From: Frigoribacterium endophyticum
Lineage (GTDB): Bacteria; Actinomycetota; Actinomycetes; Actinomycetales; Microbacteriaceae
Reading direction: 5' to 3'
DNA: 64,000 nucleotides
Assembly: GCF_011759585.1 (NCBI RefSeq)
Contig: NZ_JAAOYV010000002.1
Coordinates: 803,510-867,509 of the forward strand
A model generated the notes under the pieces. The model was not told where the DNA came from. It was given only the letters and a program-made list of their open reading frames with translations, and did not search any database. The translations under genes and the position numbers were made by a program. Shown here piece by piece: positions 1-64,000 of the stretch (position 1 is the stretch's first letter; the number at the start of each line of letters is the position of its first letter).

Positions 1-631
1 CATGCAGCACGCCCTCGACGTGGTCGGGCGCCCGACGCGCACCCTGGTGCTCGCGAGCAAGGCCGCGCACTGCGTCAACGACCTGCTCTTCCGGCAGCGC
101 GCCGGGCAGCTGCCGATCGAGGTGCCGCTCATCCTCGCCAACCACGACGACCTGTCGGGCCTCGCCGAGTTCTACGGCAAGCGCTTCGAGCACCACCCGG
201 TCACCGACGCGGAGTCGAAGGCCGCCTTCGAGGCCCGTGTGCTGCAGGTCGTCGACCGCTACGACATCGAGCTCGTCGTGCTCGCCCGCTACATGCAGAT
301 CCTCAGCCCCGAGCTCTGCGCGGCGCTCGAGGGGCGGGCGATCAACATCCACCACTCGTTCCTGCCCGGGTTCAAGGGCGCGAACCCGTACCGCCAGGCC
401 CACGCCCGCGGCGTCAAGCTGATCGGCGCGACGGCCCACTTCGTCACGAGCGACCTCGACGAGGGCCCGATCATCGAGCAGAACGTCGTGCGCGTCGACC
501 ACACCCGCAGCGCCCCCGAGCTGATGGCGATCGGCCAGGACGAGGAGAGCCGCACGCTCACCCAGGCGGTGCGCTGGTTCGCGGAGGACCGCGTGCTGCT
601 CGACGGGGCCCGCACGATCGTCTTCCGCTAG
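1..631 (+). CDS. purU: Formyltetrahydrofolate deformylase, 3' part
   Basis: Hydrolyses 10-formyl-THF to formate and THF, feeding formate to purine synthesis and balancing one-carbon pools. Only the C-terminal formyltransferase-fold domain (about 209 residues) lies in the window; the N-terminal ACT domain expected for PurU lies upstream of base 1, and the ATG at position 2 is internal. The sequence NIHHSFLPGFKGANPYRQA carries the catalytic Asn/His pair, and the later DLDEGPIIEQ holds the catalytic Asp region. The NIHHSFLP signature and the F-K-G-A-x-P-Y run separate PurU from PurN, which is encoded elsewhere in the window. The frame is clean to the TAG at 629-631. Confidence 0.93.
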   Translation, partial: MQHALDVVGRPTRTLVLASKAAHCVNDLLFRQRAGQLPIEVPLILANHDDLSGLAEFYGKRFEHHPVTDAESKAAFEARVLQVVDRYDIELVVLARYMQILSPELCAALEGRAINIHHSFLPGFKGANPYRQAHARGVKLIGATAHFVTSDLDEGPIIEQNVVRVDHTRSAPELMAIGQDEESRTLTQAVRWFAEDRVLLDGARTIVFR

Positions 632-720
632 GAGCGGCGCGGCGCGGCGCGGGTCGGGTCGGCGCCGACGCTCGGGCCGTCCCGCCCGCGGTGCCGGGGC
701 GGGCGCCGAGCCGCCGGACG

Positions 721-726
721 TACGCT
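721..726 (+). promoter_or_regulatory. Leaderless -10 element for the DUF2568 gene
   Basis: TACGCT ends 6 nt before the GTG at 733. This is the TANNNT-N6/7-start spacing expected of leaderless actinobacterial mRNAs. There is no Shine-Dalgarno sequence, and the element supports the GTG at 733 over the in-frame GTG at 691. Confidence 0.55.
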
Positions 727-732
727 GGCCCG

Positions 733-1116
733 GTGACACCGACCTCCTCCGCGCCTCCCCCCGGCCCCTCGCGCACCGGGCCCGTCACGCCGCTCGGCGT
801 GCTGCGCGTCGCGACGATGGCCTTCGGCCTGCTGAGCCTCGCGGCGTGGGGCTACCTGGCGTGGCCGTTCCCGTGGCCGGCGGTGCTGGCCATGGTCGCC
901 GCTCCGCTGTTCGCCGTCGTCGTGTGGCTGCTGTTCCGGTCGCCCCGCTCGGTGGTGCGGACCGACCGGGTCGGCAAGACCCTGGTCGAGACGGCCGTCG
1001 TCGGCGCGGTCGTCGTCGTCTGGGTGCAGCTCGGCTACCCCGTGGTCGCGGTCGTCGTCGCGGTCGTCGCGCTCGTGACCGGCGTGCTGGTCGCGAGGCG
1101 GGAGGGCGACTCCTGA
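733..1116 (+). CDS. YrdB/DUF2568 family small membrane protein
   Basis: A 127-residue integral membrane protein with four hydrophobic segments (about residues 21-39, 45-63, 82-98 and 100-118) and a Pro-rich N-terminus. The stretch WLLFRSPRSVVRTD between helices 2 and 3 resembles the conserved loop of the YrdB/DUF2568 family, whose function is unknown. The start at 733 is chosen because a TACGCT element sits 6 nt upstream. Its TGA overlaps the probable CTG start of nagA (CTGA), so the two are likely translationally coupled. Family assignment rests on length, topology and the loop motif only. Confidence 0.7.
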   Translation: MTPTSSAPPPGPSRTGPVTPLGVLRVATMAFGLLSLAAWGYLAWPFPWPAVLAMVAAPLFAVVVWLLFRSPRSVVRTDRVGKTLVETAVVGAVVVVWVQLGYPVVAVVVAVVALVTGVLVARREGDS

Positions 1117-2426
1117 CCGTCCTGTTCCGCGGAGCGCACGCGGTCGACGCCACGGGCGAGCGGCCCGGCACGTGGTTGCTCGTCGACGGTGACCGCATCG
1201 TCGCGACCGGTCGCGAGGGCGACCTCGACGTCGACGCGGAGCCCCGGGCCTCGGCGCCCGGGCAGCCTGCAGAAGGCGCGGTGCCGGTCGCCGACGCGAC
1301 CGTCGACCTCGCGGGGGCCCACCTGACGCCGGGGATGGTCGACCTGCACTCCCACGGGGCCGGAGGCGCGTCCTGGGACGACGACCTCGCCGACGTCGAG
1401 AGCGGCCTGGCCGTGCACCGCGCGCACGGCACCACGCGCTCCGTCCTGAGCCTGGTCTCGGCGCCCCTCCCGCGCCTCCGGCGGTCGCTCGAGCGGGTCG
1501 CCGCGCTGCGGGAGCGCAACCCGCTCGTGCTCGGGGCGCACCTCGAGGGGCCGTTCCTCGCCCCGGGGAGACGGGGCGCCCACGACCCGCGCCACCTCGT
1601 CGCGCCCTCGCCGGAGGCGGTCGACGCCCTGCTCGCCGCTGCGCCCGGCGTGCTGCGGCAGGTGACCGTCGCGCCCGAGCTGCCGGGCGGCCTCGAGGCG
1701 ATCGAGCGGTTCGTGGCGGCGGGCGTCGTGGCCGCCGTGGGCCACACGGAGGCCGACCACGCGCTGACGGCCGCGGCGTTCGAGCGCGGGGCGACGGTGC
1801 TCACGCACGCCCTCAACGCGATGCCCGGGCTGCACCACCGGGAGCCCGGGCCCGTCGGGGCGGCGGTCGGCGACGAGCGCGTGACGCTGGAGCTCGTGCT
1901 CGACGGGCGGCACGTGCACCCGCAGGTGGCGGCGCTGCTCTTCGCCACCGCGCCCGGCAGGGTCGCGCTGGTGACCGACGCGATGGCCGCCGCGGGCGCG
2001 GGCGACGGGGCGCACCTGCTGGGCGGGCTCGCCGTCACCGTGACGGACGGGCGCGCCGTGCTGGCGGGCACCGACACGCTGGCCGGGTCGACCCTGACGC
2101 AGGACGCGGCCCTCCGCCTCGCCCTCGGGCCCGCGCGGCAGTCGCCGGTCGCGGCCGTGACGGCGCTGACGCTGACGCCGGCCAGGGCGCTCGGCTTCGC
2201 GGCGGCGGCCGCAGGATCGGCGGGTGCGGGTGCGGGTGCGGGTGCGGGTGCGGGGGCCTCTGTGCCCGGGGGCGCCGCGGCGTCCGCCACTGGGGCAGCC
2301 CCTCTCGGGCTGTTGGCGCCCGGCCACGCCGCCGACCTCGTCGCCTGGACCGACGACTGGCACGTCGCCCGCGTCTGGGCCGCCGGGGTCGAGCTCGCAG
2401 CCGGCCGTGCCGCCGGAGGGCGGTGA
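1113..2426 (+). CDS. nagA: N-acetylglucosamine-6-phosphate deacetylase
   Basis: Removes acetate from GlcNAc-6-P in amino-sugar catabolism and cell-wall recycling. It has the amidohydrolase fold: the metal HxH in GMVDLHSHGAGG (residues 79-81), the Glu of GAHLEGPF (about 145), His in GHTEADHA and LTHALNAM, and the catalytic Asp of LVTDAMAAAG. The open frame continues upstream only through the shadow of the previous gene. No ATG/GTG/TTG lies before residue 22, but a CTG at 1113 follows GGGAGGG (1101-1106) at good spacing and gives the family-typical N-terminus TVLFRGAHAVDATGE, so CTG is the likely start. An Ala/Gly-rich insert of about 30 residues near the C-terminus contains (GA)5, encoded by a GGGTGC hexanucleotide repeat. 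The product is about 437 aa. Confidence 0.9.
   Translation: MTVLFRGAHAVDATGERPGTWLLVDGDRIVATGREGDLDVDAEPRASAPGQPAEGAVPVADATVDLAGAHLTPGMVDLHSHGAGGASWDDDLADVESGLAVHRAHGTTRSVLSLVSAPLPRLRRSLERVAALRERNPLVLGAHLEGPFLAPGRRGAHDPRHLVAPSPEAVDALLAAAPGVLRQVTVAPELPGGLEAIERFVAAGVVAAVGHTEADHALTAAAFERGATVLTHALNAMPGLHHREPGPVGAAVGDERVTLELVLDGRHVHPQVAALLFATAPGRVALVTDAMAAAGAGDGAHLLGGLAVTVTDGRAVLAGTDTLAGSTLTQDAALRLALGPARQSPVAAVTALTLTPARALGFAAAAAGSAGAGAGAGAGAGASVPGGAAASATGAAPLGLLAPGHAADLVAWTDDWHVARVWAAGVELAAGRAAGGR
2222..2257 (+). repeat. Hexanucleotide repeat inside nagA
   Basis: Five perfect GGGTGC units plus one imperfect unit. They encode a Gly-Ala run in a poorly conserved loop before the C-terminal LAPGHAADLV block. 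Copy-number change would alter length without shifting the frame. Confidence 0.85.
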
Positions 2427-2470
2427 CCGGATCCCGACGCCGTCCGGCCGCCGGATGCCCGGCGGGCGGA

Positions 2471-2584
2471 GGTCGCCCGACGGGGCGGCGGTCGCCCGAC
2501 GGCGCGGCGGTCGCCCGACGGGCCGGCGATTGCGCCACGGGCCGGCGATCGCCCGACGAGGCGGCGGTTGCCCGGCGAGGCGGA
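2471..2584. repeat. 19-bp tandem repeat, six units
   Basis: Units begin at 2471, 2490, 2509, 2528, 2547 and 2566, exactly 19 bp apart. The consensus is GGTCGCCCGACGGGGCGGC with scattered substitutions, strongest in unit 4. It starts 45 bp after the nagA stop codon. Confidence 0.9.
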
Positions 2585-2606
2585 AGCGACGGTCCAGGAC
2601 GCTCGA

Positions 2607-2915
2607 TCCACTCCGGAGTGGAGCAACCGCCCGCCCGGTCCGCCCGCCCAGATCCGCCCCTCCACTCCGGAGTGGAACAGCGAACCGCCCGCGCCCCCAC
2701 CGCTCATCCGCTCCTCCGCTCCAGAGTGGAACGGCGATCCGCCTGCGCCCCCGCCCCCGCCGCGCCGGCACTCGCACTGCACGACCGCTCCTTCCACTCC
2801 AGAGTGGAACAGCGATCCGTCCGCGCCCCCACCGCTCCTCCGCTCCTCCACTCCAGAGTGGAACAGCGATCCGCCCGCGCCCCTACCGCTCTTCGCTCCT
2901 CCACTCCAGAGTGGA
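2607..2915. repeat. 54-bp tandem array built on a 16-bp palindrome
   Basis: Six copies of TCCACTCCRGAGTGGA at 2607-2622, 2661-2676, 2715-2730 (TCCG variant), 2793-2808, 2847-2862 and 2900-2915. Start-to-start spacing is 54, 54, 78, 54 and 53 bp. The sequence between palindromes is also related (AACAGCGATCCGCCCGCGCC and a CCGCTC-rich segment), so this is a tandem repeat with a dyad, not repeats with unique spacers. Confidence 0.9.
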
Positions 2916-2966
2916 GGAGCGATGCCAGGGGGTCGCTCCGGCGCGGGACACAGCCGTGGCGACGGG

Positions 2967-3032
2967 GACGCACCACGTTCTCGCACGGGAACCACGCCGC
3001 GGCGCGGTTCGGGGGCGAAGAAGTGGTGCGTC
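2967..3032. repeat. Dispersed hairpin element, family R, copy 1
   Basis: Imperfect inverted repeat of about 66 bp. The left arm begins GACGCACCACGTTCTCGCAC and the right arm ends GAAGTGGTGCGTC; they meet at a CCGCGG centre flanked by GAACC and GGTTC. The same plan recurs at 3082, 36147 and 40981. Confidence 0.85.
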
Positions 3033-3081
3033 GTCATCAGGCGAGGCAGATGTTGCCCACGACGCGTGGGCACGTGGCGAG

Positions 3082-3141
3082 GCACCCCGTCTTCGCAGGC
3101 GAACCCCGCCGCGGCGGGGTTCGGGTGCGAAGACGGGGTGC
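3082..3141. repeat. Dispersed hairpin element, family R, copy 2
   Basis: Near-perfect inverted repeat: GCACCCCGTCTTCGCA at the left, TGCGAAGACGGGGTGC at the right, and the central palindrome GAACCCCGCCGCGGCGGGGT. It lies 42 bp past the M23 stop codon and could also act as its terminator. Confidence 0.88.
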
Positions 3142-3183
3142 GTCACCGCCGGGCGGGCGCCACGCGCGCCGCGCCGCGCCGCG

Positions 3184-4356
3184 CTAGAGCGTGCGGCCCG
3201 CGTTCGCGTCGAGCCAGGCCTTCGGGTCGACCTGCGTCGAGCCCCCGACGAGCACCTCGAAGTGCAGGTGCTCACCCGTGGCGACTCCGGTGCGGCCGAC
3301 GGCTCCGACGAGCTCGCCGACCCCCACCGACTGGCCGGTGACGAGCGGGCTGGAGCCGAGGCGCATGTGCGCGTACAGCGTGCTGATCTTCTGCCCGTCG
3401 ATCACGTGGTCGATGACGACGTACTGGCCGAACTGCGCGTGCAGCCCCGAGACCCGCACGACCCCGTCGGCGACGGCCCCGATCGGCGTCCCGCCGCCGG
3501 GCGTCATGTCGAGCCCCATGTGCATGCTCGAGCAGGCCGCGCACGGCGCCGCCCGCGGGCCGAAGCCCGAGCTGAGCACCACGGTGCCGGGGAACGGCCA
3601 GCGGATGTCTCCGGTGCCGCTGTTCACGATCGTCCCGGCGCCGGACGCCGCACCGCGCGGTGCCGCACCCGACGAGCTGCGCGCCGACGACCCGCCCTGC
3701 GTCGCGGTCGACGACTCGGCGGCCACCTCGACGGGCGGCGGCGGCGGGGGCGGAGGCGGCGGGTCGGTGACGCCGAAGCCGTCGCGGTCGTCGACGGTCA
3801 GCACGACGAGCGACGCCGCGAGGGTCTGGCCGGGCAGCGGCGCCGTGGCCGACGTCTGCACGCCCGAGCCGCCGAGCTCGGTCGCCGTCGCCGGCGTGAC
3901 GTTGGAGGAGAAGAAGAGGGTGACGGCGACCAGCGCCAGCGCGGGCACGGCGGCGTCGCGGACGCTCCGCAGCGCACTCCGCACCGAGCGAGCCGGGCGA
4001 GCGGGGAACGGGGCCGGAGAAGCGCTCGAGGCGGCAGCGGCCTGCGAGGCCACCACCGACCGCAGCGACGCCGGCTGCCGGAGGCGCGGTGCCGGTCGAC
4101 CCGACGCCTCGCCCCGGGGCACCGAGACGGGGTGGCGCGTGGTCACCGTGCGCCGAGCGGCGGCCGGCAGGACCACGGGCCCCGCGGCGGGCGGGTCGAC
4201 GGGCTGGACGATCGAGGGCACGACGGGCTCGAGACCGGACTCCGACGCGTCGCGCGCGGGCTCGACGGCCCCGGCGGCGGCCGCCTCGGCGGCACGCTCG
4301 AGGGCCCTGGCCTCACGCCGCGTGAGCGGCACGGGCGACGATGCGGGGTCGGTCAC
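3184..4356 (-). CDS. M23 family metallopeptidase
   Basis: A secreted or membrane-anchored LytM/M23 peptidase of about 390 aa, expected to act on peptidoglycan cross-links. The C-terminal domain carries HMGLDMTPGGGTPI (zinc His and Asp), LYAHM and GEHLHFEVLVGG (HxH). A Pro-rich linker with ten consecutive prolines precedes it. The N-terminal cytoplasmic segment contains LTRREARALERAA, common in actinobacterial M23 proteins, followed by one membrane helix (VPALALVAVTLFFSS, about residues 140-160). The GTG at 4356 is chosen because GAGAGG lies 6 nt upstream; an in-frame ATG at 4431 would add 25 residues. The catalytic domain is complete. The enzyme could instead be an inactive amidase activator, but all three zinc ligands are present. 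Confidence 0.87.
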   Translation of the reverse strand: MTDPASSPVPLTRREARALERAAEAAAAGAVEPARDASESGLEPVVPSIVQPVDPPAAGPVVLPAAARRTVTTRHPVSVPRGEASGRPAPRLRQPASLRSVVASQAAAASSASPAPFPARPARSVRSALRSVRDAAVPALALVAVTLFFSSNVTPATATELGGSGVQTSATAPLPGQTLAASLVVLTVDDRDGFGVTDPPPPPPPPPPVEVAAESSTATQGGSSARSSSGAAPRGAASGAGTIVNSGTGDIRWPFPGTVVLSSGFGPRAAPCAACSSMHMGLDMTPGGGTPIGAVADGVVRVSGLHAQFGQYVVIDHVIDGQKISTLYAHMRLGSSPLVTGQSVGVGELVGAVGRTGVATGEHLHFEVLVGGSTQVDPKAWLDANAGRTL

Positions 4357-4526
4357 GAGAGGCCTCTCACCGGGCTCGCGCTGCTGATCACGGTTCTCCT
4401 CGTCGACGGACCTTCCGACCCTAGTCACCATCCTGCCCGCTGACCAGCAGCTCAGGCCGATCCGACGGCACCGCCGACGCCCCCAGAGCGGGCGACGAAC
4501 GGACGACGAGCGAGCGGGGGCCGCGC

Positions 4527-6323
4527 TCAGCGCACCCGCAGCTCCGGGAAGTCCTCGTCGCGCCACTCGCCGTCGAGGCGCTCGCCCGACCGGGCCGCCG
4601 CCTCCTCGCGCTCCCGCAGCTCGACCCGGCGGATCTTGCCCGAGATCGTCTTCGGCAGCTCGTCGGTGAACTCGACCCGGCGCACGCGCTCGTAGGCGGG
4701 CAGGCCGGTGCGGGCGTGGGCGAGCACGGCGCGCGCCGTCTCGGCGGTGGGCTCCCAGCCCGCGGCGAGCGTGACGTAGGCCTTCACGACGGCGAGGCGC
4801 ACGGGGTCGGGGGCGGGCACGACGGCCGACTCCGCGACCGCCGGGTGCTCGATCAGGACGCTCTCGACCTCGAACGGCGACACCTTGTAGTCGGAGGCCT
4901 TGAACACGTCGTCGGTGCGGCCGACGAAGGTGATCATGCCGTCGGCGTCGCGGGTGGCGACGTCGCCGGTGTGGAAGAGGCCGTCGCGGGTGGCCGCCGC
5001 CGTGCGGGCCTCGTCGCCGAGGTAGCCCGTCATGAGGTTGACGGGCCGCACCCGCAGGTCGAGGCAGATCTCGCCCTCGTCGCCCTGCTCGCCGGTGACC
5101 GGGTCGACCAGCACGACGTCGACGCCGGGCAGCGGGCGGCCCATCGACCCGGCGACGACGCGGCCGCCGGGCGGGTTGGCGATGATCGCCGTCGTCTCGG
5201 TCTGGCCGTAGCCGTCGCGGATGTCGAGCCCCCACGCCTGCTGCACGCGGTCGATGACCTCAGGGTTGAGGGGCTCGCCGGCCGACAGCGCCTCGCGCAG
5301 CGCGACCGGCGCCTCCCCCAGCGACGACTGGATCAGCATGCGCCAGACCGTCGGCGGCGCGCAGAACGAGGTCACGCGGGCCCGGTCGAGCTGCTCGCGG
5401 AGGGCCGCCGCCGAGAACCGCGCCTGGTTGTGGACGAAGACGGTGGCCTCGGCGATCCACGGGGCGAAGAAGCAGCTCCAGGCGTGCTTGCCCCAGCCGG
5501 GCGACGAGATCGTCAGGTGCACGTCGCCGGGGCGCAGGCCCAGCCAGTAGGTCGTGCTGAGGTGCCCGACCGGGTACGACGCGTGGGTGTGCACGACCAT
5601 CTTCGGCTTGCTCGTCGTGCCCGAGGTGAAGTAGACGAGGCAGGGGTCGTCGGTCGCCGTCACGACCTCCGGCCGGGCCGGGGAGGCGCGGTGCGAGTCC
5701 TCGAAGGAGGCCCACCCCTCGAGCTCCCCGCCCACCACGATGCGGCCGACGCCGGGGTCGACCCCGTCGAACTTGGCCGCGTCGGCGACGTTGACGAGCA
5801 CGTGCCGCACGTCGCCGCGCACGACGCGGTCCTCGACGTCGTGGTCGGCGAGCACCACCGAGGTGGGCAGGATGACCGCACCGACCTTCATGACCGCGAG
5901 CATCGCCTCCCACAGCTCCACCTGGTTGCCGAGCATCAGCAGCACGTGGTCGCCGGGGCGCACGCCTCGCTCGACGAACCAGCTCACGACCTGGTCGGAG
6001 CGGCGGCGCATCTCGTCGAAGCTGACGGTCGTCTCGCGGCCGTCCTCCTCGACGATCCAGAGCGCGGTGCGGTCGTTGCCCTCGGCGATGACGTCGAACC
6101 AGTCGACGGCCCAGTTGAAGCGGTCGCCGACGTCGGGCCAGCGGAAGGAGTCGCGGGCCGCGTCGTGGTCACCGGCGGCGGCCGCCGAGGCGAGCGAGTC
6201 GCGCGCCGCGCGGAACGCGTCGGTCGCGGCCGGGTCGCGCGGGGCGGCACGCGGCGCGGGGGCAGGGCTGGGGGTCGAGCTCGGGTCCGCGATCGCGGTC
6301 GGGTCTGCATCGTCGAGGGGCAC
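4527..6323 (-). CDS. AMP-binding acyl-CoA synthetase
   Basis: ANL-superfamily adenylate-forming enzyme of about 598 aa, probably activating a short- or medium-chain carboxylic acid to its CoA thioester. Motifs in order: phosphate loop VYFTSGTTSKPKMVVH (about residues 230-245), WGKHAW, A5 motif GYGQTETT (about 372), A7 motif DGLFHTGDVATRD, A8 motif GRTDDVFKASDYKVSP, and the catalytic Lys in LPKTISGKIRR (about 559). The FNWAVDWFD start of the core resembles medium-chain and acetyl-CoA synthetase relatives. The GTG start at 6323 is the only plausible in-frame start before the conserved core. CATCAT lies 6 nt upstream, which fits a leaderless start weakly. The substrate cannot be told from sequence. 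Confidence 0.85.
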   Translation of the reverse strand: MPLDDADPTAIADPSSTPSPAPAPRAAPRDPAATDAFRAARDSLASAAAAGDHDAARDSFRWPDVGDRFNWAVDWFDVIAEGNDRTALWIVEEDGRETTVSFDEMRRRSDQVVSWFVERGVRPGDHVLLMLGNQVELWEAMLAVMKVGAVILPTSVVLADHDVEDRVVRGDVRHVLVNVADAAKFDGVDPGVGRIVVGGELEGWASFEDSHRASPARPEVVTATDDPCLVYFTSGTTSKPKMVVHTHASYPVGHLSTTYWLGLRPGDVHLTISSPGWGKHAWSCFFAPWIAEATVFVHNQARFSAAALREQLDRARVTSFCAPPTVWRMLIQSSLGEAPVALREALSAGEPLNPEVIDRVQQAWGLDIRDGYGQTETTAIIANPPGGRVVAGSMGRPLPGVDVVLVDPVTGEQGDEGEICLDLRVRPVNLMTGYLGDEARTAAATRDGLFHTGDVATRDADGMITFVGRTDDVFKASDYKVSPFEVESVLIEHPAVAESAVVPAPDPVRLAVVKAYVTLAAGWEPTAETARAVLAHARTGLPAYERVRRVEFTDELPKTISGKIRRVELREREEAAARSGERLDGEWRDEDFPELRVR

Positions 6324-6376
6324 GCCACCATGATGCTCGCTCGCCCATGCCGACGACGGAATGCGCCGCCCGCCGC

Positions 6377-7552
6377 TCAGAGCGTGACGACGAGCTTCGT
6401 CGCCGACACCCCCTCGCCGAGCCGGTCGAGCGCCGCTTGCACGTGCTCGAGCCCGTGCCCGACGACCTCGGCCCGGGGCGCCGGCACGAACCGGCCCTCG
6501 GCGAGCGCGGCGGGCAGGTAGCCGGCCCAGAGCATCGGGCCGACCTCGTCGTGCATCAGCGAGCTGCCCCAGACGAAGGTCGCCCGCACCCCGCGGAGGC
6601 GGCTGCGCACCATCACCGCGGCGGTGCGGCTGCCGAGCGCGACGACGGTGCGCACGAGGCCGAGGCTCAGGCCGGGTCGCCGGGGCACGCCGCCGAACGA
6701 GACCGAGGGGCTCGCCATGCTGACCCGGGGCGCGCCGGTGCGGGCGGCGATCGTCACGCACGGGCCGGCCGACCCCGTGCCGATCGCGAGCACGCCCGCC
6801 ACCCGGCGACCGTGCAGGGCGGCCACGACGTCGTCGACGACGCCCGCGTCCCGGTAGTCGAAGAGCTGCGAGGCGCCGAGCGCGCGCAGCCGCTCGTGGT
6901 TCGCGGGCGAGGCCGTCGCGACGACGTCGTAGCCCGCAGCGACGGCGAGCTGGATCGCGGCGCTGCCGACGCTGGTCGTGCCGCCCCAGACGACGACGAC
7001 CTCCCGGGCGCCCTCGATCGGGGCGGGCCCGGCGCCGACGGGGTGCCGGAGCCCGAGCTGGCCGCCCTGGAAGAGCGCGCTGGCGGCGGTGCTGACCGCC
7101 AGGGGCAGGACCACCGCCTCCTCGAACGCCGTGCCCGCGGGCACGGGGGCGGCGAGCGCCTCGCGCACGAGCACGAGCTGCTGGAAGCCACCGCCGGGGG
7201 CGTGCTCCTCGCCCTTCTCGACGCCCACGGCGAGCGCCACGACCCGGTCGCCGACGGTGAACCGGGTGACGGCCGAGCCGACCGCGACCACGTCGCCCGC
7301 GACGTCCTCGCCGAGCACGGCGGGGGCGGGCAGCCAGCGGTACATGAGGTCGCCGGTCGTCTGCTTGACGACGTCGACCGGGTTCACGGCGACGGCGCGG
7401 GCCCGCACGAGCAGCTCGTGCGGGCCGGGCGCGGTGACCGGGGCGGGGCGCACCGTGAGGTCGGCGAAGGGCGCGTCGAGCCAGGCGGCGGCGTTCGTCA
7501 GCCCCGCGAGGTCGGGGCCGGAGGCGCGGGCGGGGGTGGTGGCGTCGGTCAC
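6377..7552 (-). CDS. Zinc-independent MDR family oxidoreductase (quinone-reductase-like)
   Basis: A medium-chain dehydrogenase/reductase of 391 aa. It has the GroES-like N-terminal domain with AVLGEDVAGDVVAVG and a Rossmann domain with VVVWGGTTSVGSAAIQLA (about residue 190). The catalytic and structural zinc Cys ligands are absent, placing it with enoyl reductase/quinone oxidoreductase-type members. The GTG at 7552 follows AGGAGG at 5 nt spacing. It is divergent from the TetR gene at 7642 and shares an 89-bp intergenic region containing two matching operators, so it is probably the target of that repressor. The substrate is unknown, possibly a reactive carbonyl or quinone. Confidence 0.85.
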   Translation of the reverse strand: MTDATTPARASGPDLAGLTNAAAWLDAPFADLTVRPAPVTAPGPHELLVRARAVAVNPVDVVKQTTGDLMYRWLPAPAVLGEDVAGDVVAVGSAVTRFTVGDRVVALAVGVEKGEEHAPGGGFQQLVLVREALAAPVPAGTAFEEAVVLPLAVSTAASALFQGGQLGLRHPVGAGPAPIEGAREVVVVWGGTTSVGSAAIQLAVAAGYDVVATASPANHERLRALGASQLFDYRDAGVVDDVVAALHGRRVAGVLAIGTGSAGPCVTIAARTGAPRVSMASPSVSFGGVPRRPGLSLGLVRTVVALGSRTAAVMVRSRLRGVRATFVWGSSLMHDEVGPMLWAGYLPAALAEGRFVPAPRAEVVGHGLEHVQAALDRLGEGVSATKLVVTL

Positions 7553-7578
7553 GGTGTCCTCCTGGACGTCGGCGAGGT

Positions 7579-7597
7579 GATGTCACCTCGTGTCGTC
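7579..7597. promoter_or_regulatory. TetR operator 1
   Basis: GATGTCACCTCGTGTCGTC is an interrupted dyad, GATGNCAC-N3-GTGNCGTC. It lies between the divergent oxidoreductase and tetR genes, and its centre is 30 bp (about three helical turns) from operator 2. Confidence 0.75.
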
Positions 7598-7608
7598 ACT
7601 GTACACAC

Positions 7609-7627
7609 GATGTCACTCCGTGTCATC
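7609..7627. promoter_or_regulatory. TetR operator 2
   Basis: GATGTCACTCCGTGTCATC, an almost perfect GATGNCAC-N3-GTGNCATC dyad. It ends 2 nt before the TAGGAT element of tetR, so binding should block tetR transcription (autorepression). Confidence 0.78.
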
Positions 7628-7629
7628 AC

Positions 7630-7635
7630 TAGGAT
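7630..7635 (+). promoter_or_regulatory. Leaderless -10 element of tetR
   Basis: TAGGAT lies 6 nt before the ATG at 7642. No separate Shine-Dalgarno is needed. Confidence 0.6.
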
Positions 7636-7641
7636 GGGCGC

Positions 7642-8211
7642 ATGAGCAGATGGCAGCCCGACGCCCGCGGGCGACTGGAGCAGGCCGCGCTCGAGCTCTT
7701 CCGCGACCGGGGCTTCGCCGAGACGACCGTGCCCGAGATCGCCGCGCGGGCGGGCCTGACCCCGCGCACCTTCTTCCGTCACTTCGCCGACAAGCGCGAG
7801 GTGCTGTTCGCCCGCCAGTCGGAGGTGCCCGCCCTCGCGCGGCGGATGATCGCCGAGGCGCCCGCGTCGCACTCGCCGATGCGGATCATCGCCGAGAACC
7901 TCGACGCCGTCGCCGCCGCGCAGTTCCCCGACGGGGTCGAGGCGGTGCTCGCCCGCAAGGTCGTCATCGACGGCGACGAGGGCCTGCGCGAGCGCGAGCT
8001 GCACAAGATGTCAGCCCTCGGCGACGCGCTCCGTGAGGGCTTCGCCGAGCGGGGGGTCGACCCGCTCACGGCCGCGCTGACCGCCCAGGTGACGATGACC
8101 GTGTTCGGCGTCGCGATCGGCCGCTGGCTCGCGGGCGGCGACGACGACGCGCTGCCCGGGCTGCTGCACGACACGCTCGAGTCGCTGCGCGGGCTGCTCG
8201 CCGACGGCTAG
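7642..8211 (+). CDS. TetR/AcrR family transcriptional regulator
   Basis: A 189-aa repressor. The N-terminal helix-turn-helix spans about residues 10-55 (LEQAALELFRDRGFAETTVP, then AGLTPRTFFRHFADKREVLF), typical of TetR. The C-terminal ligand domain is helical and unassigned. It is divergent from the MDR oxidoreductase at 7552. Two 19-bp dyads in the shared promoter region are the probable binding sites, one adjacent to its own -10 element, implying negative autoregulation and control of the oxidoreductase. The inducer is unknown. Confidence 0.9.
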   Translation: MSRWQPDARGRLEQAALELFRDRGFAETTVPEIAARAGLTPRTFFRHFADKREVLFARQSEVPALARRMIAEAPASHSPMRIIAENLDAVAAAQFPDGVEAVLARKVVIDGDEGLRERELHKMSALGDALREGFAERGVDPLTAALTAQVTMTVFGVAIGRWLAGGDDDALPGLLHDTLESLRGLLADG

Positions 8212-8219
8212 CGGCCCGT

Positions 8220-8279
8220 CCGTCACGGGCGGCTCCGTCGCGGGCCGGTCCGTCACGGGCGGCTCCGTCACGGGCCGGC
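8220..8279. repeat. 15-bp tandem repeat, four units
   Basis: CCGTCACGGGCGGCT and CCGTCGCGGGCCGGT alternate, giving four 15-bp units or two 30-bp units, starting 9 bp after the tetR stop codon. Each contains a short CCGTNNCGGG dyad. Confidence 0.85.
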
Positions 8280-8377
8280 ACCGCGCCTCCGCCCGGCTGC
8301 CTCGTCGCTCGACCCGCGACTCCCCCGGGTCCCGCCGCGCCACGCCGGGCGGGCGCGCCGCCGCCCCGCCGCGGGTG

Positions 8378-8383
8378 CACAGT
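8378..8383 (+). promoter_or_regulatory. Possible leaderless -10 element of the epimerase-like gene
   Basis: CACAGT ends 6 nt before the ATG at 8390. It fits the spacing seen at other leaderless genes here but departs from TANNNT at position 1. Confidence 0.35.
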
Positions 8384-8389
8384 GGAGCG

Positions 8390-9367
8390 ATGACGCAGAA
8401 GACCCTCCTCGTGATCGGCGGCACCGGTCAGATCAGCGCCTCGTGCGTCCGGCTGGCCGTGCGCGACGGCTGGGCCGTGACGGTCGTGAACCGCGGCAGC
8501 ACCTCGATCCGTGCGCTGCCCGCCGAGGTCGAGCACCTGACCGCCGACGTCCGCGACGAGGAGTCGCTGGCCGGCGCCCTGCGAGGCCGCCGGTTCGACA
8601 GCGTGGCCGACTTCCTGACCTTCACCCCCGAGCAGCTCGCGACGATGCTGCGCGTCGTGGCCGCCAGCACGGGGCAGTACGTCTTCGTCGGCTCCGCGTC
8701 GACCTATCAGAAGCCGCCCGCCGTGCTCCCGATCACGGAGGCGACGCCGCTGTTCAACCCGTGGTCGCAGTACGCCCGCGACAAGATCGCCTGCGAGCGC
8801 CTGCTGCGCGACGAGCACCTCGCCGGGCGGGTGCGCGCGACGGTCGTGCGCCCCTCGCACACCTACGACGAGACGCACGTGCCGCTGCTGGGCGGCTGGA
8901 CGGTCATCGACCGGATGCGCCGCGGCGAGCCCGTCGTGCTGCACGGCGACGGCACCTCGATGTGGGCGATGACGCACTCCGACGACTTCGCGCCCGCGTT
9001 CGTCGGGCTGCTCGGCCGCGACGAGGCGCTCGGCGAGGCCTACAACATCATGGGCCCCGAGCTGCTGACGTGGAACGGCATCGTCCGCTGCCTGGCCGAC
9101 GCGGCGGGCGGGTCGCTGCAGCTGGTGCACCGCACCACCCACGACCTCGTCGAGCTCGCCCCGGAGTGGGACGCCGACCTGCGCGGCGACCGCAGCCACC
9201 CGGCCCTGTTCGACACGACGAAGATCCGCGCGCTGGTGCCCGACTGGGAGCCGCGGGTGCCGTTCGCCGAGGGTGCGCGCCAGATCGTGGCGTGGCACGA
9301 CGCCGACGCGTCGCGCCGTGTCGTCGACCCCGCGGTCGACGCGCTGCACGACCGGCTCAGCGCGTAG
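8390..9367 (+). CDS. NAD-dependent epimerase/dehydratase family protein
   Basis: An extended SDR protein of 325 aa. The nucleotide-binding motif is LVIGGTGQISASCVRLA (residues 6-22) and the catalytic Tyr-Lys region is WSQYARDKIACERLL (about residue 126), preceded by FVGSASTYQ. The middle section VVRPSHTYDE and the sequence HGDGTSMWAMTHSDDFAPAF match NAD-dependent epimerases acting on sugar nucleotides or similar substrates. The ATG at 8390 is preferred over the GTG at 8375 because it begins directly at the Rossmann strand. Its neighbours give no pathway, so the substrate is unassigned. Confidence 0.85.
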   Translation: MTQKTLLVIGGTGQISASCVRLAVRDGWAVTVVNRGSTSIRALPAEVEHLTADVRDEESLAGALRGRRFDSVADFLTFTPEQLATMLRVVAASTGQYVFVGSASTYQKPPAVLPITEATPLFNPWSQYARDKIACERLLRDEHLAGRVRATVVRPSHTYDETHVPLLGGWTVIDRMRRGEPVVLHGDGTSMWAMTHSDDFAPAFVGLLGRDEALGEAYNIMGPELLTWNGIVRCLADAAGGSLQLVHRTTHDLVELAPEWDADLRGDRSHPALFDTTKIRALVPDWEPRVPFAEGARQIVAWHDADASRRVVDPAVDALHDRLSA

Positions 9368-9449
9368 CTCGCGGCGGGTCGGGAGGGGCCGGGGGCTCCC
9401 TGGCGCCCCAGCGGGCCGCCCCGGGCCGGCGTCCCCGGCGGCCGTCGGC

Positions 9450-10070
9450 CTAGGCGCCGGTGACCACGGCCGTCCGCCGCACCCAGGCGTCGTCGCCGAG
9501 CTGGGCGAGCATGAAGCGGGCGACGTCGCCGCGGCTGATCGAGCCCGACGCCCCCTCGGGCAGACGCTCCCCCACGGCGACCTCGCCGGTGGCGGGGCCG
9601 TCGAGCAGGCGCGTCGGGTAGACGAGCGTCCAGTCGAGGTCGCTGGCGCGCACCTCGGCGTCGGCGACCTCCTTGGCCTCGTAGACCTTGCCGAGCACGG
9701 TGTGGAAGAACATCTTCTGGAGGGCGTTCGCGTCGCGCTCGGAGTCGCCGACGCCGAAGGCGGAGCAGACGACCAGGCGCCGGACGCCCGCCGCCGCCAT
9801 CGCGGGCAGGAGCGCCCGGCCCACCTCGACCTCGACCGGGTGCCGCACCTGGCGCGATCCCACGGCGTTGACCACCGCCTCCTGCCCGGCGACCGCGGCG
9901 GCCACGTCGGAGGCCGACGTCGCGTCGCCGACCACCACGCGCACGCCGTCGTCGACGTCGAGCTGCGACGCGTCGCGCACCAGCACCGTGACCTCGTGGC
10001 CGGCCGACAGCGCGAGGCGCAGCACGTGCGACCCCACTCCGCCGGTGGCGCCCAGCAGCAAGACCTTCAT
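9450..10070 (-). CDS. NAD(P)-binding SDR-like protein
   Basis: An atypical SDR/NAD(P)H-binding protein of 206 aa, similar to the YwnB/NmrA-like group. KVLLLGATGGVGSHVLRLAL is the N-terminal glycine-rich loop, VVGDATSASDVAAAVAG the acidic adenine-binding region, and VVCSAFGVGD replaces the usual catalytic Tyr region. The ATG follows GAGGAGG at 4 nt spacing. It converges on the epimerase-like gene. It may act as a redox sensor or a reductase; the canonical YxxxK motif is not evident, so activity is uncertain. Confidence 0.83.
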   Translation of the reverse strand: MKVLLLGATGGVGSHVLRLALSAGHEVTVLVRDASQLDVDDGVRVVVGDATSASDVAAAVAGQEAVVNAVGSRQVRHPVEVEVGRALLPAMAAAGVRRLVVCSAFGVGDSERDANALQKMFFHTVLGKVYEAKEVADAEVRASDLDWTLVYPTRLLDGPATGEVAVGERLPEGASGSISRGDVARFMLAQLGDDAWVRRTAVVTGA

Positions 10071-10257
10071 GGTGCCTCCTCGTCGACGGCGGTCGGGCCC
10101 GCCCGTCTCGCTCGTGTCGCCACAGCGAACACCGTCGGGCCAGGAGCGGGCCGAGAGGCCGCTGCACGGTCGCCGACGGGCGCCGGGTCGGTGCCGGCCG
10201 GTGCGGGCCGGGCGTGCCTGCGCGAGGGCCAGCGGGCGGGCGGGCCGGCGGGCGGGG

Positions 10258-10791
10258 TCAGCCCTCGAGCAGGTACGTCCGCACAGGCAACCCGAGCAGC
10301 GGGTGTTCGTGCAGCTCGCCGTGGGGCCGCCAGCCGTGCGCCTCGTAGAGCCGCACCGCCGGAGCGTTGCTCGGCATGACGTGCAGCGAGAGGCGGGCGT
10401 GCCCGGCCGCGCGGGCGTCCGCCGCGACCGCGTCGAGCAGCGCGCCGCCGAGGCCGCGGCGCGCGTGGCCCGGAGCGACGCCGAGCATCGACAGGTACGC
10501 CGCGTCGGGCGGGTCGGTCGGGTAGCCCGAGCCGGGCGCGGTGACCAGCGCTAAGCCGAGGAGTCGCGCCGCCGGAGAGCCCGCCGCCCCCGCACCCGGG
10601 GCGGTCGGGTCGCGCACCCCGCGGCTGGCGACCCACGGGGCGGCGAACTTGGCGGCCGCCCGCTCCGCGGTGCCCCGCGCCGGCTCCGCCCCGTCACGCT
10701 CGCGCAGCGCCGCGAGCCAGACCTCGACGCAGGCGGCGGCGTCGCCGGGCTCGAGGGGGACGGTGGGGACGGGCTCGGTCACGGCAGGCAC
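10258..10791 (-). CDS. GNAT family N-acetyltransferase
   Basis: About 177 aa. The acetyl-CoA motif A is LSMLGVAPGHARRGLGGALL, followed by motif B with LSLHVMPSNAPAVRLYEAHG and the terminal GLPVRTYLLEG. The R-R-G-L-G-G-A loop binds pyrophosphate in GNATs. The GTG at 10791 is chosen because CAGCAT lies 6 nt upstream; a second GTG at 10782 is possible. It lies 72 bp from the divergent GNAT gene at 10864. The acyl acceptor is unknown. Confidence 0.8.
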   Translation of the reverse strand: MPAVTEPVPTVPLEPGDAAACVEVWLAALRERDGAEPARGTAERAAAKFAAPWVASRGVRDPTAPGAGAAGSPAARLLGLALVTAPGSGYPTDPPDAAYLSMLGVAPGHARRGLGGALLDAVAADARAAGHARLSLHVMPSNAPAVRLYEAHGWRPHGELHEHPLLGLPVRTYLLEG

Positions 10792-10851
10792 GCTCCCATG
10801 CTGCCAGGGCAACCCCCTCCGCCACGGCTGGTGCGCCGCCGGGACCGCCAC

Positions 10852-10857
10852 TAGCCT
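10852..10857 (+). promoter_or_regulatory. Leaderless -10 element of the SSAT-like GNAT gene
   Basis: TAGCCT is followed by GGGCCC and then the ATG at 10864. Confidence 0.6.
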
Positions 10858-10863
10858 GGGCCC

Positions 10864-11337
10864 ATGACCGGCCTGCGCCTCGAAGAACTGTCCGCCTCCA
10901 CCGTCGTGGCGGCCAACAACCTGACGCTCAAGCCCGGTCAGGAACAGTACGTCGCCCCCGTCTCGCACTCGATCGCCGAGGCCTACGTCAACCCGACGAC
11001 GGCCTGGCCGCGCGTCGTGGTCGACGACGACGAGGTGGTCGGCTTCATCATGGGCAACTTCGACGCCGAGAGCGACGACGACACCCTCCGCAGCTGCATC
11101 TGGCGCATGAACGTCGCCGCCGACCAGCAGGGCCAGGGCATCGGCCGGTTCGCCGTGCACGCCCTCGCCGACGAGGCCCGGCTCCGGGGCTTCGACCGCC
11201 TCACCGTGGTCTACGAGCCCGGCGACGACGGCCCGGAGGAGTTCTTCCGGCACATCGGCTTCGAGGTCGTCGGCGAGACCCCCTACGGCGAGCACGTCGC
11301 CGCGCTGACGATCGCCCCCTCGCCGCACGCGGAGTGA
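10864..11337 (+). CDS. GNAT acetyltransferase, spermine/spermidine-type (Blt-like)
   Basis: A 157-aa GNAT protein. The N-terminal part NLTLKPGQEQYVAPVSHSIA resembles the substrate-binding start of Bacillus Blt/PaiA-like polyamine acetyltransferases. Motif A is WRMNVAADQQGQGIGRFAVH and motif B is TVVYEPGDDGPEEFFRHIGF. A leaderless TAGCCT element sits 6 nt before the ATG. Its stop overlaps the GTG of the alkyltransferase-like gene (GTGA), so the two are co-transcribed. The polyamine role is inferred from the N-terminus only. Confidence 0.82.
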   Translation: MTGLRLEELSASTVVAANNLTLKPGQEQYVAPVSHSIAEAYVNPTTAWPRVVVDDDEVVGFIMGNFDAESDDDTLRSCIWRMNVAADQQGQGIGRFAVHALADEARLRGFDRLTVVYEPGDDGPEEFFRHIGFEVVGETPYGEHVAALTIAPSPHAE

Positions 11338-11750
11338 CCGCCGCGGGGGCGGCGTCTGGCGACGAGCTGTCCGGCGGCGAGCCGTCGGGCGGCGAGCCGT
11401 CGAACAGCGAGCCCGTCGGCGACCTGACGGGCGCGCCGTCGGCCGGAGACGACTTCGCCTCGCGGGTGGTCAGCGTGGTCGAGGCGATCCCGCCGGGCCG
11501 CGCGATGACGTACGGCGGCGTCGCCGCGGCCGTCGGGTCGCGCTCCTCCCGCGGGGTCGGCCAGGTCATGGCCCACGCGGGGTCGGAGCTGCCGTGGTGG
11601 CGGGTGGTGCGCGCCTCGGGGCTGGCGCCGCAGGGGCACGAGCAGCGCGCCCTGGAGCAGTACCGGGTGGAGGGCACACCGCTGCGCTGGGCGCGGACGG
11701 GCACCTTCCGGGTCGACCTGACCCGCGCCTCCTGGTGGCCCGAGGGCTGA
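11334..11750 (+). CDS. Alkyltransferase-like protein (MGMT fold, no acceptor Cys)
   Basis: A 138-aa protein whose residues 40-138 match the DNA-binding domain of O6-alkylguanine-DNA alkyltransferase: FASRVVSVVEAIPPGRAMTY (recognition helix region), VGSRSSRGVGQVMA (Arg finger region) and LPWWRVVRASG. The last replaces the PCHRV active site, with Trp in place of the methyl-acceptor Cys, the hallmark of ATL proteins that bind alkylated guanine and recruit nucleotide excision repair. The first 38 residues are Ser/Gly/Glu-rich with GGEPS repeats. The GTG overlaps the preceding stop codon. Confidence 0.87.
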   Translation: MTAAGAASGDELSGGEPSGGEPSNSEPVGDLTGAPSAGDDFASRVVSVVEAIPPGRAMTYGGVAAAVGSRSSRGVGQVMAHAGSELPWWRVVRASGLAPQGHEQRALEQYRVEGTPLRWARTGTFRVDLTRASWWPEG

Positions 11751-11826
11751 CCGGCCCTCCGGGCGGCGCCGGCCGGGCCCCGGGTTCCCGCGTGCCCGCG
11801 TGCCTGTCTGCCTCGTCGGGGAAACG

Positions 11827-11903
11827 GAGAGTGATCCGGCCTCCGGGGCCCTGGGAAGCCTGTTCCTCCGGGGCTGACAGCCGGATCACTCTCAAATTTC
11901 GAG
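11827..11903. repeat. Dispersed inverted repeat, family E, copy 1
   Basis: Perfect 14-bp arms, GAGAGTGATCCGGC (11827-11840) and GCCGGATCACTCTC (11880-11893), followed by AAATTTCGAG. The GGATCAC-CTC-AAATTT end recurs at about 56503 and 56650. It lies between the convergent ATL and ABC transporter genes. Confidence 0.85.
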
Positions 11904-11945
11904 GGGGCGAGCGGGTCGCCCGGCAGGAGCAGGAGCGCGACCGGC

Positions 11946-13853
11946 TCAGACCAGCGAGTCGCGCCAGGCGGCGTGCAGCTGGGCGAACCGGCCCGTGCCG
12001 GCGATGAGGTCGGCGGGCGTGCCGTCCTCGACGACGCGGCCGTGCTCCATGACGAGCACCCGGTCGGCGATCGCGACCGTCGACAGGCGGTGCGCGATGA
12101 TCACGGCGGTGCGGTCGGCGAGCAGCGTCTGCAGCGCCTCCTGCACCATCCGCTCGGAGGGGATGTCGAGCGACGCCGTGGCCTCGTCGAGGATGAGCAC
12201 CGCCGGGTCGGCGATGAACGCCCGCGCGAACGAGAGCAGCTGCCGCTGGCCGGCCGACACCCGCCCGCCGCGCTTCGCGACGTCGGTGTCGTAGCCGTCG
12301 GGCAGCGCCATGACGAACTCGTGGGCGCCCACGGCCCGGGCGGCCCGCTCGATCTCCTGGCGCGTCGCGTCGGGCTTGCCCAAGGCGATGTTGTCGGCGA
12401 CGCTGCCCGAGAAGAGGTACGCCTCCTGCGTCACCATGACGATCGCGCGGCGGAGGTCCTTCGGGTGCAGGTCGCGCAGGTCGACGTCGTCGAGGGTCAC
12501 CGCGCCGCGGGTGGGGTCGTAGAACCGCGACATTAGCTTCGCGAGCGTCGACTTGCCCGCACCGGTCGAGCCGACGAGCGCGATGGTCTGGCCCGCGGGC
12601 ACGTGCAGGTCGAACTGCGGCAGCACGACGGCGTCGGCCGAGTAGGCGAACTCGACGTCGTCGAAGTCGACGGCGCCCCTCGCGTGCCGCAGGTCGACCG
12701 GGCGCACGGGGTCGGGCACGCTCGGCTGCTCCTCGAGCACGCCCGAGATCTTCTCGAGCGCGGCGGAGGCCGACTGGTAGCTGTTGTAGAACATCGCCAT
12801 CTCCTCCGCGGGGTCGAAGAAGCGCTTGGCGTAGAGGGCCACGGCGAGCAGCGCGCCGATCTCGAGGGTGCCGCCGATCACGCGGAAGCCGCCGAACAGC
12901 ACCACGGCCGCGAGGGTCGCGTTGCCGATCAGCACGAGACCGGGGTCGAAGGTGCCGAAGAGCGTGAACACCTTCGAGTTGGCGCCGCGGTTGCCCTCGA
13001 CCTCGCCCGCGTACTCGACCTCGTTGCGCGCCTCCTTGCGGAAGGCCTGCACGGCCCGCATGCCGGTCATCGTCTCGACGAAGTGCACGATCACCCGGGC
13101 GCTCGTGACGCGCGTCGCCCGGAAGAGGCGCTGGGAGCGCACCTGGAACCACCGCGTCAGCGCGACCAGCGGCACGAGCGCGACGGCGAGCACGAGCCCG
13201 CTCGGGGCGTCGAGGCTGACGAGCGCGACCGCGGTGAAGACCATGTAGAGCAGGCCCTGCACGAGCTGGTTGATGCCCGAGTCGAGCAGCTCGCGGATGG
13301 AGTCGAGGTCGCTGGTCTGCCGCGAGATGATGCGGCCCGACGTGTACGTCTCGTGGAACTCCAGGCTGAGCCGCTGGGTGTGGAGGAAGAGCCGCTTGCG
13401 CAGGTCGAAGAGGATCGCCTGGCTGATGCGCGCCGACAGCACGGTGTACTGCGCCATCAGCACCGCGCCGACGACGCCGGTCGCGAGGTAGACGCCGACG
13501 ACGAGCAGCGCCGGCGCCCAGTCCTGCTCGCTCATCAGGGCGGGCAGCGCGCGGTCGATGCCGGCCGCGATCAGCGCCGGCCCGGCCACCTGGCACGCCG
13601 TGCTGACCACGACGACGAGCGCCATGACGACGAGGCGCCAGCGCAGCGGCCGCACCAGCGACCCGAGGAGGCGCAGCGAGCGCCCCCGGAGCCGCTTGCT
13701 CTCGGCCGCGGTGAAGTCGTCCCTCTCCTCGCCGCGGACCCCCTCGGTCGAGGAGCCCTGCCCGATCCGCTTCTGCGCGGGCGTGCGGCCGTCGAGCTCG
13801 GCGTGCTCGGCGGGGGCGTCGGGGCGGTCGCCCGGGAGTGCCTGGTCGCTCAC
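11946..13853 (-). CDS. ABC exporter half-transporter B (ATP-binding/permease)
   Basis: A type IV ABC exporter subunit of 635 aa. After an acidic N-terminus of about 65 residues come six membrane segments (about 70-350), then the nucleotide-binding domain: Walker [15 protein letters not shown] (about 430), Q-loop MVTQEAYLF, signature [15 protein letters not shown] (about 530), Walker [14 protein letters not shown] with the catalytic Glu, and switch His in IIAHRLSTV. The signature departs from LSGGQ (VSAGQ). Its GTG overlaps the stop of the partner at 13850 (GTGA). Together they should form a heterodimeric drug, lipid or peptide exporter. Confidence 0.9.
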
Positions 13854-15682
13854 GCGAGCACCTCTTCTCGGCTGGGGACGTCGCCGTCGTCGAGCGACGA
13901 GATGACGTAGCGGTAGTGCTCGTTCGTGGCGAGCAGGTCGGAGTGGGTGCCGACCGCGGTGACGACGCCGTTCTCGAGCAGCGCGACGCGGTCGGCGAGG
14001 GTGACGGTCGACGGGCGGTGGGCGACGATCAGCGACGTGGTCGACGCGAGCACGCGCCGGAGCCCCGCCTCGACCCGGGCCTCGGTGTCGACGTCGAGCG
14101 CCGACAGCGGGTCGTCGAGCACGAGCACCGCGGGCCGTGCCGCGATCGCGCGCGCCAGGGCGAGCCGCTGCCGCTGGCCGCCCGAGAGGCTGAGCCCCTC
14201 CTCGCCGACGCGCGTGTCGACTCCCTCCGGCAGCTCGTCGACGAACTGCGCCTGCGCGATGTCGAGCGCCTCGCGCAGCACCCGCTCGGACTCGACGGGG
14301 TCGTCAACCAGGTCGGGGCGGCCGAGCAGCACGTTCTCGCGCACCGACGCGCTGAACAGCGTGGCGTCCTCGAAGGCCATGCCGATGTGGCGGCGCAGCT
14401 CGGCCCGGGTGAGGTCTCGCACGTCGACGCCGTCGAGCAGCACGCGGCCGCCGGTGACGTCGTAGAGGCGCGGCACGAGGGCGAGCAGGGTGGTCTTGCC
14501 CGAGCCGGTCAGGCCGACGAGGGCCATCGTCTCGCCGGGCTCGACGACGAGGTCGACGCCGTTGACGAGGTCGTCGAACTGCGCCGGGCTGTCCTGGTAG
14601 CGGAAGTGCGCGGCCTCGAACTCGAGCCGGCCCTGCGGCTCGGCGATCGTCTCGGGGTGCTCGGGGTCGGTGACGGTGTTGACGCTGTCCATCACCTCGA
14701 AGAAGCGGTCGACCGCGGTGCGGGTGTCGAAGGTCATCGACAGCAGGAACCCGATCGACTCCACCGGCCAGCGCAGCACGGTCGCCGTGGCGAAGAACGC
14801 GAAGAGCTGGCCGACCGTCAGCTGGCCGTCGGCGGCGAGCCAGATGCCGCCGAGCAGGCAGAGCGCGAAGGCGACGTCGGGCACGAGCAGCAGCCAGAGC
14901 CAGAGCTGCGAGATGGCCTTCGCCTTCTCGATCTCGGTGCCGCGCAGGTCGTCGGCGCGCTTCGCGAACTCGCGCAGCGAGTGCTTACCCCGCCCGAACG
15001 CCTTGAGCACGCGGATGCCGTGCACGCTCTCCTCCACGCTCGTGGCGAGGTCGCCGACCTGGTCCTGGCTGCGACGGGCCACGACCGAGTAGCGGTTCTC
15101 GAACGCGAGGCTGACGACGAAGACCGGTATGGAGGCGACGACGAAGATCAGCGCGAGCACCCAGCTGTAGAAGAAGAGCACGACGAAGCCGACGACGATC
15201 GTCAGCAGGTTGACGACGAGCAGCACGACGCCGAAGGCCAGCCAGCGACGGATGAGCGACAGGTCGCTGACCGACCGGCTGAGCAGCTGCCCGCTCTGCC
15301 AGCGGTCGTGGAAGGCCACCGGCAGGTCTTGCAGCTTGGCGTACAGCGCGTTGCGCATGGTGGCCTCGACGTGGGTGCTCGGGGTGAGCACGAGGCGGCG
15401 GCGTGCTGCGATCATGCCCGCCTCGACGACGCCGAGCACCAGCACGACGGCGAAGGCCGGCCACACCTGCGCGGTGTCGCCGCTCGAGAGCGGACCGTCG
15501 ACGAGCAGCTGCAGCACGGCGGGGATGACCAGGGCGACGACGGCGGCCAGCAGCGCGGCGACCATGCCGAGCACGATGCGCGGCAGGGCGGGCGCGACGT
15601 AGGGGCGGAGGCGCGCGAGCGACCGGACGGTCGAGGGGCGACCGGGCTCGGAGCGCGCGGGGGCGGAGGGCTGGCGTGACAT
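13850..15682 (-). CDS. ABC exporter half-transporter A (ATP-binding/permease)
   Basis: Partner subunit of 610 aa with six membrane segments (about residues 35-310) and a nucleotide-binding domain: Walker [15 protein letters not shown] (about 391), canonical signature [17 protein letters not shown] (about 497), Walker [14 protein letters not shown] (about 520). The residue after the Walker B Asp is Asp rather than the catalytic Glu. With the degenerate signature of the partner this predicts one impaired and one active ATP site, as in BmrCD- and TM287/288-type heterodimers. The ATG at 15682 has only a weak TTGGACC upstream. The substrate is unknown. Confidence 0.9.
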
Positions 15683-15983
15683 GGGTGGTCCAAGTGTCGT
15701 GATCGGAGCGCGACGCCGGGTCGCGGCGTCGCGGAGCGTGGAGCGGAGGGCCGCCGGGGCACCTGGGGGGGGAGCGGGGCGGGCGGCCGCCGGAGGTGCC
15801 GGTCGGCGCGGTGGAGGAGGGACGGAGGCGACGGTCGTCGGCTGCGGGCAGCCTCACAGACTATGTGATGCGCCACGCACCCCGCAAGACCAGGTGGTTC
15901 GGACGAACGAGCCGGACGCCGGACGACGGCCGCCCCGCCACGACGGGTCGTGACGGGGCGGCCGGAGAGCGACGCGGGCGGCG
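15683..15983. other. Intergenic region between the ABC exporter and purH
   Basis: A 301-bp gap upstream of the exporter operon and downstream of purH, both on the minus strand. It holds one strong hairpin (15928-15963) and very G-rich DNA at 15740-15800. The less GC-rich run at 15855-15875 (ACAGACTATGTGATGCGCCA) may be the exporter promoter. No gene was recognised. Confidence 0.6.
15928..15963 (-). terminator. Hairpin after purH
   Basis: Inverted repeat with arms GGCCGCCCCGYCACGAC around a GGG centre, with one mismatch. It starts 21 bp past the purH stop. There is no T-tract, so termination is inferred from position. Confidence 0.55.
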
Positions 15984-17639
15984 TCAGTGGAAGAAGTGGC
16001 GCTCCCCCGTGAAGTACATCGTCACGCCCGCGGCCGTCGCCGCGGCGACGACCTCCTCGTCGCGGATCGAGCCGCCGGGCTGCACGACGGCGCGCACGCC
16101 GGCCTCGAGCAGCACCTGCAGGCCGTCGGCGAACGGGAAGAACGCGTCGGAGGCGGCGACCGAGCCGGTGGCCCGCTCCCCCGCCCGGGTCACCGCGAGG
16201 TGGCACGAGTCGACCCGGTTGACCTGGCCCATGCCGACCCCGACGGAGGCGCCTCCGTCGGCCAGCAGGATCGCGTTCGACTTCACGGAGCGGCAGGCCC
16301 GCCAGGCGAACTCGAGGTCGGCGCGGGTGGCGGCGTCGGCCTCCGGCCCGGCGACCAGCGTCCAGCCCTCGGACGAGAAGGCGTCGAACGAGTCGACCTC
16401 CTGCACGAGCAGGCCGCCGGAGACCTGGCGCACCTCCTGCGTCGGGCGGGCGAAGCCCTCGGGCAGGACCAGCAGGCGGATGTTCTTCTTCGTGGTCAGG
16501 ACCTCGAGCGCCTCGGGCTCGAAGGCCGGCGCGATGACGACCTCGGTGAAGATGTCCTTCACGACCTCGGCCATGGCGCGCGTGACCGGGCGGTTCGCGG
16601 CGATGACGCCGCCGTAGGCCGACACCGGGTCGCAGGCGTGGGCGCGGCGGTGCGCGTCGGCGATCGCGTCGGCGGCGTCGGGCGAGGCGACGGCGATGCC
16701 GCAGGGGTTGGCGTGCTTGATGATCGCGACGGCCGGCTCGGCGAAGTCGTACGCGGCACGGAGGGCCGCGTCGGCGTCGACGTAGTTGTTGTACGACATC
16801 TCCTTGCCGTGCAGTTGCTCGGCCTGCGCGATGCCCGTGCCCGCGGGCGAGGCGTAGAGGGCCGCCGCCTGGTGCGAGTTCTCGCCGTAGCGCAGGGTGG
16901 CGAGGCGGTCGCCCTCGAGGGCGACGTGCTCCGGGAAGCCGACCCGCGCCTCCTCGGTGCCTGCCTCGGTGCCCGCCTCGGTGCCCGCGGCGGCGTGCTC
17001 GGCGCGGACTCCGACGTTGTCGGCGAACCAGGCCGCGACGGCCGTGTCGTAGGCGGCGGTGTGCGCGAAGGCCTCGCCGGCGAGGCGCTGACGCTGCGCG
17101 AGGGTCGTGCCGCCGAGCGTGAGCGACTTCACGATCTGCGCGTAGCTGGCGGGCGAGACGGCGATCGCGACGTTGGCGTGGTTCTTCGCCGCGGCGCGCA
17201 CCAGGGCGGGGCCGCCGATGTCGATGTTCTCGACCACCGCCGGGGCGGCGGCGCCCGAGGCGACGGTCTCGACGAACGGGTAGAGGTTGACGACGACGAG
17301 CTCGAACGCGGCGATGCCGAGGTCGGCGAGCTGCTGCTCGTGCGACTCGAGGCGGAGGTCGGCGAGCACCCCGGCGTGGATGCCCGGGTGCAGCGTCTTG
17401 ACGCGACCGTCGAGTGACTCGGGGAATCCGGTCACGGCGCTGACGTCGGTGACCGGGAAGCCCGCGTCGCGGATCGTGGAGGCGGTGGAGCCGGTCGAGA
17501 CGATCTCGACGCCGGCGGCGGAGAGCGCCTCGGCGAGGTCGAGCAGGCCCGTCTTGTCGCTGACGCTGATCAGCGCCCGGCGCACCGGCACGGCGTCGCG
17601 GTCGCGGTAGAGGGCGGGGTCGATGGCGTGACCGCTCAT
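15984..17639 (-). CDS. purH: Bifunctional AICAR transformylase/IMP cyclohydrolase
   Basis: Catalyses the last two steps of de novo IMP synthesis. The 551-aa protein has the N-terminal MGS-like cyclohydrolase domain ([47 protein letters not shown]) and the C-terminal transformylase domain, with LRYGENSHQ, the catalytic Lys-His in IIKHANPCG, and FVPFADGLQ-like [16 protein letters not shown] small insert with three Gly-Thr-Glu-Ala units ([12 protein letters not shown]) sits between domains and is encoded by a 12-bp repeat. The ATG overlaps the purN stop (ATGA), giving tight coupling in the order purN-purH. Confidence 0.96.
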
Positions 17640-18229
17640 GCGGTGGGCTCCTGTTCGAGGTCGATGGTCTTCGTGGCGATGTCGTGCACCGTGCGGACGA
17701 GCAGCTCGCGCTCGACGATCTTGATGCGGTCGTGCAGCGACGACTCGTCGTCGCCCGGCAGCACCGGGATGCGGCGCTGCGCGAGGATCGGCCCGCTGTC
17801 GACGCCGGCGTCGACGACGATCACGCTCGCGCCGGTCTGCTCGACCCCCGCCGCGATCGCGTCGCGGACGCCGTGGGCGCCGGGGAACTCGGGCAGGTAG
17901 GCGGGGTGCGTGTTGATCAGGTGCGGGCTGAGCGCCTCGACCACGCGCGGCGGCAGCAGGCGCATGAAGCCGCTGAGCACGACGAGGTCGGCGCCCCAGC
18001 CGGTCAGTTGCGCGAGCAGCTCGTCGCCCCAGCTCGCGCGGTCGGGGAACGCCGTGAACGGCACGGTGAAGGTCGGGATGCCGAACGCCTCCGCGTGCTC
18101 GAGCCCGTCGGCGTCGCGGTCGGCCCCGACGGCGACGACCCGCGCGGGGTAGTCGACGTGCTGCGCGGCCTCGAGCAGGGCACGCAGGTTCGAGCCGCCA
18201 CCGGAGATGAGCACCACGAGCTTCAGCAC
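17636..18229 (-). CDS. purN: Phosphoribosylglycinamide formyltransferase
   Basis: Formylates GAR with 10-formyl-THF in step 3 of purine synthesis. At 197 aa it has the usual length. The phosphate-binding loop is [17 protein letters not shown] at the N-terminus, the catalytic Asn/His lie in [17 protein letters not shown], and the catalytic Asp is in [14 protein letters not shown]. The GTG start at 18229 is preceded 6 nt upstream by TAGGCT, so it is probably leaderless. Its stop overlaps the purH start. Confidence 0.95.
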
Positions 18230-18235
18230 CCGGCA

Positions 18236-18241
18236 AGCCTA
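18236..18241 (-). promoter_or_regulatory. Leaderless -10 element of purN-purH
   Basis: Minus-strand TAGGCT is followed by TGCCGG and then the GTG at 18229. This gives purNH its own promoter separate from the membrane protein upstream. Confidence 0.6.
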
Positions 18242-18264
18242 GCGGTGGGCCGACGGGGCCCCGG

Positions 18265-19917
18265 TCAGCGGGTCAGGCCGTCGATCTGCTCCGTGGCGTC
18301 GCCGTCGTCGTCGCGGGCGCCGCGTCCGGTGCCGCTGGGCTCGGGCGGGGTCGCGACCACGTCGATCGGGCCGGTCGCGTCGTCGTCGTGCTCGCGGCGT
18401 CGCCGCGACGGGATCGACGGCAGGCTCGGCAGGCTCGGCAGCGACGGCAGGGAGGCGCGGGTCGGCAGCCGAGGGAGCCGGCGTCGCGAGGGCGTCGCCT
18501 CCGCGTCGCCGTGGTCGACGGTGTCCTCCGGCCCGACGGCGTGCACCTCGTCGCGGTCGCGCCCGGCTCCGGCGGCGGGGAGGTCGTCCTCGCGCCGCGC
18601 GTCCTCGCGCCGCCGGTCGTCGTGCCCCTCGTCGTCGTGCCGCACGTCGTCGCGGCCGTCGCGGCCGTCGTCGTGGTGCCCCTCGTCGTCGTGCCCCAGG
18701 AACCGCCGGATCGACACCGTCAGCGCCAGCGCCGCGGGCAGCCCGACCTCGAGCGCCGCGAAGGCCCCGACGAGCAGCGGGTCGGGGCCGACGTCGACGA
18801 GGCGGCCGGGCCCGGCCGAGCCGGAGGCGGCCCAGGCCAGCAGCCCGACCGCGAGGCCCGCGACGACGCCCGCGGCGACGCCGACCACGACGCGGCGCAG
18901 CAGGTCGTCGACGCCGGCCCGGCGCAGAGCGGCGTGCACCCGGCCGCGCAGCAGCGTGGCGACGACGAAGGAGGCGACCACGGGCACGAGCAGCCCGACG
19001 AAGCCGAACGGGAGGTCGGCCGTCGGCAGGGCGCCGAGGAAGGGCACGGCGGGCAGCGGCCCGACGGTCGTGCCGAGCGGCGAGACGCCCGAGCCGGTGC
19101 CGAGCGCGAAGCCCGGGCCGACGAGCCAGGAGGCCGCCCAGACGACGAGGTCGGGCAGCAGCGCGAGCTGGCCGAGGGTGAGCGCGAGGCCGCCGAGGAA
19201 CCCGCCGTGGGCGCCCTCGTAGAGCGTGATGAGCTCGGCGTAGCTGGTGACGAGCAGCAGGCCGACGACGAGGCCCGAGACGGCGAGCAGCACGGCGGCG
19301 CTGCCGACGCCGATGCGCAGGGCGGCGGCCGTCACGACTCGGACGGCGTCGGGGAGCCGGCCGACGGTGCGGGTCACCCAGCCCGTGACCGGGTCGGGCT
19401 CGGCGTCACGGCGACGCCGCGTCACCTCCGCCATGGCGACGAGCGGCACGGCGTAGACGAGCGTGGGCAGCACGATCCCCTGCACGAACGACGGCGTCGC
19501 GAGCTCGTGCCGGGCGCTGGCGGCGAGGCCGGTGCTGAGCAGGGCGAAGGCCCCGATGCTGACGAGGACGCCCATGACGCGGTGCGGCGTCTCGGCGATC
19601 GCCCGGCCCGCCCGCACGGCGAGCAGCACGGTCAGCACGGAGAAGCCCAGGGCGGCGATCGTCACCGAGATGGGCGCATCGGCGCCGGCGACCCCGGAGG
19701 CCGCCGCCGTGGCGGGGCTGAGCTGGAGGGTGAGGTCGACGCCGTGCCCGACGAGCCAGACGTCGACGGCGGCGCGCCAGAAGACGACCCAGTCGATCTG
19801 CAGGCCGTACTGGAAGGCCCAGAGCGAGCTGAGCACGACGACCGGCAGCCCGACGCCGATGCCGACGACGAGCAGGGCCTCGAGGGCCGCGAAGACGGCG
19901 GTGACTGGGCGGTTCAT
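18265..19917 (-). CDS. DUF6350 (PerM-like) multi-pass membrane protein
   Basis: A 550-aa protein with about nine hydrophobic segments across residues 5-410, then a highly charged C-terminal tail of about 140 residues. The tail is rich in His, Asp and Arg (HDDEGH repeats) and has tandem LPSLPSLPS units and many SRRR clusters. Position next to purN-purH and topology match the actinobacterial DUF6350 family, whose mycobacterial member PerM is linked to cell division. The ATG at 19917 has TACAGT 8 nt upstream. The tail is low-complexity and probably cytoplasmic. Confidence 0.75.
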
Positions 19918-19925
19918 CGGGCTCG

Positions 19926-19931
19926 ACTGTA
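19926..19931 (-). promoter_or_regulatory. -10 element of the DUF6350 gene
   Basis: Minus-strand TACAGT lies 8 nt before the ATG at 19917, so the transcript would have at most a one- or two-base leader. Confidence 0.45.
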
Positions 19932-19995
19932 CCGGGGCCGCGCGGGGCCGCCGACCCGCCCCGCGGGCGCGCCGCGCCCGGGCGGGGAACGACGA

Positions 19996-20055
19996 ACGGG
20001 CGTGTGCGACATCTGCGGGCGGTCGTGACCGCCCGCAGATGTCGCACACGCCCGT
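19996..20055. repeat. Perfect 29-bp inverted repeat with 2-nt loop
   Basis: Arms 19996-20024 and 20027-20055 are exact reverse complements; the left begins ACGGGCGTGTGCGACATC, and the spacer is GT. It lies between the sucD stop (20107) and the DUF6350 start (19917). It may serve as sucCD terminator, but the perfection and tiny loop are unusual. Confidence 0.92.
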
Positions 20056-20106
20056 CGTGCCGACCGGGGTCGGAGGGGCCGGCGAGGGCAGGCGAGGGCG
20101 TCGCGC

Positions 20107-20991
20107 CTAGAGCGCGGCGTAGACCTCGCGCAGCAGGGCCGCGGTCTCGCTCGGCGTCTTGCCGACCTTGACCCCGGCGGCCTCGAGGGCCTCCTTCTTG
20201 GCCTGTGCGGTGCCCGCCGAGCCCGAGACGATGGCGCCGGCGTGGCCCATGGTCTTGCCCTCGGGCGCGGTGAAGCCGGCGACGTAGCCGACGACCGGCT
20301 TGGTCACGTGGGCCGCGATGTAGTCGGCCGCGCGCTCCTCCGCGTCGCCGCCGATCTCGCCGATCATGACGATCGCCTTGGTGTCGGGGTCGGCCTCGAA
20401 CGCCTCGAGGGCGTCGATGTGGGTCGTGCCGATGACGGGGTCGCCGCCGATGCCGATGGCGGTCGAGAAGCCCAGGTCGCGCAGCTCGAACATCATCTGG
20501 TAGGTCAGGGTGCCCGACTTCGAGACGAGGCCGATCGGGCCGCTGCCCGAGATGCTGGCCGGCGTGATGCCGACGAGCGACTCGCCCGGCGTGATGATGC
20601 CGGGGCAGTTCGGGCCGATGATGCGCGTGGTGCCCTTGGCCTTCGCGAGCGACCAGAACTCCGCGGCGTCCTGCACGGGGATGCCCTCGGTGATGACGAC
20701 GACGAGCGGCACCTCGGCCTCGATGGCCTCGATGACGGCGTCCTTCGCGAAGGCCGGGGGCACGAAGACGATCGAGACGTCGGCGCCCGTCTTCTCGACG
20801 GCCTCGACGACCGTGCCGAAGACGGGCAGCTCGACGTCGCCGTGGGTGACGGTCGTGCCGGCCTTGCGGGCGTTGACGCCGCCGACGACCTGGGTGCCGG
20901 CCTTGAGCATCAGGGCGGTGTGCTTGGTGCCCTCGCCGCCGGTGATGCCCTGGACGATGACCTTGCTGTCGCGGGTGAGGAAGATCGACAT
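20107..20991 (-). CDS. sucD: Succinyl-CoA synthetase subunit alpha
   Basis: A TCA-cycle enzyme subunit that carries the phosphohistidine. The 294-aa protein has the CoA-binding Rossmann start [32 protein letters not shown], and the active-site His in [13 protein letters not shown]. It lies 14 bp downstream of sucC with AAAGGA in between, so both are one operon. The length and all motifs are typical. Confidence 0.97.
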
Positions 20992-21005
20992 TGTTCTGAG
21001 GTCCT

Positions 21006-22169
21006 TTACTTCGAAGCCAGCTCGGCGGCCTTGTCGGCCGCCTCGTCCATGGTCGCGACGACGGTGACGAGCGGGTGCGCCGCCTCCGCCAGGATGCGTC
21101 GGCCCTCCTCCACGGCGTTGCCGTCGAGGCGGACGACGAGGGGCTTGGTGGCCGAGTCGCCGAGGATGCCGAGGGCCGCGACGATGCCGTTGGCGACCGC
21201 GTCGCAGGCCGTGATGCCGCCGAAGACGTTGACGAACACGCTCTTGACCTGCTCGTCGCCGAGGATCACGTCGAGGCCCGCCGCCATGACCTCGGCGCTC
21301 GCTCCGCCGCCGATGTCGAGGAAGTTGGCGGGCTTGACGCCGCCGTGCGCCTCGCCGGCGTACGCGACGACGTCGAGGGTCGACATGACGAGCCCGGCGC
21401 CGTTGCCGATGATGCCGACCTCGCCGTCGAGCTTCACGTAGTTGAGGCCCGAGGCCGCGGCCTTGGCCTCGAGCGGGTCGGCCGCGTCGGCGTCCTCCAG
21501 CTCGGCGTGCGCGGGGTGGCGGAACGCGGCGTTCTCGTCGAGCGAGACCTTGCCGTCGAGGGCGACGACGTCGCCCTGCTCGGTGAGCACGAGCGGGTTG
21601 ACCTCGACGAGCGTCGCGTCCTCCCCCTCGTAGACCGCGTAGAGCTTGACGATGACCGGGGCCACCTTGCCGACCAGCTCGTCGGGGAATCCGCCGGCGC
21701 GGGCGATCTCCTCCGCCTTCGCGAGGTCGATGCCGGCGCGCGCGTCGACCTCGACGCGTGCGAGGGCCTCGGGCTTCTCGACGGCGAGCTGCTCGATCTC
21801 CATGCCGCCCTCGACGCTGCAGAGCGACAGGTACGAGCGGTTCGCCCGGTCGAGCAGCACCGAGAAGTAGAACTCCTGGGCGATCTGGGCGCCGCCCGCG
21901 ACCATCACTCGCTTGACGACGTGGCCCTTGATGTCGAGCCCGAGGATGGCCTCCGCCGCGGCCTGCGCCTCGTCGGGGGTCTTCGCGACCTTCACGCCGC
22001 CGGCCTTGCCGCGACCGCCGACCTTGACCTGGGCCTTGACCACGGTGACGCCGCCGAGCCGTTCGGCCGCCGCGCGCGCCTCCTCAGGGGTGTCGGCGAC
22101 GATGCCCGGCAGGACGGGCACGCCGTAGGACTCGAACAAGTCCCTGGCCTGGTACTCGAAAAGATCCAC
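21006..22169 (-). CDS. sucC: ADP-forming succinyl-CoA synthetase subunit beta
   Basis: The ATP-grasp subunit (387 aa) of succinyl-CoA synthetase. The N-terminus [20 protein letters not shown] and the sequence [17 protein letters not shown] are characteristic, as are [19 protein letters not shown] and the C-terminal [16 protein letters not shown]. The GTG start at 22169 follows GGAAG at 6 nt spacing. The promoter probably lies in the gap shared with the divergent helicase gene; a TAGGCT hexamer at 22288-22293 (minus strand) would give a leader of roughly 110 nt. Confidence 0.97.
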
Positions 22170-22469
22170 GCTGTTCTTCCAATCCGCATCGCTGCGCCAG
22201 TGCTAGCTCGGTCGTGCCGCAGGGCGGCACCGGCCTCGTCACGGCTCAGCCGAAGTGTCTCGACGTCGTGACGAACAGGCCTCGGCCAGCCTAGCGCCTG
22301 GCCTGTGAGCCGCCCTCGGGAGCCGTGACGGGGGTACTCTCCCCGGCCGGGGTACGGATGGGGAGGGATCTCTGCCGATCGCCTGTGCAGCCCGAGCGTG
22401 TCGCCGGGGCCGGGAATCTCATGGTCCCTCCCGGCGCACCACGGCGCCGCCCGCACCACGAGGACCGCC
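22170..22469. other. Divergent promoter region sucC / helicase
   Basis: A 300-bp gap with no gene recognised. It contains a small hairpin GTGCCGC-AGG-GCGGCAC (22214-22230) in the presumed sucC leader and a minus-strand TAGGCT (22288-22293) as a candidate -10. The segment 22320-22400 probably carries the helicase promoter, but no clear hexamer stands out. Confidence 0.45.
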
Positions 22470-24170
22470 ATGAGCCGCACCGCGATGAAGCCCGCCGACA
22501 CCGCCCGCACCGCCCCCGACGCCGCCGCGATCGCGGAGACCGCCGCCCGCCTCTTCGAGTGGGACGAGCTGCGCCCCGCCCAGGCCGAGGCGATCACCGC
22601 CGTGCTCTCGGGCCGCGACACGTTCGGCATCATGCCCACGGGCTCGGGCAAGAGCGCGATCTACCAGGTGGCCGGTGCGCTGCTCGACGGCCCCACCGTC
22701 GTCGTCTCGCCGCTGATCGCGCTGCAGGCCGACCAGGTCGCCGGGCTCGTGGGGCACCCGGACGCTCCCCCGGCCGCCGACGTCAACTCCGGTCACTCCG
22801 ACGCGGAGAACGACGAGAGCTGGCGCCGCATCGAGGCGGGCGAGATCACCTACGTCTTCCTCGCGCCGGAGCAGCTGGCCCGCGACGAGACGGTCGAGCG
22901 GCTGTCACGGGCGGGCGTCGCCCTGTTCGTCGTCGACGAGGCGCACTGCGTGTCGTCGTGGGGCCACGACTTCCGCCCCGACTACCTGCACCTCGGCGAG
23001 GTCGTCGAGGCCCTGGGCCGCCCGCCGGTGCTCGCGCTCACGGCGACCGGCTCGGGCCCCGTGCGCGACGAGGTCATCGAGCGCCTGCGCCTCCGCGACC
23101 CGCTCGTCATCAGCCGCGGCTTCGACCGCCCCAACCTGTCGCTCTCGGTCGTGCGCCACGAGGACGACGCCGAGAAGCGCCGTGCCGTCGTCGAGCAGGT
23201 CGCGGAGCTCGTCACCCCCGGCATCGTCTACGTCGCGACGCGCTCCGAGAGCGAGCGCTACGCCGACGAGATCGGCGAGCGCTGCCCCGACCGCACCGTC
23301 GAGGCGTACCACGCGGGCCTCCGCTCGGCGGAGCGCGGGGCTCTCCACGAGCGCTTCCACGCCGGCGAGATCGACGTCGTCGTCGCCACGAGCGCCTTCG
23401 GCATGGGCATCGACAAGCCCGACGTGCGCTTCGTCGTGCACGCCGACGTGCCCGAGTCGCTCGACGAGTACTACCAGGAGATCGGGCGGGCCGGGCGTGA
23501 CGGCGAGCCCGCCGACGCGACGCTGCACTACCGGCCGGAGGACCTGGGGCTGCGGTCCTTCTTCGCGTCGGGGCTGCCGTCCCGTGCCGAGCTGCGGTCG
23601 GTGTACGAGGCGGTCCGCGCCTCCTCGGGTCCAGTGCGGCGCACGGCGATCGCCGAGGCGACCGACCTCAAGCCGCGGCAGGTGTCGCGCCTGGTCGACC
23701 TGCTGCTCGAGGCGGGCACCGTCCGGGAGGAGAAGGAGGGGTACACCGCGACCTCCGGCGTCGACGCCGAGACGGCCGCCGAGCGGGCGAGGGAGACCGC
23801 GGAGGCGCGTGACCGGGTCGAGAAGTCGCGCATCGCGATGATGCGCAGCTACGCCGAGGGCCGGGGCTGCCGCCGACGCTTCCTGCTCGGCTACTTCGGC
23901 GAGGAGGCGCCCGAGCGCTGCGGCGGCTGCGACGACTGCCGCGCGGCCGAGGAGGCTCCCGAGCTGCCGGCCGCCGAGGAGTCGCGGATCGGGTCGGATG
24001 CTCCGGCCCCGCTCTTCGACGCCGACACCCGCGTCACGCACCCCGCGTGGGGCGAGGGCACGGTCATGAGCACGGAGGACGACCGGTTGACGGTCTTCTT
24101 CGAGAGCGAGGGCTACAAGGTGCTCGCCGTCGAGGCCGTCGTCGAGCACGACCTGCTCAAGGCCGTCTGA
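22470..24170 (+). CDS. recQ: RecQ-family ATP-dependent DNA helicase
   Basis: A 3'-5' superfamily 2 helicase of 566 aa. Motif 0 is ELRPAQAEAI, motif I IMPTGSGKSAIYQ, motif II VVDEAHCVSSWGHDFRPDY, motif III LALTAT, motif V TSAFGMGIDKPDVR and motif VI YYQEIGRAGRDG. A RecQ-C-terminal zinc cluster follows (GCRRRFLLGYFGE, then ERCGGCDDC). The last roughly 50 residues (THPAWGEGTVMSTEDDRLTV) resemble the Tudor-like tail of UvrD/PcrA rather than an HRDC domain. The ATG at 22470 lies just after AGGA. It may be one of several RecQ paralogues, so the symbol is provisional. Confidence 0.87.
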   Translation: MSRTAMKPADTARTAPDAAAIAETAARLFEWDELRPAQAEAITAVLSGRDTFGIMPTGSGKSAIYQVAGALLDGPTVVVSPLIALQADQVAGLVGHPDAPPAADVNSGHSDAENDESWRRIEAGEITYVFLAPEQLARDETVERLSRAGVALFVVDEAHCVSSWGHDFRPDYLHLGEVVEALGRPPVLALTATGSGPVRDEVIERLRLRDPLVISRGFDRPNLSLSVVRHEDDAEKRRAVVEQVAELVTPGIVYVATRSESERYADEIGERCPDRTVEAYHAGLRSAERGALHERFHAGEIDVVVATSAFGMGIDKPDVRFVVHADVPESLDEYYQEIGRAGRDGEPADATLHYRPEDLGLRSFFASGLPSRAELRSVYEAVRASSGPVRRTAIAEATDLKPRQVSRLVDLLLEAGTVREEKEGYTATSGVDAETAAERARETAEARDRVEKSRIAMMRSYAEGRGCRRRFLLGYFGEEAPERCGGCDDCRAAEEAPELPAAEESRIGSDAPAPLFDADTRVTHPAWGEGTVMSTEDDRLTVFFESEGYKVLAVEAVVEHDLLKAV

Positions 24171-24245
24171 CACCCCGGCGGAGTAGACGGGGAGCGACCC
24201 GAGCACCACCCCCGACCACCGCACCAGGACCACTAGGAGACACGC

Positions 24246-24656
24246 ATGTCGAAGGACAAGAACATCGCCACCCAGCAGCTGATCGGTGAGATCCTCACCG
24301 CCCGGGAGGTCGACCGCCTCGGCGAGGGCTTCCACGCCGACGTCGTCGACCACGACCCGGCGCCGGGCGCGCCCGCGGGCGTCGCGGGCATCAAGGCGTT
24401 CTGGAGCGACTTCTTCACGGCCTTCCCCGACGTCGACCTCGCGGTCGAGACGCTCGTGGCCGACGACGAGAACGTGACCGCCGTGTTCACGATCTCGGGC
24501 ACGCACACGGGGCCGTTCCAGGGCCACGAGGCGACCGGGAAGTCGTTCACGGTGCGCGGCATCCAGGTCGGCCGTTTCGACGACGACGGCCTGCTCGTCG
24601 AGCGCTGGGGCGCCACCGACGAGGCCGGCCTGATGCAGCAGCTCGGCCTGAGCTGA
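24246..24656 (+). CDS. SnoaL-like ester cyclase/NTF2-fold protein
   Basis: A 136-aa NTF2-like protein. DHDPAPGAPAGVAGIKAFWS and FPDVDLAVETLVADDENVTA are the classic SnoaL-type ester-cyclase signatures, and the C-terminal region contains FTVRGIQVGRFDDDGLLVERW. Homologues range from polyketide cyclases to uncharacterised stress or detoxification proteins. No polyketide cluster is present, so a cyclase role is unlikely. AGGAG sits 7 nt upstream of the ATG, and the gene follows the helicase by 75 bp. Confidence 0.83.
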   Translation: MSKDKNIATQQLIGEILTAREVDRLGEGFHADVVDHDPAPGAPAGVAGIKAFWSDFFTAFPDVDLAVETLVADDENVTAVFTISGTHTGPFQGHEATGKSFTVRGIQVGRFDDDGLLVERWGATDEAGLMQQLGLS

Positions 24657-24714
24657 GCGGCTGCCTCTCCCCCACCACCCATCCATCCCTGACCCACCAC
24701 CGGAAGGACGCACC

Positions 24715-24948
24715 ATGAGCGACACCCACGTGCCCGCCGCCTCGGGCGACGAGCCCTACGACGAAGAGACCGAGTTCGAGGAGAGCCAGCAGATCGTCAC
24801 GAACGACGCGGTCGCCGGCGAGACCGTGCTGCCGGGCCTCGGCGACGGCAACGACGGCCCCACCGGCGGGTCGCCGCGCGAGGCCGAGCCGGGCCTCGCT
24901 GACAACGACCTCGCGGGCGAGGACATCGACCTCGACGAGACCGACTGA
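24715..24948 (+). CDS. Small acidic hypothetical protein
   Basis: 77 residues, about one third Asp/Glu, with no hydrophobic segment; probably disordered and cytoplasmic. GGAAGGA lies 6 nt before the ATG, and the product ends EDIDLDETD. Codon positions show the expected GC3 bias, supporting a real gene. No family was recognised. It sits between the SnoaL gene and the surface adhesin, followed by a strong hairpin. Confidence 0.62.
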   Translation: MSDTHVPAASGDEPYDEETEFEESQQIVTNDAVAGETVLPGLGDGNDGPTGGSPREAEPGLADNDLAGEDIDLDETD

Positions 24949-24968
24949 CGCCTCGACGCTGCACCACC

Positions 24969-25009
24969 GGACGGGCCGTCCGCCGCTGGCCGCGGCGGGC
25001 GGCCCGTCC
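24969..25009 (+). terminator. Hairpin after the small acidic gene
   Basis: 18-bp arms GGACGGGCCGYCCGCCGC around TGGCC, 21 bp past the stop codon. There is no T-tract. Confidence 0.6.
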
Positions 25010-25106
25010 AGCGTGGCGGCCCGGCCCGGTCCCTCCCCCGGACGGGCTCGGCAGCGCTCGTCCACACCGTGACGTCGGTGGCGCCGACCGCGGGGGCCCG
25101 CCTCGA

Positions 25107-25112
25107 CATCGT
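25107..25112 (+). promoter_or_regulatory. Possible leaderless -10 of the adhesin gene
   Basis: CATCGT lies 6 nt before the ATG at 25119. The match to TANNNT is weak, but the spacing equals that of other genes in the window. Confidence 0.3.
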
Positions 25113-25118
25113 CGTCGT

Positions 25119-27044
25119 ATGACCTCAGCTGACCGCCCCACCGGGCCACCTCGTCCTGCTCTCCTTACCGCCCTCCTGATCGTCCTCGCCCTCGTGGCCG
25201 GGCCGCTCTGGCTCGCGGCGCCCGCCGCGGCCGTCACGGGCGCGGGCCTCGGCACCGGCCACCTCTGGCGCGGCGACGGCGTCTCGTACCTCGGCACCTA
25301 CCGACTCGACGACGGGCGTCAGGCCTTCTGCCTCGAGGCCGGCAAGTCGTCGCCCGTCGGCAACCACTACGACACGGAGACCGGCACGGAGGTGGTCGGC
25401 GTCTCGACCGCCGACCACGCTCGCCTGGCCTACATCGCCCGCACCTGGGGCGACACCACCGACGCCGACACGGCCGCTGCGGGGCAGCTCGCGGTGTGGA
25501 CGATCACGGGGCTGAACGGGCACACCCAGCGGTACTACGCGGGGCGCGCCAACGAGCGCTGGCCGATCGTGCTCGACCGGTCCAACGAGATGCTGGCCGA
25601 GGCGACGGCCGCAGCGTCGACCTCCGTCACGGCGTCGACCTCCGTCGAGCTCCGCGACGACGGCACGGGCACCCTCCGCTCCGACCTGACCGTCGACCGG
25701 GTCGGCGGCGGGCCCGAGCTGCTCACGCCGCAGCACGACGGCACCGTCGCCCTCACGGGCGGGGCGTTCGCCGACGGCTCGACGACGGCGGTCGTGCAGA
25801 ACGGCGTCGACCTCGACTTCCGCGCGACCGGCGACCTCGCCCAGGTCGAGGTGTCGGCCGACACACGCTTCGACGGGCTGCCCTACGGGCGCATCGTCAC
25901 GGCCGGAACGAGCCCGGCCGGCTCGCAGCGCATCCTCTTCTCCGGCGGCACCAGCGTCGAGGCCTCGGGCGCGGCGAGCGCCGAGGCCCTCTCGCCGCTG
26001 CCCTTCCGCCCCCGGGTCGAGACCCGCACCAGCGACGTCGTCGCCGAGCCCGGCACGACGGTCACCGACCAGCTCACCGTCGACGTGCTGCCGGGCGAGG
26101 GGCTCCTCTCGGAGTGGGGCCGCCACGACGTCGCGGGCACGTGGCAGCCCGTCCCCGTCACCGTGCGCAGCCGCCTCCTCGGCCCCTTCCGGGAGCCCGT
26201 CGCGCGCGCCGACGACTGGCCCTCCGACGCGCCCGTCGTCTGCGACGTGAGCGTCGTCGTCGACGAGGGCCCCGGCACCTACACGACGCCGGGCTGCGAG
26301 CTGCCGAGCGGCGGCTGGTTCACGTGGGTGGAGACGATCGACCCCTCCGACACCCCGGTCGACGCGGGCCGAGACCGCGTGCAGGGCTGGCGCTCTCCGT
26401 TCGGCACCGCCTCCGAGACGACCTTCGTCCCGTGGGCGCCCGAGGTCTCCACCACCGTCGTGGGGGCCGACCAGGTCGAGCCCGGCGCCTGCGTCAGCGA
26501 CGAGCTGACCGTCTCCGAGTGGAACGGCCAAGCGTCGGAGGCGCGGGTCGACACCGTCCTCGTCGGTCCCTTCCCCGAGGCCCTCGCCGCCGGTCACGAC
26601 CTCGGCCCGATCGCGGAGATCGACGAGGCCCTGCTCGCCGGCCGGGCCAGCACCACGGTGAGCGGCGACGGCACCTACGAGTCGCCGTGCCTCCCGGTGG
26701 AGCGCGAGGGCCACTACGTGTTCCTGTTCACGTCGGAGGGCTCCGTGCCTGACGACGACGGCGTCCAGGTGGTGCCCGCGTTCGCCGACACGACCGTGCA
26801 CCTCGCGGAGTCGTTCAGCGTGGTGGCCCCCGAGGTCCCCGTCGAGACGCCCGCGCCGGCGGCGGCACCGGCGGGGCTGGCGTTCACCGGGTCGGACGGC
26901 AGCCTGCAGGCGGGTGCGGCGGCGCTGGGCGTGACGCTCGCCGGGGCCGTGATGCTCGTGACCTCCCTGGTGCTCCACGTCCGTCGCCGCCGACGCGGCC
27001 ACGGAGACATCGCCGAGGAGCTGCTGGTGACGGGCGCTCCCTGA
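25119..27044 (+). CDS. Thioester-domain surface protein with LAxTG sorting signal
   Basis: A 641-aa cell-wall protein. The signal peptide spans about residues 15-38 (ALLIVLALVAGPLWLAAPAAA). The next 110 residues look like a thioester domain (TED): RQAFCLEAGKSSP supplies the Cys and AAAGQLAVWTITG the Gln that form an internal Cys-Gln thioester able to bond covalently to host or surface amines. Two or more Ig-like modules with paired Cys follow (VVCDVSV...TPGCELPSG and GACVSDEL...SPCLPV). The C-terminus has Pro/Ala-rich sequence, LAFTG, a membrane helix and RRRRRG, a class E sortase signal. Function as an adhesin is inferred; the thioester must be shown experimentally. Confidence 0.85.
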   Translation: MTSADRPTGPPRPALLTALLIVLALVAGPLWLAAPAAAVTGAGLGTGHLWRGDGVSYLGTYRLDDGRQAFCLEAGKSSPVGNHYDTETGTEVVGVSTADHARLAYIARTWGDTTDADTAAAGQLAVWTITGLNGHTQRYYAGRANERWPIVLDRSNEMLAEATAAASTSVTASTSVELRDDGTGTLRSDLTVDRVGGGPELLTPQHDGTVALTGGAFADGSTTAVVQNGVDLDFRATGDLAQVEVSADTRFDGLPYGRIVTAGTSPAGSQRILFSGGTSVEASGAASAEALSPLPFRPRVETRTSDVVAEPGTTVTDQLTVDVLPGEGLLSEWGRHDVAGTWQPVPVTVRSRLLGPFREPVARADDWPSDAPVVCDVSVVVDEGPGTYTTPGCELPSGGWFTWVETIDPSDTPVDAGRDRVQGWRSPFGTASETTFVPWAPEVSTTVVGADQVEPGACVSDELTVSEWNGQASEARVDTVLVGPFPEALAAGHDLGPIAEIDEALLAGRASTTVSGDGTYESPCLPVEREGHYVFLFTSEGSVPDDDGVQVVPAFADTTVHLAESFSVVAPEVPVETPAPAAAPAGLAFTGSDGSLQAGAAALGVTLAGAVMLVTSLVLHVRRRRRGHGDIAEELLVTGAP

Positions 27045-27059
27045 CGTCCTCACGGCGCA

Positions 27060-27099
27060 CCTGCGGGACCGTGGGCCTCCAGGCCCGCGGTCCCGCAGG
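27060..27099. terminator. Bidirectional hairpin between adhesin and secretion ATPase genes
   Basis: 19-bp arms, CCTGCGGGACCGTGGGCCT and its complement with one wobble pair, around CC. It sits between the two convergent stop codons. Confidence 0.7.
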
Positions 27100-27136
27100 C
27101 CTGAGGGCCCAGGCCTGGCCGCTCCGCCCGCGAACG

Positions 27137-30100
27137 TCAGCCGCGGGGCACCGTCACGGGCACGGTGACGCCGTCACCGAGGTGCACGTGGGCACGACCC
27201 GGTCGGGGGCGAGCCGACGTCGCGCTCCGGGCCAGCTGCGCACCGACGAGCTCCCCGTCCGAGGTCGCCCTCGGGCTGAGCACCGCGCCGCAGCGGTTCC
27301 GGCGGAGGTCGGCGTGCCAGCCCATGAAGCCGACGCCGAGGTCGGCGGCCGACCCCGCGGCCACCAGGGCACCGGGCCCGTCGGCGCACGAGCGCACGAA
27401 GTCGGCGAGCCACGCCGCCGCCGGGGCGTCCTTGACGAGCTCGGCGTCGTCGACGACCAGCACCCGACCCGCCGGTGCCTCGTCGCCGAGGACGGCGTCC
27501 AGCTCGTCGGCGCGGAGGTCAGAGCCGCGCAACACGGCCACCACCCCGGGCAGCCCGTCCAGGCTCCGGAGCGGTGACGGCCTCGGCGTGACGACGACCA
27601 CCTCGAGCCCCTGGGCGAGGAGGGAGCGCACCATGCTCACGAGGACGGTGCTGCGTCCGCTCCGCGGCGGGCCGCCGACGAGGAACGTGCCCGGAGCGTC
27701 GGCGAGGCGCGGGCCGACCGGCACGAGGTCGTCGCCGCCGATCCCCACCATCGCGAAGGCGGCGCCGAGGGCCGCGGGGTCGTGACGCGACCACGCGCCG
27801 TCGAAGGTCAGGTCGCCCTCCAGCCGGTCGAGCCGGAACGGCCTGCGGCCGGGCGGCACGGCGAGGTCACGGCGGACGGCCTCGCCCGCCGCCGCGCGGA
27901 GGGCCTCGGCCTGGGCGCTGCCGGAGGGGTCGGCACCGACCACCGCCACCTGGGTCTCGGCGCCGCTGACGGTGTCCGCTCCGCGCCCCGGGCCGGGCTC
28001 CTCGGGCATCGATCGCGGGTCGAGCCCCGCGAGGCCGTAGTCGGCGCGGTCGGCCATGCGCAGGACGAGCTTGCGCTCGACGAGCGTCGCCATCCTGCCG
28101 CTGACGAGGAGTCGGTCCCCCGTCACGACGAGGTGCACGCCGACGGCCGCCCCCTCGCGCAGCAGGAGCGTGACGAGCTCCACCGGCTCGCCGAGGTCGA
28201 GGTCGCCGAGGCTGGCGACGAAGCCCTCCCAGGGGTCGATCATCAGCACGACGTGGGGCAGGCGGTCCTCCTCCGGAGCGGCTCGTCGCTGCTCCGTGAC
28301 GCTGGCCCAGCTGCCGGTGGCGAGCACCGTCTGCCGCCGGAGCGTCTCCTCCACGAGGCGTGCCAGCAGGCGGCGCGCCCGCTCGACCTCCGTGCGGCGC
28401 ACGACGGCGCCGGTGTGCGGCGCCGACGCGAGCGGGAGCAGCGCCCCGCTGCCGCAGTCGATGCCGTAGAGGTGCACGTCGGCGCTCGAGGTGTGGCGGA
28501 TGATCGACGCCGCCAGGGTCCGCAGCACCTGCGACCTCCCGCTCCGGGCGGCGCCCGCGACGAACAGGTGCCCGTCGACGTCGAGGTCGAGTGCTGCTGT
28601 CCGCCGGGCCTGTTCCCGAGGGTGGTCCTCCAGCCCGAAGGGCAGGGGCGGCAGGGTGCGCGGTGGCCCGCCGCCTCCGGCCTCGGCACCGACGAGGTGC
28701 TCCAGCTCGACGAGGGCAGGCAGCGCGTCCAGCCAGGGCCGGTGCGGCCGCTCCCCGCCGCGGAGCGCCTCGGCCTCCACCACGGCGGCGACGAACTGGA
28801 CCAGGTCGGTCGTCTCGTGGTCCTCGACGGCGGCGGTCGCGGGCGGCCGGGGCGCCGGCCCGGCCGCCCCGTCCCACGACAGCCGGGCCGACCAGGTGCC
28901 GTCCGGTCGGGAGTCGCGCTCGGCGCGGCCGCCGACACGCCCGGCCTGGAACGGCACGAGCGCCCCCGCGCCGAGGCGCACCAGGGCGCGCCCCGGTGCG
29001 GACCGGGGGATGCGGGAGGCGTCGGCGGCGTCGATGACGTCGGTGCTCTCGCCGGCGTCGGTGACGCGCAGGGCGATGCGCAGGTTGGTGTTGGCCCTGA
29101 TCTCGGACGACACCACTCCCGACGGTCGCTGCGTCGCGAGCACGAGGTGGATGCCGAGGGAGCGCCCCCGCTGGGCGACGTTCACGAGCCCGGTGACGAA
29201 GTCGGGCAGCTCCCGGGCGAGGCTCGCGAACTCGTCGATGACGATGAGGAGGCGGGGCAGGGTCGGGAGCGTTCCGCCCTCGGACCGGCCACGCGCCTCC
29301 TCGTAGTCCTCCAGGTCCTTGGCCTCGGCGAGCGCGAGCAGCTGCTCCCGACGGTGGAGCTCGGCGCCCAGGCTCGTCAGCGCCCGCTGGACGAGGTGCG
29401 GGTCGAGATCGGTGACCATGCCCACGGTGTGGGGCAGCGGGCCGCAGTCGCGGAACGCGGCGCCGCCCTTGTAGTCCACGAGCACGAAGGTCATGGAGTC
29501 GGGGGCGTTGGAGGCGGCGAGCGAGGCGACGACGCTCTGCAGCAGCTCCGACTTGCCCGAGCCCGTCGTGCCGGCGACGAGGGCGTGGGGTCCGTCCCGC
29601 CTCAGGTCGATCGAGAAGGGACCGTCCACGCCCTCGCCGAGCAGCACCTCGGTGCTGGGCGCTCTCTCGGCCCAGCGCGCGAGGACGGCCCTGCCGCTGG
29701 GGCGGTCGAGGCCGAGCACGTCGAGGAGGCGGGAGGACGTCGGCAGTCCGCCGGCGTCGCCCCCGTCGTCGACGTCGACGACGGGGGCGAGCGCCCGCGC
29801 GACGAAGTCGTGCCAGCCGGCGGGCAGGGCGTCGACCCGCACGTGCTGGACGTCGGCCTCGCGGTGGGCGGAGAGCTCGTGGGCGCTGCGCCCGGCCTGC
29901 ACGACCGTGACGCACTCCTCGGGCAGTGACCGTCGGTCGGCGTCGAGGCAGAGTGCGACGACCCCGACGCCCGGTCCGTCGCGGAGCACCGTGACGAGGC
30001 CCGGCAGCCCCCGGAGCCGGCGTGACCCGTCGACGACGACGAGCACGTCGGGGGCGTCGAGCACGGCGCCGCTCGACTCCCGGCGAGCCCGCTGTCGCGC

Positions 30101-31546
30101 GTCGACGACGGCGGCCAGCTCGGTGAGCCTCCGGGCGACGGACTCGGAGTCGTTGCCGAGGCGGACGCGGCTGTCCGCGGCTCCCTCGTCGGGGCGGGCG
30201 TGGGGCACCCAGGCGAGCCAGCCCCAGTGCTCCTCGGCGTCGCGGTCCGTCAGCACCACGACCATGAGGTCTCGAGGGCTCTGGAGGACGCAGAGCTGGG
30301 CCACCATCCACGCGGCGAGCGCGCGACGTTCGGGCGTGCGCCCGTGCAGCCCCACGACGCCCCGGTCGGCGAGCGCGACGGTGACGGGCACGGCCCGCGC
30401 GGGGCTGGCGACGGTGCGTCGGTGCTCCAGCAGGTCCGGGTCGTCGAGGGTGACGCCGGAGGGCAGGTCGGCGACGCCGATCCGCACGGTCAGGTGGTCG
30501 GGGTCGTCCCGGCGCCGTTCCCAGAGCCGGGCGCGACGCCGGACGGCCAGGTCGAGGAGCGTCGCGGCGTCCGGGCAGCTGGACCGCAGCTCGTCCTGCC
30601 GACGCACGACCGCCTCCGCGGCGTCGGCGGCCACCGCCTCGCGGGTGGCCGCGTGCGACGCGAGGGCCTCGCGGTGCGTCACCCGGCCGTTGCGCCGGTC
30701 GTACAGGTAGTTGCCGATGAGGATCACCGGCGAGAGCAGTCCGAAGACGAAGAAGGTCGGGTTGTCGAGCACCAGCACCATGACGCCGCCCATGACGAGC
30801 GGGGCGGCGGCGGCGACGATCGGCAGGGGGCGCCGTGGGGGCGCCTGCGGCTGCGCCGGGTGCCGGAAGGCGGTCGTGGGGGGCTCGGGCAGGAGTCGCG
30901 GTGGGCGGGCGTGCTCCAGTCGCCCTCCGCCCTCGGCGAGGCCGATCGCGGCGGAGGCCGTGCCGGCGTCCGCGACGCCCAGCAGCACCTCCCCCAGCTC
31001 GACCGCCGACGACGGCGTCAGCGCGATCGTCGTCGTCAGCGGGACGCCGTCGACGGTGACGGGCGGGACGTCGGGGTCGTCGCAGGCCACGGGAGTGATC
31101 GAGAAGCGCGATGCTCCGTCGAGCTGCACGAGGGCCGCGACCGGGGCGACTCCTCGCGCGGCGAGACGGACCGTCGCCTCGGGCGCCGATCCGACCACGA
31201 CGGTGCCGGGATCGACGTGGAAGACCGTCCCGGCCCCGGGGCCGCCCACGATGCGGATGCTGGGCAGGTCGGGCGGCAGTGCGGCGACGCCGGGAGGACC
31301 GCCGATCGTGAGGACGCTGCCCTCGAGCACCGTTCCCTCGGCGATGCGTACGCTCTCGGCGACGCGGGCGCCGTCGACCGTGACGGCGGTGCCGAGAGCT
31401 GCGGCATCCGGACCGTCGGCGCGGATGCCGACCAGCGGTGCAGCCTGTGCGACGAGCTCCCCCACCGTGGTGTCAGGCGAGGTCTCGAACACGACGTCGG
31501 CCGAGGCGCCCGTCGCTCCGTCGCGGACGGTGACCGTGAGCCTCAC
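27137..31546 (-). CDS. eccC: Type VII secretion FtsK/SpoIIIE-type ATPase (EssC/EccC-like)
   Basis: The membrane-anchored motor of a type VII (WXG100) secretion system, about 1469 aa. Residues 1-200 look like ubiquitin/FHA-type domains (SIRIVGGPGAGTVFHVDPG), an EssC-like feature. Two membrane helices lie at about 250-285. Three FtsK-type ATPase modules follow: module 1 has canonical Walker A LVAGTTGSGKSELLQ (about 660) and Walker B LLIVIDEFASLA (about 769); modules 2 and 3 have Lys-to-Arg Walker A loops (GAARSGRSQ, about 998; GGPPRSGRST, about 1294), so probably only the first hydrolyses ATP well. The GTG overlaps the preceding stop (GTGA) with AGGG upstream. It is the last gene of a seven-gene operon beginning at 35335. 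Confidence 0.9.
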   Translation of the reverse strand: MRLTVTVRDGATGASADVVFETSPDTTVGELVAQAAPLVGIRADGPDAAALGTAVTVDGARVAESVRIAEGTVLEGSVLTIGGPPGVAALPPDLPSIRIVGGPGAGTVFHVDPGTVVVGSAPEATVRLAARGVAPVAALVQLDGASRFSITPVACDDPDVPPVTVDGVPLTTTIALTPSSAVELGEVLLGVADAGTASAAIGLAEGGGRLEHARPPRLLPEPPTTAFRHPAQPQAPPRRPLPIVAAAAPLVMGGVMVLVLDNPTFFVFGLLSPVILIGNYLYDRRNGRVTHREALASHAATREAVAADAAEAVVRRQDELRSSCPDAATLLDLAVRRRARLWERRRDDPDHLTVRIGVADLPSGVTLDDPDLLEHRRTVASPARAVPVTVALADRGVVGLHGRTPERRALAAWMVAQLCVLQSPRDLMVVVLTDRDAEEHWGWLAWVPHARPDEGAADSRVRLGNDSESVARRLTELAAVVDARQRARRESSGAVLDAPDVLVVVDGSRRLRGLPGLVTVLRDGPGVGVVALCLDADRRSLPEECVTVVQAGRSAHELSAHREADVQHVRVDALPAGWHDFVARALAPVVDVDDGGDAGGLPTSSRLLDVLGLDRPSGRAVLARWAERAPSTEVLLGEGVDGPFSIDLRRDGPHALVAGTTGSGKSELLQSVVASLAASNAPDSMTFVLVDYKGGAAFRDCGPLPHTVGMVTDLDPHLVQRALTSLGAELHRREQLLALAEAKDLEDYEEARGRSEGGTLPTLPRLLIVIDEFASLARELPDFVTGLVNVAQRGRSLGIHLVLATQRPSGVVSSEIRANTNLRIALRVTDAGESTDVIDAADASRIPRSAPGRALVRLGAGALVPFQAGRVGGRAERDSRPDGTWSARLSWDGAAGPAPRPPATAAVEDHETTDLVQFVAAVVEAEALRGGERPHRPWLDALPALVELEHLVGAEAGGGGPPRTLPPLPFGLEDHPREQARRTAALDLDVDGHLFVAGAARSGRSQVLRTLAASIIRHTSSADVHLYGIDCGSGALLPLASAPHTGAVVRRTEVERARRLLARLVEETLRRQTVLATGSWASVTEQRRAAPEEDRLPHVVLMIDPWEGFVASLGDLDLGEPVELVTLLLREGAAVGVHLVVTGDRLLVSGRMATLVERKLVLRMADRADYGLAGLDPRSMPEEPGPGRGADTVSGAETQVAVVGADPSGSAQAEALRAAAGEAVRRDLAVPPGRRPFRLDRLEGDLTFDGAWSRHDPAALGAAFAMVGIGGDDLVPVGPRLADAPGTFLVGGPPRSGRSTVLVSMVRSLLAQGLEVVVVTPRPSPLRSLDGLPGVVAVLRGSDLRADELDAVLGDEAPAGRVLVVDDAELVKDAPAAAWLADFVRSCADGPGALVAAGSAADLGVGFMGWHADLRRNRCGAVLSPRATSDGELVGAQLARSATSARPRPGRAHVHLGDGVTVPVTVPRG

Positions 31547-32184
31547 GTCGCCCTGACGACGCTGATGCCGTCGACGAAGGCTCGCGCCACCGGCACCTTC
31601 ACGGGGACGAACTCGGGCGGGCCGACGTCGCACGTGACCCGGAGGTCGAACGGCCCCGAGCGGAACGCGAAGATGCTGGTGACCGTGATGCCGCCGTCCA
31701 GCTCGGCGTAGCGCAGCCCGTAGACACCGAGGCCGAGGGAGTCGGTGGTCACGTCCTCGAGGACGGGCGGCTCGATCCCCGGCAAGTCGCTCTCGAGGAC
31801 GAGCTCGCGGAGGGTCGCCTCCCGGTCACCGTAGACGAGGCCGAACTGGATCCGGAGCAGGCTGAGCTCGCTGCTCAGCGAGGGCAGGTACATGAACTTG
31901 AGCTCATTGGGCGTCTGCCAGGTCGCGAGCCGGTCGAGCACCTTGACGAGCCACTTCTTGCCGGCCCGGGTCGGGGCCGCCGTCCGGGCGACGACGTCGC
32001 GAACGGTGGCGGCGATCCACGACCTGGCGGTGTCGTGCCCCTGGTGGGGCCATCGGGCGGGCAGGGCGATCCAGAGCCCGGGGTCGTGCTCGACGAGCAC
32101 CTCCCACCCGTCGGCGGTGCGGGGATCGAGGCCGTCGTCGCCCGTCGGCTGGATGTCGTCGGAGGTGAGTTCGTGGTGCGTCAT
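31543..32184 (-). CDS. Hypothetical protein of the type VII cluster (213 aa)
   Basis: Not recognised. It is predicted soluble, with no signal peptide or membrane helix; the C-terminal half is beta-rich and ends VARAFVDGISVVRAT. Overlap with the ATPase gene (GTGA) and with the cluster ties it to secretion, perhaps as a chaperone or accessory factor like EspG in position only. AAGGA lies 8 nt before the ATG at 32184. An alternative ATG at 32226 overlaps the upstream stop (ATGA) and would add 14 residues. Confidence 0.68.
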   Translation of the reverse strand: MTHHELTSDDIQPTGDDGLDPRTADGWEVLVEHDPGLWIALPARWPHQGHDTARSWIAATVRDVVARTAAPTRAGKKWLVKVLDRLATWQTPNELKFMYLPSLSSELSLLRIQFGLVYGDREATLRELVLESDLPGIEPPVLEDVTTDSLGLGVYGLRYAELDGGITVTSIFAFRSGPFDLRVTCDVGPPEFVPVKVPVARAFVDGISVVRAT

Positions 32185-32222
32185 GCCTGTTCCTTCTCGA
32201 GAGGGGCGGGCGGGTGCGCCCG

Positions 32223-32888
32223 TCATGTCGTGGGTCGATCGGTGATGACGCGCCCCTGGTCGTCGAGCCAGCGAACGGTGGTCATCATCGCGTCGAAGAG
32301 CTCGACCAGCGCGTCGGCCACCGCCTGGGTCTCGTCCTCCGAGACGTCGGGCGATGCCGCAGCGCCGAGCTGGGCCACCAGCAGTGCGAACGAGATCACG
32401 ACCTCGTCGTCGCCGGGAACTCGGCTGAGCACCGTCTTCGTCCTCAGGACCCGCCCGACGCCGATGAGCGAACGGCCCGCGGTCGAGAGGGGTGCCTCCA
32501 GGACGACGGCTGCTTCGCCACCGACGGTCAGCGCCGCGCGGCCGAGGCCGCCGTGGTGAGCTAAGTCCGCGGTCATGCCGTGCCGCTTCTCCTGTGAGAG
32601 CGAGGTCGCCGACACCACGATGCTCATCGCGAGGCCGCAATCCGGCAGGACACCAGCCGTGACGTAGCTGTCCAGCACGTCTGTTGCAGCGCGGGGTCCG
32701 GAGGCAGAGAGGGCCGCCACCGCTCGACCGACCTCAGCCGCGAGGTCAGCGCGGTTGAGCTGTGTCTCGATCAGTGGCAGCTGATCGAGAATATGTCCGG
32801 GCAAGCGAAGCACGCCTGGCGGGACGGCCAGGCGGTACGAGACCCCTCGGGCGCCTCCCGCCCGCGGCACGAACGTCTCAGCGGTCAT
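32223..32888 (-). CDS. Hypothetical protein of the type VII cluster (221 aa)
   Basis: Not recognised. It is soluble, without signal peptide or membrane helix. The alpha/beta pattern includes LIETQLNRADLAAEVGRAVA and VVLEAPLSTAGRSLIGVGRV; the C-terminus has WLDDQGRVITDRPTT. Its ATG overlaps the stop of the membrane-protein gene (ATGA), and its own stop overlaps a possible ATG of the next gene, so it belongs to the esx operon. Base composition is less GC-extreme than in housekeeping neighbours. Confidence 0.68.
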   Translation of the reverse strand: MTAETFVPRAGGARGVSYRLAVPPGVLRLPGHILDQLPLIETQLNRADLAAEVGRAVAALSASGPRAATDVLDSYVTAGVLPDCGLAMSIVVSATSLSQEKRHGMTADLAHHGGLGRAALTVGGEAAVVLEAPLSTAGRSLIGVGRVLRTKTVLSRVPGDDEVVISFALLVAQLGAAASPDVSEDETQAVADALVELFDAMMTTVRWLDDQGRVITDRPTT

Positions 32889-33397
32889 CCCGCGGCCTCC
32901 GACAGGCCCGTCTCGTGACCCGACCGCGCCACGGCCTCCCTGAGCAGAAGCCCCACCGTCACGATGCCGCCGGCGAGGAGGCAGCTGAGGCCACTGACTC
33001 CCCACAGGGCGATCGCCACGGAACTGGGCTCAGGACCTGGGCCGAAGAGCACGTGCGCCATCGTCAAGGACGGCACGGCCGACATCACCCAGAGGAACGC
33101 GGAGAGACCCGGCTGCAGAAGATGGACGTGCGCGGTAGGAAACCGGATGTACCGGACGAGCACGGCGGCCTGCAAAGCGATTCCGGTGGTGAGGAGGACG
33201 AGCAGGCCCAGGAGCGCTGACACGCTGAAGTTCATGGTCTCCCCGCCGTCCCCATGCCGTCCGTTCGCCATCAGGACGAGACGACGGATGATCATGAAGG
33301 CGGCTCCGACGCCGAAGTTCCAGAGCCCTGCAATCCGAACCAGGAGAACCGAGCGACTCAGGACGGATTCTGAGGGACTGTCCGAGACCTCCCGCAT
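32885..33397 (-). CDS. Four-helix membrane protein of the type VII cluster
   Basis: A 170-aa protein with four hydrophobic segments: about residues 19-42, 57-82, 94-114 and 128-152. Strongly charged loops separate them. It starts at the ATG that forms TGATG with the stop of the long candidate substrate; a GTG at 33403 is also in frame. No family was recognised. Coupling to the candidate substrate and its multi-pass topology make an immunity or membrane-accessory role plausible, but this is inference. Confidence 0.66.
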   Translation of the reverse strand: MREVSDSPSESVLSRSVLLVRIAGLWNFGVGAAFMIIRRLVLMANGRHGDGGETMNFSVSALLGLLVLLTTGIALQAAVLVRYIRFPTAHVHLLQPGLSAFLWVMSAVPSLTMAHVLFGPGPEPSSVAIALWGVSGLSCLLAGGIVTVGLLLREAVARSGHETGLSEAAG

Positions 33398-34671
33398 CAC
33401 CACGGAGTCCCGTTCACGAGTCGAAGCGTCGTAGCCTCCCGCAGGTCCCCCAGGAGGGGCTCAGCCCACCCTGTCGCCGTGTCAGCGGCGCGCGCCGTGG
33501 TGACGACCAAACTCGTCGCTCTCACTGTGGTCGTCGCGTTGAGCAGGAGGTCGAGTTCCGCCATGGCCCGTGATCCGGTGTGGGCCAGGGCCGCCCCGGA
33601 CTCGCGGCTCCACATGAAGAGGCGGCCTAGTTCAGGATCACCGAGAGCCCGGATCTTCGCCGCGAGGCTCAAGGGGGCCTTCATGACCGCTCGATGCTCG
33701 CCGTTCACGGCCTTGAGGGCTGTCTGAAGCGGCACTCCTCCTCGTTGCAGCTCAGCGACCCTCGCGAGACCAAGCTTGGCGACCGAAGTCTTGGCTGCAG
33801 TCTTGAGGACCGCGCCACCGACGCCGAAAGTAGCGAGCGAGACGACACTGATGCCCAACTCGAGGAGGCTTCCCGTGCCCGCGGCTGCTCGAGCCGCTTC
33901 CGTGGTCGTGGACAGGATCATCACCGCCATCGCTGGCCAGGCGATCCAGGCAGTGCCGGGGAAGGCCAGAGCAGCGACGACCAGAAGCGCTCCCACCCAG
34001 CTCAGGATCTCCAGGACGTCCTGGATCCACCAGTCGTTCTCCTCCATCCACGTCCGGAAGGCGTCGTAGGCGGTGCCTGCGGCCCCGCGGACGTCGTCCC
34101 ACCACGAGTCGCCGAGGCCGTCGGCGCCGAGGTCGTCGAAGCAGGCGATTGCCGCCGTCGCGGCGGCCTCGAGGTCGGTGACGGCGTCGTCGACCTGACG
34201 GCCGTGCTTCACCACCCGTCCCGATGCTTCCTCCTCGCGGAGGCGCTGCACGCGAGCGAGCTCCTGGTAGTCGAGCTGCGCCTCCTCGCTCGTCGCCAGG
34301 AGGGCCATGCCCTCGTAGCGGTCGGCGAGCACGGTGGCTGCGTCGCGGTCGGCGACCGCAGTCTCGTGCTCTCGGACGGCCGGGCCGGCCTGCTCCTGCG
34401 CGTGCCGCAGGGCAGTCGCGTAGGTCCGGAGCGCGTCGGAGGCGCCGACGTACCGCCGGTGCACCTGCCGCAGCTGCGTCTCGACCTCCCCCGCCTTCGC
34501 GAGGAACGCCTCGATCGCATCGCTCTGTGCGGCCTCCACGTCGAGTTGGTGGAGCCCCTCAGCCGCGGACGCGATCAGTTCGGCGGTCTGCCCGAAGCGC
34601 GTCGCGGCGGCCGACACCATGTCGGGGTCACCCGCGACACCTGCCTTGGACAATGCGCCGTCCACCCTCAC
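33397..34671 (-). CDS. Candidate type VII secretion substrate (424 aa)
   Basis: Residues 1-195 are helical and Ala/Glu-rich: GVAGDPDMVSAAATRFGQTA resembles the start of actinobacterial T7SS-signal proteins, followed by long coiled-coil-like helices and DSWWDDVRGAAGTAYDAFRTW. Residues 220-320 form a hydrophobic Gly/Ala-rich region with two or three membrane-capable helices (WVGALLVVAALAFPGTAWIA). The C-terminal 100 residues match no toxin I know. The layout of WXG100-like N-terminus plus membrane-active middle suggests a secreted effector. The GTG overlaps the upstream stop (GTGA), and its own stop overlaps the four-TM gene. Confidence 0.72.
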   Translation of the reverse strand: MRVDGALSKAGVAGDPDMVSAAATRFGQTAELIASAAEGLHQLDVEAAQSDAIEAFLAKAGEVETQLRQVHRRYVGASDALRTYATALRHAQEQAGPAVREHETAVADRDAATVLADRYEGMALLATSEEAQLDYQELARVQRLREEEASGRVVKHGRQVDDAVTDLEAAATAAIACFDDLGADGLGDSWWDDVRGAAGTAYDAFRTWMEENDWWIQDVLEILSWVGALLVVAALAFPGTAWIAWPAMAVMILSTTTEAARAAAGTGSLLELGISVVSLATFGVGGAVLKTAAKTSVAKLGLARVAELQRGGVPLQTALKAVNGEHRAVMKAPLSLAAKIRALGDPELGRLFMWSRESGAALAHTGSRAMAELDLLLNATTTVRATSLVVTTARAADTATGWAEPLLGDLREATTLRLVNGTPW

Positions 34672-34967
34672 GAGGACGCCTCCTCCTCCGGCAACGCGGC
34701 GGCGAGGCCCTCGTCCGCCGCCGTGAACCCGTCAGCGATGGACGTCGCGGACGTGCTCAGTCCACCGATCTCGTCGCTCAGGACCCGCCGGGTGTCGTCC
34801 CAGCTCCGGGTGAAGGAGTCGATCCGCTGCGCGAGGCGGGGGTGGCCGAGGTGCTCGGGCGAGACCGTCGCCGCTCCAGGGGCGTCGAAGACGGTCTTGA
34901 CGCCGCTCAGGGTCGTGGACAACCGCCGCAGCGCCTCAGCGTCGAACGACAGGGTCGCTCTGGTCAT
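34668..34967 (-). CDS. EspC/WXG100-like small secreted protein
   Basis: A 99-aa helical-hairpin protein beginning MTRATLSFDAEALRRLSTTL. It has a central SFTRSWDDTRRVL and the C-terminal acidic tail LPEEEASS. Size and position between a WXG100 gene and a long substrate fit the EspC/DUF2580-type partner proteins of ESX systems, though no WXG motif is present. AGGAG lies 6 nt before the ATG. It overlaps the next gene by 4 bp (GTGA). Confidence 0.75.
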   Translation of the reverse strand: MTRATLSFDAEALRRLSTTLSGVKTVFDAPGAATVSPEHLGHPRLAQRIDSFTRSWDDTRRVLSDEIGGLSTSATSIADGFTAADEGLAAALPEEEASS

Positions 34968-34983
34968 GTGTGCTCCTCAGGAA

Positions 34984-35013
34984 GGTGGCCATGCCGTCGC
35001 CGGCACGGCCACC
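34984..35013 (-). terminator. Attenuating hairpin between the WXG100 gene and the rest of the operon
   Basis: 13-bp arms GGTGGCCATGCCG and CGGCACGGCCACC (one mismatch) around TCGC. It could reduce read-through so the WXG100 transcript is most abundant. Confidence 0.55.
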
Positions 35014-35018
35014 GGGGT

Positions 35019-35046
35019 GGTCAGCGGTCAGCGGTCAGCGGTCAGC
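35019..35046. repeat. 7-bp tandem repeat over the WXG100 stop codon
   Basis: Four exact GGTCAGC units. In the gene direction each is GCTGACC and contains TGA; the 7-bp period places stops in all three frames. Confidence 0.9.
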
Positions 35047-35335
35047 GGAGGCTGGCGGCCAGCTGCTCGTCGGCCGCCTGCAGGGTCTCGGCCGCGTTCT
35101 CGAGGAACCGCGCCATGCTGTCCAGGGCAGCGATGGTCGTGCTCGCACCGGTGCTGAACTCGCCGTACGTGGTCGCGAACGCCTTCGAGGAGCTGTCGGT
35201 CACGTAGCCCGAGGCCACCAGGTTGTCGATCTGCCCCTTGAGGCGTGAGAGCTGCTCCTCGATCGACGCCTGCCCGGTGCGCAGGTGGGTCGCCTGCGTG
35301 CGCAGGTCGTCGTAGGTCACGGTCACGTTGGCCAT
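35042..35335 (-). CDS. WXG100 family type VII secretion target
   Basis: A 97-aa ESAT-6-like protein: two amphipathic helices joined by a turn, here LVASGYVTDSSSKAF, where SGY replaces the usual WXG; the downstream helix is YGEFSTGASTTIAALDSMAR. The length is exactly in family range. AGGAG lies 5 nt before the ATG. It is first in the operon leading to the EssC/EccC ATPase and is followed by an attenuating hairpin. Expected to be exported as a dimer, alone or with the EspC-like neighbour. Confidence 0.88.
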   Translation of the reverse strand: MANVTVTYDDLRTQATHLRTGQASIEEQLSRLKGQIDNLVASGYVTDSSSKAFATTYGEFSTGASTTIAALDSMARFLENAAETLQAADEQLAASLR

Positions 35336-35434
35336 GGGTTCTCCTGTCTCGTCGAGCCGTCAGGAATGACGACTGCCATGAATATTCCACATGAGACAGA
35401 CTGGTCGCACCACTTTCCACAGAATGGACGAGAA

Positions 35435-36145
35435 ATGACCAGAAGAAGGAGCCTGGGGAGGCGCGGGGCGCCACCCGAGAGCCCGATCGTCGTCGACGCC
35501 GCGGCCGTCGCTGCGCTGCGCGACCAGGGCCTGCTGTCACGGGTGCAGACGCTGCCTCCGCCGCCTCCCGAGGGTCTGGTCACAGCCGTTCCCGCGGCGG
35601 CCGCCGTCATCCCGCCAGGCCCCGCCGTGCCCCCTCCCCGACGGCACGTGCCCTCGCCCGCGCCCGCCGACCTCGACGACCCCGACGACCTCGACGACCT
35701 CGACGACCTCGACGTGACGGTCCTCCGTCCGCGCTCCTACGAGCTCGTCCTCCCCGACGGCGAGGGCGTCCCTGTCGACCGCGACGGCGTCGTCGTGGGC
35801 CGGCGCCCGCGGCACGCCGCGCCGCCACCCGGCGTCTCGACCGCCGCCGCCACGGCCGCGACAGCCCCCGCAGCAGCCCTCACCATCGCGCCAGCTCCCC
35901 CGGCGTCGATCACCGTCACGGACGAGACACGTCAGCTGTCGCGCGCCCACTTCCGTGTCTGGGCCGACGACGCAGGGGCCGTGGTGATCGACGACCTCCA
36001 CTCCGCGAACGGCACGACGCTCCTCCGCCCCGACGGAGGGCTGGTCACGGTCGAGCCCGGGGTCGGCACGCGGCTGACGCCCGCCGACACGATCGTCGTG
36101 GGCCACCACCGCTTCACGCTCCGGCGGTCACGCCCCGCCCCCTGA
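35435..36145 (+). CDS. FHA domain protein divergent from the type VII operon
   Basis: A 236-aa protein. The N-terminal 100 residues are disordered and Pro/Ala/Asp-rich, with DLDD repeats from about residue 78. A C-terminal FHA (phosphothreonine-binding) domain starts at about residue 100: RSYELVLPDGEGVPVDRDG, VVVGRRPRH, then a roughly 40-residue Ala/Pro insert, then QLSRAHFRVW, HSANGTTL and VVGHHRFTLRR. The Gly-Arg, Ser-x-x-His and Asn-Gly core residues are present despite the insert. FHA proteins often regulate type VII secretion, so it is probably part of this cluster. The intergenic region 35360-35434 is locally AT-rich and likely holds both promoters. Confidence 0.84.
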   Translation: MTRRRSLGRRGAPPESPIVVDAAAVAALRDQGLLSRVQTLPPPPPEGLVTAVPAAAAVIPPGPAVPPPRRHVPSPAPADLDDPDDLDDLDDLDVTVLRPRSYELVLPDGEGVPVDRDGVVVGRRPRHAAPPPGVSTAAATAATAPAAALTIAPAPPASITVTDETRQLSRAHFRVWADDAGAVVIDDLHSANGTTLLRPDGGLVTVEPGVGTRLTPADTIVVGHHRFTLRRSRPAP

Positions 36146-36146
36146 C

Positions 36147-36212
36147 GACGAACCACGTCGTCGCACCCGAACCACGCCGCGGCGTGGTTCCCGTGCGAGA
36201 ACATGGTGCGTG
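36147..36212. repeat. Dispersed hairpin element, family R, copy 3
   Basis: Inverted repeat with the central palindrome GAACCACGCCGCGGCGTGGT and flanks TCGCACCC and CCGTGCGA. It begins 2 bp after the FHA stop codon and lies between two convergent genes. Confidence 0.85.
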
Positions 36213-36236
36213 CCGCGGAACCGCCGGTGGAGACCG

Positions 36237-38660
36237 CTAGATCTTCTCGATCGGCGCGACCTTGATCAGCAGCTTCTTGCGGCCGGCGGTGTCGAACAGC
36301 ACCTCGGCGATGCGTCGGGCCCCGACACCGGTGACGGCCATCACACGCCCCTCACCGAAGTCGACGTGCGAGATGCGGTCACCCTGCTCCAGCTCGAGGT
36401 CACCGTTGTCGCGCACCGTGCCCGTGACCCGGTTCGACCACTCCGTCTTCGGCTTGGTCTTGGCCGCCGCGGTCGCGCGGTCGTAGCTGCCGCCGCCGTA
36501 GCCGCCGCTGGCGCGCGGGGTCGAGCCGAGACGGTCGCCCGCACCGCCCTCGCGACGCGCGTTGAGCGCCCTCGGCTGCGTGCCTCCTCGGCTGTTGGCC
36601 ATGCCGGGCGACTGCTTCCAGTCGATCAGCTCGACCGGGATCTCTTGCAGGTACCGCGACGGCATCGCCACGTTCACCTCGCCGAACTGGGCCCGCGTCA
36701 TCGCCAACGACAGGAAGAGGTGCTTGCGGGCGCGCGTGATGCCGACGTAGAACAGCCGTCGCTCTTCAGCAGGGCCGCCGGGCTCGCTCGCCGACATGCG
36801 GTGCGGCAGCAGGTCTTCTTCGACGCCGGTGAGGAAGACGGCCTCGTACTCGAGGCCCTTCGCCGTGTGCAGCGTCATCAGCGACACGGTGCCGCTCGTG
36901 TCGTCGAGATCGTCGGCCGCGGCGACCAGCGTGACCTCGGTGAGGAAGTCGAGCAGGGTGCCGTCGGGGTTGTTGCGCTGGAACTCCTTCGTCACCGCCA
37001 CGAGCTCGTCGATGTTCTCGGCACGGGCCTCGTCTTGCGGGTCACGCGACGCCCGCAGCGCCTCGATGATGCCGCTGCCCTCGATCAGCGTGGTGAGGAT
37101 CTCGTGCACCGGCGCCGTCGCGGCCGTGGCCTGGACGCCGTCGAGCAGCTGGCCGAGGCCCGTGATCGCCCCGGTGACCTTCGGGCCGAGGCCCAGCTGG
37201 TCGGCGTTGCGCAGCGCCTCGCGGAGCGGCGCCTCGTGCTGGTCGGCCCAGCGCTGCATCGCCGTCTCGGTCGCCGGCCCGATGCCGCGCTTCGGCACGT
37301 TCATGATGCGGCGCAGCGCCATCGGGTCGAGCGGGTTCGCGACGGTGATCAGGTACGCCATGGCGTCCTTGATCTCGGCGCGCTCGTAGAACTTCGTGCC
37401 GCCGAGCACCCGGTACGGGATGGCCGAGCGGATGAAGATCTCCTCGAGCGCTCGGGTCTGCGAGTTGGTGCGGTAGAACACGGCCATGTCTTTGTAGGCC
37501 ATGCCGCCCTCGCGCAGCTTGGCGATCTCGTCGGCGACGAACTGGGCCTCGTCGTGCCCGGTGTAGCCCGTGAAGCCGGTGATCTTCTCGCCCGCGCCGA
37601 CCGTCGTGAAGAGGTTCTTCGCCTGGCGGTCGAAGTTGTTCGAGATGACGGCGTTGGCCGCGTCGAGGATGTTCTGGGTCGAGCGGTAGTTCTGCTCGAG
37701 CAGGATGACCTTCGAGTTGGGGAAGTCACGCTCGAACTCGACGATGTTGCGGATGTCGGCGCCGCGGAAGGCGTAGATCGACTGGTCGGAGTCGCCGACC
37801 ACGGTGAGGGAGGCGCCGGGGATCCGCCCGCTGCCGTCGCGCATCGACTGCACGTACTGGCCGCCGCGCTCGAGGTCGTCGACGATCTCGGGGTCGACCG
37901 GTCGCGTCAGCTCGCGGATCAGCGCGTACTGCGCGTGGTTCGTGTCTTGGTACTCGTCGACGAGGATGTGCCGGAACCGCCGCTGGTAGAGCGCGGCCAC
38001 GTGCGGGAAGGCCCGGAAGAGGAAGACCGTCTGCGCGATCAGGTCGTCGAAGTCGAAGGCGTTCGCCCGCTGCAGCTCGCGCGTGTACTGCCGGAAGATC
38101 TCGAGGAACATCACGTCTTGCGGGTCGCCCGCGTTGATCTGGCGCGAGTAGGTCTCGACGTCGGTCAGCTCGTTCTTGAGCTTCGAGATCTTGCCCGACG
38201 CCTGGCTGACCGTGAAGCCGAGCGAGTCGGCGTCCAGCTCTTTCAGGATGCGCTTCAGCAGCGCGCGGGAGTCCGCCGAGTCGTAGATGGTGAAGCTCTT
38301 CGTGAAGCCGAACTGCTCGGCCTCGCGCCGGAGGATGCGCACGCAGGCGCTGTGGAACGTGCTGATCCACATGCCCTCGCCGGCCTGGCCGACGAGGTGG
38401 CCGACGCGCTCGCGCATCTCGGCCGCGGCCTTGTTCGTGAAGGTGATGGCGAGGATCTGGCTCGGCCAGGCCTCGCGCGACGCGATCAGCCCGGCGATGC
38501 GCCGGGTCAGCACGCTCGTCTTGCCCGAGCCGGCACCGGCCACGATCAGCAGCGACTGCCCGCGGTACTCGACCGCTTCTTTCTGCTGGGGGTTCAGCCC
38601 CGCGGTCAGAGGGTCGCCGGAACCGCCGGCAGCGTCAGAGGGCTCGAGCACGATCGTCAT
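36237..38660 (-). CDS. pcrA: UvrD/PcrA-type ATP-dependent DNA helicase
   Basis: An 807-aa superfamily 1A 3'-5' helicase for repair and replication restart. Q-motif GLNPQQKEAVEY, motif I IVAGAGSGKTSVLTRRIAGL, Ia ILAITFTNKAAAEMRERV, II ILVDEYQDTN, III VVGDSDQSIYAFRGADIRNI, IV QNYRST, V LMTLHTAKGLEYEAVFLTG, VI RRLFYVGITRARKHLF. The C-terminal Tudor-like domain QGDRISHVDFGEGRVMAV binds RNA polymerase in PcrA. A TAGACT hexamer lies 9 nt before the ATG. Confidence 0.96.
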   Translation of the reverse strand: MTIVLEPSDAAGGSGDPLTAGLNPQQKEAVEYRGQSLLIVAGAGSGKTSVLTRRIAGLIASREAWPSQILAITFTNKAAAEMRERVGHLVGQAGEGMWISTFHSACVRILRREAEQFGFTKSFTIYDSADSRALLKRILKELDADSLGFTVSQASGKISKLKNELTDVETYSRQINAGDPQDVMFLEIFRQYTRELQRANAFDFDDLIAQTVFLFRAFPHVAALYQRRFRHILVDEYQDTNHAQYALIRELTRPVDPEIVDDLERGGQYVQSMRDGSGRIPGASLTVVGDSDQSIYAFRGADIRNIVEFERDFPNSKVILLEQNYRSTQNILDAANAVISNNFDRQAKNLFTTVGAGEKITGFTGYTGHDEAQFVADEIAKLREGGMAYKDMAVFYRTNSQTRALEEIFIRSAIPYRVLGGTKFYERAEIKDAMAYLITVANPLDPMALRRIMNVPKRGIGPATETAMQRWADQHEAPLREALRNADQLGLGPKVTGAITGLGQLLDGVQATAATAPVHEILTTLIEGSGIIEALRASRDPQDEARAENIDELVAVTKEFQRNNPDGTLLDFLTEVTLVAAADDLDDTSGTVSLMTLHTAKGLEYEAVFLTGVEEDLLPHRMSASEPGGPAEERRLFYVGITRARKHLFLSLAMTRAQFGEVNVAMPSRYLQEIPVELIDWKQSPGMANSRGGTQPRALNARREGGAGDRLGSTPRASGGYGGGSYDRATAAAKTKPKTEWSNRVTGTVRDNGDLELEQGDRISHVDFGEGRVMAVTGVGARRIAEVLFDTAGRKKLLIKVAPIEKI

Positions 38661-38669
38661 GGCGGGCCC

Positions 38670-38675
38670 AGTCTA
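38670..38675 (-). promoter_or_regulatory. -10 element of pcrA
   Basis: Minus-strand TAGACT followed by nine bases and the ATG at 38660, allowing only a two- or three-base leader. Confidence 0.45.
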
Positions 38676-38718
38676 GGCGGGGCCCCCGACACCGGGCAGG
38701 GGGCCGCCCAGCGCCTCC

Positions 38719-39741
38719 TCAGAGCCCGTCGCGCACCGCGATCGCGAGGTCCGGCTGGTCGGCGAAGACCCCGTCGACGCCGAGCTCCATGAGCGCCTGG
38801 AACTCCGACTCGTAGTCGCCCGTCGCGGCCTTCCCGCCGGCCTGACGGTTCGCCTTCGCGAGGAAGTGGTTCTCGATGCGCAGCGTCCAGGTGAAGACCT
38901 CGAGGCCCGCCGCGTGTGCGCGGTCGACGACCCGCGACTCCGTCGTGCCGTCCGGGGCGACCAGGGTCGACTTGTCGAGCGAGACGCCGTGCAGCCCGGC
39001 CGCGGCGAAGGCCGCCAGCGAGACCTCGTCGAGCTGGTCGACGTAGGGCGTCGCCGCCGAGCCGTCGCGGGCGACGAGGTCGGCCGCGGCGCCCGCCTTC
39101 TCGAGCAGGTAGACCTGCCGGCCGCCGACCCCCCGCTCGCGCAGCTGGCCGAGCACCGTCTGCTCGAAGCTCTCGACGGTGAGGCGCGGGTCGTCCGTCC
39201 AGCCCGCGGCGGCGAGCTCGGCGGCGAGCAGCTCGTCGAGCGGCAGCCCGATCGAGGCGAACCACGTCGCGTGCTTGACCTCGGCCACGAGCCCGACCGG
39301 GCGGTCGGCCCCGTCGAGGATCGCGAGGAGGTCGCTGAGGCGCTGCACGCGTCCCTCCCCGTCGTGCGCGGCGCTGCCGGGCCGGAGCTGCGGCAGGCGT
39401 TCGCGCACCCGGAGGGTCGACAGCTCGGGCCAGGTGAAGTCCTCAGTGAACCAGCCCTCGACGACCCGGTCCTCGATCTCTTTGGTCGTGCGGCGGTCGG
39501 CGAACTCGGGCCGGTCGGCGACGTCGGTCGTTCCCGAGACCTCGTTCTCGTGCCGGAGCACGAGCACGCCGTCGCGCGTCGCGACGAGGTCGGGCTCGAT
39601 CGCGTCCGCGCCGAGCTCGACGGCCAGGCGGTAGGCGGCCTCGCCGTGCTCGGGGCGGTAGCCGCTCGCGCCGCGGTGGGCGATCACGAGGGGCGCGGCG
39701 GCGCGCGAGGAGGCGGTGGTCGAGGAGGCGGGGGAGGTCAC
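38719..39741 (-). CDS. Glycerophosphodiester phosphodiesterase
   Basis: A GDPD-family enzyme of about 340 aa that hydrolyses glycerophosphodiesters to glycerol-3-phosphate and an alcohol. Its product could feed GlpD, encoded 7 kb away. The active-site motifs are IAHRGASGYRPEH, AIEPDLVATRDGVLVLRHE, VAEVKH and GLEVFTWTLR. There is no signal peptide, so it is likely cytoplasmic. The GTG at 39741 is chosen because TAGCGT lies 7 nt upstream; a GTG at 39750 is an alternative. An insert before GLEVFTWT and another around NHFLAKANRQ are typical of the larger actinobacterial members. Confidence 0.88.
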   Translation of the reverse strand: MTSPASSTTASSRAAAPLVIAHRGASGYRPEHGEAAYRLAVELGADAIEPDLVATRDGVLVLRHENEVSGTTDVADRPEFADRRTTKEIEDRVVEGWFTEDFTWPELSTLRVRERLPQLRPGSAAHDGEGRVQRLSDLLAILDGADRPVGLVAEVKHATWFASIGLPLDELLAAELAAAGWTDDPRLTVESFEQTVLGQLRERGVGGRQVYLLEKAGAAADLVARDGSAATPYVDQLDEVSLAAFAAAGLHGVSLDKSTLVAPDGTTESRVVDRAHAAGLEVFTWTLRIENHFLAKANRQAGGKAATGDYESEFQALMELGVDGVFADQPDLAIAVRDGL

Positions 39742-39748
39742 GTCGGCC

Positions 39749-39754
39749 ACGCTA
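39749..39754 (-). promoter_or_regulatory. Leaderless -10 element of the GDPD gene
   Basis: Minus-strand TAGCGT, then 7 nt, then the GTG at 39741. It decides the start against the GTG at 39750, which would lie inside the element. Confidence 0.55.
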
Positions 39755-40017
39755 ACCGCCCCCGCCCGGCCGACGCCTCCGTGGGGCCCGCGGACCGCCC
39801 CCATCCGTGCAGACAGTGCACGTTCGCCCGTCGCGAATGTGGCTCTCATCAGGCAGATCCCCAGCCCGCGCCCGGCCGACACGCGTTAGCCTTCCCCCAC
39901 GGCGACACGGGCGAGCGAGAGCGACCCCGCACCGGGCCACCTGGCCCGGCGGCGATCCGGCTGCACCGCTCCGGGCCGCCACGTCACCGTCGACAACGCG
40001 ATCAGAAGAGGAACCCC

Positions 40018-40851
40018 TTGGCATTCTCGAATCCCGGCTTCAGTCAGTCGCCGGCCTTCTCGGAGAAGGGCGGGCCCGTCATCCGCCAGCAGCAGGCCGA
40101 CGCCCGCACCGTCGCCTACGACGGCATGACGGCCGAACAGCTGCAGGAGCTCTACACGAAGCCCGCGGCCGGCCCCGACCAGACCGACCGCATGACCTAC
40201 GAAGACACGATCACGAAGACGCTGATCGCGTTCGCCGTGGTCGTCGTCGGCGCGGCCGTCGGCTGGTTCATCCCCGCCCTGGCCTTCGTGGGCGCGATCG
40301 CCGGCTTCGTGCTGGCCCTCGTCAACATCTTCAAGAAGAAGCCGTCGCCCGGCCTCGTGCTCGCCTACTCGGCCGCGCAGGGCCTGTTCGTCGGGGGCAT
40401 CTCGAGCATCTTCGAGGCCCAGTGGGACGGCATCGTCACCCAGGCCCTGATCGGCACCGTCTCGGTCTTCGTCGTCACGCTGCTGCTCTTCAAGAGCGGC
40501 AAGGTGCGCGAGTCGGCCCGGGCCACCAAGGTCTTCATGATCGCGATGATCGGCTATGCCGTCTTCTCGCTGCTCAACGTCGGCCTGATGCTCTTCGGCG
40601 CCAACACCAACCCGTGGGGCCTCCGCGGCGCCGAGATCTTCGGCATCCCGCTCGGCTTCATCATCGGCATCCTCGTCGTCGTCATGGCGGCGTACTCGCT
40701 GGTGCTCGACTTCACGCAGGTGAAGACGGGCGTCGAGCGCGGCGCCCCCCGCATCTACGGCTGGTCGGCCGCCTTCGGCATCGTCATGACCGTGATCTGG
40801 CTCTACGTCGAGATCCTGCGCATGCTCGCGATCCTGCGGGGCAACGACTAG
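40018..40851 (+). CDS. Bax inhibitor-1/YccA family membrane protein
   Basis: A 277-aa multi-pass protein with seven hydrophobic segments between about residues 68 and 270, ending with the semi-hydrophobic LYVEILRMLAIL typical of BI-1 proteins. The cytoplasmic N-terminus has NPGFSQSPAFSE and MTAEQLQELYTKP. The start is TTG at 40018: GAGGA lies 5-6 nt upstream, translation gives M-A-F-S-N-P as in relatives, and no ATG is available before residue 37. The function is a predicted ion (calcium) leak channel or membrane-stress protein. A hairpin terminator follows at 40873. Confidence 0.87.
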   Translation: MAFSNPGFSQSPAFSEKGGPVIRQQQADARTVAYDGMTAEQLQELYTKPAAGPDQTDRMTYEDTITKTLIAFAVVVVGAAVGWFIPALAFVGAIAGFVLALVNIFKKKPSPGLVLAYSAAQGLFVGGISSIFEAQWDGIVTQALIGTVSVFVVTLLLFKSGKVRESARATKVFMIAMIGYAVFSLLNVGLMLFGANTNPWGLRGAEIFGIPLGFIIGILVVVMAAYSLVLDFTQVKTGVERGAPRIYGWSAAFGIVMTVIWLYVEILRMLAILRGND

Positions 40852-40872
40852 CCGACACGGCTGCACCACATC

Positions 40873-40908
40873 GAGCGGGGCTCGTTCCGAGAGGGGCGGG
40901 CCCCGCTC
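40873..40908 (+). terminator. Rho-independent-like terminator of the BI-1 gene
   Basis: 9-bp stem GAGCGGGGC / GCCCCGCTC followed by TTGTGTG, 22 bp past the stop codon; the loop is 18 nt. Confidence 0.6.
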
Positions 40909-40980
40909 TTGTGTGCGGGGAGGAGTCGTTCACGGCGTTGGTGGGCACGCGGCTGCGGTCGGGGCCGAGGCCGGGGACTG

Positions 40981-41040
40981 GCACCCAGTTCTCGCACGGG
41001 AACCCTGCCGCGGCGGGGTTCGTGTGCGAGGACGGGGTTC
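40981..41040. repeat. Dispersed hairpin element, family R, copy 4
   Basis: GCACCCAGTTCTCGCACGGG at the left and CGTGTGCGAGGACGGGGTTC at the right, meeting at CCCTGCCGCGGCGGGG. The arms are less perfect than in copy 2. Confidence 0.8.
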
Positions 41041-41104
41041 GGGACGGGACGGGGGTGGGCGGGACGGGTGCGACCCTGGAGTGTGTGAGCCTGGATGGCT
41101 GGGG

Positions 41105-41461
41105 CGGGCGTGGCCTATGCCGCCGTAGGTACCGGGTGGGGACGCTACCGGGTGGGCACCGGGGGCGGGGGCGGGGGCGCCCCCGGAATGAGAGAGCCTG
41201 AACGCTTCGCGTTCAGAGCGGCTCGGTCGGGCGTGGCCTATGCCGTCGTAGGTACCGGGTGGGGACGCTACCGGGTGGGCACCGGGGGCGGGGGCGCCCC
41301 CGGAATGACCGGGGCTGAACGCTTCGCGTTCAGACCGCCCCGGGGCGGGCGTGGCCTACGCCGTCGTAGGTACCGGGTGGGGACGCTATCGGGTGGGCAC
41401 CGGGGGCGGGGGCGCCCCCGGAATGAGAGAGCCTGAACGCTTCGCGTTCAGAGCGGCTCTC
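41105..41461. repeat. Three tandem repeats of about 120 bp next to guaA
   Basis: Units start at 41105, 41228 and 41346 (periods 123 and 118). Each has GGCGTGGCCTAYGCCGYCGT, GGTACCGGGTGGGGACGCTA, GGGGGCGCCCCCGGAATGA and the hairpin CTGAACGC-TTC-GCGTTCAG. The last unit abuts the guaA stop at 41462, so its hairpin may terminate guaA. Confidence 0.92.
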
Positions 41462-43048
41462 TCATTCCCATTCGATGGTTCCCGGGGGCTTGCTGGTGAC
41501 GTCGAGGACTACTCGGTTGACGCCGTCGACCTCGTTCGTGATGCGGTTCGAGATCTTGGCGAGCACGTCGTAGGGCAGGCGCGTCCAGTCCGCCGTCATG
41601 GCGTCCTCGGACGAGACGGGGCGCAGCACGATCGGGTGACCGTACGTGCGGCCGTCGCCCTGAACGCCGACCGAGCGGACGTCGGCGAGGAGCACGACCG
41701 GGCACTGCCAGATCTCCTCGTCGAGGCCGGCCGCGGTGAGCTCGGCACGGGCGATCGCGTCGGCCTTCCGCAGCAGCTCGAGGCGCTCGTGCGTGACCTC
41801 GCCGATGATGCGGATGCCGAGCCCGGGCCCGGGGAAGGGCTGACGGCCGACGATGACCTCGGGCAGGCCGAGCTCGCGGCCGATGGCGCGCACCTCGTCC
41901 TTGAAGAGCGTGCGCAGCGGCTCGACGAGCTCGAACTGCAGGTCCTCCGGCAGGCCGCCCACGTTGTGGTGGCTCTTGATGTTCGCCGTGCCCGTGCCGC
42001 CGCCGCTCTCGACCACGTCGGGGTAGAGCGTGCCCTGCACGAGGAACTTCACCGTCGCGTCGCCCTCGGCCGCAGCCTCGAGCACGAGCGCCTCGGCGGC
42101 GCCCTCGAAGCTGCGGATGAACTCGCGGCCGATGATCTTGCGCTTCTGCTCCGGGTCGGTCACACCGGCCAGGGCGTCGAGGAACTGCTGCTCCGCGTCG
42201 ACCGTCACGAGGCGGACGCCCGTCGAGGCGACGTAGTCCTCCTCCACCTGGCGACGCTCGTCGGCGCGCAGCAGGCCGTGGTCGACGAAGACGCAGACGA
42301 GCTGGTCGCCGACGGCCTCGTGCACGAGGGCGGCCGCGACGGCCGAGTCGACGCCGCCGGAGAGGCCGCAGATGACGCGCGACGAGCCGACCTGCTCGCG
42401 GATGCGGGCCACCTGCTCGGCGATGACGTTGCCGCTGTTCCAGTCGGCGGGGATGCCCGCGGCGCGGTGGAGGAAGTTCTCGAGCACGGCCTGGCCGAAC
42501 GACGAGTGCTTGACCTCGGGGTGCCACTGCACGCCGTAGAGCTTGCGGGCGTCGCTCGAGAAGGCGGCGACGGGGGTCGCGGCGCTCGAGGCGAGCACGT
42601 CGAAGCCCTCGGGGGCCTTCGAGACCGAGTCGCCGTGGCTCATCCACGTCGTCTGCGAGGTCGGCTGCCCCGAGAGCAGGGTGCTCTCACCGGCGGCGAG
42701 GGTCACGTCGGTGGCGCCGTACTCGCGCTGGCCCGTCTGCGCGACCTCGCCGCCGAGGGCCTTCGCCATCGCCTGGAAGCCGTAGCAGATGCCCAGCACG
42801 GGCACGTCGAGCTCGAGGATCGCCGGGTCGAGGGCGGGCGCGCCCTCTTCGTAGACGCTGGACGGGCCGCCGCTCAGCACGATGCCGACCGGGTTCTTGG
42901 CCGCGATCTCGGCGGCGGTGATCGTGTGCGGCACGATCTCGGAGTAGACGTTGGCCTCACGCACCCGTCGGGCGATCAGCTGCGCGTACTGCGCGCCGAA
43001 ATCGACGACGAGGACGGGGCTCTGCGCCGTCTCGGTGGCTTCTGTCAC
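41462..43048 (-). CDS. guaA: GMP synthase (glutamine-hydrolysing)
   Basis: Converts XMP to GMP; 528 aa. The N-terminal class I amidotransferase domain has the nucleophile Cys in [17 protein letters not shown] and the His/Glu of [11 protein letters not shown]. The PP-loop ATP pyrophosphatase domain has [16 protein letters not shown] (about residue 230) and [11 protein letters not shown]. The dimerisation domain ends [13 protein letters not shown]. The GTG at 43048 overlaps the DUF3817 stop (GTGA), so it is translated in that operon. Confidence 0.97.
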
Positions 43049-43488
43049 GCGGGGGCTCCCTGGGTCTTCGGGGTGGGCTCGGCGACCAGCTCCGCGTGCT
43101 CACGCAGGGCCAGCTTGGTCATGTGGCTCTCGACGAAGAACGAGAGGAAGGGCACGACACCGCCGAGCGCGATGATGATGAACCGCGAGAACGGCCAGCG
43201 CATCAGGCTCCAGAGACGGAAGTCGGCGAAGAGGTAGACGACGTAGAGCCAGCCGTGGGCGATCAGGATGGCCGTCGAGAGGTTGAAGCCCTCGGTGATG
43301 CTGTCTTTCGGGACGAGGAAGCCGCCCTGGCCGCCGAGCTGCATCTCGAGCTGCAGCGGCGTGTACTTGAACACCATCTCGAAGACGAGCAGCAGCAGCA
43401 TCACGCCCGTGACGTAGGCGGAGATCTTGTAGAACTTCACGGCACCCGGGATCTTCGGGATGTCGCGTTGCCGGGGCTTCAAGGGCAT
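43045..43488 (-). CDS. DUF3817 family membrane protein
   Basis: A 147-aa protein with three to four hydrophobic segments (about residues 18-40, 69-92 and 98-118) and the charged N-terminus [20 protein letters not shown]. The core [34 protein letters not shown] and [20 protein letters not shown] match the actinobacterial DUF3817 family, often found beside guaA; function unknown. TAGGAT sits 7 nt before the ATG, so the guaA transcript may start here, leaderless. Confidence 0.85.
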
Positions 43489-43495
43489 GGGATCG

Positions 43496-43501
43496 ATCCT
43501 A
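43496..43501 (-). promoter_or_regulatory. Leaderless -10 element of DUF3817-guaA
   Basis: Minus-strand TAGGAT, 7 nt, ATG at 43488. Confidence 0.55.
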
Positions 43502-43576
43502 CTCGGGGCGGGACGGGGGTCGAGCGCCGCTGCGGCGGGTGACACGGGGGTCGGGAGGGGAGGCGGGAGGAGCGGG

Positions 43577-44404
43577 TCAGGCGGCGACGTCGGCGGCCAG
43601 TCGCGCCTCCTCCGCCTCGTCGATCTCGCGCTCGAACGCGTCACGGACGAGGCGGAACCAGAGGAAGACGGCGAAGCCGGCGAACACGACCCACTCGATC
43701 GCGTAGAAGACGTTCAGCCAGTTCAGCGACACGTCGTCGACCGGCGCCGGGGAGTAGATGGCGTCGAGGCCGCCCCACGGCTCGGAGGCCACGACGTAGC
43801 CGGCGTAGACGTCGCCGCTGAAGTCGGACCACTCGTTGACGAGCGCCGCGACCGAGACGACCGTCTCACGGCCGTCCTGGTAGGCGCCGTCGGAGGGCGC
43901 GTCGCTCGGCGAGTACCGGCCGACCAGCGACACGTCGGAGCCGACCGGCACGGCGGCCTCGGCCGCGACGGCCTCGTCTTCGGTGGGGGCCCAGCCGACC
44001 GCGACGGCCACGGAGGCGCCGTCGGAGTCGTCGACCAGGCGGCCGATCAGCCACCAGCCCCGGTCGCCGTCGTTGACGCGGTCGCTGACGACGCGGAAGT
44101 CGTCGGCGTCGAACTGGCCGGCGACGCTGACCATCTGACCGCCGACGCGGTCGAAGAACGGGGACTGCGGCTCGACGGTGTCGGAGAGCACCTTGACGGT
44201 CTCGGTCTCGGGATTGACGACCTTGCCGCTCTCGATGCTGCGCTCGATCTGCCAGTGGCCCAGCCAGGCGAAGATGCCCGCGATGACGAGGGCGAGCGCG
44301 AGCATGGCGATCCAGCGCGGCCGACGGGCCACCTGCCACATCGAGTCGGGGAGGTCGGAGCCGTCGGGAGCGCTCGTGACGGGATGGACCTCGAGGCGAC
44401 TCAC
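43577..44404 (-). CDS. SURF1 family cytochrome oxidase assembly protein
   Basis: About 275 aa with the SURF1 layout: an N-terminal membrane helix (RPRWIAMLALALVIAGIFAW, about residues 26-48) with LGHWQIERS, a periplasm-facing domain with DRGWWLIGRLV and VAVGWAPTEDEA, and a C-terminal membrane helix preceded by SLNWLNVFYAIEWVVFAGFA. It is expected to assist haem insertion into the aa3-type oxidase. The GTG at 44404 is chosen because TACGAT lies 7 nt upstream; an ATG at 44413 would lie within that element. The gene lies 88 bp upstream of DUF3817-guaA. Confidence 0.85.
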   Translation of the reverse strand: MSRLEVHPVTSAPDGSDLPDSMWQVARRPRWIAMLALALVIAGIFAWLGHWQIERSIESGKVVNPETETVKVLSDTVEPQSPFFDRVGGQMVSVAGQFDADDFRVVSDRVNDGDRGWWLIGRLVDDSDGASVAVAVGWAPTEDEAVAAEAAVPVGSDVSLVGRYSPSDAPSDGAYQDGRETVVSVAALVNEWSDFSGDVYAGYVVASEPWGGLDAIYSPAPVDDVSLNWLNVFYAIEWVVFAGFAVFLWFRLVRDAFEREIDEAEEARLAADVAA

Positions 44405-44411
44405 GAGGGTC

Positions 44412-44417
44412 ATCGTA
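44412..44417 (-). promoter_or_regulatory. Leaderless -10 element of the SURF1 gene
   Basis: Minus-strand TACGAT, 7 nt, GTG at 44404. The nearby ATG overlaps this hexamer and is therefore an unlikely start. Confidence 0.5.
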
Positions 44418-44497
44418 CCGTCGGCCCCCGACGGTCCCGCTGTGCGTCCGCTGCGCTCAGCCCGGCGCTCCGCGTCGGCCAGCACCCCTCATGACGC

Positions 44498-46081
44498 TCA
44501 GTACTCGGGGTCGCGCTGCCGCGTCGCCCGCTGGTCGGACTGCTGCCCGGCCTGCTCGGCCCACATCGCCCGCTCGGCCGCGCTCATGCCGTCGACCTCC
44601 GAGTCGTCGTCGAGGTCGCCGTCCGGGTCGCCGTCGCCGCCGGCGGCGCCGGTCGGCGAGGTCGCCACGTCGAGCTCGTCCACGACCGGCCGTGCGTGGT
44701 CGAGCTCGTCGACCACCACGGTCCGTCGACGGCGGGGCACGGGCGGGTCGTCGAGGTCGGGGTCGTCGAACAGGCCGGAGTCGGGGTCGGGGTCGCGAGC
44801 GATCGTGTCGGCGGGCTCCTCGCCGGCGAGCGCCGCCTCCATCAGGGCGATCTCGTCGGCGTGACGCCCCTCGCGCTGCTGGCGCCGCGCCTCCGCCGCG
44901 GCCTTCTCCGCCCGGTGACGCGACCGGAACAGCACGGCGCCGATGCGCTCGGAGTTGGCGGCGAGCAGAGGGCCGATCACGGCCATGATCAGCACGTAGA
45001 GGCCCGCGAAGGGCTGCAGCAGCGGGTTCAGCCCGGCGCCCGCCGACAGCGTCGCGAGGATGAGCGCGAACTCGCCGCGGTTCTGCAGGATGAACGAGGT
45101 GTTCAGCCCCGCCTGCGGCCCGAGCTTGTTGAGCCACGCGACGAACTGGCCCGCGACCAGGTTCAGGCCGATCGTGATGCCGACGGCCGCGGCCACCGGG
45201 CCGAGCACGCTCGGGAAGAGCGACGGGTCGAGACCGAGCCCGAAGTTGAGGAAGAAGAAGGCGCCGAAGACGTCGCGCATCGGCAGCGCGAACTGCTCGA
45301 CCCGGTTGCGGTACTTGGTCGCCCCGATGATCAGGCCGATGAGGAAGGCCCCGATCGCGTCGGTGACGCCCAGCACCTCGCCGAGGCCCGCGAAGAGCAC
45401 GGCGAGCCCGAAGAAGAGCACGGTGAACAGCTCGTCGTCGCGGGTGCGCATCAGCTTCGACACGACGCGGCCGCCCCAGCGCGCGACGCTGAACATCACC
45501 ACGAGGAAGACGAAGGCGATGCCGAGCTTGAGGATGACGGGGCCGGGGTCGGTCTCGCCGCTCAGCACGACGGAGACGATGGCGAGGTAGATCGCGATGA
45601 AGATGTCCTCGACGACGGTGACGCCGAGGATCATCGGCGTCTCGCGGTTCGCCAGGCGGTTCAGCTCGATGAGCAGCTTCGTGACGATCGCGCTCGACGA
45701 CGTCGCGGTCATGCCCGCGACGATCAGGGCCTCGCGGGTGCCCCAGCCGAGCATGAAGCCGAAGGCCAGGCCGACGCCCATGTTGACGGCGATGTAGGTG
45801 CCGCCGGAGACGATCAGCCTGCCCGCGTTCGAGAAGAACTCGTCTTGATCGAACTCGAGGCCCAGGTTGAACAGCAGCAGGATCAGGCCGAAGATCGCGA
45901 TCAGCTCGATGCTGTGCGCGTCGAAGCTGAGCGGGAACCAGCCCGTGTTCGTGCTCGCCAGCAGCCCGACGAGCATGTAGATCGGGATCGACGGCAGGCC
46001 GATCAGCTTGCCGAGCCGCCCGAGCACGTAGGCGAGCAGGAGGAGGATGCCGAGGACGATCAGCTCTTCACCCAGGTGCAC
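44498..46081 (-). CDS. CPA2 cation:proton antiporter (KhtU-like)
   Basis: A 527-aa protein. Residues 1-385 carry about 12 membrane segments of the Na+/H+ exchanger fold, including LLLFNLGLEFDQDEFF, MTATSSSAIVTKLLIEL, VVEDIFIAIYLAIVS and FILQNRGEFALILATLS. The C-terminal 140 residues are hydrophilic, Asp/Glu/Arg-rich and probably disordered (DPDPDSGLFDDPDLDD). The GTG lies 6 bp after the stop of the TrkA-C protein, making a KhtT-KhtU-type pair for K+/H+ (or NH4+/H+) antiport under alkaline or methylglyoxal stress. Confidence 0.86.
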   Translation of the reverse strand: MHLGEELIVLGILLLLAYVLGRLGKLIGLPSIPIYMLVGLLASTNTGWFPLSFDAHSIELIAIFGLILLLFNLGLEFDQDEFFSNAGRLIVSGGTYIAVNMGVGLAFGFMLGWGTREALIVAGMTATSSSAIVTKLLIELNRLANRETPMILGVTVVEDIFIAIYLAIVSVVLSGETDPGPVILKLGIAFVFLVVMFSVARWGGRVVSKLMRTRDDELFTVLFFGLAVLFAGLGEVLGVTDAIGAFLIGLIIGATKYRNRVEQFALPMRDVFGAFFFLNFGLGLDPSLFPSVLGPVAAAVGITIGLNLVAGQFVAWLNKLGPQAGLNTSFILQNRGEFALILATLSAGAGLNPLLQPFAGLYVLIMAVIGPLLAANSERIGAVLFRSRHRAEKAAAEARRQQREGRHADEIALMEAALAGEEPADTIARDPDPDSGLFDDPDLDDPPVPRRRRTVVVDELDHARPVVDELDVATSPTGAAGGDGDPDGDLDDDSEVDGMSAAERAMWAEQAGQQSDQRATRQRDPEY

Positions 46082-46087
46082 CGGCGA

Positions 46088-46618
46088 TCAGCTCCCGGGC
46101 GGCGAGTCGACCGGGGCGCGGTGCCCGAACGTGCCCGTGCGGTACCAGGAGAAGGCCTTGGCGACCTTCTCCGGCGACCCGGCTACGACGAGCGTGTCGC
46201 CCGGGAACACCTTGAAGTCGCCCGACGGAGCGGGGTTCGCGGCGTCGCCGCGGACGACGGCCACGACCGTGAGGCCCACGACGCCCTTGGCGCCGAGGTC
46301 GCCGAGCGGCTGCCCGGCGATGTGGTCGTCGTAGTCGACGGTGAACCAGTCGATGCTGAGGCCGGGGATCTGGTCGAGCGCGGAGAGCGACTCGGTGATG
46401 CGCGTGCCGCCGAGCAGCTCGGCGAGGGTGTGCGCCTCGTCTTCGCTGAGGCGCAGGGAGACCTTCGTGACGTCGGCCCCGTCGGCGTCGTCGCTGAAGG
46501 TGATCAGGTCGCTGTGGCCCGAGCGGTGCGTGATGACGCCGCACTTGCCGCCGTCGTCGGTGATGAAGGTGTGCAGCACACCCACGCCGGGGAGCTTGAC
46601 TCGACGCACGTCAACCAT
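46088..46618 (-). CDS. TrkA-C domain antiporter regulatory subunit (KhtT-like)
   Basis: A 176-aa soluble protein. The N-terminal roughly 85 residues (VKLPGVGVLHTFITDDGGK, ITHRSGHSDLITF) match the KhtT/PH-like N-domain. Residues 90-165 are an RCK_C/TrkA-C domain (HIAGQPLGDLGAKGVVGLTV, FPGDTLVVAGSPEKVAKAF) that binds regulatory ligands. It immediately precedes the antiporter gene. GGAG lies about 8 nt upstream of the ATG; a TAGGCT is found about 38 bp upstream, giving a conventional leader. Confidence 0.87.
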   Translation of the reverse strand: MVDVRRVKLPGVGVLHTFITDDGGKCGVITHRSGHSDLITFSDDADGADVTKVSLRLSEDEAHTLAELLGGTRITESLSALDQIPGLSIDWFTVDYDDHIAGQPLGDLGAKGVVGLTVVAVVRGDAANPAPSGDFKVFPGDTLVVAGSPEKVAKAFSWYRTGTFGHRAPVDSPPGS

Positions 46619-46760
46619 GGTTGGTCTCCAGGAGGATCGGGGGCAGTCGTCTCAGCCTAGCGGCGGGCTCCGTCGCGCTGGCCGGGCTGCTCATGGTGGG
46701 CACAACAGGGCCCCGGGCCCCGGTGTTCCCGCCTCGTGGCCGCGTTCTCGGCGGGCGGAC

Positions 46761-46807
46761 CTGCGGGAGGCGCGGTGCCCGCCCCACGGGCACCGCGCCT
46801 CCTGCAG
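46761..46807. repeat. Dispersed hairpin element, family F, copy 1
   Basis: 21-bp arms CTGCGGGAGGCGCGGTGCCC(G) and complement with one mismatch, around CCCCA. It lies 35 bp downstream of the glpD stop and may end its transcript. Related copies occur at 56287, 56533 and 56680. Confidence 0.9.
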
Positions 46808-46841
46808 CTTGGTCGCGTCGCGACCCCGCCTCGTCTTGGGC

Positions 46842-48704
46842 TCAGCCCTCGCGGCCTCCCGGCTCGCTGGCGCGCGCCGGCTCGTCGGCGGGCGTGCCGG
46901 CCGGCTCCGCCACCGTCTCGCCCGGCTTCGGCGCGCCGCCCTGGTCGGCGCCCGGCACCTTCATGTCGTCCTCGTCGAAGCCGAACGTGATGTCGGGCGC
47001 CTCGAGGCGCACGCGGTCGGCGGAGGCGTCGTCGGGCTCGAGCTGGCTGGCCCGCTCGGCGGCGACGCGCTTGAGGTAGTTGCCGACCTCCTCCTCCGTC
47101 TCGGAGTCGGACCAGCCGTGCACCTCGGCCATGAGGCGGGCGGCCACGGGCGCGGCGGACTCGCCGCGGTCCCACGCCTCGATCGAGATGCGGGTACGAC
47201 GGGCCAGGACGTCCTCGAGGTGCAGGGCGCTCTCGTGGCTGGCCGCGTAGACGACCTCCGCGGCGATGTAGTCGTCGGCGCCGGGCAGCGGCTCGGCGAG
47301 CTCGGGCCGCTCGCGGATGAGGTCGAGCAGCTCGTCGGTGAGCGTGCCGTAGCGGTTCAGCAGGTGCTCGATGCGGACCTTGTGCACGCCGAACGCCTTC
47401 GCGATCTTGCCGCGCTTGTTCCAGGCCGCGTGGTAGCCCTCGGCGCCGAGCAGCGGGATCTCCATCGTCGTGCTCTCGGGGATGCGACCGTCGAGGGCGG
47501 CGACGGCCTCGTCGATGGCGTCCTCCGCCATGACGCGGTAGGTCGTCCACTTGCCGCCGGCGACGACGACGAGGCCGGGCACGGTGTGCGCCACGATGTG
47601 CTCGCGCGACAGCTTCGAGGTCTGGTCGGACTCGCCGGCCAGCAGCGGCCGGAGCCCGGCGTAGACGCCCTCGACGTCGTCGCGCGTCAGCGGTACGGCC
47701 ATGACGCGGTTGACGTGCTCGAGGATGTAGTCGATGTCGGCGGCCGTCGCGGCGGGGTGCGCCTTGTCGAGGTCCCAGTCGGTGTCGGTCGTGCCGACGA
47801 GCCAGTGACGGCCCCACGGGATGACGAACAGGACGCTCTTCTCGGTGCGGAAGATCATGCCCATGTCGGAGTGGATCCGGTCGCGGGGCACCACGAGGTG
47901 CACGCCCTTGGAGGCCCGCACCTTGAACTGGCCGCGCTCCCCCACCATCGCCTGCGTGTCGTCCGTCCAGACGCCGGTCGCGTTGACGACCTGCTTGGCG
48001 CGGATCTCGAAGTGCTCGCCGGTCTGGTAGTCGTGGGCCTTCACCCCGACGACGCGCTCGCCGACCTTCACGAAGCCCTCGACGCGCACGCGGCTGGCCG
48101 CGTGGGCGCCGTAGCTCGACGCGGTGCGGACGAGCGACGAGACGTAGCGCGCGTCGTCGACCTGGGCGTCGTAGTAGGTCAGGCCGCCGACGACGGCGTC
48201 CTTCGAGAGGCTCGGTATCGCGCGCAGCACCTGGGTCTTGCTGAGGTGCCGGTGGTGGGGCACCCCGGGCGGGCGACCGCCCGTCCAGCTGAAGATGTCG
48301 TAGAGGGCCATGCCGGCGCCGATGTAGAAGCGCTCGTAGACGGGCTTGCTCAGCGGGTAGAGGAAGCGCACGGGCTTGACGAGGTGCGGGGCGAGCCGCT
48401 GCAGCAGCAGGCCGCGCTCGATGAGCGCCTCGCGCACGAGGCGGAAGTTGAGCTGCTCGAGGTAGCGGATGCCGCCGTGCACGAGCTTCGACGACCGGCT
48501 CGACGTGCCGGAGCCCCAGTCTCGTGCCTCGACGATGCCCACGCTGAGGCCGCGGGTCACGGCGTCGAGGGCGGAGCCCGCCCCGACGATGCCACCCCCG
48601 ATCACGAGGATGTCCAGCTCTTTCTCCTTGAGCGCCTCGATGGCGTCGGCCCGTTCCTCCGGACCGAGCTTCGAGGAGAGGGATGCGGACGCGGTCGTAG
48701 CCAT
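46842..48704 (-). CDS. glpD: Glycerol-3-phosphate dehydrogenase/oxidase
   Basis: An FAD enzyme oxidising glycerol-3-phosphate to DHAP and passing electrons to quinone; 620 aa. The dinucleotide-binding motif is DILVIGGGIVGAGSALDAVT (about residue 34), then DWGSGTSSRSSKLVHGGIRY, VVNATGVWTDD, and the C-terminal DAO_C-type helical domain to about residue 560. The last 50 residues are Pro/Glu-rich. GGAGG lies 6-7 nt before the ATG. A nested inverted repeat sits just upstream (48718-48763), a possible operator. Confidence 0.94.
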   Translation of the reverse strand: MATTASASLSSKLGPEERADAIEALKEKELDILVIGGGIVGAGSALDAVTRGLSVGIVEARDWGSGTSSRSSKLVHGGIRYLEQLNFRLVREALIERGLLLQRLAPHLVKPVRFLYPLSKPVYERFYIGAGMALYDIFSWTGGRPPGVPHHRHLSKTQVLRAIPSLSKDAVVGGLTYYDAQVDDARYVSSLVRTASSYGAHAASRVRVEGFVKVGERVVGVKAHDYQTGEHFEIRAKQVVNATGVWTDDTQAMVGERGQFKVRASKGVHLVVPRDRIHSDMGMIFRTEKSVLFVIPWGRHWLVGTTDTDWDLDKAHPAATAADIDYILEHVNRVMAVPLTRDDVEGVYAGLRPLLAGESDQTSKLSREHIVAHTVPGLVVVAGGKWTTYRVMAEDAIDEAVAALDGRIPESTTMEIPLLGAEGYHAAWNKRGKIAKAFGVHKVRIEHLLNRYGTLTDELLDLIRERPELAEPLPGADDYIAAEVVYAASHESALHLEDVLARRTRISIEAWDRGESAAPVAARLMAEVHGWSDSETEEEVGNYLKRVAAERASQLEPDDASADRVRLEAPDITFGFDEDDMKVPGADQGGAPKPGETVAEPAGTPADEPARASEPGGREG

Positions 48705-48717
48705 GCGGGGCCTCCAT

Positions 48718-48763
48718 CGTTGGATCGGCGCGGGCCTGAGCCCGCCTCATCGCCCATCCAACG
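48718..48763. promoter_or_regulatory. Nested inverted repeat upstream of glpD
   Basis: Outer arms CGTTGGAT (48718-48725) and ATCCAACG (48756-48763) enclose an inner hairpin GCGGGC-CTGA-GCCCGC (48730-48745). It lies 14-59 bp before the glpD start and could be an operator or an mRNA leader structure. Confidence 0.5.
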
Positions 48764-48817
48764 CCCGTCAGCCTGACAACGGCGCGTGAGATCGCCCCGC
48801 TGGGGACGGATCGAGGT

Positions 48818-49939
48818 CTAGTGCGGCTGGTAGGGGGCCACGACGACCTCGCTGCGCTGGAACTCCTTGAGGTCGCTGTAGCCGGTCGTCGCCATCGCGC
48901 GACGCAGGGCGCCGACCAGGTTGGCCTGGCCGTCGACCGTGGAGGCCGGGCCGTAGAGGATCTTCTCGAGCGGGCCGACCTGGCCGACGTGCACGCGACG
49001 GCCGCGGGGCAGCTCGGGGTGGTGAGCCTCGGCGCCCCAGTGGTAGCCGCCGCCGGGCACGTCGGTGGCGCGCGCGAGGGCGGCACCGAGCATGACGGCG
49101 TCGGCGCCGCAGGCGACGGCCTTGACGATGTCGCCCGAGGTGCCGAGCCCGCCGTCGGCGATGACGTGCACGTAGCGCCCGCCCGACTCGTCGAGGTAGT
49201 CGCGGCGAGCGCCCGCGACGTCGGCGACCGCGGAGGCCATCGGAGCGTGGATGCCGAGGGAGGCGCGGGTCGTCGAGGCAGCGCCGCCCCCGAACCCGAC
49301 GAGGACGCCGGCCGCGCCCGTGCGCATGAGGTGCAGCGCTGCCGTGTACGTGGAGGCGCCTCCCACGATCACGGGGACGTCCAGCTCGTAGATGAACTCC
49401 TTGAGGTTCAGGGGCTCGGTGCTCTTCGACACGTGCTCGGCCGAGACGGTCGTGCCGCGGATGAGGAAGAGGTCGACGCCGGCGTCGACGACGGTCTGGT
49501 AGAGCTCCTGGGTGCGCTGCGGGCTGAGCGAGCCGGCGACGGTGACGCCGGCGGCGCGGATCTCGGCGATGCGCGCGGTGACGAGCTCGGGCTTGATCGG
49601 CTCGGCGTAGATCTGCTGCATGCGGGCGACGGTCTCGTCCTCCGGCAGGTCGCGGATCTCGGCGAGGACGGACTCGGGGTCGTCGTACCTCGTCCAGACG
49701 CCCTCGAGGTCGAGCACGCCGAGGCCGCCGAGCTGGCCGATGCGGATGGCCGTCTCGGGGCTGACGACGGAGTCCATCGGCGCGGCGATGATCGGCGAGT
49801 CGAACTGGAACGCGTCGATCGACCAGCTCACCGACACGTCTCGGGGGTCGCGGGTGCGCCGGCTCGGGACGATCGCGATGTCGTCGAACGCATAGGCGCG
49901 GCGCGCGCGCTTGGAGACGCCGATCTCTACCTCAGTCAC
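48818..49939 (-). CDS. guaB3: GuaB3 family IMP dehydrogenase-related protein
   Basis: 373 aa, an IMPDH/GMPR-fold barrel without CBS domains: FDDIAIVPSRRTRDP, SPIIAAPMDSVVSPETAIR, HVIADGGLGTSGDIVKAVAC, GADAVMLGAALARA. At the catalytic loop, where IMPDH has GPGSICTTR, this protein reads GGGAASTTR, with Ser in the nucleophile Cys position. Classical IMPDH chemistry is therefore doubtful. Actinobacterial GuaB3 proteins normally accompany GuaB, encoded here just upstream. The GTG has TAGGGT 6 nt upstream, so it probably has its own leaderless promoter. Confidence 0.9.
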   Translation of the reverse strand: MTEVEIGVSKRARRAYAFDDIAIVPSRRTRDPRDVSVSWSIDAFQFDSPIIAAPMDSVVSPETAIRIGQLGGLGVLDLEGVWTRYDDPESVLAEIRDLPEDETVARMQQIYAEPIKPELVTARIAEIRAAGVTVAGSLSPQRTQELYQTVVDAGVDLFLIRGTTVSAEHVSKSTEPLNLKEFIYELDVPVIVGGASTYTAALHLMRTGAAGVLVGFGGGAASTTRASLGIHAPMASAVADVAGARRDYLDESGGRYVHVIADGGLGTSGDIVKAVACGADAVMLGAALARATDVPGGGYHWGAEAHHPELPRGRRVHVGQVGPLEKILYGPASTVDGQANLVGALRRAMATTGYSDLKEFQRSEVVVAPYQPH

Positions 49940-49945
49940 CGTGCC

Positions 49946-49951
49946 ACCCTA
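49946..49951 (-). promoter_or_regulatory. Leaderless -10 element of guaB3
   Basis: Minus-strand TAGGGT, 6 nt, GTG at 49939. Confidence 0.58.
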
Positions 49952-50040
49952 CCGGGTGCCGCCCCGCGCCGAGCCCGGCGGCCCGCGGCCCGCCCCGCGG
50001 CCCGTCCCCCGCGCCCGGCCTCCGCCGCCCGGGACGACGA

Positions 50041-50098
50041 CGGGCGAGTCCGAGCCGGGCGGGCGCCCGTGGACGCCCGCTCGGGTCGAACTCGCCCG
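50041..50098 (-). terminator. Hairpin between guaB and guaB3
   Basis: 25-bp arms matching at 22 positions (left CGGGCGAGTCCGAGCCGGGC...), loop CCCGTGGA, 21 bp past the guaB stop. It separates guaB from guaB3 transcription. Confidence 0.65.
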
Positions 50099-50118
50099 GG
50101 GTCGGCGAGGGCGCCGGG

Positions 50119-51891
<1,773 letters not shown>

Positions 51892-53256
51892 GTGAAACCC
51901 GACACGACCATCGCAGGCAGAGCTCCGCTCCGCCCTGCCCTGATCGTCACCGTCCTCGCTCTGCTGCTCGGCCTCGCCGGCGCGTTCGTCTCGGTGACCC
52001 TGGCTCCCTCGGCCGCCCACGCGCAGGGCGGGGCCACGGCCTCGTGCCAGGCCGACGCGAGCACGGGCTGCATCCAGGGCAGCATCAGGGACTCCGACGG
52101 CGAGCCGGCCACCGGCGTCGTCGTCGACGTCACGGGCCCCGGCGGCTTCGAGGGCACGGCCGAGGTCGACGGCACCGGCCGCTGGGCCGTCCCCGTCACC
52201 GAGGCCGGCGAGTACGCCGTCCAGCTCGACGAGGAGTCGCTGCCCGACGGGCAGTTCCTCCGCAACGCCGAGACCGAGCGCAGCGTCGACGCGACGCTCG
52301 GCGCCAACAAGAGCGTGATCTTCCAGCTCACCCAGACCGAGGGCGAGGTCTCCGGCGCCGCCGCCTCCTCCTTCAACTGGGACCGCCTCGCGCAGCAGTT
52401 CGCGTCGGGCATCCGCCTCGGCCTGCTGCTCGCCCTCGCCGCGATCGGCCTCTCGCTGATCTACGGCACCACCGGCCTCAGCAGCTTCTCGCACGGCGAG
52501 CAGGTGACCCTCGGCGGGCTCCTCGCCTACGTCTTCGCCAACCAGCTCGGCATGAACATCTTCCTGGCCGCGACGATCACGGTGATCCTCTGTGCGGCCA
52601 CCGGGTTCATCCAGGACTGGGCGATCTGGAAGCCGCTCCGACGGCGGGGCCTCAGCCTCACCCAGCTCATGATCGTCACGATCGGTCTGTCGATCGCCCT
52701 GCAGTACGCGTTCCAGTACTTCTTCGGCGCCGCGACCGTCCGCATCCAGACGGCCAACCCGACCACGGTCACCTTCGCGGGCGTCACGCTCACGGTGCAG
52801 TCGTACGTCGCCATGGGGATCTCGGTGATCGTGCTCGTGCTCACCGGCCTCTTCCTCACGAAGACCCGCACCGGCCGCGCCACCCGCGCCGTCTCCGACA
52901 ACCCCGCCCTCGCGGCGGCGTCGGGCATCGACGTCGACCGCATCATCCGCCTCGTGTGGACGGTCGCGGCGGGCCTCGCCGGCCTCTCGGGCGTCATGCT
53001 CGGCCTCGTGCTCAACGGCGTCAACTGGATGACCGGCCTGCAGATCCTGCTGCTCATGTTCGCGGCGGTCACGCTCGGCGGGCTCGGCACCTCCTTCGGC
53101 GCCCTGGCCGGCTCGCTCATCATCGGCGTCATCGTCGAGCTGACCAACCTGGTGCTGCCGGGTGACTTCAAGTACGCCACCGCGCTGCTGATCCTGATCG
53201 TGATCCTGCTGTTCCGTCCGCAGGGCATCTTCGGTCGCGCCGAGCGGATCGGTTAA
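51892..53256 (+). CDS. livH: Branched-chain amino acid ABC transporter permease with extracytoplasmic N-domain
   Basis: 454 aa, about 150 longer than typical LivH. A signal peptide or first helix (about residues 15-42, ending SAAHAQ) is followed by a roughly 85-residue domain like carboxypeptidase-regulatory/SdrD-type beta sandwiches (CIQGSIRDSDGEPATGVVVD, GRWAVPVTEAGEYAVQLDE). The LivH permease then starts at about 165 (SGIRLGLLLALAAIGLSLIY) with SFSHGEQVTLG and the EAA-like loop ALAAASGIDVDRIIRLVW. The GTG follows AGGAGG at 5 nt. It is the first gene of livHMGF. Confidence 0.9.
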   Translation: MKPDTTIAGRAPLRPALIVTVLALLLGLAGAFVSVTLAPSAAHAQGGATASCQADASTGCIQGSIRDSDGEPATGVVVDVTGPGGFEGTAEVDGTGRWAVPVTEAGEYAVQLDEESLPDGQFLRNAETERSVDATLGANKSVIFQLTQTEGEVSGAAASSFNWDRLAQQFASGIRLGLLLALAAIGLSLIYGTTGLSSFSHGEQVTLGGLLAYVFANQLGMNIFLAATITVILCAATGFIQDWAIWKPLRRRGLSLTQLMIVTIGLSIALQYAFQYFFGAATVRIQTANPTTVTFAGVTLTVQSYVAMGISVIVLVLTGLFLTKTRTGRATRAVSDNPALAAASGIDVDRIIRLVWTVAAGLAGLSGVMLGLVLNGVNWMTGLQILLLMFAAVTLGGLGTSFGALAGSLIIGVIVELTNLVLPGDFKYATALLILIVILLFRPQGIFGRAERIG

Positions 53257-53267
53257 GGGGACAACAC

Positions 53268-54254
53268 ATGGACTACGTCATCGACCTCATCCGCCAGCTC
53301 ACCGGCGAGGCGCTCGCCCCGACCACGGCCGCGTTCGCGATCGCCGCGATCGGCCTCAACATCCACTTCGGCTTCACCGGCCTCATCAACATGGGCCAGG
53401 CGGCGTTCCTGCTGCTCGGTGCCTACGGCTTCGCGATCTCGCTGACCAGCGGCCTGCCGCTCGGGCTCGCGGTCCTGATCGGCATGGCCTGCGGCCTCGT
53501 GTTCGCGCTCATCCTCGGCGTCCCGACGCTGAAGCTGAGGGGCGACTACCTCGCCATCGTGACCATCTGCGCGGCGGAGATCATCCGCATGGTCGGCCGG
53601 TCGAGCATCCTCACCGACGTGACCGGCGGCTCGAACGGCATCACCGGCTCGTCGTACCGCGACCCCTTCACGGCGCTCTCCCCCCTGCCCGACGGGCAGA
53701 CCACCGTGCTGTGGTTCACGTACGACAACAACGGCGTCAACGGCTGGTGGATCCGCATCGTGGCCTGGGCGCTCGTCGCCCTGCTCTGCGTCATCGTCTT
53801 CCTGCTCAGCCGCAGCCCCTGGGGCCGTGTGCTCAAGGGCATCCGCGAGGACGAGGACGCCGTGCGCAGCCTCGGCAAGAACGTCTTCTCGTACAAGATG
53901 CAGGCGCTCGTCTTCGGCGGCGTGATCGGCTCGCTGGCGGGCATCATCTACGTGCTGCCCTCGTCGGTGCAGCCCGACGCCCTCGGCCGCTCGACGACGT
54001 TCTTCATCTGGACGGCGCTCCTGCTCGGCGGCGCGGCCACGGTGTTCGGCCCGGTGCTCGGCGCGATCCTGTTCTTCGTCGTCCGCCTGCTCATCCGCAC
54101 CCTGGCCGGCGACTTCATCCCCGCGAGCATCATGAGCAACCAGCAGGCCGACCAGTTCTCGTACGTGCTCGTCGGCGTCGCCCTGATGTGCCTGATCATC
54201 TTCCGACCGCAGGGAATCCTCGGCAACAAGAAGGAGCTGTCGTTCAGTGTCTGA
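53268..54254 (+). CDS. livM: Branched-chain amino acid ABC transporter permease
   Basis: A 328-aa second permease with about eight membrane segments. FGFTGLINMGQAAFLLLGAY and PTLKLRGDYLAIVTICAAEI are the LivM signatures; KGIREDEDAVRSLGKNVFSY is the cytoplasmic coupling loop contacting the ATPases. It lies 11 bp after livH and overlaps livG by 8 bp. Confidence 0.94.
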   Translation: MDYVIDLIRQLTGEALAPTTAAFAIAAIGLNIHFGFTGLINMGQAAFLLLGAYGFAISLTSGLPLGLAVLIGMACGLVFALILGVPTLKLRGDYLAIVTICAAEIIRMVGRSSILTDVTGGSNGITGSSYRDPFTALSPLPDGQTTVLWFTYDNNGVNGWWIRIVAWALVALLCVIVFLLSRSPWGRVLKGIREDEDAVRSLGKNVFSYKMQALVFGGVIGSLAGIIYVLPSSVQPDALGRSTTFFIWTALLLGGAATVFGPVLGAILFFVVRLLIRTLAGDFIPASIMSNQQADQFSYVLVGVALMCLIIFRPQGILGNKKELSFSV

Positions 54255-55395
54255 GACCACGACCACCGGCACGGCCGGAGCGCCCTCGGGCCGGGACCGC
54301 AAGCCCGGCTACGACTACGACCGCACCGTGCTGCGCCAGAAGCTCACGACCGTCGGGCGCACGCCCGGCTCGTCGAAGCCCGACCCCATCCTCACCGTCG
54401 ACAACGTCGTGCGTCGCTTCGGCGGCATGACCGCCGTCGACGTCGGGCACGTCGAGGTGCAGCGCGGGGCGATCACCGCGCTGATCGGCCCCAACGGCGC
54501 CGGCAAGACGACGTTCTTCAACCTCCTCACCGGCTTCGACAAGGCGTCCTCCGCCCCGACCGCGTTCAAGCGCGGCGAGGGCACGGCGAAGTGGGTCTTC
54601 GACGGCAAGCCGATGGGCAACGTCGGCGCCGCCAAGGTGGCCCGAGCCGGCATGGTGCGCACCTTCCAGCTGACGAAGGCGCTCTCACGCCTCACCGTGA
54701 TGGAGAACATGCTGCTCGGCGCCCGCGACCAGCCGGGCGAGAACTTCTTCGTCGGCATCGTGCCCCCGCTGTGGAAGGCCCGCGAGCGCGAGATCACCGT
54801 CAAGGCGGAGGAGCTGCTCGCCCGCTTCAAGCTGCTCGAGAAGAAGGACGACTACGCCGGCAGCCTCTCCGGCGGCCAGCGGAAGCTGCTCGAGATGGCG
54901 CGCGCCCTGATGAGCGACCCCGAGATGATCATGCTCGACGAGCCGATGGCCGGCGTGAACCCGGCGCTGACGCAGTCGCTGCTGGGCCACATCCAGTCGC
55001 TGCGCGACGACGGCACGACCGTGCTCTTCGTCGAGCACGACATGCACATGGTGCGGCACATCTCCGACTGGGTGATCGTCATGGCCGAGGGCAAGGTCGT
55101 GGCCGAGGGCCCGGCCGACACCGTCATGGACGACCAGGCCGTGATCGACGCCTACCTCGGCGCGCACCACGACACCGACCTGGGCGACGACTCGCTGCTC
55201 ACCGACGAGGCGTTCGACCAGATCGAGGAGGAGGTGGCGGCGGAGGACGCGGCCCGCGAGGGCGACCCGACCCGCGCCTCCTCGACCACCACCGCCGGCG
55301 GCGTCGCCGGGCGCGACCTGCCGGGCTCGCCCGACCCCTCCACCCCCACCGCGACGAACGCGGCCGACGACCAGCAGAGCGGAGACAGGGCATGA
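54247..55395 (+). CDS. livG: Branched-chain amino acid ABC transporter ATP-binding protein LivG
   Basis: A 382-aa ATPase, longer than the usual 255. Residues 1-50 are an extra N-terminal segment, and the last roughly 80 are acidic then Ser/Thr/Pro-rich (EEEVAAEDAAREGDPTRASS). The core has Walker A ALIGPNGAGKTTFFNLLTGF, signature SLSGGQRKLLEMARAL, Walker B MIMLDEPMAGVNP and switch His VEHDMHMV. The GTG overlaps livM by 8 bp, and its stop overlaps the livF ATG (ATGA). Confidence 0.92.
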   Translation: MSETTTTGTAGAPSGRDRKPGYDYDRTVLRQKLTTVGRTPGSSKPDPILTVDNVVRRFGGMTAVDVGHVEVQRGAITALIGPNGAGKTTFFNLLTGFDKASSAPTAFKRGEGTAKWVFDGKPMGNVGAAKVARAGMVRTFQLTKALSRLTVMENMLLGARDQPGENFFVGIVPPLWKAREREITVKAEELLARFKLLEKKDDYAGSLSGGQRKLLEMARALMSDPEMIMLDEPMAGVNPALTQSLLGHIQSLRDDGTTVLFVEHDMHMVRHISDWVIVMAEGKVVAEGPADTVMDDQAVIDAYLGAHHDTDLGDDSLLTDEAFDQIEEEVAAEDAAREGDPTRASSTTTAGGVAGRDLPGSPDPSTPTATNAADDQQSGDRA

Positions 55396-56180
55396 GCGCC
55401 TCGACGACGGAGATGCACCCCGGCACGGAGAAGTTCGCCGGCACCGAGCCGATCATGAACGCCAGCGGCCTCGTGGCCGGCTACCTGCCCGGCGTCAACA
55501 TCCTCAACGGCTGCGACCTCGTCTGCTACCCCGGCGAGCTGATCGGCATCATCGGCCCGAACGGCGCCGGCAAGTCGACGCTGCTCAAGGCCCTGTTCGG
55601 CCTCGTGAAGATCCACGAGGGCAGCGTCACGCTCGGCGGTGACGACATCACGAACCTCAAGGCCAACAAGCTCGTGCAGGCCGGCGTCGGCTTCGTGCCG
55701 CAGACCAACAACGTCTTCCCGTCGCTGACCATCGAGGAGAACCTGCAGATGGGCATGTTCCTCCGCCCGAAGGCCTTCGCCGAGCGGCTCGAGTACATCT
55801 ACGACCTCTTCCCCGTGCTCGGCGACCGTCGCGGCCAGCGCGCCGGCTCGCTCTCGGGAGGAGAGCGCCAGTCGGTCGCCATGGCGCGCGCGCTGATGAT
55901 GGACCCGAAGGTGCTGCTGCTCGACGAGCCGTCGGCCGGCCTCTCGCCGGTGCGCCAGGACGAGACCTTCATCCGCACCCGCCGCATCAACAAGGCCGGC
56001 GTCTCGGTGATCATGGTCGAGCAGAACGCTCGCCGCTGCCTGCAGATCTGCGACCGCGGCTACGTGCTCGACCAGGGCCGCAACGCCTACTCGGGCACGG
56101 GCCGCGAGCTCGCCGACGACCCGAAGGTGATCGAGCTGTACCTCGGCACGCTCGCGAAGGACGTCGACGAGACGCACTGA
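55392..56180 (+). CDS. livF: Branched-chain amino acid ABC transporter ATP-binding protein LivF
   Basis: A 262-aa ATPase: Walker A IIGPNGAGKSTLLKALFGLV, Q-loop VPQTNNVFPSLTIEENL, signature SLSGGERQSVAMARALMM, Walker B VLLLDEPSAGLSP and VMVEQNARR-like VIMVEQNARRCLQICDRGYV. About 25 residues precede the core domain. A perfect hairpin follows 20 bp past the stop. Confidence 0.93.
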   Translation: MSASTTEMHPGTEKFAGTEPIMNASGLVAGYLPGVNILNGCDLVCYPGELIGIIGPNGAGKSTLLKALFGLVKIHEGSVTLGGDDITNLKANKLVQAGVGFVPQTNNVFPSLTIEENLQMGMFLRPKAFAERLEYIYDLFPVLGDRRGQRAGSLSGGERQSVAMARALMMDPKVLLLDEPSAGLSPVRQDETFIRTRRINKAGVSVIMVEQNARRCLQICDRGYVLDQGRNAYSGTGRELADDPKVIELYLGTLAKDVDETH

Positions 56181-56199
56181 GCCCGGCGCCGAGCGCCAC

Positions 56200-56231
56200 G
56201 AGGGCCCCCACGCTGTGGCGTGGGGGCCCTC
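56200..56231 (+). terminator. Terminator hairpin after livF
   Basis: 14-bp perfect arms GAGGGCCCCCACGC / GCGTGGGGGCCCTC around TGTG, 20 bp past the stop codon. No T-run. Confidence 0.7.
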
Positions 56232-56286
56232 GGGCGTCGTGGGGGGGCTCGTGTGGCGGGAGGCTCGTGCGGCGGGGGCGCTGGGC

Positions 56287-56332
56287 CTGCGGGAGGCGCG
56301 GTGCCGGTCCCACGCACACCGCGCCTCCCTGC
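56287..56332. repeat. Family F hairpin, copy 2
   Basis: CTGCGGGAGGCGCGGTGC and the complementary GCACACCGCGCCTCCCTGC around CGGTCCCAC. Confidence 0.85.
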
Positions 56333-56437
56333 GGCCCTCGCTGCGGATCGTGGCCGGTGCGGCGGGTCGGCGTCACTCCCGGCGGGCCCGCGCCGGCCCG
56401 CCCCTGAGGACACCGACCCGCCGCACCCGGGGCTCTG

Positions 56438-56726
56438 CCGTAGAACGCGAGGGATCCGTCGGGCGCCGACGCAGGAAGGCGGGCCGCCGAACCGCCGCAG
56501 CACGGATCACGCTCAAATTTGAGAGCACGAGGCTGTGGGAGGCGCGGTGCGGGTCCGGCGCACATCGCGCCTCCCCGGGGTTACCCGTAGAGCGAGAGCG
56601 ATCCGTCGGGCGCCGACGCAAGAAGGCGGGCCGCCGAACCGCCGCAGCACGGATCACGCTCGAATTCGAGAGCAGGGGGCTGTAGGAGGCTCGGAGTCCG
56701 TCCCGCGCACACCGCGCCTCCTGCAG
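56438..56726. repeat. 147-bp tandem duplication carrying families E and F
   Basis: Copy 1 begins CCGTAGAACGCGAG at 56438 and copy 2 CCGTAGAGCGAGAG at 56585. Each contains GATCCGTCGGGCGCCGACGC, GGGCCGCCGAACCGCCGCAG, CACGGATCACGCTC and the palindrome CTCAAATTTGAG (56513-56524) or CTCGAATTCGAG (56660-56671), then a family F hairpin (56533-56576 and 56680-56726). Confidence 0.9.
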
Positions 56727-56854
56727 GCCCTCGGTGGTGGACCGTGGCCGAAGCGGCGGGTCCCCGTCACCCCCGGCGGGTCAGCGCCCACCCGCCCAGG
56801 AGGACACGGACCCGCCGCACACGCCTGCACCGCACCCCGGGCACCGCACACGGA

Positions 56855-56886
56855 GAAGGCCCCGACGCCGGAGCGTCGGGGCCTTC
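56855..56886 (-). terminator. Terminator hairpin after livK
   Basis: 14-bp perfect arms GAAGGCCCCGACGC / GCGTCGGGGCCTTC around CGGA, 26 bp past the livK stop. Confidence 0.7.
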
Positions 56887-56912
56887 AGGGTGCAGCAGGT
56901 GCCGCGGTCGGG

Positions 56913-58253
56913 CTAGTCGCCCGCGGTGCCCTCGACGGCCGTCTGGTAGACGGGCTTGTTGTCGCCGTCGAACTGGTAGATGCCGATGAAGGCCGACGAC
57001 GGGTCGTTCTTGTCGTCGAACGGCCCGATGCCCGAGGGGCCCGTGTAGTGGATGTCGCCGCCGCCGTCGAGCGCGGTGACGCACTCCTCGAAGGTCGAGC
57101 ACTCGGTGCCGTCGGTCGCGCCGGAGACCCCGGCCATGTTGGCCTGGATCGTGCCGGCGTCGGTGCCGCCGCCCTTCACCGCGGCGAGCGCGGCGAGGAT
57201 GGTGGCGTCGTAGGACTCCTGCGCGTACGAGTAGTCGGCGAGGGGGCTGCCGGCCGTGCGCTGGTAGAAGTCGCTGAAGCGCGCCTGCAGGTCGGTCGAC
57301 GGGAACGCACCGGGGATGGTGCCCTTGGCGCCCTCGAGGGTGCCCGGGTCGAAGTCCTCGCTGTAGTCGGCCGTGTTGCCGTCCGACATGTAGACCTTGC
57401 TCATGTCCCAGCCCTGCGAGACGAGCTCGGGCACGATCGACGCGGTCTCGTCGAAGGCGAGGATGACGATGGCGTCGGGGTCGGAGCCGATCGCGGCGGT
57501 CACCTCGGACGAGAACGTGGTCTGGCCGGGCGGGAACTCCTGGCCCTCGCCCTCGGCGCCGTAGACGACGGTTCCGCCGGAGGACTCGATCGAGGCCTGG
57601 GTCGAGTTGCGGAGGCCGGTGCCGTAGGTGTCGTTGAAGACGATGAACGCGACGTTGGCGTTGCCGTCGTCGACGATCTGCTGGCCGAGCGCCGAGCCCT
57701 GGACGGAGTCCGGCGGCGCGGTGCGGAAGTAGTACGACGAGTAGCCGCTGAGGTCGGTCGCCGTGTTGGCGGGCGAGATCTGCACGATGCAGGCCGCGGT
57801 GATCTGGTCGATGACGTTCAGCGTGACGCTGGAGGACTCCGCGCCGATCGCGACGGGCACCTTCGCGTCGATCAGCTGCGTCGCTGCGGCGCTCGAGACG
57901 GTGAGGTCGTTGCTGTCGCCCGAGTCGGTGCTGGGGTCGATCGTGACGTCCTGGCCGAGCACGCCGCCGGCGGCGTTGATGTCCTCGACGGCGAGGCCGA
58001 CGCCGGACTCGGCGGGCGGGTTGAGGTACGCGAGGGTACCCGTGCTCGGCAGGATGGTGCCGATGCGGAGAGCGTCCTGGCTGGGGCTGCTGGGCGCCTC
58101 GCAGGCGGCAGCGGGGTCGGTCTTCGCCGACGCCGACGCGCTCGACGAGGAGGTGTCGTCGCTGGGCGTCGAGGTGGACGAACAAGCGGCGAGGAGGACG
58201 GAGGCGGCTCCTGCGAGCGCCAGAGCCTTCAGCCCTTTGGTGGATCGGATCAT
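56913..58253 (-). CDS. livK: Branched-chain amino acid ABC transporter substrate-binding lipoprotein
   Basis: A 446-aa periplasmic-binding-type lipoprotein. The signal peptide ends with lipobox SVLLAACSS (Cys at about residue 24), then a Ser/Ala-rich linker and the type I binding fold: RIGTILPSTGTLAYLNPPAE, AVEDINAAGGVLGQ, FNDTYGTGLRNSTQ and SYDATILAALAAVKGG. It should deliver ligand to LivHMGF encoded convergently. AAGGGA lies 6 nt before the ATG. Binding proteins are often separately expressed to give excess over permease; a promoter motif shared with livH lies at 58382-58392. Confidence 0.93.
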   Translation of the reverse strand: MIRSTKGLKALALAGAASVLLAACSSTSTPSDDTSSSSASASAKTDPAAACEAPSSPSQDALRIGTILPSTGTLAYLNPPAESGVGLAVEDINAAGGVLGQDVTIDPSTDSGDSNDLTVSSAAATQLIDAKVPVAIGAESSSVTLNVIDQITAACIVQISPANTATDLSGYSSYYFRTAPPDSVQGSALGQQIVDDGNANVAFIVFNDTYGTGLRNSTQASIESSGGTVVYGAEGEGQEFPPGQTTFSSEVTAAIGSDPDAIVILAFDETASIVPELVSQGWDMSKVYMSDGNTADYSEDFDPGTLEGAKGTIPGAFPSTDLQARFSDFYQRTAGSPLADYSYAQESYDATILAALAAVKGGGTDAGTIQANMAGVSGATDGTECSTFEECVTALDGGGDIHYTGPSGIGPFDDKNDPSSAFIGIYQFDGDNKPVYQTAVEGTAGD

Positions 58254-58381
58254 CCGTGGTCCCTTTCTGGAAGCGCGTGCAGCCGGACCGCCACTAGGCA
58301 GACGGTCCTCGCGATTGAGAAGAAACTAGGGCTCGATTGTTTCCGGCGCGTGTTCTGGTCGTCACTCAGGGGTTTCGTTAG

Positions 58382-58392
58382 CAATTCGTGAC
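58382..58392 (-). promoter_or_regulatory. Candidate liv operator upstream of livK
   Basis: Minus-strand GTCACGAATTG, ending 128 bp before the livK ATG and followed by CTAACGAAAC. It matches the motif upstream of livH in orientation and distance. Confidence 0.5.
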
Positions 58393-58399
58393 ATGCCCT

Positions 58400-58420
58400 C
58401 AGGAGGCGCGGTGCGGGCCC
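58400..58420. repeat. Family F half-element
   Basis: CAGGAGGCGCGGTGCGGGCCC matches the left arm of family F; no matching right arm follows. It lies 11 bp past the rarD stop. Confidence 0.6.
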
Positions 58421-58430
58421 CCGACGGACG

Positions 58431-59417
58431 TCACGCCACAGCGGAGCGCGGTCGTGCCCGGCGGCTCGCCGACACCATGTCGACGGTCAGCACCACGAGG
58501 GCGACCCAGACGATCGCGAAGCCGACCCAGCGGCTGGTCGGCATCTGCTCGTGGAGCAGGACGACGCCGACGACGAACTGCAGCACGGGCGCGAGGTACT
58601 GGGTGAGCCCGATCGTCGCGAGGGGCAGTCGTCGCGCGGCGGCCGCGAAGAGCAGCAGCGGCACCGCGGTCACGACGCCCGAGCTGATCACGGTGAGGGT
58701 GTGCAGCAGGCTCACCGAGCCGAACACGACACCGCCGTCGACGCCGGTCGCGGCGATCACGACGAGGGCGACCGCGGCGACGGGCGCGACCGCGAGCGTC
58801 TCGAGGGTCAGGCCGCTGACGGCGTCGACGCGCCCGCCCATCTGCTTCTTCACGAGCCCGTAGGCGCCGAACGAGAACGCCATGATCAGCGAGGCCCACG
58901 GCACGCCGCCGGTGCCGAGGGCGATCACGACGACGGCCACGGCGCTGAGGCCGATGGCGGCCCACTGGGCGGGCCGGAGGCGCTCCCGCAGCACGAGGAC
59001 GGCGAGCAGCACGGTGACGATCGGGTTGATGAAGTAGCCGAGGGCCGCCTCCACGACGTGCCCGGCGAGCGTCGCGACGATGAAGGTCGTCCAGTTGACG
59101 ACGATGAGCACGCCCGCGAGCGCCATCGGCGCGACGACGCAGCCCTGGCGCAGCAGCGCCAGGAAGGCCGGGAAGCCGCGCGTCACGGCGAGCAGCACCA
59201 GACAGAACGCCAGCGAGAAGAGGATGCGCCACGAGACGATCTCGAACGGCCCCGAGGGCGACATGAGCAGGAAGAAGATCGGCAGCACGCCCCACAGGCC
59301 GTAGGCGCTGACCGCGTAGGCGAGGCCGGAGCCGGCTCGCTCGACCGGGCCCGAGGGCCGGGCGGGGCCGGCGGGCTCGACGGGGGCGGAGGAGGCGCGG
59401 GCACGGTCGTCGGTCAC
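58431..59417 (-). CDS. rarD: EamA/RarD family transporter
   Basis: A 328-aa inner-membrane protein with ten hydrophobic segments in two EamA repeats. Signatures include AYGLWGVLPIFFLLM, PFEIVSWRILFSLAFCL, NWTTFIVATLAGHVVEAALG, YFINPIV and TQYLAPVLQFVVGVVLLHE, typical of RarD-type drug/metabolite transporters. A TAGAGT element 6 nt before the GTG indicates a leaderless start. The substrate is unknown. Confidence 0.9.
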   Translation of the reverse strand: MTDDRARASSAPVEPAGPARPSGPVERAGSGLAYAVSAYGLWGVLPIFFLLMSPSGPFEIVSWRILFSLAFCLVLLAVTRGFPAFLALLRQGCVVAPMALAGVLIVVNWTTFIVATLAGHVVEAALGYFINPIVTVLLAVLVLRERLRPAQWAAIGLSAVAVVVIALGTGGVPWASLIMAFSFGAYGLVKKQMGGRVDAVSGLTLETLAVAPVAAVALVVIAATGVDGGVVFGSVSLLHTLTVISSGVVTAVPLLLFAAAARRLPLATIGLTQYLAPVLQFVVGVVLLHEQMPTSRWVGFAIVWVALVVLTVDMVSASRRARPRSAVA

Positions 59418-59423
59418 GTCACG

Positions 59424-59429
59424 ACTCTA
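59424..59429 (-). promoter_or_regulatory. Leaderless -10 element of rarD
   Basis: Minus-strand TAGAGT, CGTGAC, then the GTG at 59417. Confidence 0.58.
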
Positions 59430-59533
59430 GGGCGAGCCCCCGTCGCCGACCGGTCCGGTGCTGCCGTCGACCGTGCCGCTCCTGCCGATCTCGCGCACGG
59501 CCCGGTCGCCGAGGCGCGTCCCGCGCACGACGA

Positions 59534-59559
59534 AGGCCCCCGCCGTGTGGCGGGGGCCT
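59534..59559 (-). terminator. Terminator hairpin after groES
   Basis: 11-bp arms AGGCCCCCGCC / GGCGGGGGCCT around GTGT, 25 bp past the stop. Confidence 0.65.
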
Positions 59560-59584
59560 CCGGGTGGAGCAGGGTGTCGACCGA

Positions 59585-59881
59585 CTAGCGGACGATGACG
59601 GCGAGCACGTCGCGGGCCGAGAGGACGAGGTAGTCCTGGCCGTCGTACTTGACCTCGGTTCCGCCGTACTTGCTGTAGATGACCTTGTCGCCGACGGCGA
59701 CGTCGAGCGGGACGCGGTTGCCGTTGTCGTCGATGCGACCCGGCCCGACCGCCACGACCTCGCCCTCCTGGGGCTTCTCCTTGGCGGTGTCGGGGATCAC
59801 GAGGCCGGAAGCCGTGGTCTGCTCGGCTTCGACCTGCTGGATGACGATGCGATCTTCGAGCGGCTTGATGGAGACCGACAC
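59585..59881 (-). CDS. groES: Co-chaperonin GroES (Cpn10)
   Basis: 98 aa forming the heptameric lid of Gro[22 protein letters not shown], the mobile loop [55 protein letters not shown] and [10 protein letters not shown] are all canonical. The GTG follows GAGG at 7 nt. Two CIRCE elements upstream show HrcA control. No groEL follows; the hairpin after the stop ends the transcript, so this is a stand-alone groES. Confidence 0.97.
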
Positions 59882-59921
59882 GGTTGACCTCTGCTTTCTC
59901 GGAACTTCGTAGAACGTGGGG

Positions 59922-59946
59922 TGGCACTCACCACGTGCGAGTGCCA
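59922..59946. promoter_or_regulatory. CIRCE element 1 (HrcA operator)
   Basis: TGGCACTC-N9-GAGTGCCA with spacer ACCACGTGC, 41 bp upstream of the groES start. It matches the CIRCE core GCACTC-N9-GAGTGC. Confidence 0.9.
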
Positions 59947-59966
59947 GGAACAACTGTAGGGGCCTG

Positions 59967-59993
59967 CTGGCACTCGGTCAACACGAGTGCCAG
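59967..59993. promoter_or_regulatory. CIRCE element 2 (HrcA operator)
   Basis: CTGGCACTC-N9-GAGTGCCAG with spacer GGTCAACAC. Centres of the two elements are 46 bp apart. Confidence 0.9.
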
Positions 59994-60012
59994 CGGCACG
60001 GCGTCGATGCGC

Positions 60013-60018
60013 GAGACT
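60013..60018 (+). promoter_or_regulatory. Possible leaderless -10 of the methyltransferase gene
   Basis: GAGACT lies 7 nt before the ATG at 60026; a weak match. Confidence 0.3.
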
Positions 60019-60025
60019 GGAGCCC

Positions 60026-61213
60026 ATGGACACCACCGAGCTGCTCGAGATCCTCTCGCCCGAGGGGCTCCGGCTGCTCGACTCGCTGCCCGTGCGGCGG
60101 AGCGACGACGACGTCGTCGGCACGGTCGCGGCGCTCCGCAAGCAGGGCCACTCCCCCGCGCTCGTCGCCGCCGTGCTGAGCCAGGCCCGGCTCCGGGGCC
60201 GTGCCGTCGCCAAGTTCGGCGACTTCGCCAGCCGCATGCTCTTCACCGAGGCGGGCCTCGAGCAGGCCACGCGCCTCCCCGTGGCCGCCCGGCACGCCGG
60301 CCGGTTCCGCGCCGCCGGGGCCCGGCGGGTCGCCGACCTCGGCTGCGGCATCGGGGGCGACGCGATGGCCCTGGCGGCCCTCGAGCTCGACGTGCTCGCG
60401 GTCGAGCGCGACGAGGTCACCGCCGCCGTCGCCGCGTACAACCTCGCCCCCTGGTCGGGCGCCCGCGTCGAGCACGCCGACGCCGCCGACGTCGACCTCG
60501 CGGGCGTCGACGCCGTCTTCCTCGACCCGGCCCGACGCACGGCCGGGCACAGCGGCACGAAGCGCCTCGCCGACCCGGCCGACTGGTCGCCCTCGCTCGA
60601 CGTCGCCTTCGGGCACGCCGAGCACCGACCGACCGGGGTCAAGCTCGGCCCCGGCATCGACCGCGAGCTGCTGCCCGCCGACGCGGAGTGCCAGTGGATC
60701 TCCGTCGACCGCGAGGTCGTCGAGCTCGGGGTCTGGTTCGGGGCGCTCGCGCGGCCCGGCGTCGGGCGGTCCGCCCTCGTGGTCACCGCCTCCGGCACCG
60801 CCGAGCTCACCGCGCCCGCCGACTCCGACGACGTCGAGGTGGGCGACCTCGGCGAGTGGCTCTACGAGCCCGACGGCGCCGTCATCCGGGCCCGCCTGAT
60901 CGGCGACCTCGCCCGGAGCCTCGGCGCCCGGACGGTCAGCCGCGACATCGCGTACCTCACCGCGGACGCACCGGTCGAGACGCCCTTCGCCCAGGTGTTC
61001 CGCGTGGTCGAGGCCCTGCCCCTCGACGAGAAGACCCTCAAGCGCGAGCTGCGCGCCCGGGGCGTCGGCCGCCTCGAGATCAAGAAGCGCGGGGTCGACG
61101 TCGACCCCGCCGCCTTCCGCAAGCGCCTCTCGCTGCAGGGCACCGGCTCGGCGACGCTGGTGCTGACGCGCGTCGCCGGGCGGCACACGGCCCTGCTCTG
61201 CGAGCGCGTCTGA
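60026..61213 (+). CDS. THUMP-like class I SAM-dependent methyltransferase
   Basis: 395 aa. An N-terminal helical region (residues 1-85) precedes the Rossmann methyltransferase core: RVADLGCGIGGDAMALAALE (motif I, about 105), VLAVERDEVTAAVAAYN (acidic ribose-binding residue), and AVFLDPARRTAGHSGTKRL, where DPAR may mark a base-modifying active site. The C-terminal 90 residues (LKRELRARGVGRLEIKKRGV) match the THUMP-like domain of actinobacterial RNA methyltransferase relatives. The ATG at 60026 is preferred over upstream GTG codons. Substrate probably RNA, unproven. It is divergent from groES across the CIRCE region. Confidence 0.84.
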   Translation: MDTTELLEILSPEGLRLLDSLPVRRSDDDVVGTVAALRKQGHSPALVAAVLSQARLRGRAVAKFGDFASRMLFTEAGLEQATRLPVAARHAGRFRAAGARRVADLGCGIGGDAMALAALELDVLAVERDEVTAAVAAYNLAPWSGARVEHADAADVDLAGVDAVFLDPARRTAGHSGTKRLADPADWSPSLDVAFGHAEHRPTGVKLGPGIDRELLPADAECQWISVDREVVELGVWFGALARPGVGRSALVVTASGTAELTAPADSDDVEVGDLGEWLYEPDGAVIRARLIGDLARSLGARTVSRDIAYLTADAPVETPFAQVFRVVEALPLDEKTLKRELRARGVGRLEIKKRGVDVDPAAFRKRLSLQGTGSATLVLTRVAGRHTALLCERV

Positions 61214-61227
61214 CCCGGCACGACGAC

Positions 61228-61253
61228 GGCCGTCGCACCGGGGTGCGACGGCC
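61228..61253. terminator. Hairpin between convergent methyltransferase and DUF4190 genes
   Basis: 12-bp perfect arms GGCCGTCGCACC / GGTGCGACGGCC with a two-base loop. Confidence 0.65.
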
Positions 61254-61309
61254 GAGGTCGTCAGGAGGCGCGGGCCGGGCGGCGAGCACCGCCGCCGGAC
61301 CGCCTCGGG

Positions 61310-62359
61310 TCAGTACCCGTAGTAGTTGCTGTCGGCGACGGTGCTGAAGAACGTCGCCCAGCCGATCCAGACGACGATCGCGAGGGCGATGCCCGCGTAG
61401 CCGACGATGAGGCCGGTCAGCCAGAACCCGCGCGAGCGGGGCTCGCGCTTCTGGGCGACGTGGCCGAGCACCACTCCGGCGATCGAGAAGATGATGCCGG
61501 CCCCGAAGGTGACGACGAGGATCGTGATGAACGCGCCGAAGATCGAGCCGATCATCGCGAGCAGGCTGAGCACGCTCGACGGCTTGGTGGGCCCGGCCGA
61601 GGCGTAGGGCGCGTAGGGCGAGCCGTAGGGCTGCTGCTGCGGGGCGCCGTAGGGCTGGCCGTACTGCTGCGGCTGGCCGTACTGCTGCTGCGGCTGGCCG
61701 TACTGCTGGGGCTGGCCGTACTGGCCCGGCTGCGGCTGGCCTTGCTGTCCCGGCCGCTGCGACGGCTGCTGGCCGTACTGGCCCTGCGGCGGCTGCTGCC
61801 CGTACTGGCCCTGCTGCGGCTGCTGGCCGTACTGCTGCGAGCCCGGCTGGCCCGGCGCCGCCGGGCCGGTCGGAGCGCCGTAGCCGGGCCGCGGCGGCTG
61901 AGGAGCACCGTAGGGCGCCGACGCGGGGGCCCCGTAGGGAGCCGACTGCGGGGCACCCTGCGCGGGGGCCCCGTAGGGAGCCGACTGCGGAGCACCCTGC
62001 GACGGCGACCCGTAGGGAGCCGACTGCGGCGCCCCGTACGGCGCCGACTGCGGAGCAGCCTGCGCGGGGGCTCCGTACGGCGCCGACGGCGCGCCCTGCG
62101 CCGTGCCCGGCTGCGGCGCCGCGAACGGCGAGCGCTGCGGGGCCGGGGTCTGCCCCGGGGCGACGAACGGGTCGTGGGCGGGGCGCGCGGCGGGCTGCGA
62201 CGCGGCGCCGGGGAAGGAGGTGGGCGGCAGCGGCGGCGACTGCTGGTCGCCCGCGGGCGCGGGCGGCGGCGTCGGCGCCCGCGCCGGCTCGGACTGCGGC
62301 GCGTCAGCGGACTGCGGTGCGCGCCCGGACTGCTCGGGGGTGGTGTCGTCGGTGGCCAT
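61310..62359 (-). CDS. DUF4190 membrane protein with Gln/Pro/Tyr-rich repeats
   Basis: 349 aa. Residues 1-255 are low-complexity: PYGAPxQxAPQSA units (about 85-150), then QYGQPQQ-type units (about 170-240). Two membrane helices follow (SLLAMIGSIFGAFITILVV and FWLTGLIVGYAGIALAIVVW) with the short loop GHVAQKREPRSRG, typical of DUF4190. AAGG lies 7 nt before the ATG. A paralogue lies 195 bp upstream. The Gln/Tyr-rich part could be disordered or phase-separating; function unknown. Confidence 0.82.
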   Translation of the reverse strand: MATDDTTPEQSGRAPQSADAPQSEPARAPTPPPAPAGDQQSPPLPPTSFPGAASQPAARPAHDPFVAPGQTPAPQRSPFAAPQPGTAQGAPSAPYGAPAQAAPQSAPYGAPQSAPYGSPSQGAPQSAPYGAPAQGAPQSAPYGAPASAPYGAPQPPRPGYGAPTGPAAPGQPGSQQYGQQPQQGQYGQQPPQGQYGQQPSQRPGQQGQPQPGQYGQPQQYGQPQQQYGQPQQYGQPYGAPQQQPYGSPYAPYASAGPTKPSSVLSLLAMIGSIFGAFITILVVTFGAGIIFSIAGVVLGHVAQKREPRSRGFWLTGLIVGYAGIALAIVVWIGWATFFSTVADSNYYGY

Positions 62360-62470
62360 CAGGAGCCTTTCGCGTGCGGGCGGCGGAGCATCGGAGGAGT
62401 CGCGGTGCGGTGTCGAAGATCAGGTGCGGTGCCGTGCGGTGTCGCCGCGGACCAGGTGGACCGGACGGAC

Positions 62471-62503
62471 GACGGGGCCCACGCCGTCGGCGTGGACCCC
62501 GTC
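62471..62503 (-). terminator. Hairpin between the DUF4190 paralogues
   Basis: 15-bp arms GACGGGGYCCACGCC around GTC (one mismatch), about 50 bp past the stop of the upstream gene. Confidence 0.55.
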
Positions 62504-62553
62504 ATCGTATCGACGCCTCCGATGAGGCAGCCATGAAGCCCGTGGGCGTCGGC

Positions 62554-62958
62554 TCAGTACGTCGAGTAGTCGAGCTGGCCCGAGCTGGCGAGCGCCCCGA
62601 AGAGGACAGCGAAGCCGACGGCCAGCAGGATGCCGCCGATCAGGACGACGTAGCCGAGGATGGTGCCCCAGAGCGCCATGCCGCGCCCCTCCTCGCCCGT
62701 CTTCTTGATCTGGCTGAGCGAGATGTGCCCGACGACGATCGCGGCGATGCTCGCGACGCCGGTGAAGAAGCCCGCGATGCCGAGGATGAGGGCGATCAGC
62801 GCGAGGCTGTTGCGGGGCGCCGGGCCGTAGCCCGGGCCGCCGGGGGCGCTGTAGCCCTGGCCGACGGGGGCGCCGTAGGCCGGCGGCTGCTGGCCGGAGG
62901 GCGTGCCGTGGCTGTCCTTCTGCGGCTGGCCCTGGGGGGCCGGGTACTGGTCGGTCAT
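62554..62958 (-). CDS. DUF4190 domain small membrane protein
   Basis: A 134-aa protein. A 48-residue Gln/Pro/Gly/Tyr-rich N-terminus (YGAPVGQGYSAPGGPGYGP) is followed by two membrane helices (LALIALILGIAGFFTGVASI and LWGTILGYVVLIGGILLAV) and the intervening GHISLSQIKKTGEEGRGMA, the diagnostic DUF4190 loop. A short paralogue of the neighbour at 61310, probably arisen by duplication. It starts at the ATG 62958, with a GAGGAG 12 nt upstream. Confidence 0.84.
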   Translation of the reverse strand: MTDQYPAPQGQPQKDSHGTPSGQQPPAYGAPVGQGYSAPGGPGYGPAPRNSLALIALILGIAGFFTGVASIAAIVVGHISLSQIKKTGEEGRGMALWGTILGYVVLIGGILLAVGFAVLFGALASSGQLDYSTY

Positions 62959-63036
62959 GTCCCGTGGTCTCCTCGTCGTGCGCCCGGCTCGTGCCGGTGG
63001 TCTGGTCCGGACGATGCTACCGGCAGCGGCCCCGGC

Positions 63037-64000
63037 TCAGACCGCCTGCACCACGGTGACCGGCAGCGTCGAGTCGGCGCCGAAGTCGAGCGGCGAGGGC
63101 GCGTGCCCGCGGGCCACCAGCTGGGCGCCCAGGGCGGCGATCATCGCCCCGTTGTCGGTGCAGAGCGAGAGCGGGGGCACGCGCAGCTCGACGCCCGCGG
63201 CCGCGCAGCGCTCGGCCGCCAGCGCACGGACCCGGGCGTTGGCGACGACCCCGCCGCCGAGCAGCAGCCGCGGCACGCCCCGGTCGGCGCACGCTGCGAG
63301 CGCCTTCGTGAGGAGCACGTCGGCGACGGCCTCGCGGAAGCTCGCGGCCACGTCGGCCACGGGCACCTCGAGCCCCTCGTCGCGACGACGCTCGACCCAG
63401 CGGGCGACCGCGGTCTTCAGCCCCGAGAACGAGAAGTCGTAACGGTGACGCACGAGGTCCTTCGGCAGCGTCAGCCCCCGCGGGAACCGGATCGCCGCGG
63501 GGTCGCCCCCGGCGGCCACCCGGTCGATCTGCGGCCCGCCGGGGTAGGGCAGGCCGAGCAGGCGGGCGACCTTGTCGAACGCCTCGCCCGCGGCGTCGTC
63601 GATGGTCTCGCCGAGCAGCTCGACGTCGTCGACGAGGTCGCGCACGTGCAGCAGCGAGGTGTGGCCGCCCGAGACGAGCAGCGCGATCGTCGGCAGCTCG
63701 AGGTCGCTGCCGTCCTCGCGCAGCACGTCGGCGCCGACGTGGCCCACGAGGTGGTTGACGGCGTAGAGCGGCGTGCCGGTGGCGAGCGCGAGGGCCTTCG
63801 CCGCGCCGACGCCGACCATGAGGGCCCCGGCGAGCCCGGGGCCGCTCGTGACGGCGATCGCGTCGAGCTGGTCGAGGGTGACGTCGGCCTCGGCGAGCGC
63901 GGCGCGCAGAGCCGGCTCCATCGCCTCGAGGTGGGCGCGGGCCGCGACCTCGGGCACGACGCCGCCGTACCGGGCGTGCTCGTCCATCGACGACGAGATG
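63037..64000 (-). CDS. tsaD: tRNA t6A threonylcarbamoyltransferase TsaD, 3' part
   Basis: Transfers the threonylcarbamoyl group to A37 of ANN-decoding tRNAs. About 320 residues are present; the N-terminal roughly 30 (with the GIETSCDET motif) lie beyond base 64000, and the ATG at 63987 is internal because ISSS is encoded just before it. Visible motifs: [20 protein letters not shown], metal ligands in [11 protein letters not shown] (HLVGH where HLEGH is usual), [45 protein letters not shown] and [13 protein letters not shown]. Confidence 0.95.

Follow-up and report, generated by a model that had tools for sequence, protein, structure and literature searches.

The locus described here (27137 to 36145) lies on the minus strand, apart from one gene, of the window, i.e., the whole 64,000-nucleotide stretch of Frigoribacterium endophyticum DNA that was analyzed. 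It belongs to neither well-studied class of type VII secretion system (T7SS), T7SSa or T7SSb, and seems to export a membrane-spanning weapon protein. The balance tips slightly toward a small type VII unit of a separate lineage, in which a 424-aa protein would be the cargo, soluble proteins its adaptors and a 172-aa membrane protein the immunity factor. To our knowledge, the actinobacterial T7SS variants described so far are built either on EccB, EccC, EccD and EccE (T7SSa) or on a kinase together with a giant protein of the envelope (T7SSd).

The seven minus-strand genes of the preliminary description are all there, as is its divergent FHA gene, and the compactness it noted is real: at four of the six junctions the genes share 4–7 nt (99/424 aa, 424/172, 172/221 and 213/ATPase), the remaining gaps being 74 nt (WXG100/99) and 38 nt (221/213). 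Pfam also confirms FtsK_SpoIIIE, WXG100 and FHA. The ATPase likely starts at GTG 31546, overlapping the stop of the 213-aa gene, rather than at 31633, which gives a protein of 1469 aa. The FHA start of the preliminary description, 35285, runs into the WXG100 gene, whereas ATG 35435 leaves a spacing of 99 bp. This intergenic region (35336..35434) is probably the control region of the two divergent genes; a scan of it found no consensus promoter. Of the middle genes, only three are indeed lower in GC: at third positions it is 0.84 in the 424-aa, 0.82 in the 172-aa and 0.82 in the 221-aa gene, against 0.96 in the 213-aa gene, 0.94 in the ATPase gene, 0.92 and 0.96 in the small genes, 0.88 in the FHA gene and 0.96 in each flanking gene. 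Because these three alone share the low value, they look as if they formed one module.

The ATPase (27137..31546, minus strand) was rightly described as EssC-like with extra N-terminal domains. It matches Pfam FtsK_SpoIIIE at E 7.7e-60, and the EssC and EccC models cover most of it in alignment, with scores below their cut-offs in every case: 480.6 bits for TIGR03928 EssC (cut-off 778.4), 381.6 for EccCa (509.15) and 282.9 for EccCb (346.55). Hydropathy places two membrane helices near the N-terminus (241-259 and 264-282), and three P-loop NTPase-like domains can be read from the translation C-terminal to them. The N-terminus probably carries a ubiquitin-like domain, to judge from its alignment with the ubiquitin-like start of EccD (hhalign E 2.2e-4, prob 45%). 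A degenerate FHA-like domain is possible; comparison with stand-alone FHA domains gave no profile link (prob 2%, E 0.023), so this reading hangs on one Pfam match under cut-off (PF16697, E 2.2e-4), and FHA phosphothreonine residues were not seen in the protein. A membrane ATPase of the FtsK/SpoIIIE family with several NTPase domains, with a WXG100 gene alongside, is what generally marks a T7SS, and the locus has both.

Where does this ATPase belong? In a tree of 50 ATPases, a branch with SH-aLRT 100 sets all 13 of the T7SSa type apart, and the three T7SSb and two T7SSd-like ATPases are likewise grouped (100 each). The window ATPase lies in a set of nine (SH-aLRT 99) with those of Frigoribacterium, Curtobacterium and Streptomyces loci, apart from the two T7SSd-like ATPases, which were classed by their neighbors and come from neither Olsenella nor Bifidobacterium. 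Judged by the tree, it is a lineage of its own, separate from the T7SSa, T7SSb and T7SSd-like ATPases. The earlier suggestion of a minimal or hybrid system thus holds as far as a variant is concerned, but "hybrid" is not the best word for a separate lineage. Locus L096, a duplicate of L047, was left out of the tree; L063, a duplicate of L045, was omitted with it from the counts.

The 97-aa WXG100 protein (35042..35335, minus strand) is of the EsxA/TsxA type (Pfam WXG100, 8.9e-16; TIGR03930, 47.4 bits, above the cut-off of 44.85). The 236-aa FHA protein (35435..36145, plus strand; Pfam FHA, 3.6e-5), whose gene also diverges from the WXG100 gene at L045, retains GR, SRAH and NG, which we take to be the phosphothreonine-site residues. 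Between the WXG100 gene and the candidate effector lies the gene for a 99-aa WXG100-like protein (34668..34967, minus strand), a putative Lap-like effector partner: of 28 effector matches that were mapped, 25 have a member of its family upstream at a distance of at most 1 kb, and one member also matches the WXG100 profile (E 8.6e-7).

The 424-aa effector candidate itself (33397..34671, minus strand) has a WXG/T7SS_signal-like N-terminus (T7SS_signal E 7e-6, half a bit below the cut-off) and membrane-like hydrophobic segments at about 215-284; at least two such segments occur within the first 360 residues in 27 of 29 effector frames. Close relatives conserve the N-terminus and diverge in the C-terminus, and identity to the window effector's own paralogue is 0.65 N-terminally and 0.28 C-terminally, which suggests a polymorphic effector (the co-variation comparison excluded the L051 edge fragment and the first effector of L103). 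In Pfam, T7SS_signal is the only domain found in the window effector and three relatives; neither PAAR nor a recognized toxin domain was seen in it. Toxin-like C-termini occur in other members of the family: the L047 effector ends in what we take to be an HNH-like motif, and a gene for Tdi1-like immunity (PF08906, at 5.3e-5 below the cut-off) lies two genes downstream.

The two soluble proteins of the preliminary description, which resembled nothing known to it, look cargo-side rather than part of the core machine. For the 221-aa protein (32223..32888, minus strand), a proposed second adaptor, this rests on its family traveling with the effector even where no ATPase is near. All 23 matches to it at E<=1e-5 in 60 genomes, which belong to one bacterial family, have an effector gene no farther than 8 kb away; for 22 of them, and for all 15 outside the query-building set, the distance is at most 3 kb. 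At six of the 23, none of the 38 strongest ATPases comes within 10 kb. Conversely, of 29 effector genes, 22 are followed on the same strand by a 221-family gene at no more than 3 kb, five have none within 10 kb and two have only another arrangement. (Three matches above E 1e-5 were left uncounted: G043:C3:42152, whose module was in the count anyway, and two weak matches at E 0.003 and 0.008.) A search of plasmid records found no protein match at E<=1e-3; it was not sensitive, since it missed a divergent relative, 28% identical, on a Curtobacterium plasmid.

For the 213-aa protein (31543..32184, minus strand), the cargo-side reading comes from its predicted fold: a weak model matches the Mog1/PsbP type and is Eag-like, which would suit an effector adaptor or chaperone. 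An Eag-type fold had been guessed for it before modeling. The 221-aa model gave no clear fold assignment, and the two family profiles, from cleaned alignments, are weakly linked (E 4.7e-4, prob 32%). DUF1795 was matched neither by the 213-aa protein (Pfam, E<=1) nor in families A3 (17 members; just three unrelated weak families) and A7 (27 members; just seven), and neither family's profile (221 or 213) returned anything meaningful against PDB sequences. No EspG/EsaE-type chaperone is among the 50 fold matches listed for each model, though the type is not thereby excluded. The fold of the 213-aa model does, on the other hand, match Tsi3 and TplEi/Tli4, and a Mog1-like fold is common to several immunity proteins of type VI secretion systems (T6SS). 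The 213- and 221-aa proteins, both encoded downstream of the effector, might therefore be its immunity proteins rather than adaptors, which we consider unlikely.

As adaptors, how would they serve the system? The EssC-like ATPase would be the membrane motor, gated by the WXG100 protein. The 424-aa protein would be its cargo, with the WXG-like N-terminus and the 99-aa Lap-like protein together forming the export signal; its membrane hairpin would act on or cross the membrane of a rival cell, and its variable C-terminus would carry the activity. The 213-aa protein, of the Eag/Mog1/PsbP type, and probably the 221-aa protein likewise, would be cytoplasmic adaptors, binding the effector and keeping it out of its maker's membrane until it reaches the ATPase, while the 172-aa membrane protein would guard the maker.

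The latter (32885..33403, minus strand) has four hydrophobic segments by hydropathy and is a candidate immunity protein. At L045, and at L044, a module without an ATPase, the effector gene is likewise followed by one for a membrane protein. That all three form one family was dropped on direct comparison, which gave a weak link to L044 (BLASTP E 0.002) and none to L045; the profile that grouped them had been trained on all three. The 172-aa protein could instead be the missing channel component and the 424-aa protein a structural part, not a weapon, given that both have membrane-like segments and that the window effector lacks a recognized toxin domain. We give this reading a similarly low probability: L044, in the same genome and free of an ATPase, again combines an effector, a weakly 172-aa-like membrane protein and a 221-family gene, and the toxin-like C-termini of related effectors also argue against it.

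That the T7SSa channel genes are missing beside the ATPase was judged correctly: no known channel gene and no mycosin is found at the locus, and a genome-wide search turned up no standard eccB-D-E-mycP set to go with this ATPase, a result less telling for EccE and mycosin than for EccB and EccD. EccB (PF05108) has no match in the genome; the search works, since 9 of 60 genomes, all of one family, were positive, although none of 14 control genomes was. EccE (PF11203) has no match in the genome, nor in any control genome. The mycosin cut-off was passed in none of the 60 genomes, and even subtilases directly beside EccB stay under it (G003, G017, G019, G025, G037 and others); the genome's own 247.5-bit subtilase (C2:470583) is distant from both of its T7SS loci. 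EssB (PF10140), found in G055 and the B. subtilis control, is likewise unmatched here, and EsaA has one match on another contig (63.4 bits, cut-off 122), a profile to which four control genomes respond, one above cut-off.

The only EccD match (PF19053, 44 bits, cut-off 30; TIGR03920, 86.6, under 94.95) raises the question of whether the ATPase borrows the EccD, with a mini-EccB-like protein, of the same genome's T7SSa-type locus as its channel. This is very unlikely, since that EccD lies about 458 kb away beside its own EccC, which passes both EccCa (741.7) and EccCb (670.5), a WXG100-like gene and an FHA protein. Furthermore, 15 genomes have such an ATPase with a 221-aa relative no more than 10 kb away, and 14 of these show no EccD match, the exception being this genome. 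EssB occurs in one of the 15, adjoining its own true EssC (in G055, the ATPase linked to EssB reaches 1266.4 bits with TIGR03928). That a larger T7SS decayed and left this operon as a defective remnant, as the absent channel gene and the low third-position GC of three genes might suggest, is highly improbable in view of its open frames, its conservation in a second Frigoribacterium species, the recurrence of the ATPase lineage in Curtobacterium and Streptomyces and the absence of EccB from all 15 genomes.

In that second species, Frigoribacterium sp. PhB160, gene order and flanks are the same and the ATPase is 66% identical; its membrane protein has no sequence match to the 172-aa protein. A plasmid of Curtobacterium sp. 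TC1 has a seven-gene counterpart with six families in common, a slightly different order and a different membrane protein. The Streptomyces loci are known only from plasmid records, and no close relative of the ATPase was found among viral contigs. The spread of the lineage over these three genera bears on how little a T7SS needs beyond its ATPase.

Like the T7SSb (Ess/Yuk) of Bacillota, the locus has an EssC-like ATPase with extra domains ahead of its membrane helices, a single EsxA-like WXG100 protein and an apparently polymorphic effector with a Lap-like partner. However, the ATPase scores far under the EssC cut-off, the genome lacks an EssB match and has just a sub-cut-off EsaA elsewhere, and the ubiquitin-like part is seemingly fused to the ATPase, where T7SSb has a separate EsaB. 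With T7SSa (ESX) it shares the WXG100 family and an FtsK/SpoIIIE ATPase with several NTPase domains; it differs in lacking EccB, EccD and a mycosin, and in an ATPase under the EccCa/EccCb cut-offs with extra N-terminal domains. T7SSd, known from Olsenella and Bifidobacterium (Garrett 2024, PMC11217815), is similar in coming from Actinomycetota, in its few components and in the extra N-terminal part of its ATPase. Unlike it, the locus has neither the kinase TsdD nor a large envelope-spanning TsdI-like protein, and its ATPase lacks visible FHA phosphothreonine residues and is separated in the tree from kinase-bearing T7SSd-like ATPases. A kinase profile that responds in L046, L055, L056, L060, L098 and L102 found nothing in the whole window, and between 18000 and 43000 the ATPase gene is the only one of TsdI size. 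Two clusters resembling a large envelope protein (C12 and C18) proved to be RNA polymerase subunits.

The Eag chaperones of T6SS (DUF1795: EagT6, SciW) resemble the 213-aa protein in predicted fold and in sharing an operon with an effector bearing a membrane domain; the differences are the lack of a DUF1795 match, the effector without visible PAAR and the unrelated secretion system. The Lap1/Lap2 targeting factors of LXG toxins (PMC9600955) are comparable in being small WXG100-like proteins encoded upstream of the effector, whereas the locus has one Lap-like gene, plus Mog1-fold proteins foreign to the Lap system. We tentatively suggest, with some doubt, that T7SS and T6SS both came to use Mog1/PsbP-fold chaperones for membrane-hairpin effectors. 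On the T7SS side this would have happened in an actinobacterial lineage consisting of a motor and WXG100 protein without EccB, EccD or EssB, whose substrate modules (a Lap-like gene, a membrane-hairpin effector and one or two Eag-like genes) travel as units, even to motor-free places. Effector-linked proteins, one with an Eag-like fold, would provide a testable answer to how membrane-helix T7SS effectors are kept out of the producer's membrane, and the 221-aa family offers a marker gene for effector modules far from any machine. A 641-aa neighbor of the locus, dropped as a T7SS part, clusters with L045 only among the 24 loci compared; it resembles a thioester-type surface protein.

The type VII secretion locus (27137..36145) is a real, conserved T7SS variant. 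The preliminary description of it holds as an observation: the genes are present, all reading frames are open, and the locus is kept in Frigoribacterium sp. PhB160, where gene order and both flanks match those of the window. The minus strand carries a run of seven genes, the WXG100 gene first and the ATPase gene last, with products of 97, 99, 424, 172, 221, 213 and 1469 aa, and an FHA gene lies divergent from this run. The host genome comprises 3.32 Mb in 6 contigs. A UvrD/PcrA-like gene, identified by reading its translation, flanks the locus on one side; on the other follow, in order, genes for a 641-aa surface protein, a RecQ-type helicase, a SnoaL-like protein and succinyl-CoA ligase. The surface protein (25119-27044, plus strand) is conserved next to the locus in two Frigoribacterium genomes and has a LAFTG-like tail, a C-terminal membrane segment and a sub-cut-off thioester-domain match (E 0.006).

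To which class does the ATPase belong? Its scores fall below the cut-offs of all three NCBI models: 480.6 for EssC (778.4), 381.6 for EccCa (509.15) and 282.9 for EccCb (346.55). As yardsticks, an ATPase adjoining EssB in genome G055 reaches 1266.4 for EssC (cut-off 778.4), one in G019, some 10 kb away from EccB/EccD, reaches 906.4 for EccCa, and the second ATPase of the window's own genome scores 741.7 (EccCa) and 670.5 (EccCb), above both cut-offs. In a 50-ATPase tree from a quick IQ-TREE run, with SH-aLRT as its only branch support and drawn from the midpoint, the 13 T7SSa (ESX), 3 T7SSb (Bacillota Ess/Yuk) and 2 T7SSd-like sequences, the last so labelled from a neighbouring kinase and large gene, were each grouped with support 100. 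The window's ATPase fell into a nine-member set (support 99) with those of L045 (the PhB160 counterpart), L047, L051, Curtobacterium pTCL, F. faeni AS3.2 and three Streptomyces plasmids; the tool warned that this tree has long branches separating T7SSa from T7SSb and skewed composition in ten rows, the window's included. The closest other set consists of eight ATPases that adjoin an exported protein showing an Ig-like match. The earlier idea of a hybrid system is thus replaced: judged from this grouping, the ATPase appears to be a separate lineage, not a hybrid.

At residues 1-85 the ATPase is similar to the ubiquitin-like N-terminus of EccD (five EccD starts compared by hhalign: E 2.2e-4, probability 45%; crossed controls, 0.3% and 0.6%). 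Residues 127-222 of its translation, P0001, match the FHA relative Yop-YscD_cpl below cut-off (2.2e-4), and profile comparison of this FHA-like part with stand-alone FHA domains gave a probability of only 2%. By what we take to be the phosphothreonine-binding motif, the binding residues are present in loci L058, L060 and L062 and in the window's separate FHA protein, and were not seen in the window ATPase.

Channel genes were searched for in 60 family genomes. EccD (PF19053) occurs in 11 of these, including the window's own, where it lies about 458 kb from the locus and adjoins a true EccC, a WXG100-like gene and an FHA protein. EccB (PF05108; 9/60) and EssB (PF10140; 1/60) are absent from the own genome. 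The EsaA search gave a single sub-cut-off match, away from the locus, and the EccE search matched nothing in the own genome or in any control genome. No mycosin was found at the locus, by a cut-off passed in 0 of the 60 genomes and missed even by the EccB-adjoining subtilases of G003, G017, G019, G025 and G037; the own genome's subtilases sit apart from both T7SS loci. Among the 15 genomes where a 221-aa relative and such an ATPase are at most 10 kb apart, none has EccB, one has EccD and one EssB, the latter two each adjoining another ATPase.

The second T7SS of the own genome (L043, G000:C2:1281000-1300000, at 7382-16135) has a true EccC over both cut-offs, an EccD-like protein of 442 aa, an FHA-bearing protein of 385 aa and two small genes, one of them WXG100-like. 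Its 344-aa protein is presumably MinD-like, and we take a 116-aa single-helix protein to resemble a truncated EccB; no EccB or subtilase match was obtained at that locus.

The 213- and 221-aa proteins are both now shifted away from the machine and towards the cargo side, the 221-aa protein by linkage and the 213-aa protein by its predicted Eag-like fold. Whole-genome counts are the fairer linkage test, because many mapped loci were fetched via their 221-family match. In the 60 genomes, the 221-family profile (12 rows) gave 26 matches, 23 of them at E<=1e-5 in 16 genomes, and the profile of the effector N-terminus (17 rows) gave 30, which amount to 29 genes in 17 genomes once a split gene is joined. 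For every one of the 23 stronger 221-family matches an effector gene is no more than 8 kb away, and for 22 of them no more than 3 kb, as it is for 15/15 matches outside the query alignment; one of the 38 strongest ATPases is found within 10 kb of 17 of the 23, and not of the other six. Conversely, 22 of the 29 effector genes have a same-strand 221-family gene within 3 kb downstream, two have another arrangement within 10 kb, and five have none. In the fetched-locus maps, biased as they are, a WXG100-like gene lies within 1 kb upstream of 25/28 effector matches (exceptions: L041, L042 and L044).

Third-position GC is low only in the genes for the effector and the 172- and 221-aa proteins (32223-34671; 0.82-0.84), a pattern consistent with a substrate module that has had a separate history. 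The 213-aa gene (0.96) resembles the ATPase gene (0.94) and the small genes beyond the far end of the low-GC stretch (within 0.92-0.96), so that by composition its product may belong more to the machine. The 213-aa family is also less widely distributed: its ten members come from eight loci, of which L092 and L093 have no ATPase. Effector modules free of an ATPase, each with an effector and a 221-family gene, were seen in fetched stretches L044, L091, L092, L093, L094 and L106, all except L044 with a Lap-like gene. In L105 (G021:C1:2955000-2974000), two effector modules follow a single ATPase in tandem; three genes there are of the 213 family and two of the 221 family.

At least two membrane-like segments, the hairpin, occur in 27 of 29 effector-family frames, and the C-termini vary; identity between the window effector and its own paralogue falls from 0.65 N-terminally to 0.47 around the hairpin and 0.28 after it. 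The L047 effector ends in what is presumably an HNH-like motif, and a Tdi1-like immunity protein is encoded two genes downstream (PF08906 5.3e-5, sub-cut-off). In L044, in the own genome, the paralogue is accompanied by a membrane protein and a 221-family gene, and no ATPase; the 172-aa protein is only weakly like that membrane protein (BLASTP E 0.002). Since this family link is weak, weight is gained by an alternative in which the 172-aa protein is the missing channel part and the 424-aa protein is structural and not a weapon, which we nevertheless consider improbable.

In the preferred explanation, a separate T7SS lineage with effector cargo, adaptors and 172-aa immunity, the 99-aa protein and the effector N-terminus would form the export signal, a Mog1-fold (213-aa) protein and its partner would hold the effector, the WXG100 protein and the ATPase would export it, and the 172-aa membrane protein would protect the maker. 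Co-variation of the 221 family with the effector (27 pairs) was strongest for the N-terminal part (rho 0.31, p 0.0005), weaker for the C-terminus (0.17, p 0.0015) and weakest for the hairpin (0.07, p 0.15), which favours a contact with the N-terminal part over the others. Hairpin shielding, hypothetical for both proteins, is therefore best assigned to the 213-aa protein. We give this explanation as a whole slightly better than even standing, and only tentatively suggest that T7SS and T6SS both use Mog1/PsbP-fold chaperones for membrane-hairpin effectors, with substrate modules mobile as units. Both judgements are lowered slightly by the weak 172-aa link, the indecisive mycosin result and the machine-like composition of the 213-aa gene.

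Until loading, Eag chaperones maintain the transmembrane helices of effectors in a pre-insertion state (PMC7773334; PMC12881460), and T7SSb LXG toxins require small WXG100-like Lap partners (PMC9600955). PsbP/MOG1-like genes were listed with T6SS toxins by Zhang et al. (2012), with an adaptor role suggested; for T7SS, the relevant passages list other components instead (PMC3482391). According to a 2025 paper, the domain is a diagnostic mark of T6SS (PMC12419801). Garrett et al. (2024) defined T7SSc to T7SSj, the sole new actinobacterial type in the sections concerned being T7SSd, whose parts include a kinase and an envelope protein of giant size; "Microbacteri" and "Curtobacterium" are absent from the main text (PMC11217815). 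Titles and abstract openings among the matches listed, from few subscription journals, gave no account of the locus or of a Mog1-fold protein in a T7SS.

A membrane-anchored family is a candidate second machine component, adjoining the ATPase or effector in 5 of the 9 loci of the window's ATPase set: L041 (2918-4495), L042 (8271-9713), L121 (4597-6036), L040 (7316-8248) and L064 (about 10135-11220), from Streptomyces, Curtobacterium and F. faeni. Its two forms are linked by profile (probability 94%, E 1e-7); we take the outer part of the Streptomyces forms to be LysM-like, and the two tested had no Pfam match. Since no member was found in the stretches searched of the window, L045, L047 and L051, the window machine may have a hidden partner.

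Other T7SS loci were encountered as well. Eight loci (L048-L050, L052-L056) represent another Microbacteriaceae family, with ATPases forming a sister set to the window's, an exported protein (Ig-like match in L049) and a divergent membrane protein; a lipoprotein-like gene is usual (7/8), as are WXG100 genes (7/8) and an FHA gene (7/8). At L095 (G055:C1:262000-281000), a Microbacteriaceae genome carries a T7SSb of Bacillota type (EssB PF10140 2.2e-57; ATPase, EssC 1266.4 against 778.4); the closest plasmid relatives are from Enterococcus. T7SSd-like loci occur in Micrococcales in L046 (G035:C2:197000-216000) and on Rothia terrae plasmid p2 (L122), with an ATPase, proteins of about 1000 and 450 aa and a kinase, to which the plasmid adds an Rhs protein.
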